In this document: one piece after another, positions 1 through 64,000 of the stretch | Numbering within the stretch: position 1 is the first letter of the stretch | Layout: each line of letters starts with the position of its first letter | Assembly: GCF_030652515.1 (NCBI RefSeq) | Contig: NZ_JAUSAR010000032.1 | Location: forward strand, 1-64,000 | Origin: Aquabacterium sp. | GTDB lineage: Bacteria; Pseudomonadota; Gammaproteobacteria; Burkholderiales; Burkholderiaceae_C | Length of the DNA stretch: 64,000 nucleotides | Direction: 5' to 3' | Position numbers and translations under genes: made by a program | The notes under the pieces: model-generated | The model's input: the letters and a program-made list of their open reading frames with translations, nothing else | Told to the model about the DNA's origin: nothing | The model's database searches: none

Positions 1-1020
1 AGCGATGTCAAACTGCAAACCTTTGTATTTGTCACCCAACAGGTGAGCATCCAGGAATGGGTACGCGAACACCATGGCCAGAAAATAGATCAACACCACG
101 CCTGCCACGCCCAGAATTGAAAGCTGGGTTAAACGAGCCACTTCGGACCTGGCCCCAACGGAAATCCAGTGGCTCACCTTTGGCCTGAAGATATTGCCCC
201 ATGACAAAAATATGGTGCCCAAAGGCGCCATGAACAATTTGGCCGCCACGATTTCAGCCGTGGTCTCGGGCCCCAGGACTGCCGCACCAATCAAAAGGTA
301 ACCATTGCCGGAAGCCCAGGACACCAATCCCGCCGGCAAGGACCACCGTGCCAAAGGCCAGATTTCTGACCACAGCCGAGACCACTGAACCCAATTGAAT
401 ACAGGCCTGATCGACGCCCGATGAAGCCAGGGCAAAGCACTGAGGATGCCGGCTGTCCCAATGACCAAAAGCATTTCATCGGCTTGAACATTCTGGGAAA
501 CCACGAGGGTGCCAATGGCAATGGCCAGCAAGAAAACATAGGCCATGTCCTGCTGCAAGCACATGTCGGCCCTCATGTTGATGAACTGCACATTGCGCAG
601 AAACTCCCGCAACCAAGATGACAACACCATCAAGACCATGGCCAACGCCAAGGGCATTTCTATGACATCCATGGAAATAGCCGCAGGCGTCAACCACAGG
701 AAGAGGCCACCGACCATCGCCAGGGTCGAGCTGAGAAACAACTGCAAGCCAAAGAAAACATGGGTGGCTTCAGCACGTTCCCGCCCACGTTTTTGAGGCA
801 ACAGCGTCAATGCGGTGGTGTTGACCAACGCCGCCTGAATGGCCAAGGTCAGTGCCACATAACCAATCAGTTGGCTGTAGGCGTAATAGTCATGCTTCGT
901 CGCGAACTTGATGAATGCCAGACCAATCAGAAAATTGCTGATGCTCAGCAAGGCCTGGTCAACCAACGAATGCGAAACCCCCTGGAACGGCAACTTGCGC
1001 TGATCCGCCCCCTCAGACAT
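1..1020 (-). CDS. Polysaccharide flippase-like membrane protein (Wzx/MOP type), 3' end cut by the window
   Basis: The reading frame is open for 340 codons from an ATG at 1020 to the window edge with no stop, so the C-terminus lies outside. The start MSEGADQRK is preceded by a GGTGGGGG stretch. The protein has many hydrophobic segments (about residues 22-40, 48-66, 84-104, 108-130 and 160-180), a conserved-looking NTTALTLLPQ segment after TM2, and no hydrophilic domain. This layout fits oligosaccharide-unit translocases of the MOP superfamily, which usually have about 400-480 residues. It begins 35 bases after the gmd stop, so it is probably the distal gene of the same minus-strand operon. It would flip lipid-linked repeat units across the inner membrane. 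It is the first of two flippase-like genes in the window. The family call is from topology and context. Confidence 0.75.
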   Translation of the reverse strand, partial: MSEGADQRKLPFQGVSHSLVDQALLSISNFLIGLAFIKFATKHDYYAYSQLIGYVALTLAIQAALVNTTALTLLPQKRGRERAEATHVFFGLQLFLSSTLAMVGGLFLWLTPAAISMDVIEMPLALAMVLMVLSSWLREFLRNVQFINMRADMCLQQDMAYVFLLAIAIGTLVVSQNVQADEMLLVIGTAGILSALPWLHRASIRPVFNWVQWSRLWSEIWPLARWSLPAGLVSWASGNGYLLIGAAVLGPETTAEIVAAKLFMAPLGTIFLSWGNIFRPKVSHWISVGARSEVARLTQLSILGVAGVVLIYFLAMVFAYPFLDAHLLGDKYKGLQFDIA

Positions 1021-1055
1021 GCGGCCCCCACCATCCGAACGCTTCGGGCTCCCGA

Positions 1056-2186
1056 TCATTCGTGATAGTCATAGGCCTGGTAACCGGCCTGCTTGACCAA
1101 ACTGTCGCGCTTGGCAGCCGTGTAGTCACTCAAGACCATTTCGGCCACCAGCTGCTGCAGCGTGATGACCGGCGTCCAGCCCAGCTTGGTCTTGGCCTTG
1201 GTCGGATCACCCAATAAGGTTTCAACCTCGGTGGGGCGGTAATAGCGCGGATCAACCCGCACCACCACATCACCCACCTTGCACCGGGCCAGCAACTCAC
1301 CATTGACCGGCTCCACGGCCACCACTTTGCCCACCTCTTGTTCGCCTTCACCTTCGAAAGCCAGCGTGATGCCCAGCTCTTTCGCAGAAAACTCCACGAA
1401 CTGGCGCACGCTGTACTGCACGCCAGTGGCGATGACGAAGTCCTCGGCCACCTCCTGTTGCAGCATCAACCATTGCATCTCGACGTAGTCACGGGCGTGA
1501 CCCCAGTCGCGCAGCGCGCTCATGTTGCCCAGGAACAGGCACTCCTGCAGGCCCAGCGCAATGCGGCTGATGGCCCGCGTGATCTTGCGCGTCACGAAGG
1601 TCTCGCCACGCACCGGGCTTTCGTGGTTGAACAGCACGCCATTGCAGGCGTACATGCCATAGGCCTCGCGGTAGTTCACCGTGATCCAGTAAGCGTACAG
1701 CTTGGCCACCGCGTAGGGGCTGCGCGGGTAGAAAGGCGTGGTTTCCTTCTGCGGGATCTCTTGCACCAGGCCATACAGCTCGGAGGTTGACGCCTGGTAG
1801 AAGCGCGTTTTTTTCTCCAGGCCCAGGATGCGGATGGCCTCCAGCAGGCGCAGGGCGCCAATGCCATCGGCATTGGCCGTGTACTCGGGTTCTTCAAAGC
1901 TCACGGCCACGTGCGACTGCGCGGCCAGGTTGTAAACCTCGTCGGGCTGCACCTTTTGCATGATGCGGACCAGGCTGGTGGAGTCGGTCAGGTCGCCGTA
2001 GTGCAGGATGAAGTTGCGGTTGTCAACGTGCGGATCCTGGTACAGGTGATCGATCCGGTCGGTGTTGAACAGGCTGGAGCGGCGCTTGATGCCGTGAACC
2101 TCATAGCCTTTTTTGAGCAAAAACTCTGCCAGATAAGAACCATCTTGCCCTGTCACCCCAGTGATCAACGCTATTTTTTTTGTCAT
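1056..2186 (-). CDS. gmd: GDP-mannose 4,6-dehydratase
   Basis: Converts GDP-D-mannose to GDP-4-keto-6-deoxymannose, the first step to GDP-L-fucose or GDP-rhamnose, in the cytoplasm. The extended-SDR hallmarks are clear: the NAD(P) loop [12 protein letters not shown] at the N-terminus, [16 protein letters not shown], the active-site STSELYG followed by YAVAK, and [16 protein letters not shown], all typical of Gmd. Length is about 376 residues, close to the family norm. I chose ATG 2186, which gives [10 protein letters not shown]; an ATG at 2198 that overlaps the epsI stop is also possible. The GDP-fucose synthase partner is 4 kb away on the other strand (6343-7275), so the two halves of the pathway are in different transcription units of the same locus. 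Confidence 0.95.
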
Positions 2187-2197
2187 GTCAGACACCA

Positions 2198-2929
2198 TCA
2201 AGAACCAAAGAAACGAGGCCTGAAGCCGGAGGTCATGGCCTTTTCCATGTCCGCAATGAACTGGTCATGCAGGTGGTAGTCAGGTTTGCCACCAGGCGAC
2301 GCGGCAGCATCGGTGAGCGACGAAATGCGCATCAGCATCCCATCGACAATGTACCCCTGCAGGCCATAGCGCAATTGCTGCAACTTGCGATCAAGGCCAG
2401 GCGTGGATGCCTCCTCGTTGAGCGTCACCCAGTAGGTGATGGGCTCAATGCGGCGATCAGCTTGAGCCTCCAACCGCACCACACTCAGGGCATGAGTCGG
2501 CAACGCCACTGCCTCCTTGCCAAACCCTTTGATCGTGAAACCCTGGGCCACATAACAAAACTCAGGTCGGTGTGCGGCCGTTGATTCCGAATTCTGATTG
2601 CGGCCATAAGCAATCGACAACATGATTCGCTGACCCTGTTGATTGACGTAGGTGCGGTTGAGTGTTTCGGAGTAAAGCGAGTTCAGCTGGTCTTGCACCG
2701 TGGGATCGGGCAACACCGGCACGATGTTGGGATCGATTTTCCAGCCCCCAAACGTTTCGGGCACCACGGCACTCAGCACGATGGCAGGCTTCTCATCGGC
2801 GATCATCTTTGTGGGCTTCAGCCAGACCGAGGCTGCCGCGCCAGCCAACATCAGGCCGGCTGCCAACAAAACCGCCAAAGGCACACGCCGAGACACGCCA
2901 GCTTGGGTCGTCATCACATCAGCGGCCAT
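2198..2929 (-). CDS. epsI: EpsI family exosortase-associated protein (copy 1)
   Basis: A 243-residue protein with one N-terminal hydrophobic helix (about residues 17-37) and a periplasmic domain carrying [12 protein letters not shown], the conserved His-x-Pro-Glu-x-Cys-Tyr signature of the EpsI family (PF11984). Family members accompany or are fused to exosortases; their precise biochemical role is not settled. The gene overlaps the end of the exosortase gene by 11 bases (start ATG 2929, preceded by AAAGGTG), and its stop touches the gmd start region, so translation is probably coupled through the operon. A second EpsI with the same signature lies at 10600-11301. The two differ widely outside the signature, so this is not a recent duplication. 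Confidence 0.9.
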
Positions 2930-3821
2930 CGCGGGCACCTTTCAGGTTGTCAAAGCGGGCCGCCAGCAAGCGGTCCAGCCCATAGGTCAGCACCAACGCC
3001 ACAGAAAAGAGCACCAGACCCGCAAACTCATGCGCAAAGCCCTGCCCCACCTCGTCACCCAGGTGGTAAGTGATCAACACCAAGATGATCACACGCGTCA
3101 CATTGGCGATGAAGGAAATGGGGATGATGCCAACGGCCAGGATCACGTTCCGGGCCTTGGACTTGTAGTTCATGATGTTCATGTAGAGCAAGCCCAAAGC
3201 TTCAAGCGTGAACAGGGAATTCAACCCAGAGCATGCATCGGCCACCAGCAATTGATAAGGCCCGATCATCAAGGTCACACCCGTGCGACCGATGGGGTAA
3301 CCCGCCCAGTACAGTATCTGCTCGGCCACCATGGACACGACGCTCTTGAGCGGCAAGGTCAAGGCCTGCACAAAGGCACCCGGCAAAGGCACCATGAACA
3401 AAAGAAAAAGGATGGGAAACCAGGCCCGCCGCACCGCCGCACCGCCCTGAACCAGCAGAATGCAAGCCACCAGCACCAGGATCAGAGAGCTGGCTTCAAA
3501 CTCGATGACCCGCTGTGAACGCCCCACGACGTACATCGCCAGCCCCAGCGCCAACAGCAAAAAGCCAGGCACCAGCGCCGGCTTGGCAGGAGGGGCAAAC
3601 AAATCGTTGCGCATGCCCCAAAGCAGCCAGGCACAAGCCGCCAGGATCAAAGGACCATGCCCCTGCTCGTCCGTGGCCCAGGTCGTCTGGGCCAGGGTGG
3701 CAAAAGTAGGGATGTACATGACCCCGAAGGCCAGGCAAAAAATGACCAGCGACCAGACCGGAAACTTGACAGGCAATTGAGCGCTGGGAAACGCCCCGGA
3801 GGTTGGTGCTGATTGAGCCAT
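2919..3821 (-). CDS. xrtB: Exosortase B-like transpeptidase (copy 1)
   Basis: An integral membrane cysteine transpeptidase of the exosortase family, expected to cut PEP-CTERM sorting signals and release or transfer the protein at the cell envelope. About 300 residues with roughly eight hydrophobic segments. The catalytic triad is intact: Cys about 197 in ADACSGLNS, Arg about 243 in NVTRV and His about 264 in HEFAG. The QGHGPLILA segment near residue 55-60 is also typical. ATG 3821 is preferred over an upstream in-frame start that lacks support. The EpsI partner follows with an 11-base overlap, and EPS sugar genes surround it, which fits the XrtB/EpsH subgroup. A second catalytically complete copy is at 7316-8233. 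Confidence 0.92.
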   Translation of the reverse strand: MAQSAPTSGAFPSAQLPVKFPVWSLVIFCLAFGVMYIPTFATLAQTTWATDEQGHGPLILAACAWLLWGMRNDLFAPPAKPALVPGFLLLALGLAMYVVGRSQRVIEFEASSLILVLVACILLVQGGAAVRRAWFPILFLLFMVPLPGAFVQALTLPLKSVVSMVAEQILYWAGYPIGRTGVTLMIGPYQLLVADACSGLNSLFTLEALGLLYMNIMNYKSKARNVILAVGIIPISFIANVTRVIILVLITYHLGDEVGQGFAHEFAGLVLFSVALVLTYGLDRLLAARFDNLKGARDGR

Positions 3822-3905
3822 AGACCGCGCAAAATAAACGATGAAGCCACCACCCAGGGCTGGCACCGGTGATTGTTACCGATTCATGCAGAAAGTTCGA
3901 TCGGA

Positions 3906-5057
3906 TTACCCTGATTCAGCGATCGCCTGCCGGTAGATTTCGATGAGTTCAGCACAGTTTTGCTCTGGCGTGTAACGAGATTCGTATTCTTTCCGAGCAG
4001 CCTGCCCCATCAGCAACATGGCTTGCGGATGCTGGTGTGCCCACTCGATCTTGGCGGCCAAGTCGGCAGCGTCCCCCGGATTGAACAACAACCCTGTCCG
4101 CCCATCAGCCACCAACTCCGCCATGGACCCCAGTCGGCTGGCGATCACAGGCATGCCGCTGGCAAAAGCCTCAACCAGAGTGCGGGGAAAACCCTCATAG
4201 CAAACGCTGGGCAACACCAGGAAGGCCGCCGATGCCATTCGGGCCATGATGTCGTCCAAAGGCAAAAATCCCAGGTAACTGGTGCCTGCAACCGCTTTGG
4301 TTTCCGCCTCGAAAGCACCGCCGCCAATGATCTGAACGCCCGGGTTCGCCATCAAGCGCATCGCAGCCAACATCACCGAAATGCCTTTTTCCTCGGACAA
4401 ACGGCCGACAAACAGCCCCCCAGCCCGCGCCCGCCAATCAGGCACGTGGGGCCATGCCACAAAATTGGGCTTGATGCTGATGCGATCGGCGGGCAACCCT
4501 CCAGCCACAAATTTATCCTTGCAAAACTGATTCAAGGCGATGTACCTGGAGACCTTTTTTTGAAAAGTACCCAGGGCGCGATGGGTCGAAAGCATCACCG
4601 CCACCGCCCCGGACTGCACCGCAGACCCACGGTAGCAGCGATGCTGCACGGCGCGCCAAGGCACCTTGCCCAGACAATCCTCACAAACCTTGCCCTCGCG
4701 CAGAAAAATGGCCTGGGGGCACATCAACCGGAAATTGTGGAGCGTTTGAACCACCGGCACGCCTTGGGCGCGGGCGGCCCAGTACACCGACGGCGACACC
4801 AACGGCAGGGTGTTATGCACATGCATCACATCGGGCAGGAACTGGCTGATCAGGGCCTTGACCTCGCGGGTGGTCTGCGTCGACCACAAGGTTTGCGCCG
4901 CCACATTCAGGCGTGAAACCTGGTTGACCTCATCGTTGTGGCGCTCATAGAGATGCACCTCATGCCCATGCTGGCGCAAAAGAGCCACCTCCGACTCAAC
5001 CACACTGTCTTCGCCACCCCGCTGCTGGTAGGCGTTGTGCACCATCAAGACTCTCAT
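3906..5057 (-). CDS. GT4-family glycosyltransferase
   Basis: A 383-residue cytoplasmic or membrane-associated GT-B glycosyltransferase. The N-terminal domain starts MRVLMVHNAYQQRGGEDSVV with the nucleotide-sugar fold; the C-terminal domain has FVGRLSEEKG and an E-x7-E region CYEGFPRTLVEAFASGMPV that binds the donor sugar. A cysteine-rich insert (CPQAIFLREGKVCEDC...HRC, about residues 117-150) is seen in a subset of GT4 enzymes and may bind metal; the GT4 at 13512-14711 has a similar insert. I chose ATG 5057 because it begins the first beta strand. It is the first gene of the left minus-strand block and is divergent from the WecG/TagA gene. Donor and acceptor cannot be read from sequence. Confidence 0.88.
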   Translation of the reverse strand: MRVLMVHNAYQQRGGEDSVVESEVALLRQHGHEVHLYERHNDEVNQVSRLNVAAQTLWSTQTTREVKALISQFLPDVMHVHNTLPLVSPSVYWAARAQGVPVVQTLHNFRLMCPQAIFLREGKVCEDCLGKVPWRAVQHRCYRGSAVQSGAVAVMLSTHRALGTFQKKVSRYIALNQFCKDKFVAGGLPADRISIKPNFVAWPHVPDWRARAGGLFVGRLSEEKGISVMLAAMRLMANPGVQIIGGGAFEAETKAVAGTSYLGFLPLDDIMARMASAAFLVLPSVCYEGFPRTLVEAFASGMPVIASRLGSMAELVADGRTGLLFNPGDAADLAAKIEWAHQHPQAMLLMGQAARKEYESRYTPEQNCAELIEIYRQAIAESG

Positions 5058-5299
5058 CCACGACCATCCTGCCGCCCGGGTCAACCCCGCCGCATTGTCA
5101 CCCAGACCCCACCCCCGGAACTTCCCGCATCAAAAGCACTCCATTCAACCACCTCGTGATAAATGCCAGCGCTTTCTGACACGGCTTTCTGCCAGACCAC
5201 GCGCTAACCCTGAAGTAGCGCCTGTGGCCTCTCCTCTAAAATCAAGCACATGTGTCCAAGCAGGTTCGGACATCAACAACAACCCCTGGTGGGCGTCCT
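5058..5299. promoter_or_regulatory. Divergent intergenic region between two EPS transcription units
   Basis: These 242 bases separate the GT4 gene (minus) from the WecG/TagA gene (plus), so promoters for both blocks should lie here. On the plus strand a TAAAAT hexamer at 5237-5242 could be a -10 box, but no good -35 is seen at 17 bases. A start site near 5249 would favour ATG 5300 over GTG 5252 for the downstream gene. No convincing minus-strand promoter is visible. Confidence 0.3.
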
Positions 5300-6166
5300 A
5301 TGAGACATCCAGATCCAAATTTCGGTTATCCATCTCTGTCGTTCTTGGAGCGGGAACAGGTGTTGGGCAGCTTGAAGCAACACGCGAAGAAGAAGATCAT
5401 TCGTAGCGGCGCGTACGTCCTTGACACGTTCATTGACGCCACCTCCTGGGATGACGCCGTCAGCCGCATCGCCGACTGGGGTGCCGAGCATCAGTCGCGT
5501 TATGTCACATTGTGCAATGTGCATTCTGTGGTCACCGGCAGCCAAAGTGCCGAATTCGCCACCGTGATCAATGGCGCCGACATGGCCCTGCCCGATGGCG
5601 CCCCTGTCGCCTGGATGATGCGCAAGGAAGGCTTTGCCGAACAACAACGCCTCAGCGGCCCCGATTTGATGCTGCGCTACCTGGCCGAGGCCGAGCGCCG
5701 CGGCCAATCCGTGTTCTTCTACGGCAGCGTTGACGACACCCTCGCCAAGTTGCGCGGCCGGATGATGGCCAAGTTCCCCAAGCTGAAGATCGCAGGCATG
5801 ATCTCGCCCCCGTTCCGCAAGCTGACCGAGCAAGAAGACGCCGACTACGCGCAAAAAATCAACGCCTCGGGCGCCCATGTGGTGTTCGTGGGCCTGGGCT
5901 GCCCCAAGCAAGAAGCCTGGATGGCCGCACAACGCGGCACCATCAAGGCCGTCATGGTCGGCGTTGGCGCCGCCTTCGACTACCACGCAGGCACCCTGCG
6001 CCGGGCCCCCGTGTGGATGCAGCAGCGAGGCCTGGAATGGCTCTACCGCTTCGTCTGCGAGCCCCGCCGCCTGGCACGCCGCTACCTGGAAACCAACAGC
6101 GTTTTCCTGGCCAAGCTCCTGGTTCGCGCGGTGTTCGGACGAGACCCCAAGCAGCAAAAAGGCTAG
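5300..6166 (+). CDS. WecG/TagA/CpsF family glycosyltransferase (GT26)
   Basis: About 288 residues. Family members transfer an N-acetyl-mannosamine(uronic acid) or other sugar to a polyprenyl-linked acceptor on the cytoplasmic face of the membrane. Diagnostic segments are LCNVHSVVTG, LPDGAPVAW with the catalytic Asp, GPDLMLRYL, VFFYGS, and VGLGCPKQEAWM followed by VGVGAAFDYHAGTLRRAP, then a basic, membrane-associating C-terminus rich in Arg. The start is uncertain: ATG 5300 has GGTGGG upstream, whereas a GTG at 5252 would add 16 residues of low-complexity sequence. The gene ends just before a strong terminator, so it appears to be its own transcription unit ahead of the main plus-strand EPS operon. 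Confidence 0.9.
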   Translation: MRHPDPNFGYPSLSFLEREQVLGSLKQHAKKKIIRSGAYVLDTFIDATSWDDAVSRIADWGAEHQSRYVTLCNVHSVVTGSQSAEFATVINGADMALPDGAPVAWMMRKEGFAEQQRLSGPDLMLRYLAEAERRGQSVFFYGSVDDTLAKLRGRMMAKFPKLKIAGMISPPFRKLTEQEDADYAQKINASGAHVVFVGLGCPKQEAWMAAQRGTIKAVMVGVGAAFDYHAGTLRRAPVWMQQRGLEWLYRFVCEPRRLARRYLETNSVFLAKLLVRAVFGRDPKQQKG

Positions 6167-6194
6167 CCCACCTGCGGCGATGCCTGCCCACAAC

Positions 6195-6226
6195 AGCCCC
6201 TCCTTTCAACGGCGGGGCTTTTTTTT
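6195..6226 (+). terminator. Rho-independent terminator after the WecG/TagA gene
   Basis: A hairpin with stem AGCCCC at 6195-6200 and GGGGCT at 6214-6219, extended by CC/GG pairs inside, is followed by a run of eight T at 6219-6226. It lies 29 bases after the stop codon and separates this gene from the fcl-led operon. Confidence 0.85.
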
Positions 6227-6342
6227 GCCTGATTAAACTCTCAGGTAGCACAGATCCAGCGACCCGGCAGGGCACGTTTAGTGACAGATTGCATTGAACC
6301 TTTGCCTAACTGCCGGGATCTGCCCCTCATCAACGCATTCAT

Positions 6343-7275
6343 ATGAACAAAGCTGCAAAAATTTTCGTCGCTGGTCATCGCGGCATGGTGGGCTCGGCCA
6401 TCGTGCGCCGCCTGCAATCATTGGGCTACACCCAGATCGTCACGCGCCAACGCCATGAACTGGACCTGCTCGACCAGCGTGCGGTCCTGGCCTTCATGCA
6501 GGCCGAGCAACCCAGCTACACCTTCATTGCCGCCGCCAAGGTGGGCGGCATCCAGGCCAACAACACCTACCGGGCCGACTTTCTCTATCAGAACCTGATG
6601 ATCGAGGCCAACCTCATCCACGCGGCCCACGTCGCGGGCGTGCAGCGGCTCATGTTCCTGGGCTCCAGCTGCATCTACCCCAAGCTGGCACCACAGCCCC
6701 TCCACGAAAATGCCCTGCTCACCGGCGAGCTTGAGCCCACCAACGAGCCCTACGCCATTGCCAAAATCGCAGGCATCAAGCTTTGCGACGCCTACAACGA
6801 CCAGTACCAGCGGCAATACATCAGCGTCATGCCCACCAATCTTTACGGGCCCAACGACAACTACGACCTGAACAACAGCCATGTGCTGCCTGCCCTGATC
6901 CGCAAGGCCCATGAGGCCAAACTGCGGGGTGACGAGTCCCTGGTCGTGTGGGGCACTGGCACCCCCATGCGAGAGTTCCTGTACGCCGACGACCTGGCCG
7001 ATGCCTGCGTCTACCTCATGGAGCAGGGCTACGACGGTCCGCTGGTCAACATCGGCACCGGCCAAGACATCACCATCCGCGAGCTGGCACAAACCGTCGT
7101 CAAAGTCGTTGGATTTGAAGGCGCACTGCGCTTCGACACCACCAAGCCCGACGGGACACCGCGCAAACTGATGGATGTTTCTCGCTTGACCGGACTGGGC
7201 TGGCAAGCCAAGACCTCCCTGCAGACAGGCATCGCCCTGGCCTACCAGGACTTCCTCACCCGCACCGCCGCATGA
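6343..7275 (+). CDS. fcl: GDP-L-fucose synthase
   Basis: Performs the 3,5-epimerisation and NADPH-dependent 4-reduction of GDP-4-keto-6-deoxymannose to GDP-L-fucose. Visible motifs are the NADP loop [26 protein letters not shown], the active-site SSCIYP with the downstream YAIAK (Tyr-x3-Lys), and [13 protein letters not shown], which together are specific to this enzyme. Length of 310 residues is normal. It opens the plus-strand operon that continues through exosortase, chain-length, flippase and polymerase genes, which implies that fucose or a derivative is part of the repeat unit. Its substrate comes from gmd on the opposite strand. Confidence 0.95.
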
Positions 7276-7315
7276 GTTGCAACAGCCGGCCCTATACACT
7301 TGGAATTCTTCTTGC

Positions 7316-8233
7316 ATGACACAGGCCACCGTGACCCCATCCGCACCATCCAGCCTCGCCCAAGAGAACACATCGCGCTTCAACACAGTTGAACTGGTGC
7401 TGGTGCTGGCCGGGCTGCTGGCGTTGTATGTCCCCACCTACGTGATCCTGGACAAGACCATCTGGAACGTCGTGGGGCAGGGCCACGGCCCGGTGATTCT
7501 GGCGCTCATGCTCTGGCTGACCTGGCAGCGGTGGCCCAAATTCGCGGCCCTGGAGAGCCCGCCTGCCACCGTGGCCGGGGGCCTGACCCTGGCCACGGGC
7601 CTGCTGTTCTACATCCTGGGCCATTCGCAAGACATCCTCTTCATGGATGTCGGCTCACAGTTGCTGGTACTGGCCGGGCTGTTCCTGCTGTACCGCGGCT
7701 GGCCTGGCCTGCGGGTGATGTGGTTCCCGCTGTTCTTCATCCTCTTCATGATCCCGGTACCAGGCTCGGTGGTTGACCAGGTGACGGCCCCCTTGAAGCA
7801 AGCCGTGTCGTACACCGCCGAGCACGTGCTGTATTGGGCGGGCTACCCCATCGGCCGCTCAGGCGTGGTCCTCACCATCGGCCCCTACCAATTGCTGGTG
7901 GCCGATGCCTGCGCCGGGCTAAACTCCATTTTCGCCCTTGAGGCCATCGGAGTTTTCTACATGAGCGTGGCCCAGCACACCAACCAACTGCGCAACGGAC
8001 TGCTGGCCGTGTTGATTCTGCCCATTTCATTTGCCTCCAACGTGATCCGAGTGGTGGCGCTGGTGCTGGTCACCTATTATTTTGGCGACGAGGTGGGACA
8101 AGGTTTTGTCCACGATTTCGCGGGTATTGTGTTGTTCATGGTGGCGACCTTGCTCACCATCGGCACGGACTCGATTTTAGGCCTCTTCATGACTGACCCA
8201 AAACTGCCGAAGAAGGATGCTTCGGTCGCTTAA
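7316..8233 (+). CDS. xrtB: Exosortase B-like transpeptidase (copy 2)
   Basis: About 305 residues with roughly eight transmembrane segments and the full exosortase triad: Cys about 199 in ADACAGLNS, Arg about 245 in NVIRV and His about 266 in VHDFAG. It is clearly homologous to copy 1 at 2919-3821 (shared QGHGP, WAGYPIGR-GV, IGPYQLLVADAC, DEVGQGF), yet many other residues differ, so it is an old paralogue or a separately acquired copy. I chose ATG 7316; an earlier in-frame TTG adds a non-hydrophobic extension. It lies 40 bases after fcl and 24 before epsF; its EpsI partner comes three genes later. Confidence 0.92.
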   Translation: MTQATVTPSAPSSLAQENTSRFNTVELVLVLAGLLALYVPTYVILDKTIWNVVGQGHGPVILALMLWLTWQRWPKFAALESPPATVAGGLTLATGLLFYILGHSQDILFMDVGSQLLVLAGLFLLYRGWPGLRVMWFPLFFILFMIPVPGSVVDQVTAPLKQAVSYTAEHVLYWAGYPIGRSGVVLTIGPYQLLVADACAGLNSIFALEAIGVFYMSVAQHTNQLRNGLLAVLILPISFASNVIRVVALVLVTYYFGDEVGQGFVHDFAGIVLFMVATLLTIGTDSILGLFMTDPKLPKKDASVA

Positions 8234-8257
8234 AACGATCAGCACAAACCAAAAACC

Positions 8258-9691
8258 ATGAGCTTCAATCAGTTTATTTCCATACTCAAAGCCAGATGGA
8301 TCATCATGGTCACCATTCTGGTGGTCACCGTGTCACTGGCGGTGGCGCTCAGTTTGCTCCTGCCTAAAAAGTACACCGCCGAAGGGGTGGTCGTGATCGA
8401 CTTTCGCGCCTCGGATCCCATCAGCGGCATGGTGATGCAAAACGCCCTGCTGCCGGGGTACGTGGCCACCCAGATCGATGTGCTCCAGAGCGAACGCGTC
8501 TCGCAAAAAGTCATCGAGTCCCTCAAACTGGCCGAAAACCCCGACCTGCGCCAGCAGTGGATAGATGACACCGAAGGCCAGGGTGTTTTCCAATCCTGGT
8601 TGTCCGACATCCTGCAAAAGAACCTGGATGTCACGCCCGGCAAAGAATCCAGCATCATCAATATTTCATACACCGCCGTGGACCCGACATTCGCGTCGGC
8701 CATGGCCAATGCCTATATCCGCGCCTACATCCAGACCAGTCTGGACATGCGCATCGAGCCCGCCCGGCAATTCTCCAAAATGTTTGACGAGCAAATCAAG
8801 CAAGCCCGCCAACAGCTGGAGGAAGCCCAAACCAAGCTGTCCGAATACCAGCGCAGCAAAGGCATTTTGGCCACCGACGAACGCCTGGACGTTGAAACCG
8901 CCCGGCTTGGCGAGTTGTCTGCACAGTTGGTCGGCATGCAATCCCAGACCGCCGACGCGCAAAGCCGCAACTCGCAATCTGGCGCCAACAGCCCCGAAGT
9001 GCTGGGCAGCCCCGTGGTGGCCGGCCTGCGCGCCGACATGTCACGCCAACAGGCCCGCCTGAAAGAGCTTAACGCCAAGTTCGGCCCGGCCCACCCCCAG
9101 GTTCTGGAACTGCAAGCCAACATCACCGAGCTGCAAGCCAAGCTTGAATCGGAAACCCGCGCGGCCCGGGCCAGCATGGGCATTTCCAGCAGCGTCAACC
9201 TGCAGCGCGAACGCCAGTTCCGCGCCACCCTGGAAGCCCAGCGTGAAAAGCTGATGACCCTCAAGAAGCAACGCGATGACGCCGCCGTGCTGCAGCGCGA
9301 TGTCGAAAATGCCCAACGCTCTTACGACGCGCTGCAAGGGCGCCTGGCCCAAACCACCCTGGAAAGCAACACCAACCAGACCAACGTCTCGTTGCTGAAA
9401 ATGGCCACGCCGCCCGCCAAGGCGTCGTCCCCACGCTTGATCCTGAACACCATCGTGTCCATCATCCTGGGCACCTTGCTGGGCATTGGGGCGGCCATCA
9501 TCCGAGAGCTGATGAACCGCAAACTTCGGCTGGAACAGGATGTCACCGAAACCCTGGGCGCCCCCATGTTGGGCCTGATGCCTGCCGTCGCAGAGGCCAA
9601 GCGAGGCCGCAAGCTGCCAGTGGGGTCGTCTCCACGCCTGGGCACACAACGTGGCCTGCCTGAATTGTCCGCACCCGGCCAATCCTCCTGA
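8258..9691 (+). CDS. epsF: Polysaccharide chain-length determinant protein EpsF (Wzz/PCP family)
   Basis: A 477-residue inner-membrane polysaccharide co-polymerase that sets chain length and works with the EpsG ATPase. It has a TM helix at about residues 14-34, a long periplasmic domain with coiled-coil character (about 180-370, rich in Gln, Glu, Ala and Leu), and a second TM helix at about 400-420 just after the PPAKASSPR motif, which is the typical Pro-rich entry to TM2 in this family. The N-terminal SILKARW is the usual Wzz-domain start. A cytoplasmic tail follows TM2. It is 19 bases upstream of epsG, matching the conserved epsF-epsG order in exosortase EPS loci. Confidence 0.92.
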   Translation: MSFNQFISILKARWIIMVTILVVTVSLAVALSLLLPKKYTAEGVVVIDFRASDPISGMVMQNALLPGYVATQIDVLQSERVSQKVIESLKLAENPDLRQQWIDDTEGQGVFQSWLSDILQKNLDVTPGKESSIINISYTAVDPTFASAMANAYIRAYIQTSLDMRIEPARQFSKMFDEQIKQARQQLEEAQTKLSEYQRSKGILATDERLDVETARLGELSAQLVGMQSQTADAQSRNSQSGANSPEVLGSPVVAGLRADMSRQQARLKELNAKFGPAHPQVLELQANITELQAKLESETRAARASMGISSSVNLQRERQFRATLEAQREKLMTLKKQRDDAAVLQRDVENAQRSYDALQGRLAQTTLESNTNQTNVSLLKMATPPAKASSPRLILNTIVSIILGTLLGIGAAIIRELMNRKLRLEQDVTETLGAPMLGLMPAVAEAKRGRKLPVGSSPRLGTQRGLPELSAPGQSS

Positions 9692-9709
9692 TCTCACCAG
9701 AACCTCAGC

Positions 9710-10579
9710 ATGACCGACTTCCAAACATCAGGCAGTGGCGACAAATCCATTGGCGACATCATCGCCGAGGCCAACAATTTGTCAGCGGGCCAGGTCTCTC
9801 AAGTCCTGGCGCATCAGCAAAAAACCGGCCTCAAATTTGGCGAGGCCGCCGTGGCCCTGGGCTTCATCAAGCGCGAAGACGTGCTGTGGGCCCTGTCGCA
9901 ACAGTTTCACTACCCTTACCAGGCCGAAGGCGGCACGGCCGTCTGCGCCGAGCTGGTGGTGGCCACCAAACCGTTTGATGCCGCCTCCGAGTTCTTCCGC
10001 GACGTGCGCAGCCAGTTGATCAGCAACATGTTCGCGGATCAGAATCCTCGCAAGGCCCTGGCCATCTGCAGCCCCAATGTCGGGGATGGCAAATCCTTTT
10101 TCGCGGCCAACCTGGCCGTGGCTTTCAGCCAGTTGGGCGGTCGCACTTTGCTGGTCGATGCCGACATGCGCACGCCCCGCCTGCACGAGATCTTTGGCAT
10201 TGAAAATCCAAAGACGGGCCTGAGCGGCATCCTGTCCGGTCGCAATGAAACCAATGTCATCCGGCCGATCGATGCGCTGCCCAGCCTGTTCCTGCTGCCG
10301 GTTGGCGTGGTCCCCCCCAACCCGCTGGAGTTGATCCAGCGCCCCGTGTTTGATCTCCTGCTCAATGAGCTGGTGAGCAAGTTCGACTATGTTCTGGTCG
10401 ACACACCCGCCTTCAGCCATGGGGCCGATGCACGTGTGGTGGCCGCCAAGTGCGGCTCATCGGTGGCCATCGGCCGCAAGGGCCAAACTTCGGTCCCGGC
10501 CATGAGGCAATTGGTCACGATGCTGAACAAACGCGAACAAGACTTCGGTGGGGTCATCCTCAACGAGTTCAACGCCTGA
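9710..10579 (+). CDS. epsG: Chain-length determinant-associated kinase/ATPase EpsG (BY-kinase/MinD fold)
   Basis: A 289-residue cytoplasmic P-loop protein that partners EpsF. Residues about 10-75 form an N-terminal module like the MshEN/type II secretion ATPase N-domain (LSAGQVSQVLAHQQ, GEAAVALGFI). The kinase domain has Walker A SPNVGDGKS (about 121-129), Walker A' LLVDADMRTPRLH (about 147-159) and Walker B VLVDTPA (about 228-234), the pattern of bacterial tyrosine kinases in capsule and EPS assembly. It lacks an obvious C-terminal tyrosine cluster, so cluster autophosphorylation of the E. coli Wzc kind is not supported here. Start ATG 9710 lies 19 bases after epsF. Confidence 0.92.
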   Translation: MTDFQTSGSGDKSIGDIIAEANNLSAGQVSQVLAHQQKTGLKFGEAAVALGFIKREDVLWALSQQFHYPYQAEGGTAVCAELVVATKPFDAASEFFRDVRSQLISNMFADQNPRKALAICSPNVGDGKSFFAANLAVAFSQLGGRTLLVDADMRTPRLHEIFGIENPKTGLSGILSGRNETNVIRPIDALPSLFLLPVGVVPPNPLELIQRPVFDLLLNELVSKFDYVLVDTPAFSHGADARVVAAKCGSSVAIGRKGQTSVPAMRQLVTMLNKREQDFGGVILNEFNA

Positions 10580-10599
10580 GCACACAAGGCTGAAACGTC

Positions 10600-11301
10600 A
10601 TGAAATCGTCATCATCATCCACGCTGCTGCGAAGCGTCATCATCTCGGTGATTCTGGGCGCCTCTGCGGTCGCCGCCATGATCGCCACCCCCTCCGTGCA
10701 CGAGATCCAGAACGCGGCCGATCTGGAGAAAACCGTTCCTCGTCAGATCGGCCCCTGGCGCGAGCTGCCCAACCCCCGGGTGCAAGTGTCCTTGAGCACC
10801 GGCGAGACCACCTACGACCAGCCCTATGACCAAAGCGTCATGCGCACCTATGTGGATGATGCGGGCCACATGATCCAGGTCGCGCTGGCCTGGGGCAAAC
10901 GCCAACGCCAGGAAGTCAAGATCCACCGCCCCGAGCTGTGCTATCCCGCCCAGGGTTTCGCGGTGGAATCACTGACCGACGTCACCTTCCCATTGAACAC
11001 CCCCGATGGTCAACCGGTCACCGGCAAGCGCTTGATGGCCAAAGACCGCAACGGCAACCTGGAGGCTGTCAGCTACTGGATCCGCCTGGGCAGCACCTAC
11101 AGCGGCAACGCCTGGGAAACCCGCCTGCACATCCTCAAGGAAGGCTTGTCAGGGCGCATCACCGATGGGGTGCTGGTGCGGGTGTCCCAACGCGTGGTCC
11201 CTGGCACCAAGCTCGAGGATTTGTTCCAACGGCAAGAGCAATTTGCCGCCGCCATGGTCAGCGCCTCGCCCGCTGAAACACGCCCATTGCTGGTTCGCTG
11301 A
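10600..11301 (+). CDS. epsI: EpsI family exosortase-associated protein (copy 2)
   Basis: A 233-residue protein with an N-terminal hydrophobic helix (about residues 10-28) and an extracytoplasmic domain with HRPELCYPAQGF, the EpsI signature also found in copy 1 (2198-2929). The remaining sequence is diverged from copy 1. It follows epsG by 21 bases and is the third gene after exosortase copy 2, giving the order exosortase-epsF-epsG-epsI. Role: an exosortase partner in the EPS locus; no enzymatic activity can be assigned with confidence. Confidence 0.9.
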   Translation: MKSSSSSTLLRSVIISVILGASAVAAMIATPSVHEIQNAADLEKTVPRQIGPWRELPNPRVQVSLSTGETTYDQPYDQSVMRTYVDDAGHMIQVALAWGKRQRQEVKIHRPELCYPAQGFAVESLTDVTFPLNTPDGQPVTGKRLMAKDRNGNLEAVSYWIRLGSTYSGNAWETRLHILKEGLSGRITDGVLVRVSQRVVPGTKLEDLFQRQEQFAAAMVSASPAETRPLLVR

Positions 11302-11313
11302 AATGGCCTGTGC

Positions 11314-12546
11314 GTGAACCAGCGGTTGGCGTTCTTCAAGAACAATGTATTACCGCTGATCCTGGGTCAGTTGGGCGTGGCCGCCCTGCAGGGGTTTCAA
11401 CTGCTGGTGGTGGCTCGCACACTGGGCCCCCATGAATTTGGCAAAGTGGCTGGCATCCTGGCCATCACGGCTGCCTTGCTGCCCTTCTCCGGGCTGGGCA
11501 CCGCCAACATGATGGTGATGCAACTGGCCCGTGGCGAACAAGCCATCGCCCGGCTGTATGGCAACTCGCTGACCGCGGGCCTGCTGTCCGGGTCTGTGCT
11601 CACCGCCATGGTGCTGGCGGGGTTCTACCTCTGGGACGATGACCCTGACTTCCTGCTGATCGCCCTGCTGTTCTGCATCTCCGAGCTGATCTTCACCAAA
11701 GCAGTCGACATCTCGCAGCACGTGTTCTTCGGGCTGGACCGCCATGCCGTGGCCAGCAAGTTCCTGGTGCTGCAAAGCAGCTTGCGATTTGTGGGCGCCA
11801 TGGTGTTGCTGCAACTGGATCTGCAAACCGCCCGTGACTGGGCGCTGGCGCACATCGTGGGCGGCGGGTTGGCTGCCCTGTTCATCATGAGCTACACCCT
11901 CAAGACCACCAAGGGCGTGAGCGTTAACTTCCCGAAAATGCGCACCGACATCAAGCAGGGCGTGTTCTTTTCAATGGGGTTTGCCGCGCGCGGGGTCTAC
12001 ATCGACATCGACAAAGCCATCTTGCCGCGCTTCGAATCCCTGAGCGTCAACGGCGCGTACACGGCCGCCTTCAGGCTGGTCTACATGGCCACCACCCCCT
12101 TGACAGCAGGTTTGCTGGCCTTGCAAGCCAAGATGTACCGGGCTGGCGGCACCCATGGCCTGTCAGAAACAGCGCGCATTGCCAGGCGCGCCATGGTGGT
12201 GGGCGTGCTCTATGGCACCGCCGTGGGCATTATGATTTACGCCCTGGCCCCGCTGCTGCCGCTGCTCATTGGCCCCAAGTACGCCCTGTCGGTCGACATC
12301 ATGCGCGCCCTGGCCTTTTTGCCCATCCCGCTGTTTGTGCAAAGTGCCATGTCCGACGCATTGGCCGCCGCCAACCACCAGCGGGCCAGGAGCATGGTGC
12401 AGATCTTTGCGGCAGTGCTGGCCGTGCTGCTGAATTTTGTGCTGATTCAGCACTACTCGTGGATGGGCGCCGTCATGTCGGCCTATGCCTGCCAGTGCTT
12501 CCTGGCCTTGAGCATGGCGGCCATCGTTCACCAGAAAACTCGTTAG
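11314..12546 (+). CDS. Lipid-linked oligosaccharide flippase-like protein (Wzx/MOP family)
   Basis: About 410 residues with 11-12 hydrophobic segments and no large soluble domain, beginning with an amphipathic stretch and TM1 near LGVAALQGFQLLVVART and the LGPHEFGKVA loop that is characteristic of polysaccharide transporters. It would move undecaprenyl-linked repeat units to the periplasmic face. The start is a GTG at 11314, 12 bases after the epsI stop. A second flippase-like gene is at 1-1020; both are in the same locus, which raises the question of one or two polymers. Confidence 0.88.
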   Translation: MNQRLAFFKNNVLPLILGQLGVAALQGFQLLVVARTLGPHEFGKVAGILAITAALLPFSGLGTANMMVMQLARGEQAIARLYGNSLTAGLLSGSVLTAMVLAGFYLWDDDPDFLLIALLFCISELIFTKAVDISQHVFFGLDRHAVASKFLVLQSSLRFVGAMVLLQLDLQTARDWALAHIVGGGLAALFIMSYTLKTTKGVSVNFPKMRTDIKQGVFFSMGFAARGVYIDIDKAILPRFESLSVNGAYTAAFRLVYMATTPLTAGLLALQAKMYRAGGTHGLSETARIARRAMVVGVLYGTAVGIMIYALAPLLPLLIGPKYALSVDIMRALAFLPIPLFVQSAMSDALAAANHQRARSMVQIFAAVLAVLLNFVLIQHYSWMGAVMSAYACQCFLALSMAAIVHQKTR

Positions 12547-12570
12547 ACCCTCGGATCAAGAAAGAAACAA

Positions 12571-13515
12571 ATGCGGAAAATCGTCGTATTCGACCCCAGC
12601 CAGGTCACCGACAACCTGGGTGATTTCATCATCATGGATGCGGTCAACTCGGCCCTGTACGAGATCTTTCCGGACGATTACCTGCTGCACGTGCCCACGC
12701 ACGACTGCCCTGGCAAGGGCGGCCTGGAGCAGATCGCCAAGAGCCCTCTCTCGTTCGTGGGCGGCACCAACATGCTGACCAGCCATTGGCTCTGGTACCG
12801 CCAGTGGAAGCTGCGCCTGCAAGACGTTTTCAAGGTCAAGAATGCCGTGCTGTGCGGCGTGGGTTGGCACAAATACCAATCGGTGCCTGACTTTGCCACC
12901 GCCTTCATCCTGCGATCCATGCTGTCCAAAAAGCACCTGCACTCGGTGCGCGACCGCTACACCGAGAAGCACCTGCACGCCATCGGCATCAAGAACGTGG
13001 TCTACACCGGCTGCCCCACGATGTGGAGCCTGACGCCCGAGCACTGCAGCAAGTTGCCCACGCACAAGGCCAAGATCGCCGTCATGACGGTGACCGAGTA
13101 CCTCAAGAACATTGAAGTCGATCGCCAATGGATGGACACCGTGCTCAAGAACTACGAGCAGGTGTACTTCTGGTCGCAAATGTTCGAAGACCTGGAATAC
13201 GCCAAGTCACAGGTGGGCGACAAGGTCAAGGTGATCGCGCCCACGCTGGCCGCCTTCAATGAGTTTTTGGCCACCACCGATTGCGACTACGTGGGCAACC
13301 GCCTGCACGGCGGCATCCGGGCCCTGCAGCATGGCCGCCGCACCCTGATCCTTGAGGTGGACAACCGCGCCGCCGAGATCGGGCGCGACACCGGCCTGCA
13401 AACCCTGCCCCGCGCCGACATCGCCGGCATTGACCAGTGGATCAACAACCCACGGCCCGTGTCCATCAAGATGCCTTTCGAGCAGATCCAGCAGTGGAAG
13501 CGGCAGTTCGCTTGA
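12571..13515 (+). CDS. Polysaccharide pyruvyl transferase family protein
   Basis: A 314-residue cytoplasmic protein of the PF04230 family, whose members transfer pyruvate from phosphoenolpyruvate onto sugar hydroxyls, forming acidic ketals. It begins with the expected strand and glycine loop (VVFDPSQVTDNLGD) and carries the C-terminal YVGNRLHGGIRAL motif with the conserved Arg and His, plus VRDRYTEKHL earlier. The gene lies 24 bases after the flippase and overlaps the following glycosyltransferase by four bases (TTGA). It suggests that the polymer carries pyruvate groups. The acceptor sugar is unknown, and a minority of the family transfers other groups. Confidence 0.88.
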   Translation: MRKIVVFDPSQVTDNLGDFIIMDAVNSALYEIFPDDYLLHVPTHDCPGKGGLEQIAKSPLSFVGGTNMLTSHWLWYRQWKLRLQDVFKVKNAVLCGVGWHKYQSVPDFATAFILRSMLSKKHLHSVRDRYTEKHLHAIGIKNVVYTGCPTMWSLTPEHCSKLPTHKAKIAVMTVTEYLKNIEVDRQWMDTVLKNYEQVYFWSQMFEDLEYAKSQVGDKVKVIAPTLAAFNEFLATTDCDYVGNRLHGGIRALQHGRRTLILEVDNRAAEIGRDTGLQTLPRADIAGIDQWINNPRPVSIKMPFEQIQQWKRQFA

Positions 13516-14711
13516 ACATCCTGTACACCAACACCTCCTACCACCCGCATGTGGGTGGCGGGGCCGAGGTCATGTTGCGAGCCATGGCCGAAGGCATGGC
13601 CGCGCGCGGGCACCGGGTGTCGGCGCTCGTCTCGGCCGATGCCGATGCACGTGACAACGTCAACGGCATCGAGGTGCACCGGCTCAAGCAGCGCAATGTG
13701 TACTGGAGCTTCCCCAAAGAGGCCCGGCCCACCTGGAAGCGCATGCTTTGGCATGGCATCGACAGCAACAACCTGTTCATGGCACGGCCCATCCGCGAAG
13801 TGATGCAGCAGGTCAAGCCTGACGTGGTGGTGTCCAACAACCTCTCGGGCCTGTCGGTGGCGGTGTGGCAGCAGGCTCAGCGCCTGGGCATCCCCATCGT
13901 GCATGTGATGCACGACTACTACCTGATCTGCCCCAGCGTCACCATGTACAAGGGCGGTCGCATTTGCGAGCAGGCCTGCGGCACCTGCCAGATTTTCAGG
14001 CGGCCACATGCCGCTTTGTCCGACAAGGTCTCGGCCGTGCTGTCGGTCAGCCAGTCCATTCTGAATACGCACCTGGCGGCAGGCATTTTCAAGAACACGC
14101 CCATCAAGCGCGTGATCTACAACGCCCGCGATCTGCCAGAACCCGCGCTCCGCGCACCACTGACGAGCCAGCAGCGGCCTGTGGTGTTTGGCTTCATCGG
14201 GGCACTGACCGAGGTCAAAGGCATCCAGCCCTTGATCGAGGCCTTTGTGCTGGCGGCCCAAGAGGTGCCCGGCATCACCCTGCTGGTGGCCGGCACCGGC
14301 GAGCCCGGCTATGAAGCCCAGCTCAAGGCCCTGGCCCCACCCAACGTGGTGAAGTTCTTGGGCAAGGCCGATGCCATGGCTTTCTTTCAGCAGATCGATG
14401 TGTGCATTGCACCCTCGCAATGGAACGACCCCCTGCCAGGCGTGGTTTATGAATCCATCAGCCAGGGTGTGCCGGTGATTGGTGCCAAACGGGGCGGCAT
14501 CCCGGAGATCATCCAGGAAGGCATCAACGGCATGCTGTTCGAACCCACACAGCCCGCGGCACTGACGGCAGCCATCGTGCAGGCGGCGCGCCAACCAGCC
14601 AGCATCGAAGCCATGCAACCCAGGGCGCGCGCTTCCGTGAAGCGGTTCCTGGATTTTTCTCAGATGTTGAGCGAGCACGAACAACTGTTTGAGGAGGCCC
14701 GACATGCATAG
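13512..14711 (+). CDS. GT4-family glycosyltransferase
   Basis: About 399 residues, GT-B fold. It starts LNILYTNTSYHPHVGGGAEV from a TTG at 13512 that overlaps the previous stop, with a GGAAG-like element upstream; earlier in-frame starts run far into the preceding gene. The donor-site region is APSQWNDPLPGVVYESISQGVPV with the E-x7-like pattern, and FIGALTEVKG is the inter-domain loop. A cysteine-rich segment (ICPSVTMYKGGRICEQACGTCQ, about residues 136-157) resembles that of the GT4 at 3906-5057, so the two may share ancestry or a metal-binding insert. The acceptor is presumably the growing lipid-linked repeat unit. Confidence 0.88.
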   Translation: MNILYTNTSYHPHVGGGAEVMLRAMAEGMAARGHRVSALVSADADARDNVNGIEVHRLKQRNVYWSFPKEARPTWKRMLWHGIDSNNLFMARPIREVMQQVKPDVVVSNNLSGLSVAVWQQAQRLGIPIVHVMHDYYLICPSVTMYKGGRICEQACGTCQIFRRPHAALSDKVSAVLSVSQSILNTHLAAGIFKNTPIKRVIYNARDLPEPALRAPLTSQQRPVVFGFIGALTEVKGIQPLIEAFVLAAQEVPGITLLVAGTGEPGYEAQLKALAPPNVVKFLGKADAMAFFQQIDVCIAPSQWNDPLPGVVYESISQGVPVIGAKRGGIPEIIQEGINGMLFEPTQPAALTAAIVQAARQPASIEAMQPRARASVKRFLDFSQMLSEHEQLFEEARHA

Positions 14712-16008
14712 CACCTTGTCCACGCCCACAGCTGCCCTGAACCCGGGCTCGCCAAGCACGACCGCCCCGACGCAGCTGGAAAAGCTGATCTTCTGGGGCC
14801 TGTGCATTTACATGACCACGCTGGCGCTGGAGGGGCCGCTGCGTTTCGTGCTGTCTCACCTGAAGATCGCCACGCTGCTTTACGCCCGAGACCTGATCTC
14901 AGCGACCGTCATCCTGGCCAGCATGGTGGTGGCTCGAGCCCATTTCCAGCGCCAGAGAAATCAACTGCTGCTGCTGACCTACCTGCTCATCACCTCGTTC
15001 TTCGCCACGGTGCTGCTGGACAACGGGATCTTCTCGGGCCTGTTCGCGATCAAAATTTTCGGCACGTTCCTGTTTGGCATCGCAGCCTACACGGCGGTGC
15101 TGACGCACCCCAAACAGTTCAAGCTCGCTTTGATGCTGATGTTCGGCGTCACCTTGACGGGTGTTGTGATCAACCGATTTTATGGCGCCTTCCCGTGGGA
15201 GGGCGGGCTGTTCGAAAGTGCGTTTGGCACCTCCGAAATCAGCCGTGTATGGTGGATCAGCGGGGGCGAGCGCCGACTGGCCGGCTTCACCCGAGCCTCA
15301 CCCCTGGCTGCGGGGATCATTGCCATCACTGGTGGGGCCATGCTCATCACCGCCAAGAACTACTGGGTGCGCCTGTTGCTGTTCGTCGCGGGGATTGCCG
15401 GTATTTACCTGACCACCAGCAAGGGTCTGATCATTGCCTACATGGCCGTGGCAGCGATCTCGGCCTTCCCTATGCAGTCCAAGCTGCGCAGCATGTCCGG
15501 TGTTTTTTTCGCCATAGCCTTTTTCATTCTTGGCATCCTGGCCCCGCTGATCTCCTGGATCACCAATCCAGGCATTGCCTTCCAGCGCTCCAGCCCTCGC
15601 ATCTTGTCCTCATTTGCCGACCGTATCAGCAATTCCTGGCCAGACACCATCAATGGTTTCACTCACTGGTACAACTGGTTGGTCGGGCAAGGACTGGGTG
15701 GCATCGGCCTGCCCGCCTTGTTCTCCGGCAAAGTGTCGCGAATGTCAGTGGTCGATAACCTGCACCTCTTCCTGATGGCTAATTTTGGCCTCATCGGAAC
15801 AACACTGTTCGTGCTGTTCTTCGTCAGGATCATGCGCAATGCAGACAGCCACCGTGACGCATCGCGAGCGGCCTTCGCCGTGGGCATCATCGCACTGGGT
15901 TACGGCATCGTGTCCAACATCGCCGACGACGCCTTTTCACCGATTGCCATCGGCATTGCATGGGGCCTGATGTCGCAACCCAAAGAAATGCACAAGGCAA
16001 CTGTCTAG
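14704..16008 (+). CDS. O-antigen ligase/polymerase family membrane protein (Wzy-like)
   Basis: About 434 residues with some 10-12 hydrophobic segments and a larger periplasmic loop between about residues 270 and 350 (containing FADRISNSWPDTINGF and NWLVGQGLGGIGLPA), which fits the Wzy/WaaL family. It should polymerise the flipped repeat units at the periplasmic side. ATG 14704 sits after a strong GAGGAGG ribosome site and overlaps the end of the glycosyltransferase gene. The distinction between polymerase and ligase cannot be made by sequence alone, but the context with EpsF and a flippase favours the polymerase. Confidence 0.85.
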   Translation: MHSTLSTPTAALNPGSPSTTAPTQLEKLIFWGLCIYMTTLALEGPLRFVLSHLKIATLLYARDLISATVILASMVVARAHFQRQRNQLLLLTYLLITSFFATVLLDNGIFSGLFAIKIFGTFLFGIAAYTAVLTHPKQFKLALMLMFGVTLTGVVINRFYGAFPWEGGLFESAFGTSEISRVWWISGGERRLAGFTRASPLAAGIIAITGGAMLITAKNYWVRLLLFVAGIAGIYLTTSKGLIIAYMAVAAISAFPMQSKLRSMSGVFFAIAFFILGILAPLISWITNPGIAFQRSSPRILSSFADRISNSWPDTINGFTHWYNWLVGQGLGGIGLPALFSGKVSRMSVVDNLHLFLMANFGLIGTTLFVLFFVRIMRNADSHRDASRAAFAVGIIALGYGIVSNIADDAFSPIAIGIAWGLMSQPKEMHKATV

Positions 16009-16010
16009 AC

Positions 16011-17090
16011 ATGCAAAGCCGGTTTTCCCCTCTCGACGCACTCAGGGCGATCGCTGCCATCCTGGTGGTCTGGCAGCATTTCGCCGAAACCTTCATCAAG
16101 ATTCCAGGCGTGGCCTCGCAAGGCACGGCCTTGCACGACATGGCATGGCAGGTGGACTTCGGGCGCATTGGCGTGGTCTGCTTCTTCCTGATCAGTGGCT
16201 TCATCATCCCCAGCAGCTTGAAGCCAGGCGACGACCAGGCCATCAAAGGCTTCGCCATCAAGCGCCTGCTGCGCCTGTACCCAGCCTATTGGCTGTCCAT
16301 CGCCGTGGCCATCCTGGTCCATGGCCTGGTGCTTGACCAGGTCCATGGCGCCAGCACGGTGCTGGCCAATGCCACCATGCTGCAAACCTTCTTTGGTGAG
16401 CCGCACATCCTGGGCTTGTACTGGACATTGCAGATCGAGCTGGTTTTTTACATCAGTTGCGCCCTGCTGTTCATGACTGGCGTGCTGCACCAGCCCCGGA
16501 CCCTGTTCCTGGCCTGTGTCGGTTTTCTGATGTTGTTTGGCGTGTCGCAACTGCTGTTCAAGAAAGTCCCGGCATGGATGCCTCCGAAGGAGCTGGCCTA
16601 CGCGCCTTTCCTGATCAGCATCATGTTTGTGGGCGCCCTGTACCGCAAAGCTTTTGATGCGCACTGGAAGAATCGCGCCATCAACACCCTGGCCATCGTG
16701 GGCACCCTGCTGAGCTTCGGCATTCCCGCGCTGGTGCTGGCGGCATATTGGCTCGCTGACCTGAAGCTGACGGACTCACCACTTCGCTTTGGTTACTCCC
16801 ATCTGCTGGGTCTGCTGATATTCGGGCTGGGCCTGCTGTACCTGCGCCGCCCGCCTGGTGTGCTGGTCTGGATTGGCAAGATCAGCTATTCCGTCTACCT
16901 GTTCCATCCCATCGCCATGACCCTGGTGGCATCGGCCTGCATCCACTACCAGATCACAGGCTGGCACATGAGCCTTTACATGCTGGGGGGATCGCTGCTG
17001 TGCCTGCTGATGGCCCAGCTCAGCTACAAGCTGGTGGAGGAGCCTTTCAATCAATGGGGCCACCGGCTCAGCAGTCCAGCCAAACCATGA
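16011..17090 (+). CDS. Acyltransferase family 3 membrane protein
   Basis: About 359 residues with around ten TM helices. It opens with the family hallmark FSPLDALRAIAAILVVWQHF, in which the arginine and the TM1 histidine are the conserved catalytic pair (R-x10-H). VCFFLISGFIIP in TM2 and the IGKISYSVYLFHP segment near the C-terminus also match acyltransferase 3 (PF01757). It would O-acylate (often O-acetylate) sugars of the EPS. It follows the polymerase by two bases and is the last gene of the plus-strand operon. Confidence 0.92.
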   Translation: MQSRFSPLDALRAIAAILVVWQHFAETFIKIPGVASQGTALHDMAWQVDFGRIGVVCFFLISGFIIPSSLKPGDDQAIKGFAIKRLLRLYPAYWLSIAVAILVHGLVLDQVHGASTVLANATMLQTFFGEPHILGLYWTLQIELVFYISCALLFMTGVLHQPRTLFLACVGFLMLFGVSQLLFKKVPAWMPPKELAYAPFLISIMFVGALYRKAFDAHWKNRAINTLAIVGTLLSFGIPALVLAAYWLADLKLTDSPLRFGYSHLLGLLIFGLGLLYLRRPPGVLVWIGKISYSVYLFHPIAMTLVASACIHYQITGWHMSLYMLGGSLLCLLMAQLSYKLVEEPFNQWGHRLSSPAKP

Positions 17091-17324
17091 GCAGCGCCAA
17101 ACCCGCCCACTGGCGGTCGATCCAGATCATGCGTGGAATTGCCCGGGGGCTCCTCCTTCAATAACCAAAGTGATAAGTTGGCTTGGCATAAAAAATTTCG
17201 CAAGCCCCACGACCACCTACTTCGGTAGTCGGCGGCGCCTTGATTGATGGGGCACTTCATCAACCAAGCGGCTTGCACCAAGGACGAAAGCTGCTGCGCG
17301 CCTGACACCACCAACACCGCAGCG
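17091..17324. other. Convergent intergenic region with two hairpins
   Basis: The 234 bases between the ends of the acyltransferase gene and the minus-strand glycoside hydrolase have no ORF. They hold two inverted repeats: GGCTTG at 17180-17185 with CAAGCC at 17201-17206, and a ten-base arm at 17240-17249 pairing with 17258-17267 with one mismatch. Between them is a CTAC-TTCG-GTAG tetraloop hairpin (17217-17228). No T-run follows, so these are not classical terminators. The stretch from 17199 to 17237 faintly recalls the 3' half of a cyclic-di-GMP-I riboswitch, but no gene lies suitably downstream. Confidence 0.35.
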
Positions 17325-19145
17325 TCAGCGACCAACCGTCACGAACAATGGGCCGTCCTGCTCGGTCAACCTGACACTGTCGGCCTTGCCTTGCCAAGGC
17401 TTGCCATCCCACCACAGCCCCTTCTTAACTTTAACTGCTTTGGGCAAGGACACCACCGCCGTCCGATCCGGGGTATCGACCCACACGGCATAAGTCTGGT
17501 CGGTGGGCGAGTCCCAGCGCAACACGTGCAGGCCCGGCGGCACGTCGGGGGCCGGGCCTTTGAAGACCCTGCCTGTCTGCGCCGTGAGCAAACTCCGCAA
17601 GCCCGTCATGGCGGGTTTGTCGGCACCATCGCGCGTCAACAAGCCAAAGTTGTGCTCGCGGTTGCGGGGGTCGTCACCATCGTCGGTCATGTCGTAGATG
17701 GTGTGCAAAGGGATATCCAGGGCCAATTGGGTCAGCACCTTGCGCAGCACCAGGATGCCTTGCTGACGCAGTGCCCGGGGGTCATGCCCATGGCCGAACT
17801 CCTTGGCATCAATGTCGCCAAATGATGAGTACCCCCACTCGGTGTCCCACAGTGGGGCTTGCACGCCGTGGGCCTGCAGCACCTGCTGAAGGGGCGCCAC
17901 GAAAGTCGCGAAGCTCTCGGGGCCCTCCTTGCGGTAGGGGTGCAGGCTGACGGCACTGACCCCGGCCAGCTTGCCCGACTCCGCCATCCTCAGCAGGTAA
18001 CCCTCATCGGTGTTGGCCAGCCCGGCGGACACCACCACGGCGGCAGGCTGGACCTCGCGGATGGCCTTCATGGCTTCGGACAACAAGGTGGCATAGGCCA
18101 CAGGATCGGGCTTGGGCCAGTAGTGCGCCAAGTTGGGCTCATTCCAGATCTCGAAGCCCAGCGTGCTCTTGCCTTTGAGGTGCCGGGCAGCCTGGCGCGC
18201 AAACTCTGCAAACGCCGCCCGATCCCGCTCCGTCAAAGGCGCCTTGCCGCCATGCTCAGGGTGACCATAGTCCAGGATCCACAAAGCCGACATCCCCCGC
18301 TTGCTCAACTCCGAAGCCAGCTTCTCGTAACGGTCAAAGTTGAACTTGCCACCAGACTCGACCTTGTCCCAATAGACATCGGTCCGAATGACGGTGATGC
18401 CCGCAGAGCGCGCCTTGTCCAATTGATGAAACTCCAACGGGCGATGCAGCGCCACCGCCAGGCGCCCCACATAACTGGGCGCGAAGGTTTGCCCCGACAA
18501 GGGCCCATCCAATTTGAGCTGGTAAGCCACGTCATTGCTGGGCAGGTAGGTGAGGTTGTCGACCTCCACGATGCCGGGCGGCTGCAACAAGCCCATGTCA
18601 CCCACCAGCACGGACAAGGCCTTGATGGGCGGATGAAGCACGCCATCAGCGGCCCCACCCCAGAAAGCGCGGCTTTTGCCCACCCCGACCTGCACCCTTT
18701 GCCAAGCTTGCCCGGACGGGTTTTCAAGGCTTCGGGCCCTGGCCTTGAACTGATGGTTCTGCCCGGTGGCATCCACCACGCGCAGGCTCGTCTGCGCGTG
18801 GCCATCCAGGTTGCGGATGTCAAAGGCGATCGCTGGCCGCTCTGAGGGACCCACGGCCATCGGCGCCTTCAAACGCAAGCTCATGGCCACATATCGCCCA
18901 CAGGCTTTGCCCGAGGCGGCCTTGGGTTTGGCGGCACCACAGCCGAGGTCATAGTGCAACCTGGCCACCTTGCTGCGCGCGCCCACTTTGGCTTGGCTCA
19001 TGGACGCGGCTGCCCCCGGAAACTCGCGCCCCAGGCTGGCCTCCCAGGCCGGGCCGGACTCCGCCACCAAGGGAACACCCTTGACTGGCTCTGCCGCCAT
19101 GCAAACCACACCCGACATCAACAGCGGTATCCAAAAACACTTCAT
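17325..19145 (-). CDS. Secreted clan GH-A glycoside hydrolase (GH39-like)
   Basis: About 606 residues. It has a signal peptide (MKCFWIPLLMSGVVCMAAEP, cut after about residue 18), an N-terminal beta-sandwich-like region (about 20-205) that may bind carbohydrate, and a TIM-barrel domain (about 225-500) with the general acid/base Glu about 336 in EIWNEPN and the nucleophile Glu about 436 in WDTEWGYSS. HPYR and YGHPEH are further barrel-loop signatures of the clan. A short beta domain ends the protein. GGAGG precedes ATG 19145 by seven bases. It probably trims or degrades the EPS in the periplasm or outside. The divergent gene at 19383-21464 is a clear paralogue. The exact substrate is unknown. 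Confidence 0.85.
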   Translation of the reverse strand: MKCFWIPLLMSGVVCMAAEPVKGVPLVAESGPAWEASLGREFPGAAASMSQAKVGARSKVARLHYDLGCGAAKPKAASGKACGRYVAMSLRLKAPMAVGPSERPAIAFDIRNLDGHAQTSLRVVDATGQNHQFKARARSLENPSGQAWQRVQVGVGKSRAFWGGAADGVLHPPIKALSVLVGDMGLLQPPGIVEVDNLTYLPSNDVAYQLKLDGPLSGQTFAPSYVGRLAVALHRPLEFHQLDKARSAGITVIRTDVYWDKVESGGKFNFDRYEKLASELSKRGMSALWILDYGHPEHGGKAPLTERDRAAFAEFARQAARHLKGKSTLGFEIWNEPNLAHYWPKPDPVAYATLLSEAMKAIREVQPAAVVVSAGLANTDEGYLLRMAESGKLAGVSAVSLHPYRKEGPESFATFVAPLQQVLQAHGVQAPLWDTEWGYSSFGDIDAKEFGHGHDPRALRQQGILVLRKVLTQLALDIPLHTIYDMTDDGDDPRNREHNFGLLTRDGADKPAMTGLRSLLTAQTGRVFKGPAPDVPPGLHVLRWDSPTDQTYAVWVDTPDRTAVVSLPKAVKVKKGLWWDGKPWQGKADSVRLTEQDGPLFVTVGR

Positions 19146-19162
19146 GGCCAAACCTCCTTAGT

Positions 19163-19181
19163 CCCCCCTGTTCACGGGGGG
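19163..19181 (-). promoter_or_regulatory. G/C-run hairpin just upstream of the glycoside hydrolase Shine-Dalgarno
   Basis: CCCCCC at 19163-19168 pairs with GGGGGG at 19176-19181 around a seven-base loop. On the minus-strand transcript this hairpin ends only about six bases before the GGAGG of the glycoside hydrolase gene, so it could influence translation or RNA stability. A close relative is at 35867-35885. Confidence 0.4.
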
Positions 19182-19382
19182 CCACTTGATCCTATTGCAG
19201 ACAACTACTCACAGACCAAATGAAATTAAGACATTACGATCACCCCCCAGGCGGTATCACGGCATGCTGTAACGCTCTGTATCCCCCCCTCAAAGTGTGA
19301 AAAGTGCAATAGCCTGCGTCGGGCTTGGCAACATAAGCTTGCTTCACATTGATTAAACGAGTTCGACGTTGTCGCAGAGCAC

Positions 19383-21464
19383 ATGAAAACGCAATCGCAG
19401 AATGATTTGATGGGTAAGTTTGGTTTGGTGGCATGGGCCTGTGTGGCAGCCATCGGGCTGGCAGGTTGCGGCGGCGGTGGCGGCGGCTCGACAGCAGCAC
19501 CCGGCAGCACCACCGGTGGCTCGGCCACCACCGAATCGGTGGTCACATCGGGTGGGTCCACATCCAACAACAACACCAGCTCGGGAGGCAGCGGAAGCGG
19601 CACTTCAGGCACCACACAGCCCACCGCTCCAGCACCACCAGTGGTGGTGACCGACGCCGTTGACATGGCAGCGTCCTGGGTGCCCACGGCCTCCAACATC
19701 ATTGCCACCTTTGACACCGACACGGACAAAGCTGCCAATTGGACCTTCTACCCCGGCTCAGAGTTCCCTGGCGCCAACGGTGGGCTCGCAGAAATCACCA
19801 ATGGCGTGGCAGGCACCAAAGCAGTCTCCTTGCAATATGACCTGGGTTGCGGCACCCCCACCTACGGGTTGGCCAATACCTCCTGCGGCCGCTATGTCTC
19901 GGCCAGCTTGCGCCTGCCCCAGACGATCGAGGTGGGCGTGAACGACCAGCCCACCATCTCCCTGGACCTGCGCAATCTGCAAGGCGTGGCCCGGCCCAGT
20001 CTTCGCGTGGTTGATGGCAGTGGCCAGACATTGCAGTTCCCCATCCCGCTGAGAACCCTTGAACAAGCCAGCGGCACCGCATGGCGCTCGGTGCAGATCC
20101 CAGTGGGCCGCAGTTCGGTTTTCTGGGAGGGCACGAACGACGGCATTTTCCGCGGCCCCCTGAAGTCAGTCTCGGTGCTGTCGGGTGACCTGCCCATGTC
20201 CTACCCCGCGGGCTCGCTGGACATCGACAACGTCGCCTTGCTCAAATCGCCTGACAACACGTTTGAACTCAAATCCAACGTGCCCCTGTCCAACATCGCC
20301 TTTCCGCCCACCTATGTCGGCCGTGTCGGGGTCACCATCCAGAGCTACACCCTGGCCGCACTGGACAAGCTCAAAGCGGCCGGCATCACCATGGTGCGCA
20401 AGGATTTGCACTGGGATGGCGTGGAAAAGGATGGCGTTTTCTCTTTCGCCCGCTACGACGCCCTGACCGCTGCGCTGACGCAACGCGACATGTCGGTCTT
20501 GTGGATCCTGAACTATGGCCATCCCGACCACGGCGGCGCGGCCCCCCTGACCAGCGCCGACCAGAGCGCCTTCGCCGAGTTTGCCCGCCGGGCGGCGCTG
20601 CAGTACAAAAACCAGAAGGTGGTGGGCTACGAAATCTGGAACGAGCCCAACAAGGAAAAACGCTGGCCTTCGCCTGATCCGGTGGCTTTTGCCAACCTGC
20701 TGGACAAGGCCGCCCGGGCCATCCACCTGGCAGTCCCTACCGCCAAGGTCGCGTCAGGTGGCATTGCTGACCTGGACACCACCTACCTGCTGAGGATGCT
20801 CAACACCGGCAAGCTCACTGGTGTTGACGCCGTCGGCGTTCACCCCTACCGCAAGACGGCGCCTGAAACCTATGCCGCCGACGCCACCCCCCTGCAGAAC
20901 CTGGTCAACAGCAAAGGCACGGCCGCCGTGCTGTGGGACACCGAATGGGGCTACTCCTCGTTCGAAGACATTGACGCCGCGGTTTATGGCAATGGCCGGG
21001 ATCCACGCGCCCTGCGTCGGCAAGGCATCCTGGTGCTGCGCAAGGTGCTGACTCAAATTGCCCTGAACAGCCCGGTCAGCGTTCTGTACAACCTGCTCGA
21101 TGATGGCAGCAGCCCCACCGACCGCGAACACAACTTTGGCCTGCTGACCGCCTCGGGCGCCGACAAACCAGCCATGGTGGGCCTGCGCAACCTGTACGGT
21201 GCTCAAAATGGGCGGGTGCTCAAGGGCTTCATCCCCGACGTGCCCCCAGGCCTGCACGTGCTGCGCTGGGATGGTGCCTCGGACCGCGCCTTCGCCCTGT
21301 GGTCAGACACGAACGCCAGCAAGATCACGGTGCAATTGCCCGCCACCATCAGAACAGTGACACGTTGGGACGGCACCACCGTTCAACCCACGGTGACCAG
21401 CACTGGCCGCCACGTGGTGATGCGCGAAGCCGATGGCCCGCTGTTCGTGACCATGGCCAAGTGA
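19383..21464 (+). CDS. Lipoprotein clan GH-A glycoside hydrolase (GH39-like), paralogue
   Basis: A 693-residue lipoprotein: the signal peptide ends in the lipobox LAGC (Cys about 29), followed by a Gly/Ser/Thr-rich linker (about 30-90) that probably spans the space from the outer membrane. The rest parallels the 17325-19145 product: an N-terminal sandwich-like region (QYDLGCG, CGRYVSASLRL), then a TIM barrel with acid/base Glu about 421 in EIWNEPN and nucleophile Glu about 521 in WDTEWGYSS. The residue after the lipid Cys is Gly, not Asp, so Lol export to the outer membrane is expected. Two divergent hydrolase genes with different localisation suggest stepwise EPS processing. The substrate is unknown. 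Confidence 0.87.
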   Translation: MKTQSQNDLMGKFGLVAWACVAAIGLAGCGGGGGGSTAAPGSTTGGSATTESVVTSGGSTSNNNTSSGGSGSGTSGTTQPTAPAPPVVVTDAVDMAASWVPTASNIIATFDTDTDKAANWTFYPGSEFPGANGGLAEITNGVAGTKAVSLQYDLGCGTPTYGLANTSCGRYVSASLRLPQTIEVGVNDQPTISLDLRNLQGVARPSLRVVDGSGQTLQFPIPLRTLEQASGTAWRSVQIPVGRSSVFWEGTNDGIFRGPLKSVSVLSGDLPMSYPAGSLDIDNVALLKSPDNTFELKSNVPLSNIAFPPTYVGRVGVTIQSYTLAALDKLKAAGITMVRKDLHWDGVEKDGVFSFARYDALTAALTQRDMSVLWILNYGHPDHGGAAPLTSADQSAFAEFARRAALQYKNQKVVGYEIWNEPNKEKRWPSPDPVAFANLLDKAARAIHLAVPTAKVASGGIADLDTTYLLRMLNTGKLTGVDAVGVHPYRKTAPETYAADATPLQNLVNSKGTAAVLWDTEWGYSSFEDIDAAVYGNGRDPRALRRQGILVLRKVLTQIALNSPVSVLYNLLDDGSSPTDREHNFGLLTASGADKPAMVGLRNLYGAQNGRVLKGFIPDVPPGLHVLRWDGASDRAFALWSDTNASKITVQLPATIRTVTRWDGTTVQPTVTSTGRHVVMREADGPLFVTMAK

Positions 21465-21482
21465 CCATGACCAAATAAAGGC

Positions 21483-22682
21483 TCAATAGCCGAAGTCAGC
21501 CGCCGACTGCCTGACCAGCGCGGCCATCTGGGTTTTGAAGTTCTCGGTTGAGAACAACTCGGCATTGGTGCGGCACGCATCCGCCGAGAACTCACCGGCA
21601 TGGCGTTCAAACTGCTGAACGGCATCCGCGATGGCCTGAGGGGTTTGTTCGTGAAAGAAGATCCCTGTGGGTGCGCTGCCCAGCCCCAGGCCGCGCACGG
21701 TTTCCAGCACCCCACCCCGGCCAAAGGCAATGACCGGCGTGCCACAGGCCTGGGCCTCCACCGGGGTGATGCCAAAGTCTTCTTCAGCGGCGAACACAAA
21801 GGCCTTGGCCGTTTGCATGAGTTGCTTGAGCGTGGCAAAGGGCTGATGCCCCATGACCTCGACATTGGGCCCGGCGATGGCCTTGATGCGCTCCAGCTCA
21901 GGCCCATCGCCCACCACCACCAGCCGCTTGCCGGGCATGAGCGAAAACGCTTCCACGATGGTGGGGATCATCTTGTAGGGCACCAGCCTGGAGGCGGTGA
22001 CGTAGAAGTCTTCCTTGTCGCGGCACAAGGTGAATCCGGCCGTGTCCACCGGCGGATAGATGACCTGGGCTTCACAGCCATACACTTTTTTGATGCGCCG
22101 CTTGATGAAGCGCGAGTTGGCCACCATCACATCGACACCGCAGGCGGTGCGGTGGTCCCACATTCGGATGTAATGCAAAAGCGAGCGGGCCAGGAACGAT
22201 TTGAAGCCCTTCTCCAGCTTGCTTTCGCGCAAATACTGGTGTTGCAAGTCCCAGGCGTAGCGCACGGGCGAATGCACGTAGCTGACATGCAGCTGGTTGC
22301 CCGAGGTGAGCACCCCCTTGGCCACGGCATAGCTGGATGACACGATGAGGTCGTAGCCCGACAGGTCAAGCTGCTCGATGGCCAGGGGCATCAAAGGCAG
22401 GTAGCTGCGGTATTTGGTGCGCGCAAACGGCAACTTCTGGACGAAGCTGGTGGTGACCGGGCGCCCCTTCAGAAAGGCCCGTTGGTCGTCTGGCAGGAAA
22501 TCAACCAGCGTGAACACATCTACATCGGGCCAGATGTTGATCAGTTGCTCCAGCACCTTTTCCGCGCCCGCGTAGACCACCAGCCAGTCGTGCACCACCG
22601 CAACCTTGAGTTTGCGGTTGGCCAAAGGGTTGATCACTGGGGGGTAGGAAGTGGCTTCTCGCACAGCAACTTGAATACTCAT
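21483..22682 (-). CDS. GT4-family glycosyltransferase (mannosyltransferase-like)
   Basis: About 399 residues. Features include KVAVVHDWLVVYAGAEKVLEQL at the N-terminus, HSPVRYAWDLQHQYL in the middle and AAEEDFGITPVEAQACGTPV (E-x7-E donor site) in the C-domain. The HDWL-x-GAEKV and HSP-x-RYAWD patterns are typical of WbaZ-like mannosyltransferases, though specificity is not provable here. The start at 22682 overlaps the upstream glycosyltransferase by four bases (ATGA), indicating coupled translation. It is the last gene of the long minus-strand block and meets the lipoprotein hydrolase gene tail to tail with 18 bases between. Confidence 0.88.
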   Translation of the reverse strand: MSIQVAVREATSYPPVINPLANRKLKVAVVHDWLVVYAGAEKVLEQLINIWPDVDVFTLVDFLPDDQRAFLKGRPVTTSFVQKLPFARTKYRSYLPLMPLAIEQLDLSGYDLIVSSSYAVAKGVLTSGNQLHVSYVHSPVRYAWDLQHQYLRESKLEKGFKSFLARSLLHYIRMWDHRTACGVDVMVANSRFIKRRIKKVYGCEAQVIYPPVDTAGFTLCRDKEDFYVTASRLVPYKMIPTIVEAFSLMPGKRLVVVGDGPELERIKAIAGPNVEVMGHQPFATLKQLMQTAKAFVFAAEEDFGITPVEAQACGTPVIAFGRGGVLETVRGLGLGSAPTGIFFHEQTPQAIADAVQQFERHAGEFSADACRTNAELFSTENFKTQMAALVRQSAADFGY

Positions 22683-23779
22683 GGGTGTGTAGGTACCTGT
22701 TCTGGCAACGCCTGGAGCAATGAACGTGCAGCTCGGGGCCAGGTCCACAGCTGACTGCGTTGTTGGGCTAGCACTTTAAGCTGAACTCGGGCTGGCTCGC
22801 TGCCCATGACCTGGTGGAGTGCATCCAGGAACGAGGATGGGTCAACGGGGTCGAAGTACACCGCCGCCGGGCCGCAAACCTCAGGGATGGAGGCGGCGTT
22901 GGAGGCCACGACCGGGCAGCCCCGGGCCATGGCTTCCAGGGGCGGGATGCCAAATCCCTCGTAGAGCGATGGAAAAACGAAGCAGGCGGCCTGCATGTAC
23001 AGGCTGGCCAGCTCCGCATCAGAGACATAACCCACGTGTTTGACAAAAGGCGGCAAAGCCGCCCCTTTGGCCGCAAACACGGCAGGGTTGGTGCCGCCTG
23101 CCACCACCACGTCGAAACCAGGATCGCCCAGTGGAGCCAGGGCCTGGGCCACGAAGGCAAAGTTCTTGTTGGCCTGGGCGCTGCTGACGGCCAGCACGAA
23201 GGGGCGCTTGAGCAGGTCGGCTTTGGTCAGGATGCCGTCATCAGGCAAGACACGAAGCACGTGCTCGCCGCCCTCGGGCAGCACCGCGATGGATTCGGCC
23301 GCAATGTGAAGGTGGCGGGCCAGCTCTTGCCTGGAGAACTCGGAAACCGTGAGGATGCGCGCGCCACGCCATGCCAGCAGACGGTGCATGCATTTGTAGA
23401 CCAACCGAAAGGCCATGCCGTAAGCCTGTGGCACAGAAAACACGGCCGCGTCGTGGATGACCACGGCCTGGTGGCGTTTGCAGACGGGCCCGGTGTTGCA
23501 CAGGTTGACCAGCAGGCGTCGCCCGGCAAACCAGGGCAACTCGATCTGCTCCCAGGCGTAGCCTTGAAAGCGCCCGACCTCGATGAGCTGGATGTGATTG
23601 AACGAGACCTTGGCCTGGGTGCCCCTGGGAACCGCCAGGAAAAGGGGCCCCAGCTTGATTTCTCCTGACGAAATCAGGCCATCCAGTGCCCTCAGTGTTT
23701 CGATGGCAAAGCGCTCAACCCCCGTGACCGGGCGCTGCAAAAAACGGCCATTGAAAATGATGGACGAACCAAACGCCAA
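22679..23779 (-). CDS. GT4-family glycosyltransferase
   Basis: A 366-residue GT-B enzyme with NGRFLQRPVTGVERFAIE near the N-terminus, VIHDAAVFSVPQAY, ILTVSEFSRQEL, and the donor-site block PSLYEGFGIPPLEAMARGCPV with the E-x7-E pattern. The ITGVERF-like start and the HD motif are common in glycosyltransferases of exopolysaccharide clusters (the CpsF/WbdM-type GT4 group). The only usable start in front of the domain is TTG 23779, because an in-frame TAA lies eight codons upstream. It lies 56 bases downstream of the copper-oxidase-like gene and overlaps the next glycosyltransferase by four bases. Confidence 0.87.
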   Translation of the reverse strand: MAFGSSIIFNGRFLQRPVTGVERFAIETLRALDGLISSGEIKLGPLFLAVPRGTQAKVSFNHIQLIEVGRFQGYAWEQIELPWFAGRRLLVNLCNTGPVCKRHQAVVIHDAAVFSVPQAYGMAFRLVYKCMHRLLAWRGARILTVSEFSRQELARHLHIAAESIAVLPEGGEHVLRVLPDDGILTKADLLKRPFVLAVSSAQANKNFAFVAQALAPLGDPGFDVVVAGGTNPAVFAAKGAALPPFVKHVGYVSDAELASLYMQAACFVFPSLYEGFGIPPLEAMARGCPVVASNAASIPEVCGPAAVYFDPVDPSSFLDALHQVMGSEPARVQLKVLAQQRSQLWTWPRAARSLLQALPEQVPTHP

Positions 23780-23835
23780 CCTGAACCCCTTGTGTGCTTA
23801 GCCGACTAGTGTAAGCACTGACTGGGGTTCTTGGC

Positions 23836-25368
23836 TCAGGCATCCAGTCTGATCACCTTGCCAATCGAGGGGACGCCCTCGGAATCGAACACAAAGAGGT
23901 AGTAATAGCCCGGTGGGGCGGTGTTTCTGCTGTCCGGACTGCTGACCGACAGGATGCCGCCAGGCTTGCTGGCAAAGTTCAAACCGATGAAGCGTTGTTC
24001 ATACACCTGGGCATGGGTGGCTGACCCCAGTTGCACCAGGTGCACCTTGGAGACGGCTGTGGTGCCCTGCACATGGACATCGAAGGCCGTCCCCCACTTC
24101 ACCACCGTTGGCGCCTGGTCGATCTTGGGGCGCTCGGCGAACTGCCCCGAGCCATCGCGCTTGAACAGGTAAGGCGGGTAGTACACCTCCACATCCAGGT
24201 TGTTGCTGGCCTTGGCAGCCCCCGCGCCACCAGCCCCGGTGAGCACTGTGGCGTCTTGCATCAGCAGGGCGACCGAGTGATACAGCCGGTCTTTGCCGGC
24301 CACGGCAGCACTGTTCCAGCGCCCCGTTTTCGGATCCCAGATCTCGGCCAGGCGATTGGCCAGGATGTGCGAGCTGGCATCGTCGTTCTTCAAGCCGCCA
24401 CCACTGACAAACACCTGCCCATCGGCCAGGACGGTGGCCGAAGCGTTGAAGCGGATTGGCGTGTACCAGCCCGTGGTTTTGACCACCGGCTCGGGGCCAT
24501 TGAGATCGATGTCGTTGGCCACCCCCAGCATGCGCATGGACAACACCTTGCCCGGCGCGTACATCAGGCTGGGCAGGTAGGAATGCCCCCGGAACAACTT
24601 GGCCTTGAGTGGCTCGATCTTGCCCTGGCCCTCGATGTCCAGGTAAAAGGTGTTGCCCAAGCGCGAGACGTTGAAGATCTTGCCATTGGGCGCCAGCCAC
24701 AGGCGGGGGTAGTTCCAGTTGGGCTCGCCATAGGCTTCGTTCTTGTCCGCCCCTGGCAAAGTGCGCCAGCCGGTTTTCGGGTTGTAGATCTCGGGGATCG
24801 GGGCGTAGTGGGTGGGATCCAGCTTGCCTCCCACCACCAGCACTTCGCCACTGGCCATGGTGGCCACGGTGGGGTACCAGCGCGGACGCTGCATGGTGCG
24901 CCCGGAAGACTTCAGCACGGTCTTGTTGAAATCAAAGTAGTTGATGTCGGCCGACGACCAGTTGCGCTGACCATTGACGGTGAGATCGCCGCCCACCAGC
25001 AGCACGGCACCATCGGCAGGCACCAACAATTGCCCGCTGCAGAAAATATCGGTGCCCGTCTGGTTGGGCAAGGTCAGGTGGGATTCGGGGCCAAATCCCT
25101 TGGTGGGATCCCAGATGTCGTAAATGGTCTGACCGGTCTGCTGTCCTTTGGCGTCGGTGCCATAGCTCATGACGCGCCCATCCGGCAAAGTGATGACTTG
25201 CAGTGGGATCAAGGGCCAACCCACCACCGGGCCGAACTTGCCGCGCACATGGTACTGGTCGGGGCTGACCGCGCGCTGCCGCAGATGCCACCAGCTGGTG
25301 GCACCCAAGACCGCCACCGCTGTCAGGATCAAAATCCCTTTCAATGCAGTTCGCCAAACACGCGCCAT
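23836..25368 (-). CDS. Galactose/glyoxal oxidase-like copper radical oxidase (AA5-like, DUF1929 C-terminus)
   Basis: A 510-residue protein with an N-terminal membrane anchor or signal (about residues 9-28), a Kelch-type beta-propeller (about 60-390) and a C-terminal DUF1929 domain. Every residue that forms the mononuclear copper/Tyr-Cys radical site of galactose oxidase has a counterpart in the right order: Cys about 110 (TDIFCSG), Tyr about 165 (RWYPT), Tyr-His about 363-364 (RLYHS) and His about 452 (ATHAQVYEQRF). It should oxidise a primary alcohol or aldehyde with O2, giving H2O2. The known relative GlxA of Streptomyces modifies an extracellular glycan made by a neighbouring synthase, so a role on the nascent EPS is plausible. 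The substrate is unknown. Confidence 0.87.
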   Translation of the reverse strand: MARVWRTALKGILILTAVAVLGATSWWHLRQRAVSPDQYHVRGKFGPVVGWPLIPLQVITLPDGRVMSYGTDAKGQQTGQTIYDIWDPTKGFGPESHLTLPNQTGTDIFCSGQLLVPADGAVLLVGGDLTVNGQRNWSSADINYFDFNKTVLKSSGRTMQRPRWYPTVATMASGEVLVVGGKLDPTHYAPIPEIYNPKTGWRTLPGADKNEAYGEPNWNYPRLWLAPNGKIFNVSRLGNTFYLDIEGQGKIEPLKAKLFRGHSYLPSLMYAPGKVLSMRMLGVANDIDLNGPEPVVKTTGWYTPIRFNASATVLADGQVFVSGGGLKNDDASSHILANRLAEIWDPKTGRWNSAAVAGKDRLYHSVALLMQDATVLTGAGGAGAAKASNNLDVEVYYPPYLFKRDGSGQFAERPKIDQAPTVVKWGTAFDVHVQGTTAVSKVHLVQLGSATHAQVYEQRFIGLNFASKPGGILSVSSPDSRNTAPPGYYYLFVFDSEGVPSIGKVIRLDA

Positions 25369-25397
25369 GTTACAAAAACCCCAAAAATTACAACCAA

Positions 25398-25464
25398 GTC
25401 ACAACCATGCCGCATGGTGACTCAGGTTGAGGTGCCGCGTCTTTGAGGTAAGTCACACCGTGAC
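25398..25464. promoter_or_regulatory. Two GTCAC/GTGAC inverted repeats upstream of the copper oxidase gene
   Basis: An imperfect palindrome at 25398-25421 (GTCAC..CCATG-CCG-CATGG-TGAC) and a perfect short one at 25452-25464 (GTCAC-ACC-GTGAC) lie 30 and 84 bases before the ATG of the oxidase-like gene on the minus strand. Shared half-sites at about 50-base spacing suggest operator sites for one dimeric regulator, perhaps CRP-like, but no regulator can be named. Confidence 0.35.
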
Positions 25465-25467
25465 CGT

Positions 25468-25487
25468 AAAACCCCTAATCAAGGGGG
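25468..25487 (-). terminator. Weak terminator-like hairpin after the DprE2-like gene
   Basis: On the minus strand a short stem CCCC/GGGG with a TTGATTA loop is followed by four T. It sits 26 bases after the stop of the SDR gene. The stem is short, so it may only attenuate read-through into the copper oxidase gene. Confidence 0.35.
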
Positions 25488-25512
25488 CAATAAATGCGCG
25501 AATGGGCCGCAT

Positions 25513-26250
25513 TCAAAGTTTCAGCTTGATGAAAACGAACTCGGGGATGGTTTTGATGATCAACATGATGAGTTGCCAAAAGCCCGGGGTGTAGACAATC
25601 CGGCGGCCCTTGTCGATGGCCTGGCTGATGTCTTTGGCCACCTGCTCGGGCTTGGCCCAAAGTGGGCCTTTGGGCAGGTGCGCGGTCATGGGCGTGTCCA
25701 CAAATCCGGGTTTGACGGTGACCACATGGACACCCTTTTTGGCCAGGCGCTGGCGCAGGCCGGAGGTGAAGGCCGACACCATGGCCTTGGCGCTGCCATA
25801 AACGTAGTTGCTTTGGCGGCCCCGATCCCCCGCCACGGATGAGATGACGGCGATGGCGCCACGCCCTTGCTGCTCCAACTGGTTGGCCACCAGGGTCAAC
25901 AGCGCCACGACCGACAAGCCGTTGGTGCCGATTTCGGCCAGGGCGTAGGGCACGTCGTGCTGGGCGCGGTCTTGATCGGTGAGGGTGCCGTGGGCAATCA
26001 GCACGGTGTCGAGCCCACCCAGCGTTTGGGTGGCTTCGGCCAGCAAAGCGGCGTGCTGATCGTGCTGGTTGGCATCGAACACGCGGGTGCCCACTTTGGT
26101 GGCGCCCCGGGTTTGCAGGTCAGCGGCCAGGGATTGCAGTTGCTGCGCGTTGCGGGCCGCCAGGAAAAGGTGGTCGCCCTGTTGGGCCCAGAGTCGGGCG
26201 CAGGCTTCGGCCATGGCCGAGGTGGCCCCAACGATCAGGATCTTTTTCAT
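25513..26250 (-). CDS. SDR oxidoreductase, DprE2-like (decaprenylphosphoryl-2-keto-ribose reductase-like)
   Basis: About 245 residues, classical short-chain dehydrogenase. MKKILIVGATSAMAEACARLWA holds the nucleotide loop, then LIAHGTL, ISSVAGDRGRQSNYVYGSAKAM with the catalytic Ser, Tyr and Lys, and KPGFVDTPM. Start ATG 26250 overlaps the DprE1-like stop by four bases. In mycobacteria the DprE1/DprE2 pair epimerises the ribose of decaprenyl-phosphoryl-ribose at C2 via a keto intermediate. The tight coupling here to a DprE1-like oxidase and a UbiA-type transferase makes this the likely reductase half. By sequence alone it could be another SDR; the context carries the assignment. Confidence 0.8.
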   Translation of the reverse strand: MKKILIVGATSAMAEACARLWAQQGDHLFLAARNAQQLQSLAADLQTRGATKVGTRVFDANQHDQHAALLAEATQTLGGLDTVLIAHGTLTDQDRAQHDVPYALAEIGTNGLSVVALLTLVANQLEQQGRGAIAVISSVAGDRGRQSNYVYGSAKAMVSAFTSGLRQRLAKKGVHVVTVKPGFVDTPMTAHLPKGPLWAKPEQVAKDISQAIDKGRRIVYTPGFWQLIMLIIKTIPEFVFIKLKL

Positions 26251-27587
26251 GTGGACTCCATGACCCGGCGCCAGAAACCTGACGAGAAACGCGGATCGAC
26301 AAATGGGGAAAAGGCTGGCCACTGCGGGTGGCCGGACTTGAAAATCTGCGCGCCCATGCGGCCATCCTTGGCCGGGTACAAGCGGCCACCGGCAGCCTGC
26401 ACGATGCCATCCAACTGGGCGAACAAGCGGTGCAGGCGCTCACCCTGGTTGGGGAAATCAAGTGCCAGCGTGGTGCCCGGCATGGGGAAGGACAGCAGCC
26501 CCCGCGATGGCGGCGCGCCAAATTGCTTGAGCACCGCCAGGAAGGAGCCCATGCCGCTGTCCACGATGGTTTGCAGCAGTTGCCGGGTGGCGGGCAGGGC
26601 TTGCTCGGGCGGGACCACGCATTGGTACTGGTAGAAGCCTTTGGGGCCGTAAATGCGGTTCCACTCCAGCAGGGCATCCAGCGGGTAGAAGAAAGGGCGG
26701 TAGTGCTGCAGGGCTTGCACCCGGTCGCCTTGCTGGCGGTTGAAGTAGGCCAGGTTGAAGGCCTTGAGCGACAAGTTGTTGATCAAGGACAGCGGCGGCG
26801 TGAAGGGCACGCGGCGGCTGCTTGCTTCGACCGGGTTGGGCAGCTTGGCGGCCAGCGCCGGGTTCATGACCGCGGGCGCGTGGTTGGCCCGGTTGAACAG
26901 GCCACGGCCCAGGCGCTTGCCCGCGAAGGCGCAGTCGATCCACGAAACGGTGTATTCGTAATCGGCCTCGGAGGCCTGGCTGAGCTCAAAAAACTCTTCA
27001 AGGCTGCGAAACCGGATGCTTTCGGTTTGCAGGTAGGGATTGGCGATGCGGCGCAGCTGGATTTGCGCCCAGGTGATCATGCCGGTCAGGCCCAGGCCGC
27101 CCACGGTGGCGGCGAACCACTCGGCATGCTGCGTGGGTGAGCAAACGCGGCGGCTGCCATCCGAGCGCAGCAATTCAAACTGGGTGACGTGGTTGCCGAA
27201 GGAGCCCACCAGGTGGTGGTTCTTGCCATGCACATCGTTGGCGATGGCGCCGCCCACGGTGACGAACTGGGTGCCAGGCGTGACCGGCAGGAACCAGCCC
27301 TGCGGCACGATCAGGCGCAGGATCTCTGACAGCAACACGCCGGCTTCGCAGGTGATCAGGCCGGTGGCCTGGTCAAACTCGATGAAGCGGTCCAGCTGGC
27401 GGCCCAGCACCAGGGCGCCGCCCGGGTTCAGGTTGCTGTCGCCGTAGCTGCGGCCATTGCCGTGGGGTAACACGGTGGCCGCACCGTCGGCCGGTAAAGG
27501 AAGGCTGGCATGGCGGCTGGGCATGCCCAGCACCTGCTGATCCGGACGAAAGACCCTGCCCCACGAGGTGACCGCCTGGCTTGCCAT
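26247..27587 (-). CDS. FAD-linked oxidase, DprE1-like (decaprenylphosphoryl-ribose 2-oxidase-like)
   Basis: About 446 residues with the PCMH-type FAD-binding domain at the N-terminus: LPHGNGRSYGDSNLN, then VTPGTQFVTVGGAIANDVHGKNHH, which matches the DprE1 signature, and a substrate domain ending in YPAKDGRMG. The true start is ATG 27587, right after the UbiA stop; a far longer in-frame extension upstream only overlaps the UbiA gene on the same strand in another frame. The DprE1-type enzyme oxidises the C2 hydroxyl of polyprenyl-phospho-ribose. The gene is 11 bases after the UbiA stop and overlaps the DprE2-like gene by four bases. Confidence 0.85.
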   Translation of the reverse strand: MASQAVTSWGRVFRPDQQVLGMPSRHASLPLPADGAATVLPHGNGRSYGDSNLNPGGALVLGRQLDRFIEFDQATGLITCEAGVLLSEILRLIVPQGWFLPVTPGTQFVTVGGAIANDVHGKNHHLVGSFGNHVTQFELLRSDGSRRVCSPTQHAEWFAATVGGLGLTGMITWAQIQLRRIANPYLQTESIRFRSLEEFFELSQASEADYEYTVSWIDCAFAGKRLGRGLFNRANHAPAVMNPALAAKLPNPVEASSRRVPFTPPLSLINNLSLKAFNLAYFNRQQGDRVQALQHYRPFFYPLDALLEWNRIYGPKGFYQYQCVVPPEQALPATRQLLQTIVDSGMGSFLAVLKQFGAPPSRGLLSFPMPGTTLALDFPNQGERLHRLFAQLDGIVQAAGGRLYPAKDGRMGAQIFKSGHPQWPAFSPFVDPRFSSGFWRRVMEST

Positions 27588-27598
27588 GACTTGGCTCG

Positions 27599-29026
27599 TC
27601 AGACGGCCAGCCACAGCACCGCTGCGGCGGCCACGCCGGTGAGCAGGCTGATGCGGTCTTTCAGGGCGAAGACGAGGGGGTCGTCGTGCATGTGGCCCCG
27701 GTGGGTTTGCATCCACACCCGGCTGACCCAATACAGCATGATCGGGCACAGCAGCCACACCATCCTGGGGTGGCTGTACAGCACGGCAATGTCGGGCGAG
27801 TTGACGTACAAGGCCAGCACCAGGATGCTGATGTAGCCAGAAGAGCCGCCCAGGCTTTGCAGCAAGCCCAGGTCTTCCACCTGGTAGCCGCGCCCGCTGG
27901 CCTTGAGCTGCCCTTGCTTGCGCATGGCGTGCAGCTCGGCATAGCGCTTGACGATGGCCAGGCTGAGGAAGATGAAGATGGCAAACAACAGCAGCCAGAA
28001 CGACAGCGGGATGTCGGTGGCCGCCGCGCCTGCCACGATGCGCACGGTGTACAGGCCAGCCAGGGTCAGGACGTCGATCATGACCAGGCGCTTGAGGCCG
28101 AAGGAATAGGCCAGCGTCACCAGGTAATAAGCCCCCAGCACCGCCAGGAACTTGAGGGGCAAGGTCAAGGCCAGCGCCAGCGAGATCAACAACAGCGCTG
28201 GCGCCGCCACCAGCCCAAACAGCAGGCTGAGCGTGCCAGCCGCGAAGGGGCGCTTGCACTTGCGGGGGTGCTGGCGATCAGCCTCCAGGTCGAGCATGTC
28301 GTTGAGCAGGTAGACCGACGAGGCGCACAGGCTGAACGCCGCGAACGCCACCAGGCCGTCGATCAGGGTGGGCATGTCCTGCAAACGATGCGCCGCCGCC
28401 AGGGGCACGAAGATGAGGGCATTTTTGGCCCATTGGTGAATGCGCAAGGCTTTCAACGCCACCCTGACGCCGGACTTGGGCGGCTGGAACACCTCACTGA
28501 CCTGGGTGCAGGCCCGCGCGCTGGCCTCCAATCCGGGTTTGGCATTGACCACGATGGCAGCACGCGCGTGCTGCCAGACCTTCAGATCAACCCGGTGGTT
28601 GCCGCAGTAGTCAAACCCCCGCTCGCCAAAGCGTTGCACCAGTTGTTGGGCCTTGTTGCTGCCCGACAGATTGGTGTGGCCGTCGCTGGCCAGCACGCCA
28701 TCGAAAAAACCGACGTGCTGGGCCACGGCCTGCGCCATGCGCTGGTCTGAGGCCGTGCACAGCCAGATCTGGCGGCCCTGGCTTTTTTGCACTTTGAGCC
28801 AGGCCACGAAAGATTCGGAATATGGCAAGGCGGCGCCATTGATCTGCACTCGCCGGGCGATCTCGGCCTTGAACTTGGCCTTGCCGCCCAGCAACCACAG
28901 CGGCACCAGGAAGAGGTACAGCGGGTTCTGCTTGACGAGCAGCAAGAAGGATTCGAGCAACAAATCGCTGTGGATGAGCGTGCCATCGAGGTCCACGCAC
29001 AGCGGGATTGATTTGGTTTCTGACAT
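27599..29026 (-). CDS. HAD-phosphatase/UbiA prenyltransferase fusion, polyprenyl-phosphate phosphoribosyltransferase-like
   Basis: About 475 residues. Residues 1-185 are a HAD-type phosphatase domain (CVDLDGTLIHSD with the nucleophile Asp, then CTASDQR). Residues about 195-475 are a UbiA membrane domain with eight or nine TM helices and the first Asp-rich motif NDMLDLEADRQHPRKCKRP. The same two activities (transfer of 5-phosphoribose to polyprenyl phosphate by Rv3806c-type UbiA, then dephosphorylation) precede DprE1/DprE2 in mycobacterial arabinose-donor synthesis. The fusion would do both steps in one protein. ATG 29026 begins the HAD domain. Upstream is a multi-pass membrane protein and downstream the DprE1-like gene. 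Confidence 0.85.
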   Translation of the reverse strand: MSETKSIPLCVDLDGTLIHSDLLLESFLLLVKQNPLYLFLVPLWLLGGKAKFKAEIARRVQINGAALPYSESFVAWLKVQKSQGRQIWLCTASDQRMAQAVAQHVGFFDGVLASDGHTNLSGSNKAQQLVQRFGERGFDYCGNHRVDLKVWQHARAAIVVNAKPGLEASARACTQVSEVFQPPKSGVRVALKALRIHQWAKNALIFVPLAAAHRLQDMPTLIDGLVAFAAFSLCASSVYLLNDMLDLEADRQHPRKCKRPFAAGTLSLLFGLVAAPALLLISLALALTLPLKFLAVLGAYYLVTLAYSFGLKRLVMIDVLTLAGLYTVRIVAGAAATDIPLSFWLLLFAIFIFLSLAIVKRYAELHAMRKQGQLKASGRGYQVEDLGLLQSLGGSSGYISILVLALYVNSPDIAVLYSHPRMVWLLCPIMLYWVSRVWMQTHRGHMHDDPLVFALKDRISLLTGVAAAAVLWLAV

Positions 29027-29042
29027 GAAGTCCTTTGACCTT

Positions 29043-30041
29043 TTACCTTTTGTCTCGCAAAGCCCAGACGCAGCCCCAGCCAATGAGCACCGCCAACCAC
29101 AGCGTGAGCAGGCGACACACCAGCGTCAGAAGGATGGCTTCGGGCAGCTGATAGCCGTGCGCATGCAGGAGGCCGGTCATGACCAGCTCAGTGCTGCCCA
29201 AACCACCTGGCAGGAAGGACAGTGCGCCCACGATGATGGCAATCGCATAGATGCCCATGGCCGAGGGCAGCGACAAGGGCGCGGTGGAGATGACATCGCC
29301 CACCAGCTTGAGCCCCACGGCTTCGGCCCCCCAGGCCACCAGGCCCAGGGACAGGCCCATGAACAAGATGCCCGGCTTGAGGAACTGGCTGGCGCTGCCG
29401 AGCATGGTGACCAGGGACTGTGCGGCCTTGAACAGCCTGCTGTCAGCTCGTGGGTGGCTGGCCATGCGCTGTGCCACCCAGGGCCAGGGCGTGAACGCCA
29501 GCATCGCCATCAGGCCGACCACCAGGCCCACGGCCACCCACAGCACTTGTCGGTAAGCCTGCAACTCGGCCAGGACGGCCATGGCCAGCAGGATCATGAC
29601 CAGCAGGTCGAGCAGGCGCTCCACAAAAAATCCGGCCATGAGGCCGGACACCGGGATGCCCAAAGGCTGGTAATAGCGGGCCCGCACCATCTCGCCCAAT
29701 TTACCCGGCGACAGGGTGAAGGCAAAGCCGGACATGAAGGTGAGCGAGACGAAACCCCAGGGCAGCGCATGCCCGAGTCGGTTCAGGTACATCTTCCAGC
29801 GCACCACGCGCAGGGCATAGTTGAGCAAGGACAAGGCCGTGGCCGCCAACACAGCGGGCCAACCCGCGATCAAGGGGGCCAGGCTGATTTTGGACAAATC
29901 ACGGTGGAATCCGACCACGCACCAAACTGCAAACCCGATGATGAGCCCGTAGGTCAGGAGGTTGCGCCACAAGCTGTTGGGTGAGCTTGCGGGAGGGCGT
30001 GGAACGGAGGACAGCATGGCCGGGATTATGCCGAGCGCCAT
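29043..30041 (-). CDS. Lysylphosphatidylglycerol synthase TM-domain family membrane protein
   Basis: About 332 residues with eight or so hydrophobic segments and the family motifs TLSPGKLGEMVRARY and LPGGLGSTE, typical of the LPG_synthase_TM (UPF0104/AglD) family. Members occur beside glycosyltransferases and are suspected to take part in lipid-carrier flipping or sugar transfer, though proof is limited. Here it stands between rmlC and the HAD-UbiA gene, so a role in moving a polyprenyl-linked sugar made by the DprE module is attractive. The start is uncertain (30041 or 30017) because neither has a clear ribosome site. Confidence 0.8.
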   Translation of the reverse strand: MALGIIPAMLSSVPRPPASSPNSLWRNLLTYGLIIGFAVWCVVGFHRDLSKISLAPLIAGWPAVLAATALSLLNYALRVVRWKMYLNRLGHALPWGFVSLTFMSGFAFTLSPGKLGEMVRARYYQPLGIPVSGLMAGFFVERLLDLLVMILLAMAVLAELQAYRQVLWVAVGLVVGLMAMLAFTPWPWVAQRMASHPRADSRLFKAAQSLVTMLGSASQFLKPGILFMGLSLGLVAWGAEAVGLKLVGDVISTAPLSLPSAMGIYAIAIIVGALSFLPGGLGSTELVMTGLLHAHGYQLPEAILLTLVCRLLTLWLAVLIGWGCVWALRDKR

Positions 30042-30047
30042 GCGGCG

Positions 30048-30611
30048 TTAGAAATAATCCGCATCCTTCAAACGTGGGGCCTGCGCATCTTTGGCCGCCA
30101 GATTGGGCTGCAAGCCGCCCAGGGGCCAATCAATGCCGATGTCGGGATCGTTCCAGACAATGGCCCGCTCGCAGTCCTTGGCGTAAACATCAGTGGTTTT
30201 GTACAAGAAATGCGTGTCGTCGGTCAGGGCCACAAAGCCATGGGCAAAGCCCTCCGGCACCCACAACTGACGGTTGTTTTGCGGAGACAGTTCAACACCG
30301 GCCCATTGGCCGAAGGTGGGTGAGCCACGGCGGATGTCCACCGCCACATCGAACGCGGCACCCTGCACCACCCGCACCAGCTTGCCTTGCGCACTGGGTG
30401 GCAGTTGGTAATGCAGGCCCCGCAGCACGCCTTTCTTGCTGCAGGAATGGTTGTCTTGCACGAAGGGCCGGGGCGCAGGCAGGCCCAGTTTGGCCAGCTC
30501 GGCATTGAAGCGGTGCTGGTTGAAGCTTTCCATGAACCAGCCGCGGTCGTCGCCAAACACGGCGGGCTCGATGATGACGACATCGGGAATGCGCGTGGGG
30601 ATCAGCTTCAT
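30048..30611 (-). CDS. rfbC: dTDP-4-dehydrorhamnose 3,5-epimerase
   Basis: A 187-residue cupin-type enzyme that epimerises dTDP-4-keto-6-deoxyglucose at C3 and C5. Signature segments are DDRGWFMESFN, QDNHSCSKKGVLRGLHYQ with the catalytic His, VRVVQGAAFDVAVDIR, and VPEGFAHGFVAL. Length is standard (about 180-190). It is the last of the four rhamnose genes (order B, D, A, C on the minus strand) and starts two bases after rfbA stops. Confidence 0.95.
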   Translation of the reverse strand: MKLIPTRIPDVVIIEPAVFGDDRGWFMESFNQHRFNAELAKLGLPAPRPFVQDNHSCSKKGVLRGLHYQLPPSAQGKLVRVVQGAAFDVAVDIRRGSPTFGQWAGVELSPQNNRQLWVPEGFAHGFVALTDDTHFLYKTTDVYAKDCERAIVWNDPDIGIDWPLGGLQPNLAAKDAQAPRLKDADYF

Positions 30612-30613
30612 GC

Positions 30614-31504
30614 TCAGAACACCTGCTCGTTGATGACCTTGAGCAAGTATTGGCCGTAGCCATTCTTGAGCATGGGCTGGGCCAGCTTGTGAACCTGCTC
30701 GGCCGTGATCCAGCCCGAGCGGAAGGCGATCTCTTCAGGGCAGGCCACTTTCAGGCCCTGGCGCTTTTCAAGGGTGGCGATGAACTGGCTGGCCTCGAGC
30801 AGGCTGTCGTGCGTGCCGGTGTCGAGCCAGGCATAGCCCCGGCCCATGATCTGCACATTGAGCTGACCTTGCTTCAGGTACATGGCGTTGACGTCGGTGA
30901 TCTCCAGCTCGCCGCGCGGACTGGGCTTGATCTCGGCGGCGATGTCGCAGACCTGCTTGTCGTAGAAGTACAGGCCGGTGACGGCGTAGTTGCTCTTGGG
31001 GACCTTGGGCTTTTCTTCGATGCTGAGGGCACGTTTGCTGGCGTCGAAATCGACCACGCCATAGCGTTCAGGATCGTGCACGTGGTAGGCGAAAACGCTG
31101 GCACCATCGGGCTGGCCAGCCGCGTCCATCAACAGGCCTTGCAGGTCGTGGCCGTAGTAGATGTTGTCGCCCAGGACCAGGGCACTGGGGTGGTTGCCGA
31201 CGAAATCGCGGCCCAGGATGAAGGCTTGCGCCAGGCCATCGGGGCTGGGCTGCACGCAATAGCTGAGGTTGACGCCCCACTGGCTGCCATCGCCCAGCAG
31301 CGATTGAAAGCGCGGGGTGTCTTGCGGCGTGCTGATGATGAGGATGTCGCGGATACCGGCCAGCAACAAGGTGCTGAGCGGGTAATAGATCATGGGCTTG
31401 TCGTAGACCGGCAGCAGTTGCTTGCTGATGGCCAGCGTGGCGGGGTGCAGGCGCGTGCCCGAGCCGCCGGCCAGGATGATGCCTTTGCGTGTGGCGAGAG
31501 TCAT
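30614..31504 (-). CDS. rfbA: Glucose-1-phosphate thymidylyltransferase
   Basis: A 296-residue nucleotidyltransferase that forms dTDP-glucose from dTTP and glucose-1-phosphate. It has [31 protein letters not shown] (the N-terminal activating loop), [13 protein letters not shown], and [19 protein letters not shown], all hallmarks of RmlA. Length is normal. It lies nine bases after rfbD and two before rfbC within the rmlBDAC block. Confidence 0.96.
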
Positions 31505-31513
31505 GATGACGAA

Positions 31514-32434
31514 TTACTTCCCTGTGATTTCGGTGAGCATGCGCTGAACGCCTCGCTGCCAATGGGGCAAGGTCAAGCCCAGCGCTTGCTGCAGCTTGGT
31601 GGTGTCCAGGCGCGAATTGAGCGGCCGCTGCGCCGGTGTGGGGTACGAGGCCGTGCCCGTGGATTCGATGGCATCCGGCGCCACCTTGATGGGCTGGCCA
31701 TTGGCGCGTGCCCACTCGATCACGAAGCGGGCGTAGTCGAACCAGCTGGTTTCGCCTTGGGCCACCAGGTGGTAAAGGCCACTCAGTTCTGGGCGGTTGG
31801 CCTGGCGGAAGGCGCGGATGGCGTGCGCGGTGACGTCGGCCACCAGATCAGCCCCGGTGGGTGCGCCGATCTGGTCGTTGATGACCTTGAGCTGATCGCG
31901 CTCGGCCGCCAGGCGCAGCATGGTTTTGGCAAAGTTGCCGCCCCGTGCCGCGTACACCCAACTGGTGCGGAAGATGAAGTGGGCGCAGCCGCTTTGCTGG
32001 ATGAGTTGCTCGCCTTCCAGCTTGGTGCGGCCATAAACGCTCAAGGGCGCGGTCGGGCTCGTCTCGTGGCGGGCGGCCGAGCCGCTGCCATCGAACACGT
32101 AGTCGGTGCTGTAGTGAACCAGCAGTGCGCCCAGTTTGGCCGCCTCAAGGGCGATCAAACCAGGGGCGGTGGCGTTGATGGCTCGGGCCAGCTCAGGCTC
32201 GCTTTCAGCCTTGTCGACCGCCGTGTGGGCGGCCGCATTGACAACGACATCGGGCTTGACGGCCTGCACGATGGCCGCCACTTGCTCAGGGCAGCTGAAA
32301 TCAGCCTTGAGGTGTGGCGCGGCCTGCGGGCCGGGGGAATCGAAATCCAGCGCGGTGACCTGCCCCAGGCACGACAGCGACCGCTGCAACTCCCAGCCAA
32401 CCTGCCCGCCTTTGCCCAGCAAAAGGATTTTCAT
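31514..32434 (-). CDS. rfbD: dTDP-4-dehydrorhamnose reductase
   Basis: About 306 residues; performs the NAD(P)H-dependent reduction giving dTDP-L-rhamnose. It has MKILLLGKGGQVGWELQRSL, NAAAHTAVDKAESE, STDYVFDG and YGRTKLEGE (Tyr-x3-Lys), diagnostic for RmlD. I chose ATG 32434, the start of the Rossmann strand, since earlier starts overlap rfbB. The gene follows rfbB by eight bases. Confidence 0.95.
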   Translation of the reverse strand: MKILLLGKGGQVGWELQRSLSCLGQVTALDFDSPGPQAAPHLKADFSCPEQVAAIVQAVKPDVVVNAAAHTAVDKAESEPELARAINATAPGLIALEAAKLGALLVHYSTDYVFDGSGSAARHETSPTAPLSVYGRTKLEGEQLIQQSGCAHFIFRTSWVYAARGGNFAKTMLRLAAERDQLKVINDQIGAPTGADLVADVTAHAIRAFRQANRPELSGLYHLVAQGETSWFDYARFVIEWARANGQPIKVAPDAIESTGTASYPTPAQRPLNSRLDTTKLQQALGLTLPHWQRGVQRMLTEITGK

Positions 32435-32442
32435 GGTGCTGC

Positions 32443-33525
32443 TCAGGCCACGCGGCTTTGGTAGTTGGTGTTGAGCCAATCACGGTAAGCCCCGGAGCGG
32501 ACAGAGTCAATCCATTCGGTGTTATCCAGGAACCATTGAACGGTTTTATCGATGCCCGAGGTGAAGGTTTCGGCGGGCTGCCAGCCGATCTCACGCTCGA
32601 TCTTGCTCGGATCGATGGCGTAGCGGCGGTCGTGGCCGGGACGGTCAGTGACGTAGGTGATCTGGTCTTCGTATTGGCCCGTGGCCTTGGGGCGCAGGGC
32701 ATCGAGCTTGCGGCAGATGGTGGTGACGACGTCGATGTTCTTGACTTCGTTTTTGCCGCCCACGTTGTAGGTTTCACCCAAGCGGCCTTTTTCAAGGACT
32801 TGGCAGATGGCCTCGCAGTGGTCGCGCACGAACAGCCAATCCCGCACATTCAAACCATCGCCATACACGGGCAATGGCTTGCCATCAAGCGCGTTGAGGA
32901 TCATCAGGGGGATGAGCTTCTCGGGAAAGTGGTAGGGCCCGTAGTTATTGCTGCAATTGGTGGTCAGCGTCGGAAAACCATACGTGTGGTGATAAGCGCG
33001 CACCAGGTGATCGCTGCCCGCCTTGCTGGCCGAATAGGGGCTGTTGGGCGCGTAGGCCGTGGTTTCGTTGAAGGCAGGATCGGTGTCGCTGAGCGAGCCA
33101 TAGACCTCGTCGGTGGACACGTGCAGGAAGCGGAAGGCGGCCTTGTCGGCGGCCGGCAAAGCGCCCCAGTATGCACGGGCCTCCTCGATCAGGCAGAAGG
33201 TGCCCACCATGTTGGTGTGGATGAACTCGCCCGGCCCGTGGATGGAGCGGTCAACATGGCTTTCGGCCGCGAAATGCAGGATGGCGCGGGGCTGGTGCTG
33301 CGCCAACGCGGCGCGCACGGCATCGCGGTCGGCGATGTCGGCCTGGATGAGGGTGGCACGCCCGGCCTCCAGGTGCACTTTGATGGTGAGCGGATTGCCG
33401 GCGTAGGTGAGCTTGTCAAAAACAAGGACGGGCTCTGGGGGCAGGCCCAGCTTGGCCAGACGCTCGAACCAATGGTGGACGAAATTGCCACCGATGAATC
33501 CGGCTCCGCCTGTGATGAAAATCAT
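32443..33525 (-). CDS. rfbB: dTDP-glucose 4,6-dehydratase
   Basis: A 360-residue extended SDR that dehydrates dTDP-glucose to the 4-keto-6-deoxy sugar. [35 protein letters not shown] and [20 protein letters not shown] are the classical RmlB motifs. It is the first gene of the minus-strand block that runs on through rfbDAC, the LPG-TM protein, the arabinose-like module, the copper oxidase and two glycosyltransferases. Its promoter must lie in 33526-33695, shared with the divergent nucleotidyltransferase gene. Confidence 0.96.
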
Positions 33526-33632
33526 GTGAACAACCCAAAGGTTTTTTGGCCAAATTTGTTGGAATTATGCCCAGCGCCCCCTTCACTTGCAGGCCCTACA
33601 TCTGGGGGGTGTCGGCGTTTACATGCACCGCA

Positions 33633-33649
33633 TTGGTCCACTTGTTGCA
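33633..33649 (+). promoter_or_regulatory. Candidate sigma-54 (-24/-12) promoter
   Basis: The stretch TTGGTCCACTTGTTGCA has the invariant GG (33635-33636) and GC (33647-33648) at the exact ten-base spacing and a perfect TTGCA -12 element; the -24 element matches at TTGG and the last C of CAC only. Transcription would begin near 33660, 36 bases before the nucleotidyltransferase ATG. EPS/exosortase loci in related bacteria are often under sigma-54 regulators, but this is a pattern match only. Confidence 0.45.
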
Positions 33650-33695
33650 TGATGCTACCCCATATCAACATGGATCCATTGGCACGAGCAGCAGC

Positions 33696-34799
33696 ATGGC
33701 AAAAGCAATGATTTTGGCGGCAGGTCAAGGCACCCGAGTGCGGCCACTGACCAAGCAAACACCCAAGCCCATGGTGCCCATCCTGGGCAAACCAGTTCTT
33801 GAATACATCATCGAACACCTGGCGCGTTACGGCGTCAAGGAAATCATGGTGAACGTGGCCTTCAACCACTGGAAAATTGAAAACTACTTTGGCGACGGCC
33901 ACCGCTGGGGCGTCGAAATTGGTTACTCGCACGAAGGTGCCCGCGAGCATGGCGAGATCGTGCCCAAGCCCTTGGGCTCGGCAGGCGGCATGCGCAACAT
34001 CCAGGATTTCAGCGGTTTCTTTGACGAGACCACCATCGTGATGTGCGGCGACGCCATCATCGACCTGGACATCAGTGCCGCCCTGTTCGAGCACAAGGTG
34101 AAAAAGGCCATGGCCAGCGTGGTGGCCCTGGAGGTGCCCAAGGACCAGGTCAAGAACTACGGCATCGTGGTGACGGACAAGCAAGGCCGCGTCACGTCGT
34201 TCCAGGAAAAGCCCAGTCCCGAAGAGGCCAAGTCCAATCTGGCCAGCACCGGCATCTACATTTTTGAACCGCAAATCCTGGAAATGGTGCCGCAGGGCGT
34301 GGAGTTCGACATTGGCAGCCAATTGTTCCCACTGCTGGCTGAACGGGAACTGCCCTTCTTTGCGCAAAGTCGTCATTTCAACTGGATCGACATTGGCCGC
34401 GTGAGCGATTACTGGTCGGTGTGCCAGCGCGTGTTGCGCGGCGAAATCGCCCAGATGGACATGCCTGGCACCGAAGTGCGCCCCGGCGTGTGGGTCGGTT
34501 TGAACACCAAGGTCGACTGGGACACCGTCAAGATCAATGGCCCCGTGTACATCGGCTCGGGCTCGTGCATCGAGCCGGGTGTCACCATCCAGGGGCCCAC
34601 CTGGATTGGCCATGGTTGCCGTTTGCGCAAGAACAGCACCGTGGTGCGCAGCGTGCTGTTCGAGTACACGCGCCTGAGCGAAGGCGCCACCTTCCACGAA
34701 GTGGTGGCTTCGCCCCAATACAGCGTTGACCGCCATGGCAACACCACGTACCAGGGCGACGAATCCACCACCCTGCGCTGGGGCGATGCGCGTGCTTGA
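33696..34799 (+). CDS. Sugar-1-phosphate nucleotidyltransferase (mannose-1-P guanylyltransferase-like)
   Basis: About 367 residues. The N-terminal nucleotidyltransferase domain has MILAAGQGTRVRPLTKQTPKPM and the metal-binding GDAIIDLD; the C-terminal third (about 255-340) has hexapeptide-like left-handed-helix repeats (VWVGLNTKV, VYIGSGSCIEPGV, WIGHGCRL). This architecture fits the GMPP/NDP-sugar pyrophosphorylase group; gmd and fcl in the same locus need GDP-mannose, which makes guanylyltransferase the best guess, but UTP- or dTTP-using relatives are possible. ATG 33696 is chosen because residues upstream are not part of the domain. The epimerase gene follows after nine bases. Confidence 0.85.
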   Translation: MAKAMILAAGQGTRVRPLTKQTPKPMVPILGKPVLEYIIEHLARYGVKEIMVNVAFNHWKIENYFGDGHRWGVEIGYSHEGAREHGEIVPKPLGSAGGMRNIQDFSGFFDETTIVMCGDAIIDLDISAALFEHKVKKAMASVVALEVPKDQVKNYGIVVTDKQGRVTSFQEKPSPEEAKSNLASTGIYIFEPQILEMVPQGVEFDIGSQLFPLLAERELPFFAQSRHFNWIDIGRVSDYWSVCQRVLRGEIAQMDMPGTEVRPGVWVGLNTKVDWDTVKINGPVYIGSGSCIEPGVTIQGPTWIGHGCRLRKNSTVVRSVLFEYTRLSEGATFHEVVASPQYSVDRHGNTTYQGDESTTLRWGDARA

Positions 34800-34808
34800 T
34801 TGGCGCCC

Positions 34809-35825
34809 ATGAAAGTGTTGGTCACCGGCGCGGCCGGGTTCATCGGGATGCACACCACCCTGGCCTTGCTGGCCAGGGGCGATGTGGTGGTGGGCATCGA
34901 CAACCTCAACGACTATTACGATCCGCAGCTCAAGCAAGACCGCCTGGCCGAGATCGCTCGGCAGGCGCCAGGGGCACCTTTCCAGTTCCTGCCGCTGGAC
35001 ATCGCCAATCACGGTGACTTGTTCAGCTTGATGGCCTCGGAACGTTTCGACGCCGTGGTGCACCTGGCGGCCCAAGCGGGTGTGCGCTACTCGCTGACGC
35101 ACCCTCAGACTTACGTGCAGTCCAACTTGGTGGGTTTTGTGAACATGCTGGAGGCGTGCAGGCACCACCAGATCAAGCACCTGGTGTACGCCAGCAGTTC
35201 CAGCGTTTATGGCGGCAATGTGAAAATGCCCTTTGTGGAGACCGATTCGGTCGACCACCCGGTCAGCCTGTACGCCGCCACCAAGAAATCCAACGAGCTG
35301 ATGGCCCACAGCTACAGCCACCTCTTTGGCTTGCCCACCACCGGCCTGCGCTTCTTCACGGTGTACGGCCCCTGGGGCCGCCCGGACATGGCACCCATGC
35401 TGTTTGCCAGCGCCATCCTGGCGGGCAAGCCCATCACGGTGTTCAACCACGGGCAAATGCAGCGCGATTTCACCTTCATCGATGACATCGTGGCAGGTGT
35501 ACTGGCCACGCTGGACCGCCCGCCTTCGGCCGAGGATGGGTTTGATCGCCAACACCCCTCGCCCGCCACCTCCTGGGCGCCCTACCGGATCTTCAACATC
35601 GGGCACAGCCAACCGGTGCCGTTGCTGCAGTTCATTGAAACGCTGGAACAGGCCCTGGGCCGCCCGGCCATCAAGGATCTGCAAGCCATGGCGCCCGGCG
35701 ATGTGGTGGCCACTTACGCCGACACGCAGGCCCTGTCGGACTGGACAGGCGTGCACCCCACCACGTCCTTGCCTGACGGCGTGGCCAAATTCGTGAATTG
35801 GTACCTGGCGTATTTCCCCAAATGA
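34809..35825 (+). CDS. NAD-dependent epimerase, UDP-glucuronate 4-epimerase-like
   Basis: About 338 residues. MKVLVTGAAGFIGMHTTLALLARG is the NAD loop, then GIDNLNDYYDPQLKQDRL, HLAAQAGVRYSL, YASSSSVYGG and YAATKKSNELMAHSYSHLFGLPT (Tyr-x3-Lys). The DYYD-x-xLK and AGVRYS segments are characteristic of UDP-glucuronate 4-epimerases, which make UDP-galacturonate. UDP-glucuronate could come from the UDP-glucose dehydrogenase at 39403-40737 (part of the same region). The gene forms a two-gene unit with the nucleotidyltransferase. Other UDP-sugar epimerase activity cannot be fully excluded. Confidence 0.88.
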   Translation: MKVLVTGAAGFIGMHTTLALLARGDVVVGIDNLNDYYDPQLKQDRLAEIARQAPGAPFQFLPLDIANHGDLFSLMASERFDAVVHLAAQAGVRYSLTHPQTYVQSNLVGFVNMLEACRHHQIKHLVYASSSSVYGGNVKMPFVETDSVDHPVSLYAATKKSNELMAHSYSHLFGLPTTGLRFFTVYGPWGRPDMAPMLFASAILAGKPITVFNHGQMQRDFTFIDDIVAGVLATLDRPPSAEDGFDRQHPSPATSWAPYRIFNIGHSQPVPLLQFIETLEQALGRPAIKDLQAMAPGDVVATYADTQALSDWTGVHPTTSLPDGVAKFVNWYLAYFPK

Positions 35826-35866
35826 GTGCAGAAAATCCGGTCAATCGGGTTTGCCATGAACGGCAG

Positions 35867-35885
35867 CCCCCCTCATTCACGGGGG
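35867..35885. repeat. G/C-run hairpin similar to the one at 19163-19181
   Basis: CCCCCC at 35867-35872 and GGGGG at 35881-35885 flank a TCATTCAC loop. It resembles the 19163-19181 hairpin (loop TGTTCAC), so the two may be copies of one small element. Position: 42 bases after the epimerase stop and 120 before the DUF1800 gene. No T-run follows on the plus strand. Confidence 0.4.
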
Positions 35886-36007
35886 AAAAGGTGACATTTG
35901 GCGCCTGACGAGTGGCAAGCTGTCACAACTAGAGACAACCACCCTGTGTCCTGAAAATCCAGACCGGTACGCTTTACCGACGTTAAACGTGACATCGGGA
36001 GCGTGTA

Positions 36008-37762
36008 GTGAAGATTGGAATGATTGGGCGATGGCTGAGCTGCATCGGCATGAGCGCATTGCTGCTGAGCGGCAGTGGTTGCGTGGTCGGTGAGGCCGAG
36101 AAAGACTTCCCGAACAATCGGTCCGAAGCCTGGCGCTTCCTGAACCACGCCACCTTTGGCCCGTCCGAGGCCAGTGTGGCCCACCTGAACACCATCGGCT
36201 ACACAGCTTGGCTGGACGAACAGTTCGCCATGGCGCCCGAGACGACTTACCGGTCGTTCATGGAGCGACGCGATGCCGAACTCAAGGTGGACGAGCCCAG
36301 CAACAAAGGCCGGTTCGAGCAGGTGGTGGAAGGTTTTTACACCGGCGCCCTGACCGACCCGGCCCAACTGCGCCAGCGCGTGGTGTTCGCCCTGTCCGAG
36401 ATCTTCGTGGTCTCGCTCTACAACGTCGAATTGAACATGCGCCCGACCCTGGTGGCAGGCTACATCGACACGCTCAACGCCAACGTCTGGACCGACTACC
36501 GCACCTTGCTGGAAGCGGTGACCAAAAGCCCCGCCATGGGCGTGTACCTGACCTACCGTGGCAACCAGAAGGAAGACCCGGCGATCGGCCGGATCCCGGA
36601 CGAAAACTACGCGCGTGAAGTCATGCAGCTGTTCTCGATCGGCCTGCATGAGCTGAACATGGATGGCACGCCCGTGATGGGATCCAACGGCCAGCCCAAG
36701 GTCAGCTACACCAGCGAGGACGTGCAAGGCCTGGCCAAGATCTTCACGGGCTGGAGCTTCTACCGTGGCCCTTCGGTGGCCAGCCAGACCGAGGAGGCCT
36801 GCTTCACCGGCAACGTCAGTTGCCTGGATCCGGAGGCCGCCTACCAGCCCATGGTGCCTTACCCGAACTACCATTCGACATCGGCCACCTCCTTCCTCAA
36901 GGTCAGTCTGCCGGCACGGTCCAGCCCCAATCTGCAAGCCGACCTGAAGGTAGCGCTGGACACGCTGGCCAGCCACAAGAACGTGGCCCCCTTCTTCAGC
37001 CGTCAGTTGATTCAACGCCTGGTCACCAGCAACCCGAGCCCCGCCTACGTGTCGCGCGTGGCCCAGAAGTTCGTGGCCACGAACGGCAACATCAAGGAGG
37101 TCGTCAAGGCCATCCTCATGGACGCCGAAGCGCTGGGCTCGCCCTACATCGCCATGAACTCCGACGGCAAGTTGCGCGAACCGGTTTTGCGCCTGACGGC
37201 CTTGCTGCGCGCCTTCAACTTTGATGGCCCGGGTTTGAAATCCGGCACCCAGCGGGTCAAGAACGTGGGCATCACCTCCACCAGCGATGCGTCTTTGTCC
37301 TTTGGTCAATCGCCCTGGAACTCGCCGTCCGTGTTCAACTTCTTCAGGCCAGGCTACGTGCCGCCGCAAAGCAAGAGCGCCTCCATGGGCATGGTGCTGC
37401 CCGAGATGCAGATCACCAGCGAGATCAGCGTGACGGGGTATGTCAACGCAGTGCTGTCAGTGCTCAACAACGGGATTGGCCGGGTGAACAATCAAGCGGG
37501 TGTGCGCCTGGTGCTGACCGAGCAACGCTTGCTGGCCAACACCCCCGACGACCTGGTGTCCGACATGTCCAACCGCCTGCTGGGCGGGATCATGAGCCAG
37601 ACCCTGCGCAAGGACATCACCGCCGCGATCTTGACCATCCCCGTGCCAGCGCTGAACGAGTCCGGCACCAACACCGCCGACATCAACGCCGCGCTGGACA
37701 AGCGTGTCAATGCCGCCATCCTGATGACCGCCGTGTCACCAGAGTTTCTGATTCAAAAATGA
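36008..37762 (+). CDS. DUF1800 domain-containing exported protein
   Basis: A 584-residue protein with a hydrophobic signal (about residues 8-24) ending near a Cys (LLLSGSGC, a poor lipobox match), followed by the DUF1800 domain (PF08811): RFLNHATFGPSEASVAHL, LRQRVVFALSEIFVVS, ENYAREVMQLFSIGLHELN and the C-terminal PWNSPSVFNFFRPGYVPP. These are the conserved blocks of the family. Function is unknown; it is nearly always next to a DUF1501 gene, as here (ten bases downstream). The GTG start at 36008 gives the most compact signal peptide. A link with surface polysaccharide or cell-surface assembly is possible but unproven. Confidence 0.88.
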   Translation: MKIGMIGRWLSCIGMSALLLSGSGCVVGEAEKDFPNNRSEAWRFLNHATFGPSEASVAHLNTIGYTAWLDEQFAMAPETTYRSFMERRDAELKVDEPSNKGRFEQVVEGFYTGALTDPAQLRQRVVFALSEIFVVSLYNVELNMRPTLVAGYIDTLNANVWTDYRTLLEAVTKSPAMGVYLTYRGNQKEDPAIGRIPDENYAREVMQLFSIGLHELNMDGTPVMGSNGQPKVSYTSEDVQGLAKIFTGWSFYRGPSVASQTEEACFTGNVSCLDPEAAYQPMVPYPNYHSTSATSFLKVSLPARSSPNLQADLKVALDTLASHKNVAPFFSRQLIQRLVTSNPSPAYVSRVAQKFVATNGNIKEVVKAILMDAEALGSPYIAMNSDGKLREPVLRLTALLRAFNFDGPGLKSGTQRVKNVGITSTSDASLSFGQSPWNSPSVFNFFRPGYVPPQSKSASMGMVLPEMQITSEISVTGYVNAVLSVLNNGIGRVNNQAGVRLVLTEQRLLANTPDDLVSDMSNRLLGGIMSQTLRKDITAAILTIPVPALNESGTNTADINAALDKRVNAAILMTAVSPEFLIQK

Positions 37763-37772
37763 GCTTGCCGAC

Positions 37773-39332
37773 ATGAGCACCAACCAACGTCGATCATTTC
37801 TGAAACAAGCCACCGTGCTGGGCGCGGCCGGGCTGACCACGCCATGGGCCTTGAACCTGGCCTCCATGGGCGTGGCTTCGGCCCAGTCGAGCGGCGCCAC
37901 CGACTACAAGGCCCTGGTGTGCATTTTCCTGGCGGGCGGCAACGATGCCCACAACACCGTGCTGCCCACCGACGCAGCCTCGTGGTACTACTACAGCGTG
38001 GCGCGTGATTCCAACGCGGCCACGGTGGCCAATGGCGGCACGCCCATCCCCGGCGCCTTGTCCATCGCCTTGAATCGCTCGGACTTGTTGCCCATCACCG
38101 TCCCGGATGCGGGCGGCTTCAACGCCGACCGCAACTTCAAGTCCTTTGCCCTGCACCCGCAACTCAAACGCATCCGCGACATGTACGTGGACCGCAAGGC
38201 GGCCGTGATTGCCAACGTGGGTCCGCTGATCGTGCCCACCAACAAGATCGACCTGTTCAGCCTGAGCTTCCCGCTGCCCACCAACCTGATGTCGCACAAC
38301 GACCAGCAGTCGATGTGGCAGTCGTTCGCGGCGGAAGGGGCGGTCGCGGGCTGGGGCGGCCTGATGATGGACAGCCTGATGTCTCGCAACACTGCGAGCA
38401 CGTTCTCCAGCATCGGGATCAACAACGGCTCAGTGTGGTTGTCGGGCAAGCAGGTCATGCCCTACCAGCTCAGCACCTCGGGCCTGACCCGCATGGCGGG
38501 TGAAGGCAGCACCTACGGCAGCGCGGCCGTTTACCAGGCGGTGCGCAAGATCGCAGCCACCCCCACCAACACCGACGTCCTGGCGCAGGACTACACCAAG
38601 ACCGTGCAACGGGCCTTGAGCGTGGAAAGCACCTTGCTGAGTTCGCTGCCCGCCGCTGCCCAGGCGCCTTGGGGCACCCCCGGCGCGGCCACCTCCGCCG
38701 CCGATCCCCTGCTGAAGTACACCGACCCCAACACCGGCCTGAGCACGCTCAACCCGCTGGCCCAGCAACTGCAAATGGTGGCACGCATGATCGCGGCCCG
38801 AGGGGCCACCGGCATTGGCGCCAAACGCCAGGTGTTCATGGTGACGCTGAACGGCTTTGACACCCATGACAGCCTGCTGCTCAGCCACGGCGACCTGATG
38901 GCCCGTCTGGACCACGCTGTGGGTTATTTTTATGACACCTTGTCCAGGATGCCGGGTGGCCAGGACATGCGCTCGAACGTGACCTCGTTCACCGCGTCCG
39001 ACTTCGGGCGCGCCCTGAACAACAATGGCGACGGCACCGACCATGGCTGGGGTGGGCACCACTTCGTCTTTGGCGGCAGCGTGAAGGGTGGCGACATGTA
39101 TGGCCGCTACCCCGATTTCAGCCCGTTTGACCAAGGCACTTACTTCAGCGCGCACTTGCTGACCAACGGCGTCCTGCTGCCATCCCAGTCCGTGGACCAG
39201 GTGGTCTACACCCTGGGCAAGTGGATGGACGTGCCCGAGTCGGCCCTGACCGGCGCGGGCGGCACAGCGGGCATCGCCCCCAACATCGGCAACTTCGACG
39301 TGTCAACGCGCAACTTGGGGTTCATGGCGTAA
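37773..39332 (+). CDS. DUF1501 domain-containing Tat-exported protein
   Basis: A 519-residue protein with a Tat-type signal peptide (RRSFLKQATVLGAAGL, then cleavage near ASA-QS at about residue 36), so it is exported folded. The body has the DUF1501/sulfatase-like fold: ALVCIFLAGGNDAHNTVLP near the N-terminus, LNGFDTHDSL in the middle, and SDFGRALNNNGDGTDHGWGGHHFVFGG, whose Asp/His pattern matches the metal-site motifs of alkaline-phosphatase superfamily proteins. The partner DUF1800 gene is immediately upstream. Activity is unknown; the pair is cotranscribed and may act on a periplasmic or surface substrate. Confidence 0.88.
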   Translation: MSTNQRRSFLKQATVLGAAGLTTPWALNLASMGVASAQSSGATDYKALVCIFLAGGNDAHNTVLPTDAASWYYYSVARDSNAATVANGGTPIPGALSIALNRSDLLPITVPDAGGFNADRNFKSFALHPQLKRIRDMYVDRKAAVIANVGPLIVPTNKIDLFSLSFPLPTNLMSHNDQQSMWQSFAAEGAVAGWGGLMMDSLMSRNTASTFSSIGINNGSVWLSGKQVMPYQLSTSGLTRMAGEGSTYGSAAVYQAVRKIAATPTNTDVLAQDYTKTVQRALSVESTLLSSLPAAAQAPWGTPGAATSAADPLLKYTDPNTGLSTLNPLAQQLQMVARMIAARGATGIGAKRQVFMVTLNGFDTHDSLLLSHGDLMARLDHAVGYFYDTLSRMPGGQDMRSNVTSFTASDFGRALNNNGDGTDHGWGGHHFVFGGSVKGGDMYGRYPDFSPFDQGTYFSAHLLTNGVLLPSQSVDQVVYTLGKWMDVPESALTGAGGTAGIAPNIGNFDVSTRNLGFMA

Positions 39333-39402
39333 GGAAGAGTCCATGAGACCGGTGGGGTTCTGACAGAATGCCACCCATGTCTCAATCAACCTTCGAGCGT
39401 CC

Positions 39403-40737
39403 ATGAAAGTATCAGTTGTTGGCACCGGCTATGTGGGCCTGGTGACGGGGGCTTGTTTGTCCGAGATGGGCAACGATGTGCTGTGCCTGGACGTTGACCC
39501 GAACAAGATTCGAATCCTGGAAGAGGGGGGCATCCCCATCCACGAACCGGGCCTGGACCTGGTGGTGGCGCGCAACGTCAAGGCCGGGCGCCTGGCGTTC
39601 ACCACCGACATTGCCCGCGCCGTGGCGCACGGCACTTTGCAGTTCATCGCGGTGGGCACGCCCCCTGACGAAGACGGCTCGGCCGACCTGCAGTACGTGC
39701 TGGCCGCGGCCCGCAATATCGGCCGCCTGATGACCGACTACAAGGTGGTGGTCGACAAGAGCACGGTGCCCGTGGGCACGGCCGACAAGGTGCGAGCCGC
39801 CATCGCCGACGAGCTGGCCAAGCGCGGCAGCGACACGCCCTTCGCCGTGGTCTCCAACCCCGAGTTCCTGAAAGAAGGCGCGGCGGTGGAAGACTTCATG
39901 CGCCCCGACCGCATCGTGGTGGGCGCCGACGACGAGCAGGCCATCTTGCTGATGCGCGCTTTGTACGCGCCCTTCTCGCGCAACCGCGACAAGGTGCTGG
40001 TGATGGATGTGCGCAGCGCCGAACTCACCAAGTACGCCGCCAACGCCATGCTGGCCACCCGCATCAGCTTCATGAACGAGCTGGCCTTACTGGCCGAGAA
40101 AATGGGCGCCGACATCGAATCCGTGCGCCAGGGCATCGGCTCTGACCAGCGCATCGGTTTTCACTTTTTGTACGCTGGCTGCGGTTATGGCGGCAGTTGC
40201 TTCCCCAAGGACGTCAAGGCGCTGATCAAAACGGCCAGTGGGCAAGGGCAGGACCTGAAGGTGCTGCAGGCCGTGGAAGACGCCAACGATGCGCAGAAGA
40301 TGGTGCTGGTGGACAAGGTCACCAAGCGCTTCGGGCAAGACCTGAGCGGCAAGCGCTTTGCGTTGTGGGGCCTGGCCTTCAAGCCCAACACCGACGACAT
40401 GCGCGAAGCGACCAGCCGCGTGGTGCTGGAAGAGCTGTTCAAGCGCGGGGCCACGGTCACCGCTTACGACCCGGTGGCCATGGAAGAAGCCCAGCGCATC
40501 TTTGGCCAACACCCCAGCCTGCGCTACGCCGACTCGCCGATGACGGCTTTGCAAGAGGCCGACGCCCTGATCATCGTGACCGAGTGGAAAGAGTTCCGCA
40601 GTCCCGACTTTGCGCAGATCAAGGCCAGCCTGAAAACACCCGTCATCTTCGACGGGCGCAACCTCTACGAACCCAACCTGGTCAAGGCTTTTGGCCTGGA
40701 CTATCTGGCCATTGGGCGGGCTGCTTCGGCAGCGTGA
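39403..40737 (+). CDS. ugd: UDP-glucose 6-dehydrogenase
   Basis: A 444-residue cytoplasmic NAD-dependent enzyme that oxidises UDP-glucose to UDP-glucuronate in two steps. It has [41 protein letters not shown] and the catalytic cysteine loop [12 protein letters not shown], plus [17 protein letters not shown]. Length matches family members. It can feed the epimerase at 34809-35825 to supply uronic acids for the polymer. Its 3' end overlaps the sensor kinase gene tail to tail by 56 bases. Confidence 0.96.
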
Positions 40738-42115
40738 TCACAAAGCGGCTGCCCCCGCCTTCGCGGGCTTCGCAGCGCACCTGGCCACCATGCCTTTGGG
40801 CGATCTGGCGGACCAGGCTGAGCCCCAGGCCCACACCGCCCGCGTGTTCCGAGTGGCCAGGCAAGCGGTAAAAGGGCTCGAAAATGCGCTCGCATTCTTC
40901 GGGTGGCACGCCAGGCCCCCGGTCGCTGACGCTGATCTCGACCATCAAGGGGCCGGTAGACACGTTCAGCAAGATGGGCTCGCGGTCGCCGCCATAGCGT
41001 TTGGCGTTTTCCAGCAGATTGCGCACGGCACGGCGCACCAGCCGCTCGTCAAACTTCACAGCCTGGCCCGAGGCCTCGTCGGCCTCCAGCACAGCGCCCA
41101 CGCGGCGCGCCTCTTCGGCGGCCAGGCCCACCAGGTCCACGGGCTGGCGATCCAGCTCGGACTTGGCATCCAGCCGACTGGCCAGCAGCACCTCTTCCAC
41201 CAGGGCGTCCAGCTCCTTGATGTCCTGGTTGATTTCCTGGCGCAGGGCCTCGCAGCGCTCGGGCGGCAACTCGGCCATCATGGACACCGCCATCTTCAAG
41301 CGCGCCAAGGGCGATCGCAGTTCATGGCTGGCATTGGCCAGCAGATTGCGGTGGGCGCCGATGAGGTCTTCGATGCGCTGGGCGGCCTGGTTGAAGCTTT
41401 GCGCCAGATCGGCCACTTCGTCGCGCCCCTCCACCTCCACACGGTGCTGCAACTGGCCCGAACCAAAGGTTTCAACGCCTTGGCGCAGGGCCTTCAGGCG
41501 CCGCGTGAGGCGGTTGGCCACCGGCCAGGCGCCAATGGCCACGGCCACGAACAGCAGCAGCAGCGACAGGATCAATGCGGGCGCACCGCTGAGCAGCCAG
41601 GGCGGCGGTGCCAGCCAGCCCAATGGGCCGCCAGACCAATGCGGCGGGCCCGCCATACCCGCTGGCGGCGGTGGCGGCGGCCCCTCGGCGCTGGGCGGAC
41701 CACCGCGCCCCCTCGCCACCAAAGAGGGGCGCAAGATCCACAGGACGCGACCATCGGACAGGTGGATCTCCTGCAGGCGGATCAGGGAGCCACGCTGGCG
41801 GAGCAAACGCTCCTGCATCAAGTCTGACGTGGCGATGCGGCGGCCTTGCGGGTTGTCGAGCGCCAGGGGCAGACGCAGGCGCGCGGCCCACTCCAGCAGA
41901 GCCTGGGCCTGGTCGGCCTCCGGCTGGTTGACCGGGGGCAGGCTGTTCTCGATGAGCTCTCCCCAGGCGGCAGCGCGTTCGTTCGAGGCGGCCTGGGATT
42001 GCAACTCGTTGCGCTCGTGCTCCATGTGGCGCTGCGCCAACCAACCGGTGCCCAGCGTGAACAGCAGCAGGACCGTGACCACGGTCAGGTAGATCCGCAG
42101 CGCCAGCGTCTTCAT
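40682..42115 (-). CDS. Sensor histidine kinase (envelope-stress type, HAMP)
   Basis: A 477-residue inner-membrane kinase: TM1 at about residues 6-26, a periplasmic domain (about 27-170) with an unusually proline-rich stretch (GPPPPPPAG...), TM2 at about 175-200, HAMP, then the H-box [15 protein letters not shown] (phospho-His), N-box NLLENAKRY and the ATP lid [10 protein letters not shown]...GVGLGLSLV. The order Spy-regulator-kinase resembles Cpx/Rst-type systems. Its start overlaps the regulator stop by four bases (ATGA). Its 3' end overlaps ugd on the other strand by 56 bases. Confidence 0.92.
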
Positions 42116-42837
42116 GCGGTTTCGGTGTCAGCGTCCTGCTTCTTGGCGAACACGTAGCCCGCACCACGCACGGTGAGGATGCGCTTGGGCTCTTTGGGGT
42201 CGTCTTCGATGGCGGCGCGGATGCGCGAGATGTGCACGTCAATCGAGCGGTCGTAGGCCTCCAGGGGATGGCCTTTGAGCGCGTCCATGATGTGGTCTCG
42301 GCTGAGCACGCGGCCCGGGTGCTGGGCCAGCACGGACAGCAGGTCGAACTGGTAGGAGGTCAACTCGCAGGGCGCGCCTGCCAGCCGGGCCTGGCGCAGG
42401 CCGGCGTCGATTTCCAGGCGGCCAAAGCGCCACACGTCGTCATCTTGCGCCGCCGGGTTGGTGCGGCGCAAAAGGGCGCGCAGGCGGGCCAGCAACTCGC
42501 GCGGCTCGAAGGGCTTGGGCAGGTAGTCGTCGGCCCCGACTTCGAGGCCGACGATGCGGTCGGTGGGCTCGCCCCGGGCGCTGAGCATCAGCAGGGGCAA
42601 GGACCGCGTGCGGGACGCCGAGCGCAACTCGCGGCACAGGTCCAGACCGTCGCCATCGGGCAGCATCAGGTCCAGGACCAGGGCATCAACGGCCTGGCGC
42701 GCCAGCAACTCACGGCCCGCGCTCAAGGTGGGGGCGCTGGAGACCTGGTAGCCGTGGCTGCGCAGGTAGTCACCCACCATGGCACTCAGGCGCAGGTCGT
42801 CGTCGATCAGTAGGATGTGCTCGCTCATGTCCAGCAT
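42112..42837 (-). CDS. OmpR-family response regulator
   Basis: About 241 residues: a receiver domain with the acidic triad (IDDDLRL), phospho-acceptor Asp in LVLDLMLPDGDG and Lys in PKPFEPREL, then a winged-helix DNA-binding domain with RSIDVHISRIR and ILTVRGAGYVF. ATG 42837 is preferred since GAGGGGG lies six bases before it. It is 17 bases after the Spy-like gene and overlaps the kinase gene, so the three form one operon. Closest by layout to CpxR/RstA-type regulators that control envelope stress genes. Confidence 0.93.
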   Translation of the reverse strand: MLDMSEHILLIDDDLRLSAMVGDYLRSHGYQVSSAPTLSAGRELLARQAVDALVLDLMLPDGDGLDLCRELRSASRTRSLPLLMLSARGEPTDRIVGLEVGADDYLPKPFEPRELLARLRALLRRTNPAAQDDDVWRFGRLEIDAGLRQARLAGAPCELTSYQFDLLSVLAQHPGRVLSRDHIMDALKGHPLEAYDRSIDVHISRIRAAIEDDPKEPKRILTVRGAGYVFAKKQDADTETA

Positions 42838-42854
42838 TGTCGCCCCCTCCAGCC

Positions 42855-43454
42855 TCAATGCTCAAGCCGAGCGTGCGACTGGCCGTGCGACTTCATCCGG
42901 TCGTGGCGCTTTTGCATTTTGGCGACCAGGTCGGCGCGTTGCTCGGGCGTCAGCACCTTGCTGGCATCCAGCGCGAATTGCAGCGTCCGCTTGCTGACGG
43001 CATCGTGGTTGGCCAGGCCTTGCTGACGCAGCTTCTCGGCGGTGGCGGCATCCACCTGAGCTTGGCCAAACAGGGCCATGGTCTGCTGACGCAGGCTGTG
43101 GCCGGTGTCGCGCAGGGGCTTCAAATCGGCTTCAGCCGATTTGGCCAAGCCCTTGATCTGCGTGCGCTGGGCATCCGTAGCCTTGACCTGGTCCAGCAGG
43201 CGATCCAGGTGGCGACCACGCATGGGCAACATGCCAGGCCCACCTTGGTGGTGGCCGCCATGCCCCATGCGGCCATGGCGATGGGGGTGCGCCTCAGCCG
43301 GTGCCGACGCACTGGTGGTGGCGGCGACGGGCTCCTGGGCTTGCGCCAGCGAGCTCATGCTGAAGGCCGACACGGCCGAAATCACCAACAAGGCGCTGGC
43401 CATGACCATTGGCCTCCAGGTGTCAGCGCGAGTGAGTTTTGCGATCTTGCCCAT
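42855..43454 (-). CDS. Spy/CpxP-like periplasmic protein
   Basis: About 199 residues: a signal peptide (hydrophobic core about 14-36, cleavage near AQA-QE), a His/Gly-rich region (HPHRHGRMGHGGHHQGG) that could bind metal ions, and a helical domain with the LTPEQRADL motif (an LTxxQ-type repeat) seen in Spy/CpxP proteins. ATG 43454 has AAGGAAAC upstream. In Cpx-type systems such a protein restrains the sensor kinase and acts as a periplasmic chaperone; being first in this operon with the regulator and kinase supports that role. The high His content is suggestive of metal sensing. Confidence 0.88.
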   Translation of the reverse strand: MGKIAKLTRADTWRPMVMASALLVISAVSAFSMSSLAQAQEPVAATTSASAPAEAHPHRHGRMGHGGHHQGGPGMLPMRGRHLDRLLDQVKATDAQRTQIKGLAKSAEADLKPLRDTGHSLRQQTMALFGQAQVDAATAEKLRQQGLANHDAVSKRTLQFALDASKVLTPEQRADLVAKMQKRHDRMKSHGQSHARLEH

Positions 43455-43645
43455 GGTTTGTTTCCTTTGGCTGGAGATGGCCCTTGCCACCTGTCCATGC
43501 CTTCATGGTGCGAGCCCGCAGTAAACGCGGTGTGGCCCGCCCGTAAAGATCTGTGAAAACAACGGGGCCAAGGCCGCACTATTTCCGGGATCCCCAAAAA
43601 AGTCGTTACCAGAAAATAGGACAAATCAACAGACAAGGGTGGCCC

Positions 43646-45658
43646 ATGCTCAGTGAATCAGCTCGACGCCTTGAAACCCCCGAACAAGACGCTCGCTCAC
43701 CCGGCGCCTGGTCGGAGTTCTTCACCCACCACGGTGCCTGGGCACCCGGCATCCGCTTGTTTCGGCGGATCGATTTCAAGACCAAGGCGCTGACGATCTC
43801 CCTCGTCTTTGCCATTCCGCTGTTCTGGTTGTCGTGGCAATACTTTGGCGACAAGGCCGCGATGATCGGGTTCTCGGCCAAGGAGCGCATTGGCGTGACC
43901 TATGCCCGCCAGGTGATGCCACTGATGAGCGCCTTGCAGCGCCAACGCTCGCTCGCCCTCGCCGAGGCCGCCAACCAAACACCCCCGTCGGGTCTGGCCG
44001 CGATTCAGCAAGAGGTGGCCGACAGCCTGAAACGTCTGGACGCCGAGCAACAGGCCGACGGCGCGGCATTGGGCACCGACAAGCCCTACCAGGCCTTCCT
44101 GGAAGCCCACCGCCAAGTGGCCTCGGCCTCGGCCGGCTTTGACACGGTCTGGGCCACGCACACCCGCCAGCTGGACCAGCTGATCACCCTGCTGGCCGCC
44201 TCCACCGACGGCTCCAACCTGACGCTGGACCCCGACATCGACAGCTACTACCTGATGGACGCGTCGATGTTCCGCCTGCCCTTGCTGAGCGACCAGTTGG
44301 CGCAACTGGGCGAGCTGGGCTCGCTCATGCTGCGCAACTCGGCCGGCACGCCCGCCCAGGTCCGCCGGGTCACCGAGTTGCTGGTGCTGGCCACGGGCCA
44401 ACTGCAGGCGGTGCGCGATGGCCTGGACAAGGTCTACGCCTACAACGGCGAGTCCGCCTCGCACGTGAATGCCGACCAGGCAGTCCGGCAGATCAGCCTG
44501 TTCCTGCAACAGGCCGAAGCCAATTTGCTGCGCCCGCAAGGCCCTCAAGGCGATGCCCGTGCGCACCACGCCTCGGCACTTCAGGCCCTGGACCAACTGA
44601 CAGGCTTGACCAGCCGCGCCACCCGCCACATGGACCAATTGATCGAGACTCGGGTGAACGCCATGACCCGCGCCCGCGACATCACCACCGGGGTGATGGT
44701 GCTGTGCGTGGCCGCGGCCTTGTACCTGTTCCTGGCTTTCAAGAAAGTGCTGGACGGTGGCCTGCGCGAGATCGCCCTGCACCTGGACGCCATGCGCCAG
44801 GGCAACCTGACCACCCAGCCCAAGGCCTGGGGGCGCGATGAAATCGCCCAGCTGATCCAGTGCGTGAGCGACATGCAAGACTCGCTGGGCGGCATCGTCC
44901 ACCAGGTTCGGCAGTCCTCCGATTCACTGCTCAGCGGGGCCAGCGAGATCAGCCTGGGATCGATGGAGTTGTCGGCCAGAACCGAGGCCAACGCGGCCAG
45001 CCTGGAACAAACGGCCGCCTCCATGAGTGCGATGACCCACACCGCCCATGCCAGCGCCGACCACAGCCGGGCCGCCTCCGAACTGGCCCACGACAACGCC
45101 GACGCGGCCAGCCAGGGGCTGACGATCATCCAGCAGGTGATGCTCAGCATGGATGCCGTCAAAGACAGCTCTCGCCAGATCGGCGACATCATCGCGGTGA
45201 TCGACGGCATCGCCTTTCAAACCAACATCCTGGCCCTGAACGCAGCGGTAGAGGCCGCGCGCGCTGGCGAACAGGGCAAGGGCTTTGCCGTGGTGGCGGG
45301 CGAGGTGCGTGCGCTGGCATTGCGCTCGGCCACGGCCGCCCGCGAGATCAAGTCCCTGATCACCGACAGCATGGGCCGGGTCGATGCCAGCACGCAAGTG
45401 GCGCAGTCTGCGGGCAAGACCATGGGCGACCTGGTGGCCAATGCGCAGCGCATGAAAACCTTGCTGGAGGAGATCTCCGGGTCGGCCCGCCAGCAGAACT
45501 CGGGCATCACCGAGATTGGCTCGGCGGTGCAGGACCTGGACCGTTCCACCCAGCAAAACAGTGCCCTGGTGGAAGAAACCGCCGCCGCTGTCTTGTCGAT
45601 GAAAAAACTGGCTCAGCAGCTGGCCGAACGCGTCAGCATGTTCAAGGTGGCAGGCTGA
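43646..45658 (+). CDS. Methyl-accepting chemotaxis protein
   Basis: About 670 residues: TM1 at about 46-66, a long periplasmic helical domain (about 70-350), TM2 at about 355-378, a HAMP segment and a cytoplasmic coiled-coil with the highly conserved hairpin tip [40 protein letters not shown]. No CheR-docking pentapeptide is seen at the C-terminus (ends MFKVAG). ATG 43646 follows AAGGGTGG. The ligand is unknown. It is not in an operon with the chemotaxis genes at 58.7-61.3 kb but would feed into them. Confidence 0.93.
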
Positions 45659-45665
45659 CGCCCAC

Positions 45666-46337
45666 TCAAATCAGGCTGGCGGCCATGTTGATGGTCAAAG
45701 CCAGCAAGGTGGTGTTGAACAGGAAGGCCAGCACGCAATGGATCAGGCCGATGCGCCGCATGGCGCTGTTGGTGAAGCTGACATCGGCCGTTTGGGCCGA
45801 GGTGCCAATGACGAAGGAAAAGTAGACGAAATCGCCGTAATCAGGCGTCTCGGTGCCCGGGAAATCCAGCCCGCCGACGGCCCCCTCGCTACCATCCAGG
45901 TAGTAGTCGTGGGCGTAATGCAGCGCGAACATGACATGCGTGAACGCCCAGGAGGACACGATGGTGGTGATGGCCAGCCCGATGTGCATGAACTTGGTGG
46001 CCCGGGCCATCTCCTTGACCAGGGACAGCTCGACCACGATGGCCGCCAGGCTGGCCACGGCGGCCACGATGACCAGGGCCAGGATGACCAGTTGCCCCTC
46101 GTCTTCCAGGTTGGCGCGCCAGCGGATTCTTTCGCGCGACGAACGGGCCATCATGACCCCGGCCAGCACCAGGTACAGCACCACCCCGGCATTCCAGCCA
46201 ATCAGCATTCGGGTGGTGAGGCTTTCCACCACACCCGTCGGCAGCAGTGCCATGATGGCCGCTGCGAAGGCAGCCGCGATGAACAAGCGCGGCCGGACCT
46301 GGACCTGGCGGATGAATCGGTTGCGATGCAGGGACAT
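45666..46337 (-). CDS. DUF1345 family membrane protein
   Basis: About 223 residues with six hydrophobic segments and the conserved DYGDFVYFSFVIGTSAQTADVSFTN block followed by a short C-terminal TM, characteristic of DUF1345 (PF07077). The family is uncharacterised; the GTSAQTAD motif resembles ion-channel pore-loop sequences, so a transport role is conceivable but not shown. ATG 46337 is preferred over 46361. It is convergent with the chemoreceptor gene (seven bases apart) and divergent from the small ORF at 46406. Confidence 0.85.
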   Translation of the reverse strand: MSLHRNRFIRQVQVRPRLFIAAAFAAAIMALLPTGVVESLTTRMLIGWNAGVVLYLVLAGVMMARSSRERIRWRANLEDEGQLVILALVIVAAVASLAAIVVELSLVKEMARATKFMHIGLAITTIVSSWAFTHVMFALHYAHDYYLDGSEGAVGGLDFPGTETPDYGDFVYFSFVIGTSAQTADVSFTNSAMRRIGLIHCVLAFLFNTTLLALTINMAASLI

Positions 46338-46405
46338 CCCGGGAGTATCGGGCAGGAACAAGTCGCATCGCCGTGCTAACGTGTCTCAGCTTTTGGAGTT
46401 TTCCC

Positions 46406-46702
46406 ATGTCTGAGCTCAATGGGCCCGCCCGGCCCCGCGCACGCCGCCCGCGTGCCAGCACCAAAGGCGCGGTCACGCCCCCACCGGCCTTGCCCACCCG
46501 CCTGGACACCCTGCGTGACGCCCTGGTGGCCTGTGTCGATTTGCTGAAGCAACGCCGCGCCGACCTGATCCCCCCCAGCGACATCGACGAATTCATCGAA
46601 CTGGACTGGATGGTCTGGGATGGCGGCAACCTGACCCTGACCCTCACGGGCAGCAACATCTGCCGACAAGCGAGGACGCGGACGGGATCCGCCGATGGCT
46701 GA
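46406..46702 (+). CDS. Small hypothetical protein
   Basis: A 98-residue unrecognised protein. The N-terminus is basic and Pro/Ala-rich (PRARRPRASTKG) and probably disordered; residues 35-80 (LDTLRDALVACVDLLKQRRADLI, then DEFIELDWMVW) look like a helical pair. No signal peptide. TTTTGGAG lies upstream of the ATG. It overlaps the PQQ-type dehydrogenase gene by eight bases, so translational coupling is likely. Function unknown. Confidence 0.6.
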   Translation: MSELNGPARPRARRPRASTKGAVTPPPALPTRLDTLRDALVACVDLLKQRRADLIPPSDIDEFIELDWMVWDGGNLTLTLTGSNICRQARTRTGSADG

Positions 46703-47927
46703 AGCAAAGCGCCCCGCCCTGGGTGTCCTGCTGGCCCTGTTGGGGCTGACAGCAGCCTGCACAGACGCCACGTCGGTGCAAGGACCGGTTGGCACGCCGA
46801 TCGAGACGCGCTCGCCCAACGCGGGCGCCCAGCGCCCCACTTTTGCCGGGCAGACCCGGGCACCCGGGCTGAACTCCAAAGTGGCCCACCAAGTGACGGT
46901 GCTGACCAAGGCGCTGAACCGCCCCTGGGCCGTGGAGCCCCTGCCCGACGGCGCGCTGCTGGTCACCGAGAAGGTGGGCGCGATGCGGATCGTGTTGGCC
47001 AATGGCACCGTGGGCCCGCCCCTGGCGGGGCTGCCACCGGTGGAAGCACGCGCCCAGGGCGGCCTGCTCGACGTGGCCCTGAGCCCCACCTTTGCCACCG
47101 ACCGCGTGATCTACTGGACCTTCACCGAAGCGCGTGGCGGCGGACTCAATGGCACCAGCCTGGCGCGGGGTGTGCTGTCGAAAGACCGCTTGAGCATTGA
47201 GCAGGCCAAGGTGATCTTCCAGTCCTTGCCGGCCTTCACTGGCGGGCTGCACTTTGGTTCGCGCCTGGCCTTCGGGCCCGATGGCATGCTGTACATGACG
47301 ATGGGCGAACGCTCGGCCACCGAGATGCGCGCCCATGCACAGCGCCCCGACAGCCACCTGGGCAAGGTGCTGCGGCTGAAGCCCGATGGCACTGCCCCGG
47401 CCGACAACCCCCTGGTGGGTGCGGCGGGCGCCAAACCCGAGATCTGGAGCCTGGGACACCGCAATGTGCAGGCCGCCGCCTTCGATGCCCAAGGCCGTTT
47501 GTGGACCGCCGACATGGGCCCCAGCGGGGGCGACGAGTTGAACCTGATCGGCCGAGCCAAGAACTACGGCTGGCCCCTGGTGACGTTTGGCGAAGAGTAT
47601 TCAGGCCAACCCGTCGAGGGCGCCTTGACCGATCGGCCGGGCTTCGAGCCCCCGGTGTACTACTGGGACCCGGTGATCGCGCCTTCGGGGGCGCAGTTCT
47701 ACACCGGCACCGCCTTCCCCGCCTGGCAGGGCAGCCTGTTCCTGGGCTCGCTCAAAGAGGGCCGACTGGTGCGCCTGGTGATCAAAGGCGACCGGGTGAC
47801 CGGCGAGGAGCACCTGCTGACCGACCGGGAACAGCGCGTGCGCGATGTCCGCCAGGGGCCGGATGGCGCGCTGTACGTGGTGACCGATCAGGCCAAGGGC
47901 GAGCTCTGGAAGATCACGCCCAAGTGA
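46695..47927 (+). CDS. PQQ-dependent sugar dehydrogenase family lipoprotein
   Basis: A 410-residue protein with a lipobox (LTAAC, Cys about 22) and a six-bladed beta-propeller with family motifs: RPWAVEPLPDGALLVTEKVGAMRI, GGLLDVALSP, HFGSRLAFGPDGMLYMTMGE, SLGHRNVQAAAF, GGDELNLIGRAKNYGWP. These match the Yli/Asd-type soluble aldose dehydrogenases that use PQQ. It should oxidise aldoses in the periplasm. It overlaps the small ORF upstream by eight bases. The actual substrate is unknown. Confidence 0.9.
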   Translation: MAEAKRPALGVLLALLGLTAACTDATSVQGPVGTPIETRSPNAGAQRPTFAGQTRAPGLNSKVAHQVTVLTKALNRPWAVEPLPDGALLVTEKVGAMRIVLANGTVGPPLAGLPPVEARAQGGLLDVALSPTFATDRVIYWTFTEARGGGLNGTSLARGVLSKDRLSIEQAKVIFQSLPAFTGGLHFGSRLAFGPDGMLYMTMGERSATEMRAHAQRPDSHLGKVLRLKPDGTAPADNPLVGAAGAKPEIWSLGHRNVQAAAFDAQGRLWTADMGPSGGDELNLIGRAKNYGWPLVTFGEEYSGQPVEGALTDRPGFEPPVYYWDPVIAPSGAQFYTGTAFPAWQGSLFLGSLKEGRLVRLVIKGDRVTGEEHLLTDREQRVRDVRQGPDGALYVVTDQAKGELWKITPK

Positions 47928-47931
47928 GCGC

Positions 47932-49161
47932 CTAAGACGGCGCCACATTGCCCTCGCGGCGCAGCACGGCCAGGGCGTCTTTCAAGGCGTAGTCCGCATC
48001 GCTCTTCAAGGTGGCCTGCGATTCAGTGATGAAGGACTGCCACAGCTGGACGTAGTCGTCCTGATGCTGCATGGGGGCGTGGTCGCGGATGTACTGAACC
48101 GCCAGGTCGGTGTCCAGGCCAGTCTTGCGGATCTTGCGGATCAAGGTGCCCGCGCTGCGTTCGGTCAGCATCGTCTTGGGCGCAGTGCTCGTGGCCACGC
48201 ACAAGAACAAGGTGATCAGTGAGCCTTCATCGCTGTGGCCTGCGGTGACTTTTTTCCATTTGGCGGAGGCCGAGCGGTCGTGGTGATCCACCTCGCTCAA
48301 GGCGTCTTCGATCCAGAAATAGCGGCCCCGGAAAGCGGGCGTTTTGTGGAACAGCTTGTGAGGCGTCAAGCTGGTGTCCAGGATCTTGGGCAGATCCGCC
48401 ACCACCGATTGCCAGGCGTCATCGACCACGGGCTTGAGGTGCTCGGGCAGTTTGGGCGGCAAAGTTGCCGTCAACTTGGCTGGCGGCTTCTTGCGCAAGG
48501 CACCCACCATCTTGTCGAAGGCGGCCCAGTCGGGCAGGTCGGTGTGTTTGGTGGCGAAGGTGAGCAGTGCGGTGCGGATGACGGCGTCGGCATCGGCACC
48601 AGCTTCTTCCAGCTCGGCGGCGTCCGTGCCCAAAGCCTCGGCCAGCCAGATGGCCGCGTCCATGGCCTGGGTGGCGTGCGCACGCTGGGCCAACTCGGCC
48701 CGGTAGTCGGCCAGGCTGCGCAAAGACCACTTGGCCAGTTGCGGGATGTGGTCGTCGGTGAACCCGTGGCGCTCGTTCATGCCGAAGTGGCTGGTCTGCG
48801 GCATGGCGATCAGGCGCTTGAGCATGTCCGAGCCGCCCTTGGAGCGCGACAGGAAAGAGTGGTCGCGCAGGGACTCGGCCGCCTGCCGCAAATCGCCACC
48901 GCAGGTCTCTTCCAGGTACAGGCTGACCAGGTTCACCAGCCGGTCCTTGGCTTTTTCAAGCTCGGGTTGCAGGAACTCGCTGCCAAAGTAGCTGGCGATC
49001 TGCACCATGCCTTTGGGAGCGTCGTGACAGATGGCGTCCAGCTTGGGCTGGTCGATGATGCCGTTGCGCACGCCGTACTGCAACGCCTTCTCGAAAAAAG
49101 GCCGCGCGTCGTAAACCGCGATGGACGAAGCTGAATCAGAAGAAAAAGTACTGCCCGTCAT
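47932..49161 (-). CDS. Hypothetical protein, J-domain module
   Basis: A 409-residue unrecognised protein, with no signal peptide and no TM segments. It starts MTGSTFSSDSASS and is mostly helical by composition, with conserved-looking stretches such as KDRLVNLVSLYLEETCGGD and RGRYFWIEDALSEVDHHDRSASAKW. No domain family is recognised with confidence. It is the fourth gene of a minus-strand module led by a J-domain gene (50774) and the overlap or near-overlap with neighbours (start 49161, directly after the stop of the 251-residue gene at 49162) argues for coexpression. Function unknown. Confidence 0.75.
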   Translation of the reverse strand: MTGSTFSSDSASSIAVYDARPFFEKALQYGVRNGIIDQPKLDAICHDAPKGMVQIASYFGSEFLQPELEKAKDRLVNLVSLYLEETCGGDLRQAAESLRDHSFLSRSKGGSDMLKRLIAMPQTSHFGMNERHGFTDDHIPQLAKWSLRSLADYRAELAQRAHATQAMDAAIWLAEALGTDAAELEEAGADADAVIRTALLTFATKHTDLPDWAAFDKMVGALRKKPPAKLTATLPPKLPEHLKPVVDDAWQSVVADLPKILDTSLTPHKLFHKTPAFRGRYFWIEDALSEVDHHDRSASAKWKKVTAGHSDEGSLITLFLCVATSTAPKTMLTERSAGTLIRKIRKTGLDTDLAVQYIRDHAPMQHQDDYVQLWQSFITESQATLKSDADYALKDALAVLRREGNVAPS

Positions 49162-49917
49162 TTAGATCGCCGACTCTTCTTCCGATTCCAAATTGGCAGG
49201 CGTGATCTTGCCGCGGTCGGTGTCGGCCAGGTCGACCTTGCCATCGCCCTCTTCAGCCTCGTCAGCCTCTTCCTCACCCGCATCGAAGGCACGTGATTTA
49301 GCGCGCAGCACCAGCAGCGTCTCGATGAACAGATCAGGGCATTGGTAGCGCAGGATCCAGGCCAGTTCCATCCAGTCCTGGTCGGCCACTTCGTCTTGAT
49401 CAACGATGGGTTTGACGTAGGCTGATGCGTAGAGCGCGGTCTCGGACAAGATCTGGCCGTCGTCTTCCAGGGCGTCGAAACTGCCGGTGCGGGCAAAGGT
49501 TTCCACGCGGCTCCACTTGTCGGCAAAGTAGTCGGCCAGGGCTTCGCTGCCGCCTTCCAGATCGCCCACGGCCGTGAGGAACTCGACCGGGTTGGCGTCT
49601 TCGCGGAAGATGATGGAGTTGACCATGCCGCGCAGGTGGGTGCGGGTCAGGTCCTTGTAGCGTTTTTCGATCACCACCGCGCGGGCAAACTGGGCGGGGG
49701 TGACCATCAGGTTGATGATCGACTCTTTGGAGTTGTCGTACTCGCGGATGACGGCCAGGATGTCTTTGGGTGGCAGCTGCTCCAGCACCACCATCAACGC
49801 ACCATCGCCCTCGGTGTCGGCCAGCTCGACCAGGGCGGATTCGGCCCCCACGATGTCGCCAGCGGCGATCAGGCTTTGGGTTTTGGCGATCAGGGCAAGG
49901 TGGTGGCTGCTCATCAA
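49162..49917 (-). CDS. Hypothetical protein, J-domain module
   Basis: A 251-residue unrecognised cytoplasmic protein. It opens MMSSHHLALIAKTQSLIAAG, has an alpha-helical body with alternating acidic stretches (GDGALMVVLEQLPPKDILAVIREYD, then YFADKWSRVETFAR) and ends with an acidic tail (EEEADEAEEGDG...LESEEESAI). No catalytic motif is visible. It is third in the module, 16 bases after the 182-residue protein and directly followed by the 409-residue protein. Function unknown; acidic tails are common in chaperone-like or scaffold proteins, but this is not evidence of function. Confidence 0.75.
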   Translation of the reverse strand: MMSSHHLALIAKTQSLIAAGDIVGAESALVELADTEGDGALMVVLEQLPPKDILAVIREYDNSKESIINLMVTPAQFARAVVIEKRYKDLTRTHLRGMVNSIIFREDANPVEFLTAVGDLEGGSEALADYFADKWSRVETFARTGSFDALEDDGQILSETALYASAYVKPIVDQDEVADQDWMELAWILRYQCPDLFIETLLVLRAKSRAFDAGEEEADEAEEGDGKVDLADTDRGKITPANLESEEESAI

Positions 49918-49933
49918 GTCTCCTTTGGTTCAA

Positions 49934-50482
49934 TCAGTCTTTGCGGTCGAAGCCTTGCTCGACCATCCAGTCGGCACCGGCCTCTTCGCGCGCACGGGCG
50001 TCGTCGCTGTCCTCCTGGCTGAAGTCGCCGTCGCGGTCTTCGCCATCCTCTTCTTCCGTGTCCTCATCGGCCGCCTGGGCGGCTTGTGAGGGGTCGGCCT
50101 TGCCATGCATGTATTCCAGCCCGGCGGCCACGGTCAGGAAGCGGCCACCGGAGGGCTCTTTCAAGAACACCTGGGCCAGTTCTTGCGCCCAGGGCGTCAG
50201 TTGAACGGCGTTGGACAGGGTGTCCCACTCCGGAAACTCGTCCACTTCCAGGCTGAGCAACTGGTCCATCAGCACCGGCTGCGGAAAACGAAAACCCTGG
50301 TGGAACACCACCGCGACCATCTCGGGGCACAGCTCGACCATCTGTAGCAAGAAATCAACCTCCTTGCGCTTGGCGGCCAGGCGCTGACGCAGCACGTCCT
50401 TGCCTTCGGAGTCAGAGGCCAGGTCGTCGAGTTCAGCCTGGTAGGCCGAGCGCAGTTCATGGAAGAAGGGGGAAATGCTCAT
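49934..50482 (-). CDS. Hypothetical protein, J-domain module
   Basis: About 182 residues, unrecognised. MSISPFFHELRSAYQAELDDLAS begins a helical region with LRQRLAAKRKEVDFLLQMVELCPEMVAVVF. The C-terminal third is very acidic (DEDTEEEDGEDRDGDF...) and ends DWMVEQGFDRKD. ATG 50482 is chosen since the longer in-frame ORF overlaps the J-domain gene. It lies 16 bases after the J-domain gene and 16 before the next gene. Function unknown. Confidence 0.7.
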   Translation of the reverse strand: MSISPFFHELRSAYQAELDDLASDSEGKDVLRQRLAAKRKEVDFLLQMVELCPEMVAVVFHQGFRFPQPVLMDQLLSLEVDEFPEWDTLSNAVQLTPWAQELAQVFLKEPSGGRFLTVAAGLEYMHGKADPSQAAQAADEDTEEEDGEDRDGDFSQEDSDDARAREEAGADWMVEQGFDRKD

Positions 50483-50498
50483 GTGGGGCTGAAGTTCG

Positions 50499-50774
50499 TC
50501 AAAGCAAGGCGCTGAAATAGTTTTGCCAGATGTCTCTAGCGGTCTCGATCGGGCTGTCGAGCAGGTTGCGGCGGCGGTTGTCGTCGTAGGCCTGGCGCTT
50601 GGCCGTGTCGGACAGCACGTCGTAGGCCTCTTGCACGGCCCGAAAACGCTCGGCCGCGTCGTCGGCGGTGTTGCGGTCGGGGTGGTAGAGCGAGGCCTTC
50701 TGGCGGAAGGCCTTCTTGATGTCGGCCAGGGTTGCGGCGCTGCCCAGGCCAAGGCTGGCGTAGTGGTCTTTCAT
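50499..50774 (-). CDS. J-domain protein (short DnaJ-like)
   Basis: A 91-residue protein consisting of a J-domain: YASLGLGSAATLADIKKAFRQKASLYHPDRN with the HPD motif, then RFRAVQEAYDVLSDTAKRQAYDDNRR. It should stimulate the ATPase of an Hsp70 partner (DnaK-type). It lacks the Gly/Phe and zinc-finger regions of DnaJ, so its target choice would come from elsewhere, perhaps from the three genes that follow it on the minus strand. It is the first gene of that module. Confidence 0.9.
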   Translation of the reverse strand: MKDHYASLGLGSAATLADIKKAFRQKASLYHPDRNTADDAAERFRAVQEAYDVLSDTAKRQAYDDNRRRNLLDSPIETARDIWQNYFSALL

Positions 50775-50882
50775 GCGCTCTCCGGGCGGGTGCTGCGGTT
50801 TTGCACGGCGTGTGCAAAACCAGCATTATTTCATCCGGCGCGCCAACGCGCCTGCTGGCGCGGAATTCCCGCTGCAGGCACG

Positions 50883-50913
50883 AAAAAAAACCGCCCCGGT
50901 GTGTGGGGCGGTT
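50883..50913 (-). terminator. Rho-independent terminator after the PEP-CTERM gene
   Basis: On the minus strand the stem CCGCCCC (50905-50911 complement) and GGGGCGG (50891-50897 complement) with a seven-base loop is followed by eight T (50883-50890). It lies 34 bases after the stop of the PEP-CTERM gene, so it ends that transcript before the J-domain gene. Confidence 0.9.
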
Positions 50914-50947
50914 TCGGCAGCCTTGAACACGTCAAGGCTGATCAGGC

Positions 50948-51748
50948 TCAGGCCGCCTTGCGGCGACGAGCGACGGCACCCACGGCCAACAGGCCTACCC
51001 CGAACATGGCGTAGGTTGAAGGCTCGGGCACTGCGAAGGTGCCAGCGGCCTGCGTCGTGCCCCAGTTGGCCGTGCGCACCAGGATGGCCACCGGGTCGGT
51101 GGCCGAGGTGTTCAGGCCCAGGTCGGCCAGGATGATGTCGGCGGTCCCCAGGTTCATGCGCAAGCTGCCGGCGAGGCCGCCGCTGGCTTCGCCAGTGACC
51201 TGCCCACCGGGGCCAAAAACCGGCACGATGACCCCCTGGGTGCCACCGACCACACCAGGTAAGTCAGCCGCGAAAATGGAACGCGTGCCGTAGCTCACCA
51301 GTGCGCCGGAATTCGTGCGCGAGTACAGATCGGCCGAAATCGTGGAGTTGGACAGGTTCACGTCGAAGTTGGCCATGAAAATCGACCGCGTGGTGGTGGT
51401 TTCATCGTCGTTGAAGGTGGTGCGACGAATCTGCACAAAGGAATTGGCCGCTTGCAGCGAAGTCAGATTGTCGCCGTTGGTGACCGCGTCGCTGAACGTC
51501 AGACTGACGTTGCCGGTGGCCTTGGTGTAAGCCGCAGTATTGACCGCTCCGCTGATGTCCAGGCCAGGAATGGTGGGCACGGTGGCGGCGGTCACGATCG
51601 AGGAACCCGAAGCGCTGAGGGCCGACAAGGCGTCTCCCGAAAACGTCAGGCCGCCCGAACCCGATTGGAACTGCCAGCTCTGGGCGTTGGCCGAACTGGC
51701 GGCGATGAAGGTGGCGGCGATCACCGCGGTCTTGAATGCGAATTTCAT
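50948..51748 (-). CDS. PEP-CTERM sorting-signal protein
   Basis: A 266-residue secreted protein: an N-terminal signal peptide (MKFAFKTAVIAATFIAASSANA, cut after about residue 22), a Ser/Thr/Gly-rich beta-strand body, and a C-terminal PEP-CTERM signal consisting of VPEPSTYAMFGVGLLAVG, a hydrophobic helix and a basic tail ARRRKAA. Such proteins are substrates of exosortases, so this is a plausible client of one or both exosortase B-like enzymes at 2919-3821 and 7316-8233, although it sits more than 40 kb away. The body resembles choice-of-anchor or matrix proteins of biofilms; its function is unknown. GGAGAG precedes the ATG by six bases. Confidence 0.92.
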   Translation of the reverse strand: MKFAFKTAVIAATFIAASSANAQSWQFQSGSGGLTFSGDALSALSASGSSIVTAATVPTIPGLDISGAVNTAAYTKATGNVSLTFSDAVTNGDNLTSLQAANSFVQIRRTTFNDDETTTTRSIFMANFDVNLSNSTISADLYSRTNSGALVSYGTRSIFAADLPGVVGGTQGVIVPVFGPGGQVTGEASGGLAGSLRMNLGTADIILADLGLNTSATDPVAILVRTANWGTTQAAGTFAVPEPSTYAMFGVGLLAVGAVARRRKAA

Positions 51749-51774
51749 GTTGACTCTCCACTGAATTCATGATG

Positions 51775-51815
51775 AAAAAAGGGAGGCCGCCTTCGTTCTC
51801 GGAAAAGAGCCTCCC
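51775..51815 (-). terminator. Terminator-like hairpin in the leader of the PEP-CTERM gene
   Basis: On the minus strand GGGAGGC (complement of 51809-51815) pairs with GCCTCCC (complement of 51781-51787); the loop has further internal pairing, and six T follow (complement of 51775-51780). The T-run ends 26 bases before the PEP-CTERM ATG at 51748. It could be a second terminator for upstream transcription or an attenuator of the PEP-CTERM gene. Confidence 0.7.
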
Positions 51816-51921
51816 GCTCTGCCCTCCCTTTGAGAGCCCCTTGAGTTTAGTGGCCGTGTGGTGCGCCTGTCCGCAAGGGTTAGCCCGGAATTTGTCACCA
51901 ACTGTTGGGGGCGCCAAATGC

Positions 51922-51947
51922 AAAAAGCCCCGTGGTGACGGGGCTTT
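51922..51947 (-). terminator. Terminator after tRNA-Ser
   Basis: Stem AAAGCCCCG / CGGGGCTTT (51924-51932 with 51939-51947) followed on the minus strand by five T. It lies about 46 bases after the tRNA 3' end and would terminate its transcript. Confidence 0.85.
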
Positions 51948-51992
51948 CTGGTGGTAACTGGGGTCTTGGTGAGACCGCGCGAAACCATTTAT

Positions 51993-52080
<88 letters not shown>

Positions 52081-52137
52081 TGTATGCGGGGCTCGCTGGG
52101 GTCTAGTCAGCGTCCAGCCGATGCTGGAAAGCCGCAG

Positions 52138-52146
52138 ATTATAGCA
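52138..52146 (-). promoter_or_regulatory. Extended -10 promoter for tRNA-Ser
   Basis: On the minus strand the sequence TGCTATAAT gives a perfect -10 hexamer with the extended TGn. It abuts the serS stop codon and would start transcription near 52131, about 50 bases before the tRNA. The -35 region is poor, as expected for an extended -10. Confidence 0.65.
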
Positions 52147-53451
<1,305 letters not shown>

Positions 53452-53473
53452 TCAATGAGAAGAAGCTGAAATA

Positions 53474-54457
53474 TTAAGAAGCGCTGCGCTGCGTGGGCAA
53501 GGGCCGGTCAAGCCCCGTGCCGCCCAGGCCCTTGGGCAGGGGGAAACGCACCGATTCTTCCACGCCCTGCATGCGGCGCACGGAGACGGCGCCCAAGGCC
53601 TTGAGTTGCGCGATGACCTGCTGCACGAGCACGTCGGGTGCGGAGGCCCCAGCGGTCAGGCCCACGCGCGGGCGGCCATCGAACCAGGCTTCTTGCAGAT
53701 CACCGGGGCAGTCGACCATGTAAGCGGGTGTGCCCAGGCGCTCGGCCAGCTCGCGCAGGCGGTTGCTGTTGGAGCTGGTGGGGCTGCCCACCACGATGAC
53801 CACGTCCACCTGCGGGGCCAGCACCTTGACGGCATCCTGCCGGTTCTGGGTGGCGTAGCAGATGTCCTGGCGCTTGGGCTCGCGGATGTTGGGAAAGCGC
53901 AGCTTGATGGCCTCCAGGATGGCGGCGGCATCGTCCACCGACAGCGTGGTCTGCGTGACCACGGCGAGCTTGTCGGGTGTGGTGACCTGCACGGTGGCCA
54001 CATCGTCGATGTCTTCGACCAGGTAGATGCCTTCGGAGAGTTGCCCCATGGTGCCTTCGACCTCGGGGTGGCCCTTGTGGCCAATCATCACGAACTCGTA
54101 GCCCTCGCGGCGCAGCTTGGCCACTTCGATGTGGACCTTGGTGACCAAAGGGCAGGTGGCATCGAACACCTGAAAACCGCGTGCATCGGCCTCGTGGCGC
54201 ACCGTCTGGCTGACGCCGTGGGCACTGAAGATCAGGGTGGCGCCAGGCGGCACGTCGGCCAGGTCTTCGATGAAGATCGCGCCCTTGGCCTTCAGGTCGT
54301 TGACCACGTAGGTGTTGTGCACGATCTCGTGGCGCACGTAGATGGGCGCACCGTATTGCTCGAGCGCGCGCTCGACAATTTCGATGGCGCGGTCAACGCC
54401 AGCGCAAAAGCCGCGCGGCTCGGCCAGCAAAACATCTTCAACCTGATTGCTCATCAC
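53474..54457 (-). CDS. ispH: 4-hydroxy-3-methylbut-2-enyl diphosphate reductase
   Basis: A 327-residue iron-sulfur enzyme for the last step of the MEP isoprenoid pathway, giving IPP and DMAPP. It has [18 protein letters not shown] (first Fe-S Cys), [11 protein letters not shown] (second Cys), the central [14 protein letters not shown] and PTSSNSNRL segments. It starts four bases inside the FKBP gene (ATGA overlap). It provides precursors for polyprenyl carriers used by the EPS genes, but the gene pair is a general housekeeping arrangement. Confidence 0.97.
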
Positions 54458-54918
54458 AGGACCCCGATCAGTTGCACTTCAAACGTGACCGTCTGGCCGG
54501 CCAGCGGGTGGTTGAAATCGAACACGGCCCAATCTTCACCCGCCGGGCCCATTTCGCGCAGCACGCCCGCGAAAGCCCCTTGGCCATCGGGCGTGGGGAA
54601 CTGGACCACATCGCCCACGTCCCAGGTTTCGTTCATGTCGCCCAGCTTGCGCAACAGCGACAAGGCCACACGCTGCACCAACTCGGGGTTGCGGGGGCCA
54701 AAGGCTTCGCCGGGGTCAAGCTGGATCACCGTGCGGGTGCCTTCTTGCAGGCCCAGCATGCGGGCCTCCAGCGCAGGCGACAACTCGCCCGAGCCCAGCG
54801 ACAGCGTGGCAGGCTTGTCGGCGAAGGTGTTGACGATGTCGCCGCCATCGGGGCCCGCCAAGCGGTAATGCAAGGTCAGGAAGGAGCCGGGAACGACGGT
54901 GGGCACAGCAGTGGTCAT
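54454..54918 (-). CDS. fkpB: FKBP-type peptidyl-prolyl isomerase (SlpA/FkpB-like)
   Basis: About 154 residues with an FKBP fold and the insert-in-flap architecture of SlyD/Fkp[46 protein letters not shown] and [18 protein letters not shown]. It lacks the His-rich tail of SlyD, which favours FkpB/SlpA. It overlaps ispH by four bases, the well-known fkpB-ispH arrangement. ATG 54918 is chosen since earlier starts add only a few residues. Confidence 0.92.
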
Positions 54919-55009
54919 GGAAACGTGCCCCACCCTTCAGGAGGATTGGGCTTTCAGTTTGGAAAAACGACAATTTTAGGTTTGAGTCACCAAATCAGGG
55001 AGCGTTTCC

Positions 55010-55678
55010 ATGAAAGATCTTCCCGCCGCCCTTCGGCCGCGCGAAAAATTGCTGTCCATGGGGCCGCAAGCCCTGGCTGACACCGAACTGCTGGCACTGC
55101 TGCTGCGCACCGGCCTGCAAGGGCTGGGCGTGTTGCAGCTGGCGGAAAAAGTCCTGGGTGACCTGGGGGGATTGTCAGGCCTGCTGCGTGCTCAGCCAGC
55201 ACAACTGGCCAGCATCAAGGGCCTGGGGCCAGCCAAGCGCTCGGAATTGATCGCGGTGATGGAGCTGGCACGCCGCGCCATGACTCGCGAGTTGAGCGAG
55301 CAACCGGTGTTCACCTCGCCGCAGATGGTGAAAGATTACTTGCGCATGCACATTGGCGCCCTGCCCCACGAGGTGTTCTCGGTGATGTTCCTGGATTCGC
55401 AGCAACGGCTGATCGCTTGCGAAGAGATGTTCCGGGGCACGCTCAGCCAAACATCCGTGTACCCACGCGAGGTGGTGAAGCGCGCGCTGGCACTGAACGC
55501 GGCCAGCGTGATCCTGGCCCACAACCACCCTTCGGGCGTGCTGGAGCCCTCGCGTGCCGACGAACTGTTGACGCAGACACTCAAGAGCAGCCTGGCCTTG
55601 GTGGATGTCCGCGTGCTGGACCATTTCGTGGTCGGCGCAGGGGGCGCCCTGTCGTTTGCGGAACGCGGTTTGCTCTGA
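55010..55678 (+). CDS. radC: RadC family JAB-domain protein
   Basis: A 222-residue protein with an N-terminal helix-hairpin-helix-like region ([40 protein letters not shown]) and a C-terminal JAB/MPN metalloprotease-like domain with the metal-binding HNHPSG and downstream Asp ([10 protein letters not shown]). This is the standard RadC architecture. Its role in DNA repair is historically assigned but disputed. It is divergent from the fkpB-ispH operon. Confidence 0.95.
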
Positions 55679-55716
55679 TTTAAAAGCGGCCTCGGGCATG
55701 AGGTAGGCTTGGCACT

Positions 55717-56451
55717 GTGAGCCCAGCCCGCAAGTCCTCCACCAACACGCCCCTGAGCGACTTCGCCGACCTCAAGCGCGCTTTGAAAAAAGCCGCCAAA
55801 GAGGCGGCCGCCAAGCTCGCGCAAGAACAGGCCGAGCGTGCCACGCGCGAGGCCGAGCAACGCGCCCACGAGCTGGAACAAGAACTGTTCAAGCACGCGG
55901 TGGGGCCGGTCTACGCCATGGCCCCCAACGGGCGCACCGTGGGCTCCAGCGCCACGCGCCCGGCGCCCATCCCCAAGCTGCGCCAGCAAGATGAAGCCTC
56001 GGTGCTGCGCGAATCCCTGTCGGATGAGTTCGACGTGGAAAGCCTGCTCGAAACCGACGAATCCCTGTCCTTCCGCCGCCCGGAAGTGGGCCAGGACGTG
56101 ACCCGCAAGCTGCGGCGCGGCGTGTGGGCGGTGCAGGGCCACCTGGATTTGCATGGCCTGCGCACCGACGAGGCCCGCGAGCGCGTGGGCGCGTTCTTGC
56201 GCGAGGCCCAGACCAAAGGCTGGCGCTGTGTGCGCGTGGTGCATGGCAAGGGCCTGGGATCGCCCGGCAAGCTGCCGGTGCTGAAAGACAAGGTGCGCCG
56301 CTGGCTGGTGCAAAGCGACCGCGTGCTGGCCTTCGTGCAGGCGCGTGGCGACGATGGTGGCGCTGGCGCCCTGGTGGTGCTGCTGAACCCCGGGGGCAAA
56401 AGCCCTGCCCCGCCCAGAACGCCAAAACCCGCACCCAAAGTCGCCAAATAG
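55717..56451 (+). CDS. Smr-domain protein
   Basis: A 244-residue protein starting at a GTG, with a charged coiled-coil region (about residues 15-65) and a C-terminal Smr domain (about 140-225) that shows LDLHGLRTDEA and HGKGLGSPGKLP, the two conserved motifs of the family. Smr domains are linked to nuclease activity on DNA or RNA structures. This resembles the SmrA/YdaL subgroup. It follows radC by 38 bases. Confidence 0.9.
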   Translation: MSPARKSSTNTPLSDFADLKRALKKAAKEAAAKLAQEQAERATREAEQRAHELEQELFKHAVGPVYAMAPNGRTVGSSATRPAPIPKLRQQDEASVLRESLSDEFDVESLLETDESLSFRRPEVGQDVTRKLRRGVWAVQGHLDLHGLRTDEARERVGAFLREAQTKGWRCVRVVHGKGLGSPGKLPVLKDKVRRWLVQSDRVLAFVQARGDDGGAGALVVLLNPGGKSPAPPRTPKPAPKVAK

Positions 56452-56459
56452 GCCGGCCT

Positions 56460-56852
56460 TCAGACGCCCTGGTTGCGCATCCAGTCTGCGGTCTGGAAGA
56501 AGGATTTCTCCAGCCGCTCGGCCAGCACCGGATCCACCTCCACCTCTTGCATCGCCTGGAACATGCAGGCCAGCCACTGGTCGCGCTCCAGGATGCCGAT
56601 GGAAAAAGGCAGGTGTCGGGCGCGCAGGCGCGGGTGGCCAAATTGCTCAACGTACAAATCGGGGCCGCCCAGCCAACCGCTGAGGAACCAGTAGAGCTTG
56701 TCGCGGGCATCGCTCAGGCTGGTGCCATGGGCCTGGCGCAGTTCCTTGTAGGAGGGCTCCAGGTCCATCAGATCGTAGAAACGATCGACCAGGGCGCGCA
56801 CCTTGGCATCGCCGCCCATCACTTCATAAGGGGTCGGGGCTTGGGCAGTCAA
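56460..56852 (-). CDS. Group II truncated hemoglobin
   Basis: A 130-residue globin with PYEVMGGDAKVRALVDRFYDLM (helix A/B region), YWFLSGWLGGPDLY and GHPRLRARHLPF, which holds the proximal His. The GGPDLY and HPxLRxRHxPF motifs are characteristic of group II trHbs, which bind O2 or detoxify NO and peroxides. It starts with TTG at 56852, overlapping the FlhG stop by four bases, so it is likely cotranslated. Confidence 0.93.
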   Translation of the reverse strand: MTAQAPTPYEVMGGDAKVRALVDRFYDLMDLEPSYKELRQAHGTSLSDARDKLYWFLSGWLGGPDLYVEQFGHPRLRARHLPFSIGILERDQWLACMFQAMQEVEVDPVLAERLEKSFFQTADWMRNQGV

Positions 56853-57670
56853 CGGGGGGTGAGCTTGGTGGCGATCTGAACGATGCCTTGGGCGGCGGGG
56901 CTGCCGGGCATCAGCTCCATCAGCAACTGGCGCTTCTGGATGGCCTGGCGCACGGCCGGGTCGGTCGGGACTTCGCCCAAGAAGTTGAGCTTGGGCGCGG
57001 CGCCGTTGGCGCCTTGCACAAAGCGATCGACCACCGTCTGCAACTGGGTGCAGATGGCACGGCCCTCGCCCGCACGGCTGACCTGGTTGACCACCAGGTG
57101 CAGGCTCTCGCGCGATTGTTGCGAGGACAGCACCTTGATGGTGGCGTAGGCGTCGGTCATGGAGGTGGGCTCAGGCGTGGCCACCACGATGATCTCGTGG
57201 GCCAGCGACACGGCGTACAGCACCACGTCAGAGATGCCTGCGCCGGTGTCGATGATCAGCACGTCAAAGCGCGGCGACACCGTCTCGATGATGTGCTGCA
57301 GCTGGTCGCGCACTTCAGGCGTCAGACGGGAGTATTCAACCAGGCCGGAGCCGGCCAGCAGCACCGAAAAGCCACCGGGCGCAGGCAGGATGGCTTCTTC
57401 CAGCTGGGCCTTGCCGGTGAACACATCGTGCAGCGTGATCTTGGGGTACAGGTTCAGCACCACGTCCAGGTTGGCCAGGCCCAGGTCGGCGTCCAGCACC
57501 AGCACGCGCAGGCCTTGGCGCGCCAAGGCGGCGGCCAGGTTGGCGCTGACGAAGGTTTTGCCGACGCCGCCTTTGCCGCTGGTGACCGCCAGGGTGCGGG
57601 CCAGGCGCGGCGTGGCCACCGGCTTGGACGTTTCAGGGTTGGAAGTGGGGCTGGACATGGTGACCGTCAT
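56849..57670 (-). CDS. flhG: FlhG (FleN/MinD-like) flagellar number regulator
   Basis: About 273 residues: a deviant Walker A VTSGKGGVGKTFVSANLA, VLVLDADLGLANLDVVLNL, and Walker B LIIDTGAGISDVVL followed by TPEPTSMTDAYATIKVL. The latter TPEPTS-x-TDAYA segment is typical of FlhG rather than of ParA or Soj. It limits flagellar number or polar placement together with FlhF. The start is 57670 or 57658. The diguanylate cyclase gene upstream overlaps it by 38 bases; the trHb gene follows with a four-base overlap. FlhF and fliA are not adjacent within the window. Confidence 0.9.
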   Translation of the reverse strand: MTVTMSSPTSNPETSKPVATPRLARTLAVTSGKGGVGKTFVSANLAAALARQGLRVLVLDADLGLANLDVVLNLYPKITLHDVFTGKAQLEEAILPAPGGFSVLLAGSGLVEYSRLTPEVRDQLQHIIETVSPRFDVLIIDTGAGISDVVLYAVSLAHEIIVVATPEPTSMTDAYATIKVLSSQQSRESLHLVVNQVSRAGEGRAICTQLQTVVDRFVQGANGAAPKLNFLGEVPTDPAVRQAIQKRQLLMELMPGSPAAQGIVQIATKLTPR

Positions 57671-58478
57671 TCCGTGTTTTCGGCGCAAAGTCGACTGGAC
57701 CTGAGTCCGCGATGAAGTCGGATTGCGCAAATCCGGCAAATAACAAACTTTTCTCTTCGGCGCTGACCACCGTGAGCGGTGGCATTTCAAGGCAGGTGCG
57801 GTTGCGACCTTCGGTTTTGGCGCGGTAGAGCTGCTGGTCGGCGCGCTCGCACCACAGGCTGGCCGATGAGCGCACCCATTGCGGCGCGAAGGCCCCCCCG
57901 ATGCTGATCGTGATCGACAGTTGCTGTCCACCAATCACCACCACGGGCGACGTGGCCACTTTGTGGCGCACACGTTCGGCCACGGTCTGGCCAAAGGCGG
58001 GCGGGCAGTTGGGCAGGATGATGGCGAACTCTTCGCCGCCGATGCGGGCCACGGTGTCCATGGGGCGCACGCAATCTTGCAGGGACGCGGCCACCGATTG
58101 AATGACGACGTCGCCAGCGGCGTGGCCGTGGGTGTCGTTGACTTTCTTGAAATGGTCGATGTCGACCATCAGCAGCAGGGCGGGCTCGCCAATGCGGGCC
58201 ACCCGGTCGACCTCGCGGCCAATGGCGGCCTCGAACAGCCGACGGTTGGACAGGCCGGTGAGCACATCGCGGCTGGAAATCTCGCACAGGCCATCGACCA
58301 CCGACTGCAGCCACGGCTGCGAACCCATCGCCAGGCCTTCAGGCAGGCCCCAGCCGGCCTGGGCCAGCAGGTTCAGCGCCGACTCCAGCCTCATGCCCGC
58401 GCAAAACGAGCCTTCCAGGGCAGCTAAAGGGGCGAAATCGGAAGTGATGGGCGGCTCCATACCTGCTAAGAGATCCAT
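57633..58478 (-). CDS. Diguanylate cyclase (GGDEF)
   Basis: About 281 residues with a GGDEF domain (SRDVLTGLSNRRLFE, MVDIDHFKKVNDTHGH, the active-site GGEEF) and the inhibitory I-site RPMD five residues before it, so it should make c-di-GMP and be product-inhibited. No TM or sensor domain is recognised in the N-terminal 100 residues. It overlaps the flhG start by 38 bases, which couples c-di-GMP synthesis to flagellar control; c-di-GMP is also a common signal for EPS production. The start is uncertain (58478 or 58460). Confidence 0.92.
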   Translation of the reverse strand: MDLLAGMEPPITSDFAPLAALEGSFCAGMRLESALNLLAQAGWGLPEGLAMGSQPWLQSVVDGLCEISSRDVLTGLSNRRLFEAAIGREVDRVARIGEPALLLMVDIDHFKKVNDTHGHAAGDVVIQSVAASLQDCVRPMDTVARIGGEEFAIILPNCPPAFGQTVAERVRHKVATSPVVVIGGQQLSITISIGGAFAPQWVRSSASLWCERADQQLYRAKTEGRNRTCLEMPPLTVVSAEEKSLLFAGFAQSDFIADSGPVDFAPKTRNDGHHVQPHFQP

Positions 58479-58660
58479 GAGCCAGTCTATCAGGGCGCTT
58501 TGGGGTGATGGGCCAATGAGACACGGTTTCACGGCCCAACTCCACGGCTGGAACCCTGTTACCACCCCCATCCTCAAGCCAGCGTCCTGTTTGCCGATAT
58601 CAAGCTGGGGCGCCGAGCAAGTCGTCCGCTGATTTCACGCAACCTGCCAGAGTGCCTTCT

Positions 58661-59500
58661 ATGTCGGATTCCATGGGTTTGGTCACTGACCGCGAGTTTT
58701 CCTTCAACGCGAAGGACTTCTCCCGGGTGCGCTCCCTGATTTACCAGCGCGCCGGTATCAGCCTGCACGACGGCAAACAGGCCATGGTGTACAGCCGCTT
58801 GTCACGCCGCCTGCGCGACACGGGCTACAACTCCTTCGAGCAGTACCTGCAGTGGCTGGAAAGCGCCTCGGGCGCGCCCGCCCAGCAGGAGTGGCAGGAG
58901 TTCGTGAACTGCCTGACCACCAACCTCACCTCGTTTTTCCGCGAAGAGCACCATTTCCATGTGCTGGCCGAATGGCTGAGCGCGCGTGGCCCGCAGCCCA
59001 CGCGCATCTGGTGCTGCGCCGCATCGACCGGCGAAGAGCCCTATTCGCTGGCCATGACCGTGGCCGAGACCCTGGGCCTGCACGCCCCGGTCAAGATCAC
59101 CTGCAGCGACATCGACACCAATGTGCTGGCAACAGCCTCACGCGGGGCCTACGACGCCAATGCGCGTGGTTTGAGCCCGCAGCGCCTGCGCCAGTATTTT
59201 TTAAAAGGCAAGGCCTCCAACGCCGGCCAGATCCGCGTCAAGCCCGAGCTGGCGGCCATGGTCGAGTTCAAGCCCTTCAACCTGATGCAGGAGCAGTGGC
59301 AGTTGGGCGAACCCTTCGACATCGTGTTCTGCCGAAACGTGATGATCTATTTCGACGCGCCGACCCAGCGCAAGGTGCTGGAGCGCATCCACCGGGTCAT
59401 GAAGCCCAAAGGCAAATTATTCGTGGGGCATTCGGAAAATTTCACCGAATCGCGTGACCTCTTCCTCTTGCGAGGCAAGACGGTCTACGACAAGGTTTGA
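58661..59500 (+). CDS. cheR: Chemotaxis protein methyltransferase CheR
   Basis: About 279 residues. The N-terminal CheR_N domain (about 15-70) is followed by the SAM-binding domain with WCCAASTGEEPYSLAM, CSDIDTNVLATA and FDIVFCRNVMIYFD. It methylates chemoreceptor glutamates such as those of the MCP at 43646-45658. ATG 58661 is preferred over the GTG three codons upstream. cheD follows after ten bases. Confidence 0.95.
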   Translation: MSDSMGLVTDREFSFNAKDFSRVRSLIYQRAGISLHDGKQAMVYSRLSRRLRDTGYNSFEQYLQWLESASGAPAQQEWQEFVNCLTTNLTSFFREEHHFHVLAEWLSARGPQPTRIWCCAASTGEEPYSLAMTVAETLGLHAPVKITCSDIDTNVLATASRGAYDANARGLSPQRLRQYFLKGKASNAGQIRVKPELAAMVEFKPFNLMQEQWQLGEPFDIVFCRNVMIYFDAPTQRKVLERIHRVMKPKGKLFVGHSENFTESRDLFLLRGKTVYDKV

Positions 59501-59510
59501 TGGATTCACC

Positions 59511-60218
59511 ATGATGAGCACGACTCCCTCCAGCGCTCTGCGCCCCGGCACACCGCCCCCCGGCTTCGCGGCCAGTCTGGGCGCCGCCGCGGCCCGCAAG
59601 GACCGCCTGGGCGCCCTCAAGGCGCGCGTCACCAAACCTGGTGAAGCATCCTTCTTTTTTTACGATGCGCACTTCCAGAACGAGGCCGTCAAGATCCTGC
59701 CAGGCGAGTACTTCGTGTATGACGAGGACATCATCATCATGACCACGCTGGGCTCGTGCATCGCCACCTGCCTGTGGGACCGCAACGCCCGCATCGGCGG
59801 CATGAACCACTTCATGCTGCCCGACAACGGCGGCGGCACCAGCGACTCGGGCCGCTACGGCTCATTCGCGATGGAACTGCTGATCAACGAAATGCTGAAG
59901 ATGGGCGCCTCGCGCATGACGCTGGAGGCCAAGGTATTTGGCGGCGGTGCCGTCATCAGTGGCATGAGCAGCCTGAACGTGGGCGAGCGCAACACCAACT
60001 TCGTGATGGACTACCTCAAGACCGAGCGCATCCCCATCGTCTCGAAAGACGTGATGGACATCTACCCGCGCAAGGTGTGCTTCTTTCCGCAAAGCGGCAA
60101 GGCCATGGTCAAACGCCTGGCCGCCAGCAACCCGGACGCCATCGTGGCCCAGGAACGCATCGCTGCGCAAAAAGCCGCTGCCCCTGCCGCAGCTGGTGGT
60201 TCGATCGATCTTTTCTGA
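59511..60218 (+). CDS. cheD: Chemoreceptor glutamine deamidase CheD
   Basis: About 235 residues. The core has TTLGSCIATCLWD with the catalytic Cys, GGMNHFMLPD with the His, and KVFGGGAVISG. It deamidates receptor glutamines and often tunes adaptation with CheB/CheC. An N-terminal Pro/Ala-rich extension of about 40 residues precedes the domain. It is sandwiched between cheR and cheB with short gaps. Confidence 0.95.
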   Translation: MMSTTPSSALRPGTPPPGFAASLGAAAARKDRLGALKARVTKPGEASFFFYDAHFQNEAVKILPGEYFVYDEDIIIMTTLGSCIATCLWDRNARIGGMNHFMLPDNGGGTSDSGRYGSFAMELLINEMLKMGASRMTLEAKVFGGGAVISGMSSLNVGERNTNFVMDYLKTERIPIVSKDVMDIYPRKVCFFPQSGKAMVKRLAASNPDAIVAQERIAAQKAAAPAAAGGSIDLF

Positions 60219-60233
60219 GCAGGGAGCACAACA

Positions 60234-61331
60234 ATGGCAAAGATTCGAGTGGTGGTGGTCGACGATTCGGCCCTGGTTCGCAGCCTTCTGACCGAGATCA
60301 TCAACCGCCAGCCCGACATGGAATGCATCGGCGCGGCGGCCGACCCGCTGGTGGCGCGCGAGATGATCCGCAACCTCAACCCCGATGTGATCACGCTGGA
60401 CGTTGAAATGCCCCGCATGGATGGCATCGACTTCCTGGCCAAGCTGATGCGCCTGCGGCCCATGCCCGTGGTGATGGTGTCCACGCTGACCGAGCGCGGC
60501 GCCGAGGTCACGCTCAAAGCCTTGGAGCTGGGTGCGATCGACTTCGTGGCCAAGCCCAAGATCGGGGTGGCCGATGGCCTGCGCCATCTGCAGGACGACA
60601 TCACCGACAAGATCCGGATCGCTTCAAAGGCGCGCATCAACCGGCTTCATGCACCTGCCCCTGCTGCTGGCGCACCAGGCCATGACCCCAAGGCGGTCGC
60701 CCGCCCGGTGTCGGCCAGCCTGGGCCGCCTGTCCACTGAAAAAATCATCTTCATCGGCGCCTCCACCGGCGGCACCGAAGCGACCAAGGAAGTGCTGATC
60801 ACCCTGCCCGCCGATTCGCCCGCCGTGGTCATCACCCAGCACATGCCCCCGGGTTTCACGCGCAACTACGCGGCGCGCCTGGATGGCCTGTGCAAGATCA
60901 GCGTGAAGGAAGCCGTGGACGGCGAACGCATCCTGCCCGGCCACGCCTACATCGCCCCGGGCGGCATGCACCTCAGCGTGGAACGCTCGGGCGCCAACTA
61001 CCTGGCCCGCGTGCAAGACGGCGATCCCGTCAACCGCCACAAGCCCAGCGTGGAGGTGCTGTTCAAATCAGCCGCCCGCGTGGTCGGCCCCAACGCGGTG
61101 GGCATCATGCTGACCGGCATGGGCGCCGACGGTGCCACCGCCATGCGCGAGATGCGCGATGCAGGGGCCTATTGCGTGGCCCAGGACGAAGCCACTTGCG
61201 TGGTCTTCGGCATGCCGCGCGAGGCCATTGCGGCTGGCGCGGTGCAAGAGGTGCTGCCCTTGACCAAGATCACCGGCCACCTGATGGACCACCTGCGCGC
61301 CACCGCGGGCCCCGCCCTCAGCCGCGTCTGA
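60234..61331 (+). CDS. cheB: Chemotaxis response regulator methylesterase CheB
   Basis: A 365-residue protein: a receiver domain with [11 protein letters not shown] and [13 protein letters not shown] (phospho-Asp), a linker, and the methylesterase domain with GASTGGTEA (catalytic Ser), TQHMPPGFT (His) and [10 protein letters not shown] (Asp). It removes methyl groups from receptors, balancing CheR. It completes a cheR-cheD-cheB operon. The stop is seven bases from the end of the convergent patatin gene. Confidence 0.96.
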
Positions 61332-61338
61332 ACATCGA

Positions 61339-63585
61339 TCAAGGGCGTCCCACGAAGATCATCAAGGTCGACCCCACGCGCGGGCTGTAGACCACGGCGC
61401 TGTACACCGGCCCGAAGGCGGTGTCCGCGCCCAGGTACAGGCTCATGCCTTTGCGCAAACCGCCATCGCCACGGTCAGAGGGGCGCTCCCAGGCATTGCC
61501 CACTTCCAGGCTGGTGCCCAGCACCAGGCCACGGGTCAGGTACAAATTGGCCACGCGCTGTTGATACCCCAAGCGCAACAACGCGATCTGCGAGCCACTG
61601 ACCTGGAATGGCTCATAGCCCGACAACTGCTGGAAACCGCCCAGGCCATAGCGTGGCGTGCGCTGCTGCGCGCCATCGGACAGCCCGATGCGGGTGTAGG
61701 CGCTCAAGGTGTGCACGCCCCATGAGCGCGCGCCTTGGGCCTGGGCCTCAAAGTAGTTGAGCTTGCCGCTCTCGGCCAGGCCATGGCCAAAGCTGCGCCC
61801 CTTCATCCAGTTGGCTTCCACACGCCAACCATGCGTGGGGAAAAAAGCGTGGTCAAGTTGATCGAACACCGCGCTGAGGTGCCAGCCACGCTCGGTCCAG
61901 CGCAAAGGTGATGTGGGCCCGGCATAGCTGGCCAGGGCCAGGTCAGGGTCATCGCGGTGGGCCTCATCCACCCAACCCACGCGGACCTCGCCCAGTTCGC
62001 GCCAGGTGGTGCCCACGTCCAGCGTCACGCTGCGCCGCTTGCGTTCCAGCTCCGCCGACAAAGGCCCCTCGGGGTCGTCGTGCAAGGACAAGCGTCGGCT
62101 TTGCAGCGAGGCTGAAGCCGACACGAAGCCGCGCAAGCCATCCGGCAGCTTCCAGTCCATGGGCCGGTACCACTCGGTGCCCAGGGCGGGCGAGGTGCCC
62201 ACCCTCACGAAGTTGCGCCACTCGCTGCCATGCTCGTCCAACCAATGGCGGTTGTGCACCAGCTTGAGGTTGAACAGGCTGCGGCCCCGGCTGTCGGCGC
62301 TGAAGTCCAGGCCGATCTGCAGGTAGTTGGGCCCCCAGGGCTTGTCCTCCAGATCGAACACCAGCCCTTCGGCGCCCTCAGGCGTGCGCACCAGGCGGTA
62401 GTCGGCGCGCAGGTAATCGCCCGTGGCCGCCAGCCGCGTGGCATCGCGCTCGGCCTTGCCGATGTTGAAGGTGTCGCCAGCCCGGGTTTCCAGGATGTCG
62501 TCGCGGCTCTCAGGCTTGGTCTGCTTGCTGCCTTCGAAGCGCACGAAGCTCAAGGGCGCCGGGGGCGTGATCTTCTGCTGACGCCTGGACTTCCAACGGG
62601 CATAGTCAGCCTCGCTGAGCTTGAGGTCCTGCATGCGCAACACCAGCGCTTCGGCCTGCAGCTGGCCCAGGGCCACGAACTCGGCGCCGCGCTCGAAATC
62701 GGCGGCGGTCAGGTTGTCCAGTGTGGGCGCGATCAGCACATCGTCGGGCTTGAGGCTTTGCAGGCTGCGCTGCACGTTCTGCTCGGTCAGGATGTTGATC
62801 ATCTGCGCCGTCACGCCCGTGAAGGAATTGAGCGTGTCGCGCTTGGACAGAGGCGTGCCGATGTTGACCACGATGAGGCGTTGCGCACCCATGTCCCGGG
62901 CCACGTCGACCGGCGTGTTGTTGACCAGGCCGCCATCGCCCAGGATGCGGCCATCCACCTCGACCGGGGCGAACACGCCCGGCACCGACATGCTGGAGCG
63001 CAGCACCGTGGCCAGATCACCGCTGCCCAGGATGACGGGCTGGCCGGTTTCCATGTCGGTGGCCACCGCGCGGAACGGGGTGGGCAATTGATCGAAATCG
63101 GTGAACTGCCGCGATGGCAAGGTCATGCGCCGCAAGTGCGACTCCAGGCCCCGGCTGGACACGGGCCCCAGCGGCGCCTTGAGCCCCGTGGCATCAATGC
63201 CCACCTCCAGCAGAGGCGAGACCTCGAAGTCCTGCCCTTTGCGGCGCTGCGACAGCTCGCGCCGGTCGACTCGGCTGGCGAACACATTGCCCCAATCCAG
63301 GCGCAGCACCTCGGCCTCGATCTGCTCGGCAGACAGGCCGCTGGCATACAGCCCCCCCACGATGGCGCCCATGGAGGTGCCCGCGATCACATCGACGGGG
63401 ATGCGCTCACGCTCCAGTACCTTGAGAACGCCCACATGGGCCAGACCACGCGCACCGCCACCGGACAAGACCAGGCCAATGCGGGGACGGGTTTCTTCAG
63501 CCTGCTGGGCACCGCACGTCAGCGGCACCAGCCAGGCCAGCATCCAACACCCTGTGAGAATCTGTTTTGCACAACGCAGCTTCAT
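61339..63585 (-). CDS. Patatin-like phospholipase with outer-membrane barrel (type Vd autotransporter, PlpD-like)
   Basis: A 748-residue protein: a signal peptide (about residues 1-26), a patatin domain (about 35-240) with the oxyanion GGGARG, the nucleophile in GTSMG and the Asp in LGDGG, then a POTRA-like region (about 345-420) and a C-terminal beta-barrel (about 420-748) ending in a typical aromatic-rich strand. This is the architecture of PlpD, which exports its own lipase domain. It should hydrolyse phospholipids at the cell surface. It is convergent with cheB. Confidence 0.9.
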   Translation of the reverse strand: MKLRCAKQILTGCWMLAWLVPLTCGAQQAEETRPRIGLVLSGGGARGLAHVGVLKVLERERIPVDVIAGTSMGAIVGGLYASGLSAEQIEAEVLRLDWGNVFASRVDRRELSQRRKGQDFEVSPLLEVGIDATGLKAPLGPVSSRGLESHLRRMTLPSRQFTDFDQLPTPFRAVATDMETGQPVILGSGDLATVLRSSMSVPGVFAPVEVDGRILGDGGLVNNTPVDVARDMGAQRLIVVNIGTPLSKRDTLNSFTGVTAQMINILTEQNVQRSLQSLKPDDVLIAPTLDNLTAADFERGAEFVALGQLQAEALVLRMQDLKLSEADYARWKSRRQQKITPPAPLSFVRFEGSKQTKPESRDDILETRAGDTFNIGKAERDATRLAATGDYLRADYRLVRTPEGAEGLVFDLEDKPWGPNYLQIGLDFSADSRGRSLFNLKLVHNRHWLDEHGSEWRNFVRVGTSPALGTEWYRPMDWKLPDGLRGFVSASASLQSRRLSLHDDPEGPLSAELERKRRSVTLDVGTTWRELGEVRVGWVDEAHRDDPDLALASYAGPTSPLRWTERGWHLSAVFDQLDHAFFPTHGWRVEANWMKGRSFGHGLAESGKLNYFEAQAQGARSWGVHTLSAYTRIGLSDGAQQRTPRYGLGGFQQLSGYEPFQVSGSQIALLRLGYQQRVANLYLTRGLVLGTSLEVGNAWERPSDRGDGGLRKGMSLYLGADTAFGPVYSAVVYSPRVGSTLMIFVGRP

Positions 63586-63626
63586 GCAGCCATTGTGCAG
63601 GGTGTCGGACCAGGGTCAGCGCAGAC

Positions 63627-64000
63627 TCAGAACGAGAATTGGATGCCGCCAGAGACAGCGTTCAGCGAACCATCGCTGCCACCGACTTCAAACGAAGTCA
63701 GGTCGATCGCGCCAACGATCTTGAGGTTCTTGGCCACGGCGTATTCAATGCCAAAACCGGCGTACAGCTTGATGGCGCTGTCGGAGTTGTTGCCGGCGAT
63801 GCCGCTGGGATCGGTGCTGACGTTGGCCAGGCCCAGGCGGGCGATGCCCGACCACTTGGGCGAGAAGTCCCAGTGGTAGGCACCGTTGACGATGAAGGCG
63901 GACACGTCAATGGCCCCCAATGTGAATGGGCCGCCGTTGATGGTGGTGCTGCCAAAATCAATGTAGGCCGCTTCAATCGAAACGTGGGGGGCCACGGTGA
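63627..64000 (-). CDS. Outer-membrane beta-barrel protein, 5' end cut by the window
   Basis: Only the C-terminal part (about 124 residues) is seen; the frame stays open to the window edge. Alternating beta strands are visible (PHVSIEAAYIDFG, AYHWDFSPKWSGIARLGLANV, IKLYAGFGIEYAV), with the terminal strand GGIQFSF ending in Phe, the usual signal for insertion by BAM. It looks like an OmpA-type or OmpW-type eight-stranded barrel, but the family cannot be fixed without the N-terminus. A GTG at 63995 is not proposed as the start because the frame continues. Confidence 0.7.
   Translation of the reverse strand, partial: TVAPHVSIEAAYIDFGSTTINGGPFTLGAIDVSAFIVNGAYHWDFSPKWSGIARLGLANVSTDPSGIAGNNSDSAIKLYAGFGIEYAVAKNLKIVGAIDLTSFEVGGSDGSLNAVSGGIQFSF

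Follow-up and report, generated by a model that had tools for sequence, protein, structure and literature searches.

Does the exopolysaccharide (EPS) locus of this Aquabacterium sp. make a lipid-linked pentofuranose donor, and which protein would carry that donor across the membrane? The window, that is, the whole 64,000-nucleotide stretch analysed (GCF_030652515.1, NZ_JAUSAR010000032.1, positions 1–64,000, forward strand; estimated contamination of the source assembly 8.99%), carries a three-gene cassette on its minus strand, comprising a HAD phosphatase-UbiA fusion (27599..29026, 475 aa), a DprE1-like FAD oxidase (26247..27587, 446 aa), and a DprE2-like SDR reductase (25513..26250, 245 aa), each with an ATG start. 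As the preliminary description had stated, the genes lie in order with overlaps or gaps of at most 11 bases: those of the oxidase and reductase overlap by 4 bp, and 11 bp separate those of the fusion and the oxidase. The run extends upstream on the same strand, with a gene for a PF03706 (LPG_synthase_TM, MprF-flippase-type) membrane protein (29043..30017) lying 16 bp away from the start of the HAD-UbiA gene, and then, with gaps of 30 bp or less, the genes rfbC/A/D/B (30048–33525). These encode dTDP-4-dehydrorhamnose 3,5-epimerase (rfbC, 30048..30611; PF00908, 248.5 bits), glucose-1-phosphate thymidylyltransferase (rfbA, 30614..31504; named from reading its sequence and from its place between rfbC and rfbD), dTDP-4-dehydrorhamnose reductase (rfbD, 31514..32434; PF04321, 338 bits), and dTDP-glucose 4,6-dehydratase (rfbB, 32443..33525; TIGR01181, 467.8 bits, above cut-off). 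Positions 25513–33525 appear to form one eight-gene operon, and rfb genes adjoin the cassette in 14 of the 19 loci fetched from the genus. A promoter scan of positions 21400–36000 returned no sigma-70-like site. Next downstream, also on the minus strand, is a gene for a GlxA/galactose-oxidase-like protein (23836..25368; PF09118, 75 bits; NF052501, 128 bits, short of the cut-off of 800), which is clustered near the HAD-UbiA gene in just three of 121 loci (the window, L058, and L093) and is a doubtful member of the module.

The fusion protein scored 692.4 bits against NF006088 (cut-off 351), and Rv3806c (8j8j) was recovered from the PDB by sequence at E 8.2e-36. The structural comparison with Rv3806c suggested in the preliminary description agreed: in a Foldseek search with the predicted structure, 8j8j was the best PDB match (E 3.5e-11, TMt 0.83, 33% identity). 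When the window's protein was aligned with 37 of the 74 full-length proteins from named loci (A5, n = 38), D12 and D14 of the HAD DxD motif were invariant in 38/38 sequences, as were N242, D243, D246, and D250 of the UbiA NDxxDxxxD motif and R361 and E364 of the second loop; equivalents of these catalytic residues are named in PMC11127046. Models for decaprenyl-phosphate phosphoribosyltransferases matched the UbiA part under their cut-offs in every case (NF008978, 172.9 bits, cut-off 207; NF008977, 151 bits, cut-off 234; NF008976, 144.9 bits, cut-off 474). Suspected damage to HAD motif IV (GN for GD) was dismissed, GN being present in 13 of 16 aligned relatives. The fusion of phosphatase and transferase, earlier singled out as notable, is already known: NF006088 is a named family whose cut-off is passed in 33 of 300 genomes of the order. 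The architecture and domain order recur in Citrobacter youngae O1 ORF15, which was characterised in 2024 and makes polyprenyl-P-ribofuranose (PMC11127046).

The oxidase scored 378.8 bits against NF053785, under the equivalog cut-off of 500, with next-best matches in the genome of at most 43.9 bits. The match is nearly full-length (residues 7–434 of the queried frame, 26247–27593, on model positions 4–435 of 449); PF01565 scored 69 bits, and a profile of 11 DprE1-like sequences (A2) found the PDB DprE1 chains at E 1.4e-108. Unlike mycobacterial DprE1, the protein has alanine at the position of the cysteine attacked by benzothiazinones, which we take to be Cys387, and alanine stands there in 11 of 11 aligned relatives. 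The reductase scored 206 bits against NF053786 (equivalog cut-off 250) and 342.7 bits against the SDR equivalog NF005489 (above its cut-off of 267), and PDB DprE2 (21gq_C) was found at E 2.4e-33. With the NF053785 and NF053786 scores under their equivalog cut-offs, the two proteins are named DprE1-like and DprE2-like. Direct BLAST with the window's reductase detected a DprE2 relative within 6 kb in 47 of the 49 loci with DprE1 and in none of the 21 lacking it.

Alongside the observed gene identities, active-site residue conservation, fold, and conserved genetic coupling stands a proposed function: the module probably both makes and flips polyprenyl-phosphoryl-D-arabinofuranose. The fusion protein would convert PRPP to polyprenyl-P-ribose by phosphoribosyl transfer and 5'-phosphatase action, the DprE1-like enzyme would oxidise polyprenyl-P-ribofuranose at C2, and the DprE2-like enzyme would reduce the 2-keto intermediate at C2 with inversion, yielding polyprenyl-P-D-arabinofuranose. 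The PF03706 protein, encoded directly upstream, may bring the lipid-linked arabinofuranose to the periplasm, from where an unlinked or unrecognised GT-C could transfer it to the exopolysaccharide or another surface glycan. Synthesis of the donor from PRPP is very likely in view of the profiles, catalytic residues, and predicted structure, the enzymatic steps being those of the named homologues.

The proposed scheme resembles several known systems. In C. youngae O1/O2, ORF15 (HAD-UbiA), ORF14 (a MATE/SMR-like flippase), and ORF12 (GT136) constitute a three-component pentofuranose system. ORF15 is likened to the window's fusion by its published description: the two share one domain order, and the fusion carries the residues that PMC11127046 names. 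In that system, as proposed here, PRPP is converted to polyprenyl-P-ribose and the lipid-linked sugar is epimerised before export. However, the Aquabacterium locus has a DprE1/DprE2-like pair where C. youngae has one SDR epimerase and a PF03706 protein in the place of ORF14; a linked GT-C was not recognised in the window. The mycobacterial decaprenyl-P-arabinose pathway (Rv3806c, Rv3807c, DprE1, DprE2, Rv3789), which in tuberculosis bacteria supplies the cell wall, shares the proposed chemistry, the Rv3806c UbiA fold (8j8j), and relatives of DprE1 and DprE2, but uses Rv3807c as phosphatase where the present locus has the fused HAD domain, and the flippase candidate here belongs to another family. 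A Gram-negative PPPRS pathway for D-Araf is described for Pseudomonas pilin arabinosylation (PSPA7_6245-6251, TfpW; homologues in P. syringae) in PMC12369383; the linkage there is to pili, whereas the present genes lie in an exosortase-type EPS locus.

The PF03706 protein passes the family cut-off of 33.4 with 112 bits and scores 61.9 bits against TIGR00374, also above cut-off. Its predicted fold matched MprF (7duw) at E 4.4e-5 (probability 1.00, TMq 0.57, rmsd 8.0), while the PF03706 profile reached solved MprF by sequence alone at only E 0.012. It is distinct from the bifunctional MprF (NF033480, 43.5 bits, cut-off 600): at 324 aa, it matches in the transmembrane domain alone. It shares family and fold with MprF and the C-terminal domain of AglD (PF03706/COG0392), but unlike them has no lysyltransferase or GT2 domain and forms part of a distinct subfamily associated with polyprenyl-P-arabinose genes. 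In a tree with an arbitrary root and flagged long branches, the cassette-linked proteins (alignment A4: the window's and 17 of 18 named PF03706 proteins, L164 being left out) formed one subfamily apart from the paralogues, 11 of 12 of which came from one genus. For the whole PF03706/COG0392 family, a role in flipping lipid-linked sugars was predicted in 2015 (PMC5898192). From its genetic context and fold, we consider it reasonably likely that the window's protein is the flippase of polyprenyl-P-arabinofuranose.

The genetic coupling was followed across 121 loci gathered with HAD-UbiA queries from among the matches listed (at most 80 per query); removing 22 rows of the genus, five near-copies judged by eye, and 24 loci with a flank under 4.5 kb left a table of 70, which includes related species, among them several Caballeronia and Paraburkholderia. 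A PF03706 gene lay within 2.5 kb of HAD-UbiA in 13 of 49 loci with DprE1 and in 0 of 21 without it (p = 0.007, a value that, like those below, overstates independence because related species were kept and loci treated as independent); across all 121 loci, the counts were 37/93 and 0/28. Within 6 kb of HAD-UbiA, SMR genes occurred in 9/21 loci without and 2/49 loci with DprE1, compared with 0/21 and 24/49 for GtrA and 0/21 and 13/49 for PF03706. The two DprE1 loci with a nearby SMR gene (L114, L147) are also the sole two without a DprE2 relative. Strong PF03706 matches numbered 13 in 300 genomes, of which 12 lay within 100 bp of a UbiA or DprE1 gene and the 13th within the same cluster. The subfamily adjoins a phosphoribosyltransferase or DprE1 gene in Beta-, Gamma-, and Alphaproteobacteria and in one Acidobacteriota genome, and more distant members may be missed because the search used similarity to the window's protein. 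HAD-UbiA, DprE1, DprE2, and PF03706 are grouped in Pseudomonas viridiflava and other pseudomonads (L136, L151, L159, L164). In G301 and G312, PF03706 stands beside HAD-UbiA and no DprE1 was found; the contig breaks off within HAD-UbiA or directly behind it. The original paper on Pseudomonas pilin arabinosylation is reportedly Harvey 2011. The linkage of the PF03706 candidate flippase gene, which lies outside positions 25513–29026, to the donor genes looks new, and the supplementary lists of PMC11127046 or Harvey 2011 may already name the PF03706 gene.

By a narrow preference, we read these patterns as a dedicated MprF-flippase-type PF03706 subfamily that flips polyprenyl-P-D-arabinofuranose in many Proteobacteria in place of SMR or GtrA, the flippase type following the sugar, with SMR at ribose-type loci and either GtrA or PF03706 at arabinose-type ones. 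Replacement is not strict, because PF03706 occurs together with GtrA or SMR in nine loci (L075, L088, L096, L103, L106, L132, L225, L227, and L228), and the mutual exclusion reached significance when GtrA was counted out to 10 kb (p = 4e-4) and not at 6 kb (p = 0.10). These nine loci would fit a different and rather unlikely role, in which the donor is made as proposed, the PF03706 protein acts as a regulator, a scaffold, or a flippase of another lipid such as free polyprenyl phosphate, and a GtrA or SMR protein encoded elsewhere does the flipping; a literature search yielded, among the matches listed, no paper reporting transport measurements on the subfamily. However, among the 49 DprE1 loci outside the genus, nine have PF03706 with no GtrA gene up to 10 kb away and no SMR gene up to 2.5 kb away; the four that hold both carry an additional module (c4), and its GtrA may act on a different sugar. 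In L225, an ArnT-type gene parts the SMR gene from the cassette, and the window's protein is predicted to fold like the MprF flippase domain. In the window itself, SMR and GtrA profiles matched no ORF of at least 70 aa at E 1e-3. In the best-studied systems, the proposed flippases lack direct proof of that activity (PMC11127046), and a small protein kept beside the donor genes across several bacterial classes offers a concrete candidate. If PF03706 proteins do flip this donor, the 2015 prediction on lipid-linked sugars (PMC5898192) would gain support.

The acceptor is less clear, and EPS is an even call. Because the 64 kb contain no recognised arabinosyltransferase, arabinose in the EPS is put forward conditionally: counting transmembrane segments gave nine ORFs with at least three predicted helices and, among them, no recognised GT-C arabinosyltransferase. 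Two of the nine (14689–16008 and 45666–46361) have no family name, the first being a nine-TM protein without a family match that is Wzy-like by eye only. Two GT-C profiles gave a chance-level match in the genome itself (E 0.57), an empty profile search that proves little, and none in the 100 kb around the cassette of a near relative (G314), where 12 multi-helix proteins were listed and identified in part. Across 42 genomes of the genus, homologues of the L094 GT-C gave two matches and the joint profile A8 ten, none in the genome analysed here; its one PMT_2 protein adjoins an ArnC-like GT2. A 550-aa candidate in L067 had no meaningful match and was set aside. In two relatives from the genus (L062, L094), the gene directly upstream of PF03706 in the same cassette encodes a GT-C that weakly resembles AftB. 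Pseudomonas sp. PH1b (L151) has the order GT-C, HAD-UbiA, DprE1, DprE2, PF03706, and a profile of its GT-C and three relatives matched the AftB structure 9dlf at E 2.9e-17. Taken singly, the candidates of L143 and L094 did not match AftB in the PDB, their likeness coming from the A7 profile only. The order in L225 is PMT_2-type GT-C, DprE1, DprE2, separate HAD, UbiA, PF03706.

These GT-C genes also bear on the identity of the sugar. Given how distantly the oxidase and reductase are related to DprE1 and DprE2, with scores under the NF053785 and NF053786 cut-offs, the end product could conceivably be a different pentofuranose (ribofuranose, xylofuranose, or a modified arabinose), and the xylofuranose of C. 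youngae O2 is made by a single SDR epimerase (PMC11127046). We regard this as improbable, since oxidase and reductase both occur, side by side, as they do in the arabinose pathway, an AftB-like GT-C sits in the L151 cassette (with weaker cases in L062, L094, and L143), and DprE1/E2 homologues are reported in the systems with Araf-containing glycans (PMC11127046). The arabinofuranose reading would mark D-arabinofuranose as a likely surface glycan component in Aquabacterium/Leptothrix-type bacteria; among the matches listed in a literature search on these bacteria, the word arabinofuranose was absent.

UbiA, FAD_binding_4, and adh_short are broad families, but assignment of the three proteins to unrelated pathways (quinone, haem, or archaeal-lipid prenylation, an aldonolactone or sugar-alcohol oxidase, a generic SDR) is extremely improbable and, to the extent that sequence can decide, refuted, with quinone and haem prenyltransferase models at 30.5 bits or less and a general prenyltransferase model at 42.5 (NF006088, 692), and lactone-oxidase-type models at 33.4 or less (NF053785, 379). 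The preliminary description had named such unrelated subfamilies as the outcome that would count against it; its proposed profile search, with specific models far above the lactone-oxidase and quinone models, came out in its favour because the proteins match DprE1, DprE2, and Rv3806c-type UbiA. Two other UbiA genes in the genome score far higher against Pfam UbiA (231.4 and 230.6 bits), and we take these to serve the usual UbiA roles. A second UbiA gene of the same genome, at C219, is part of an ebo-type cluster and was placed outside the arabinose pathway.

Synthesis of a lipid-linked arabinose donor, a type of pathway already known, is well supported for the three-gene cassette in the window. 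As the preliminary description had it, genes for a DprE2-like reductase (25513-26250), a DprE1-like oxidase (26247-27587) and a HAD-UbiA fusion (27599-29026) are all present in order at exactly these coordinates, with overlaps or gaps of 11 bases or less; they lie on the minus strand, with a 4-bp overlap between the first two and an 11-bp gap between the oxidase and fusion genes. In the profile comparison with the DprE1, DprE2 and UbiA families that had been proposed as a check, the specific models gave 692 bits for the fusion against NF006088 (cut-off 351, passed), 378.8 bits for the oxidase against DprE1 and 206 bits for the reductase against DprE2; because the latter two scores fall under the equivalog cut-offs (500 and 250, respectively), the oxidase is termed DprE1-like and the reductase DprE2-like. 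With a decaprenyl-phosphate phosphoribosyltransferase model, the UbiA part reached 172.9 bits, short of the cut-off of 207. A lactone oxidase identity for the oxidase and a quinone or haem prenyltransferase identity for the UbiA part were rejected, as such models score at most 33.4 and 30.5 bits, respectively. An alanine occupies the position of the M. tuberculosis cysteine targeted by benzothiazinones, which we take to be Cys387 of DprE1, in 11 of 11 aligned DprE1-like sequences.

Against solved structures, the oxidase (as a profile of 11 sequences) matched DprE1 (E 1.4e-108), the reductase DprE2 (E 2.4e-33), and the UbiA part the decaprenyl-phosphate phosphoribosyltransferase 8j8j (E 8.2e-36), which is Rv3806c according to PMC11127046. 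The suggested structural comparison of the UbiA domain with Rv3806c agreed, 8j8j being the top PDB match of the predicted fusion model (mean pLDDT 91.8; TMt 0.83), and phosphoserine phosphatases were among the structural matches of its HAD part. An alignment of 38 sequences shows no variation at the HAD aspartates and at the UbiA positions that correspond to residues tested in ORF15, the HAD-UbiA protein of Citrobacter youngae. The fusion itself had been called notable, but it is not novel, because ORF15 has already been described with the same architecture, an N-terminal HAD domain joined to UbiA, and has been shown to yield polyprenyl-P-ribofuranose from PRPP (PMC11127046). The same source reports a small MATE/SMR-like protein proposed as flippase and a GT-C transferase (GT136) shown to attach the sugar in the Citrobacter youngae system, as well as DprE1/E2 homologues carried by Araf-containing systems.

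Of 300 genomes from the window's order, 33 exceed the NF006088 cut-off; Leptothrix sp. PB2.3.27 (92% identity) and Aquabacterium olei (76%) are among the named relatives. DprE1 was detected at E ≤1e-60 in 20 of 25 genus genomes, and in two of the remaining five (G301 and G312) HAD-UbiA sits at a contig end. One locus, L225, is an unfused variant with the order GT-C, DprE1, DprE2, HAD, UbiA, PF03706; its separate HAD and UbiA genes within one cassette provide independent evidence that the two act jointly. An SMR-like gene lies further along in L225 and in another locus, L227. In L076 (9536-10993), an in-frame stop splits HAD and UbiA into two ORFs, and the rest of the locus seems complete.

The likely new element is the 324-aa PF03706 membrane protein encoded directly upstream of HAD-UbiA (29043-30017), a flippase candidate for this pathway. 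Flippase activity has been predicted for the entire PF03706 family (PMC5898192), and our search of literature listings turned up no paper linking PF03706/COG0392 to the polyprenyl-P-arabinofuranose pathway. The predicted structure (pLDDT 86.9) matched MprF chains with probability 1.00 (rmsd 8.0), with no non-MprF structure above 0.23 among the matches listed, and at sequence level the similarity to MprF reached only E 0.012. Of the 19 loci fetched from the genus, 17 have this gene immediately before HAD-UbiA; the other two are L069, where the contig ends, and L066, which is divergent. Since 31 relatives carried at most four PF03706 matches per genome, we estimate chance adjacency at well under 1% per locus. 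One group in the tree (support 97/93) takes in 37 members of the cassette plus two neighbours that are more distant, and stands apart from 12 PF03706 paralogues, of which 11 belong to the same genus.

A PF03706 profile of 18 sequences, made up of 17 cassette members and one other, and therefore mapping the occurrence of this subfamily rather than the behavior of all PF03706 proteins, scored at least 232 bits in 13 of the 300 genomes of the order, the next two scoring 67.8 and 64.5. Judging positions from UbiA coordinates and fetched DNA, we found a DPPRS-type UbiA gene within 100 bp of the match in 10 of the 13 and DprE1 within 20 bp in two more (G279 and G248); in G192, the match lies 8.3 kb from HAD-UbiA in the same cluster. 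In six of those 10 genomes and in G279, the match to the fusion model covers its UbiA half alone, a gene type that falls outside the sampling design of our collection of 121 HAD-UbiA loci.

Removing genus rows, near-copies and short flanks from that collection left 70 loci, 49 with DprE1 and 21 without. A DprE2 relative accompanied 47/49 of the former versus 0/21 of the latter, and PF03706 lay within 2.5 kb in 13/49 versus 0/21 (p = 0.007, treating loci as independent, several being from related species). GtrA showed the same direction (24/49 versus 0/21 within 6 kb; 33/49 versus 0/21 within 10 kb), and SMR the opposite (2/49 versus 9/21 and 4/49 versus 10/21, respectively). Among DprE1-containing loci, PF03706 and GtrA/SMR tend to be mutually exclusive: with a limit of 10 kb for GtrA and 2.5 kb for SMR, four loci had both types, nine PF03706 alone, 31 GtrA/SMR alone and five neither (p = 4e-4, again with loci taken as independent), while at a 6-kb limit the counts in these 49 loci were 4, 9, 22 and 14 and the exclusion was not significant (p = 0.10). 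All four loci with both types carry an additional amine-oxidase-like gene (cluster c4). Of the 49 DprE1-containing loci, L114 and L147 are the sole ones lacking a DprE2 relative and also the sole ones with SMR within 6 kb; a different reductase may replace DprE2 there.

The c4 module occurs near DprE1/DprE2 in 27 of the 121 loci (L066, L072, L077, L103, L121 and others). It combines an amine-oxidase-like flavoprotein (above the NF005560 cut-off in L066) with an SDR epimerase-like and a GtrA protein, which suggests an additional modification of the lipid-linked sugar. A large multi-helix protein often accompanies it; those scanned had no Pfam family, save one MFS transporter.

Candidates for the transferase come from GT-C genes inside some cassettes. 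In L151, this gene stands before HAD-UbiA, and a four-sequence profile including its product matched the AftB structure 9dlf (E 2.9e-17). The L151-type profile was in turn matched by proteins of L094 (E 3e-14), L062 (7e-12) and L143 (1e-11), that of L094 and L062, both from the window's genus, being a 538-aa protein encoded immediately upstream of PF03706; searched singly against the PDB, the L094 and L143 proteins gave no AftB match. No such GT-C was recognized in the 64-kb window or, by homology and profile searches, in the strain's own genome, whose only PMT_2 protein adjoins an ArnC-like GT2.

The cassette lies, as had been described, in an EPS locus, here of exosortase type. The locus encodes two exosortases (2919-3866 and 7277-8233) that both score above the cut-off for XrtB, together with a WecG-type transferase, an EpsI-type (DUF3485) protein and a Wzx-like one; a Wzy-like protein (14689-16008) and a second Wzx-like protein truncated by the contig end were without family match and named by reading the sequence. 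Exosortase loci are linked to the cassette outside this genus too, as the Pseudomonadales locus L115 has an exosortase-EpsI fusion (550-2214) upstream of a PF03706/HAD-UbiA/DprE1/DprE2 cassette. Upstream of the PF03706 gene follow rfbC, rfbA (assigned by reading), rfbD and rfbB, in that order and ending at 33525, with intergenic gaps of at most 30 bp along this run, and rfb genes adjoin in 14 of the 19 genus loci. A DUF1800/DUF1501 gene pair (36008-39332) lies 2.5 kb from the rfb genes of the window. Downstream, 144 bp from the DprE2-like gene, is a GlxA/galactose-oxidase-like gene (23836-25368), which adjoins the cassette only in the window, L058 and L093, and whose product might oxidize the completed glycan; two GT4 glycosyltransferase genes lie beyond it. 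Also near the cassette is a divergent glycoside-hydrolase-like pair (17325-19151 and 19383-21464), alike by eye, one member being Cellulase/GH39-like in the domain scan. Elsewhere in the strain's own genome, contig C219 carries an ebo-type cluster (L005, 8262-19170) with EboE and EboA above cut-off, an EboC-like protein below it, and AroB-like, PrnB-like, ScyC-like and FAD monooxygenase genes.
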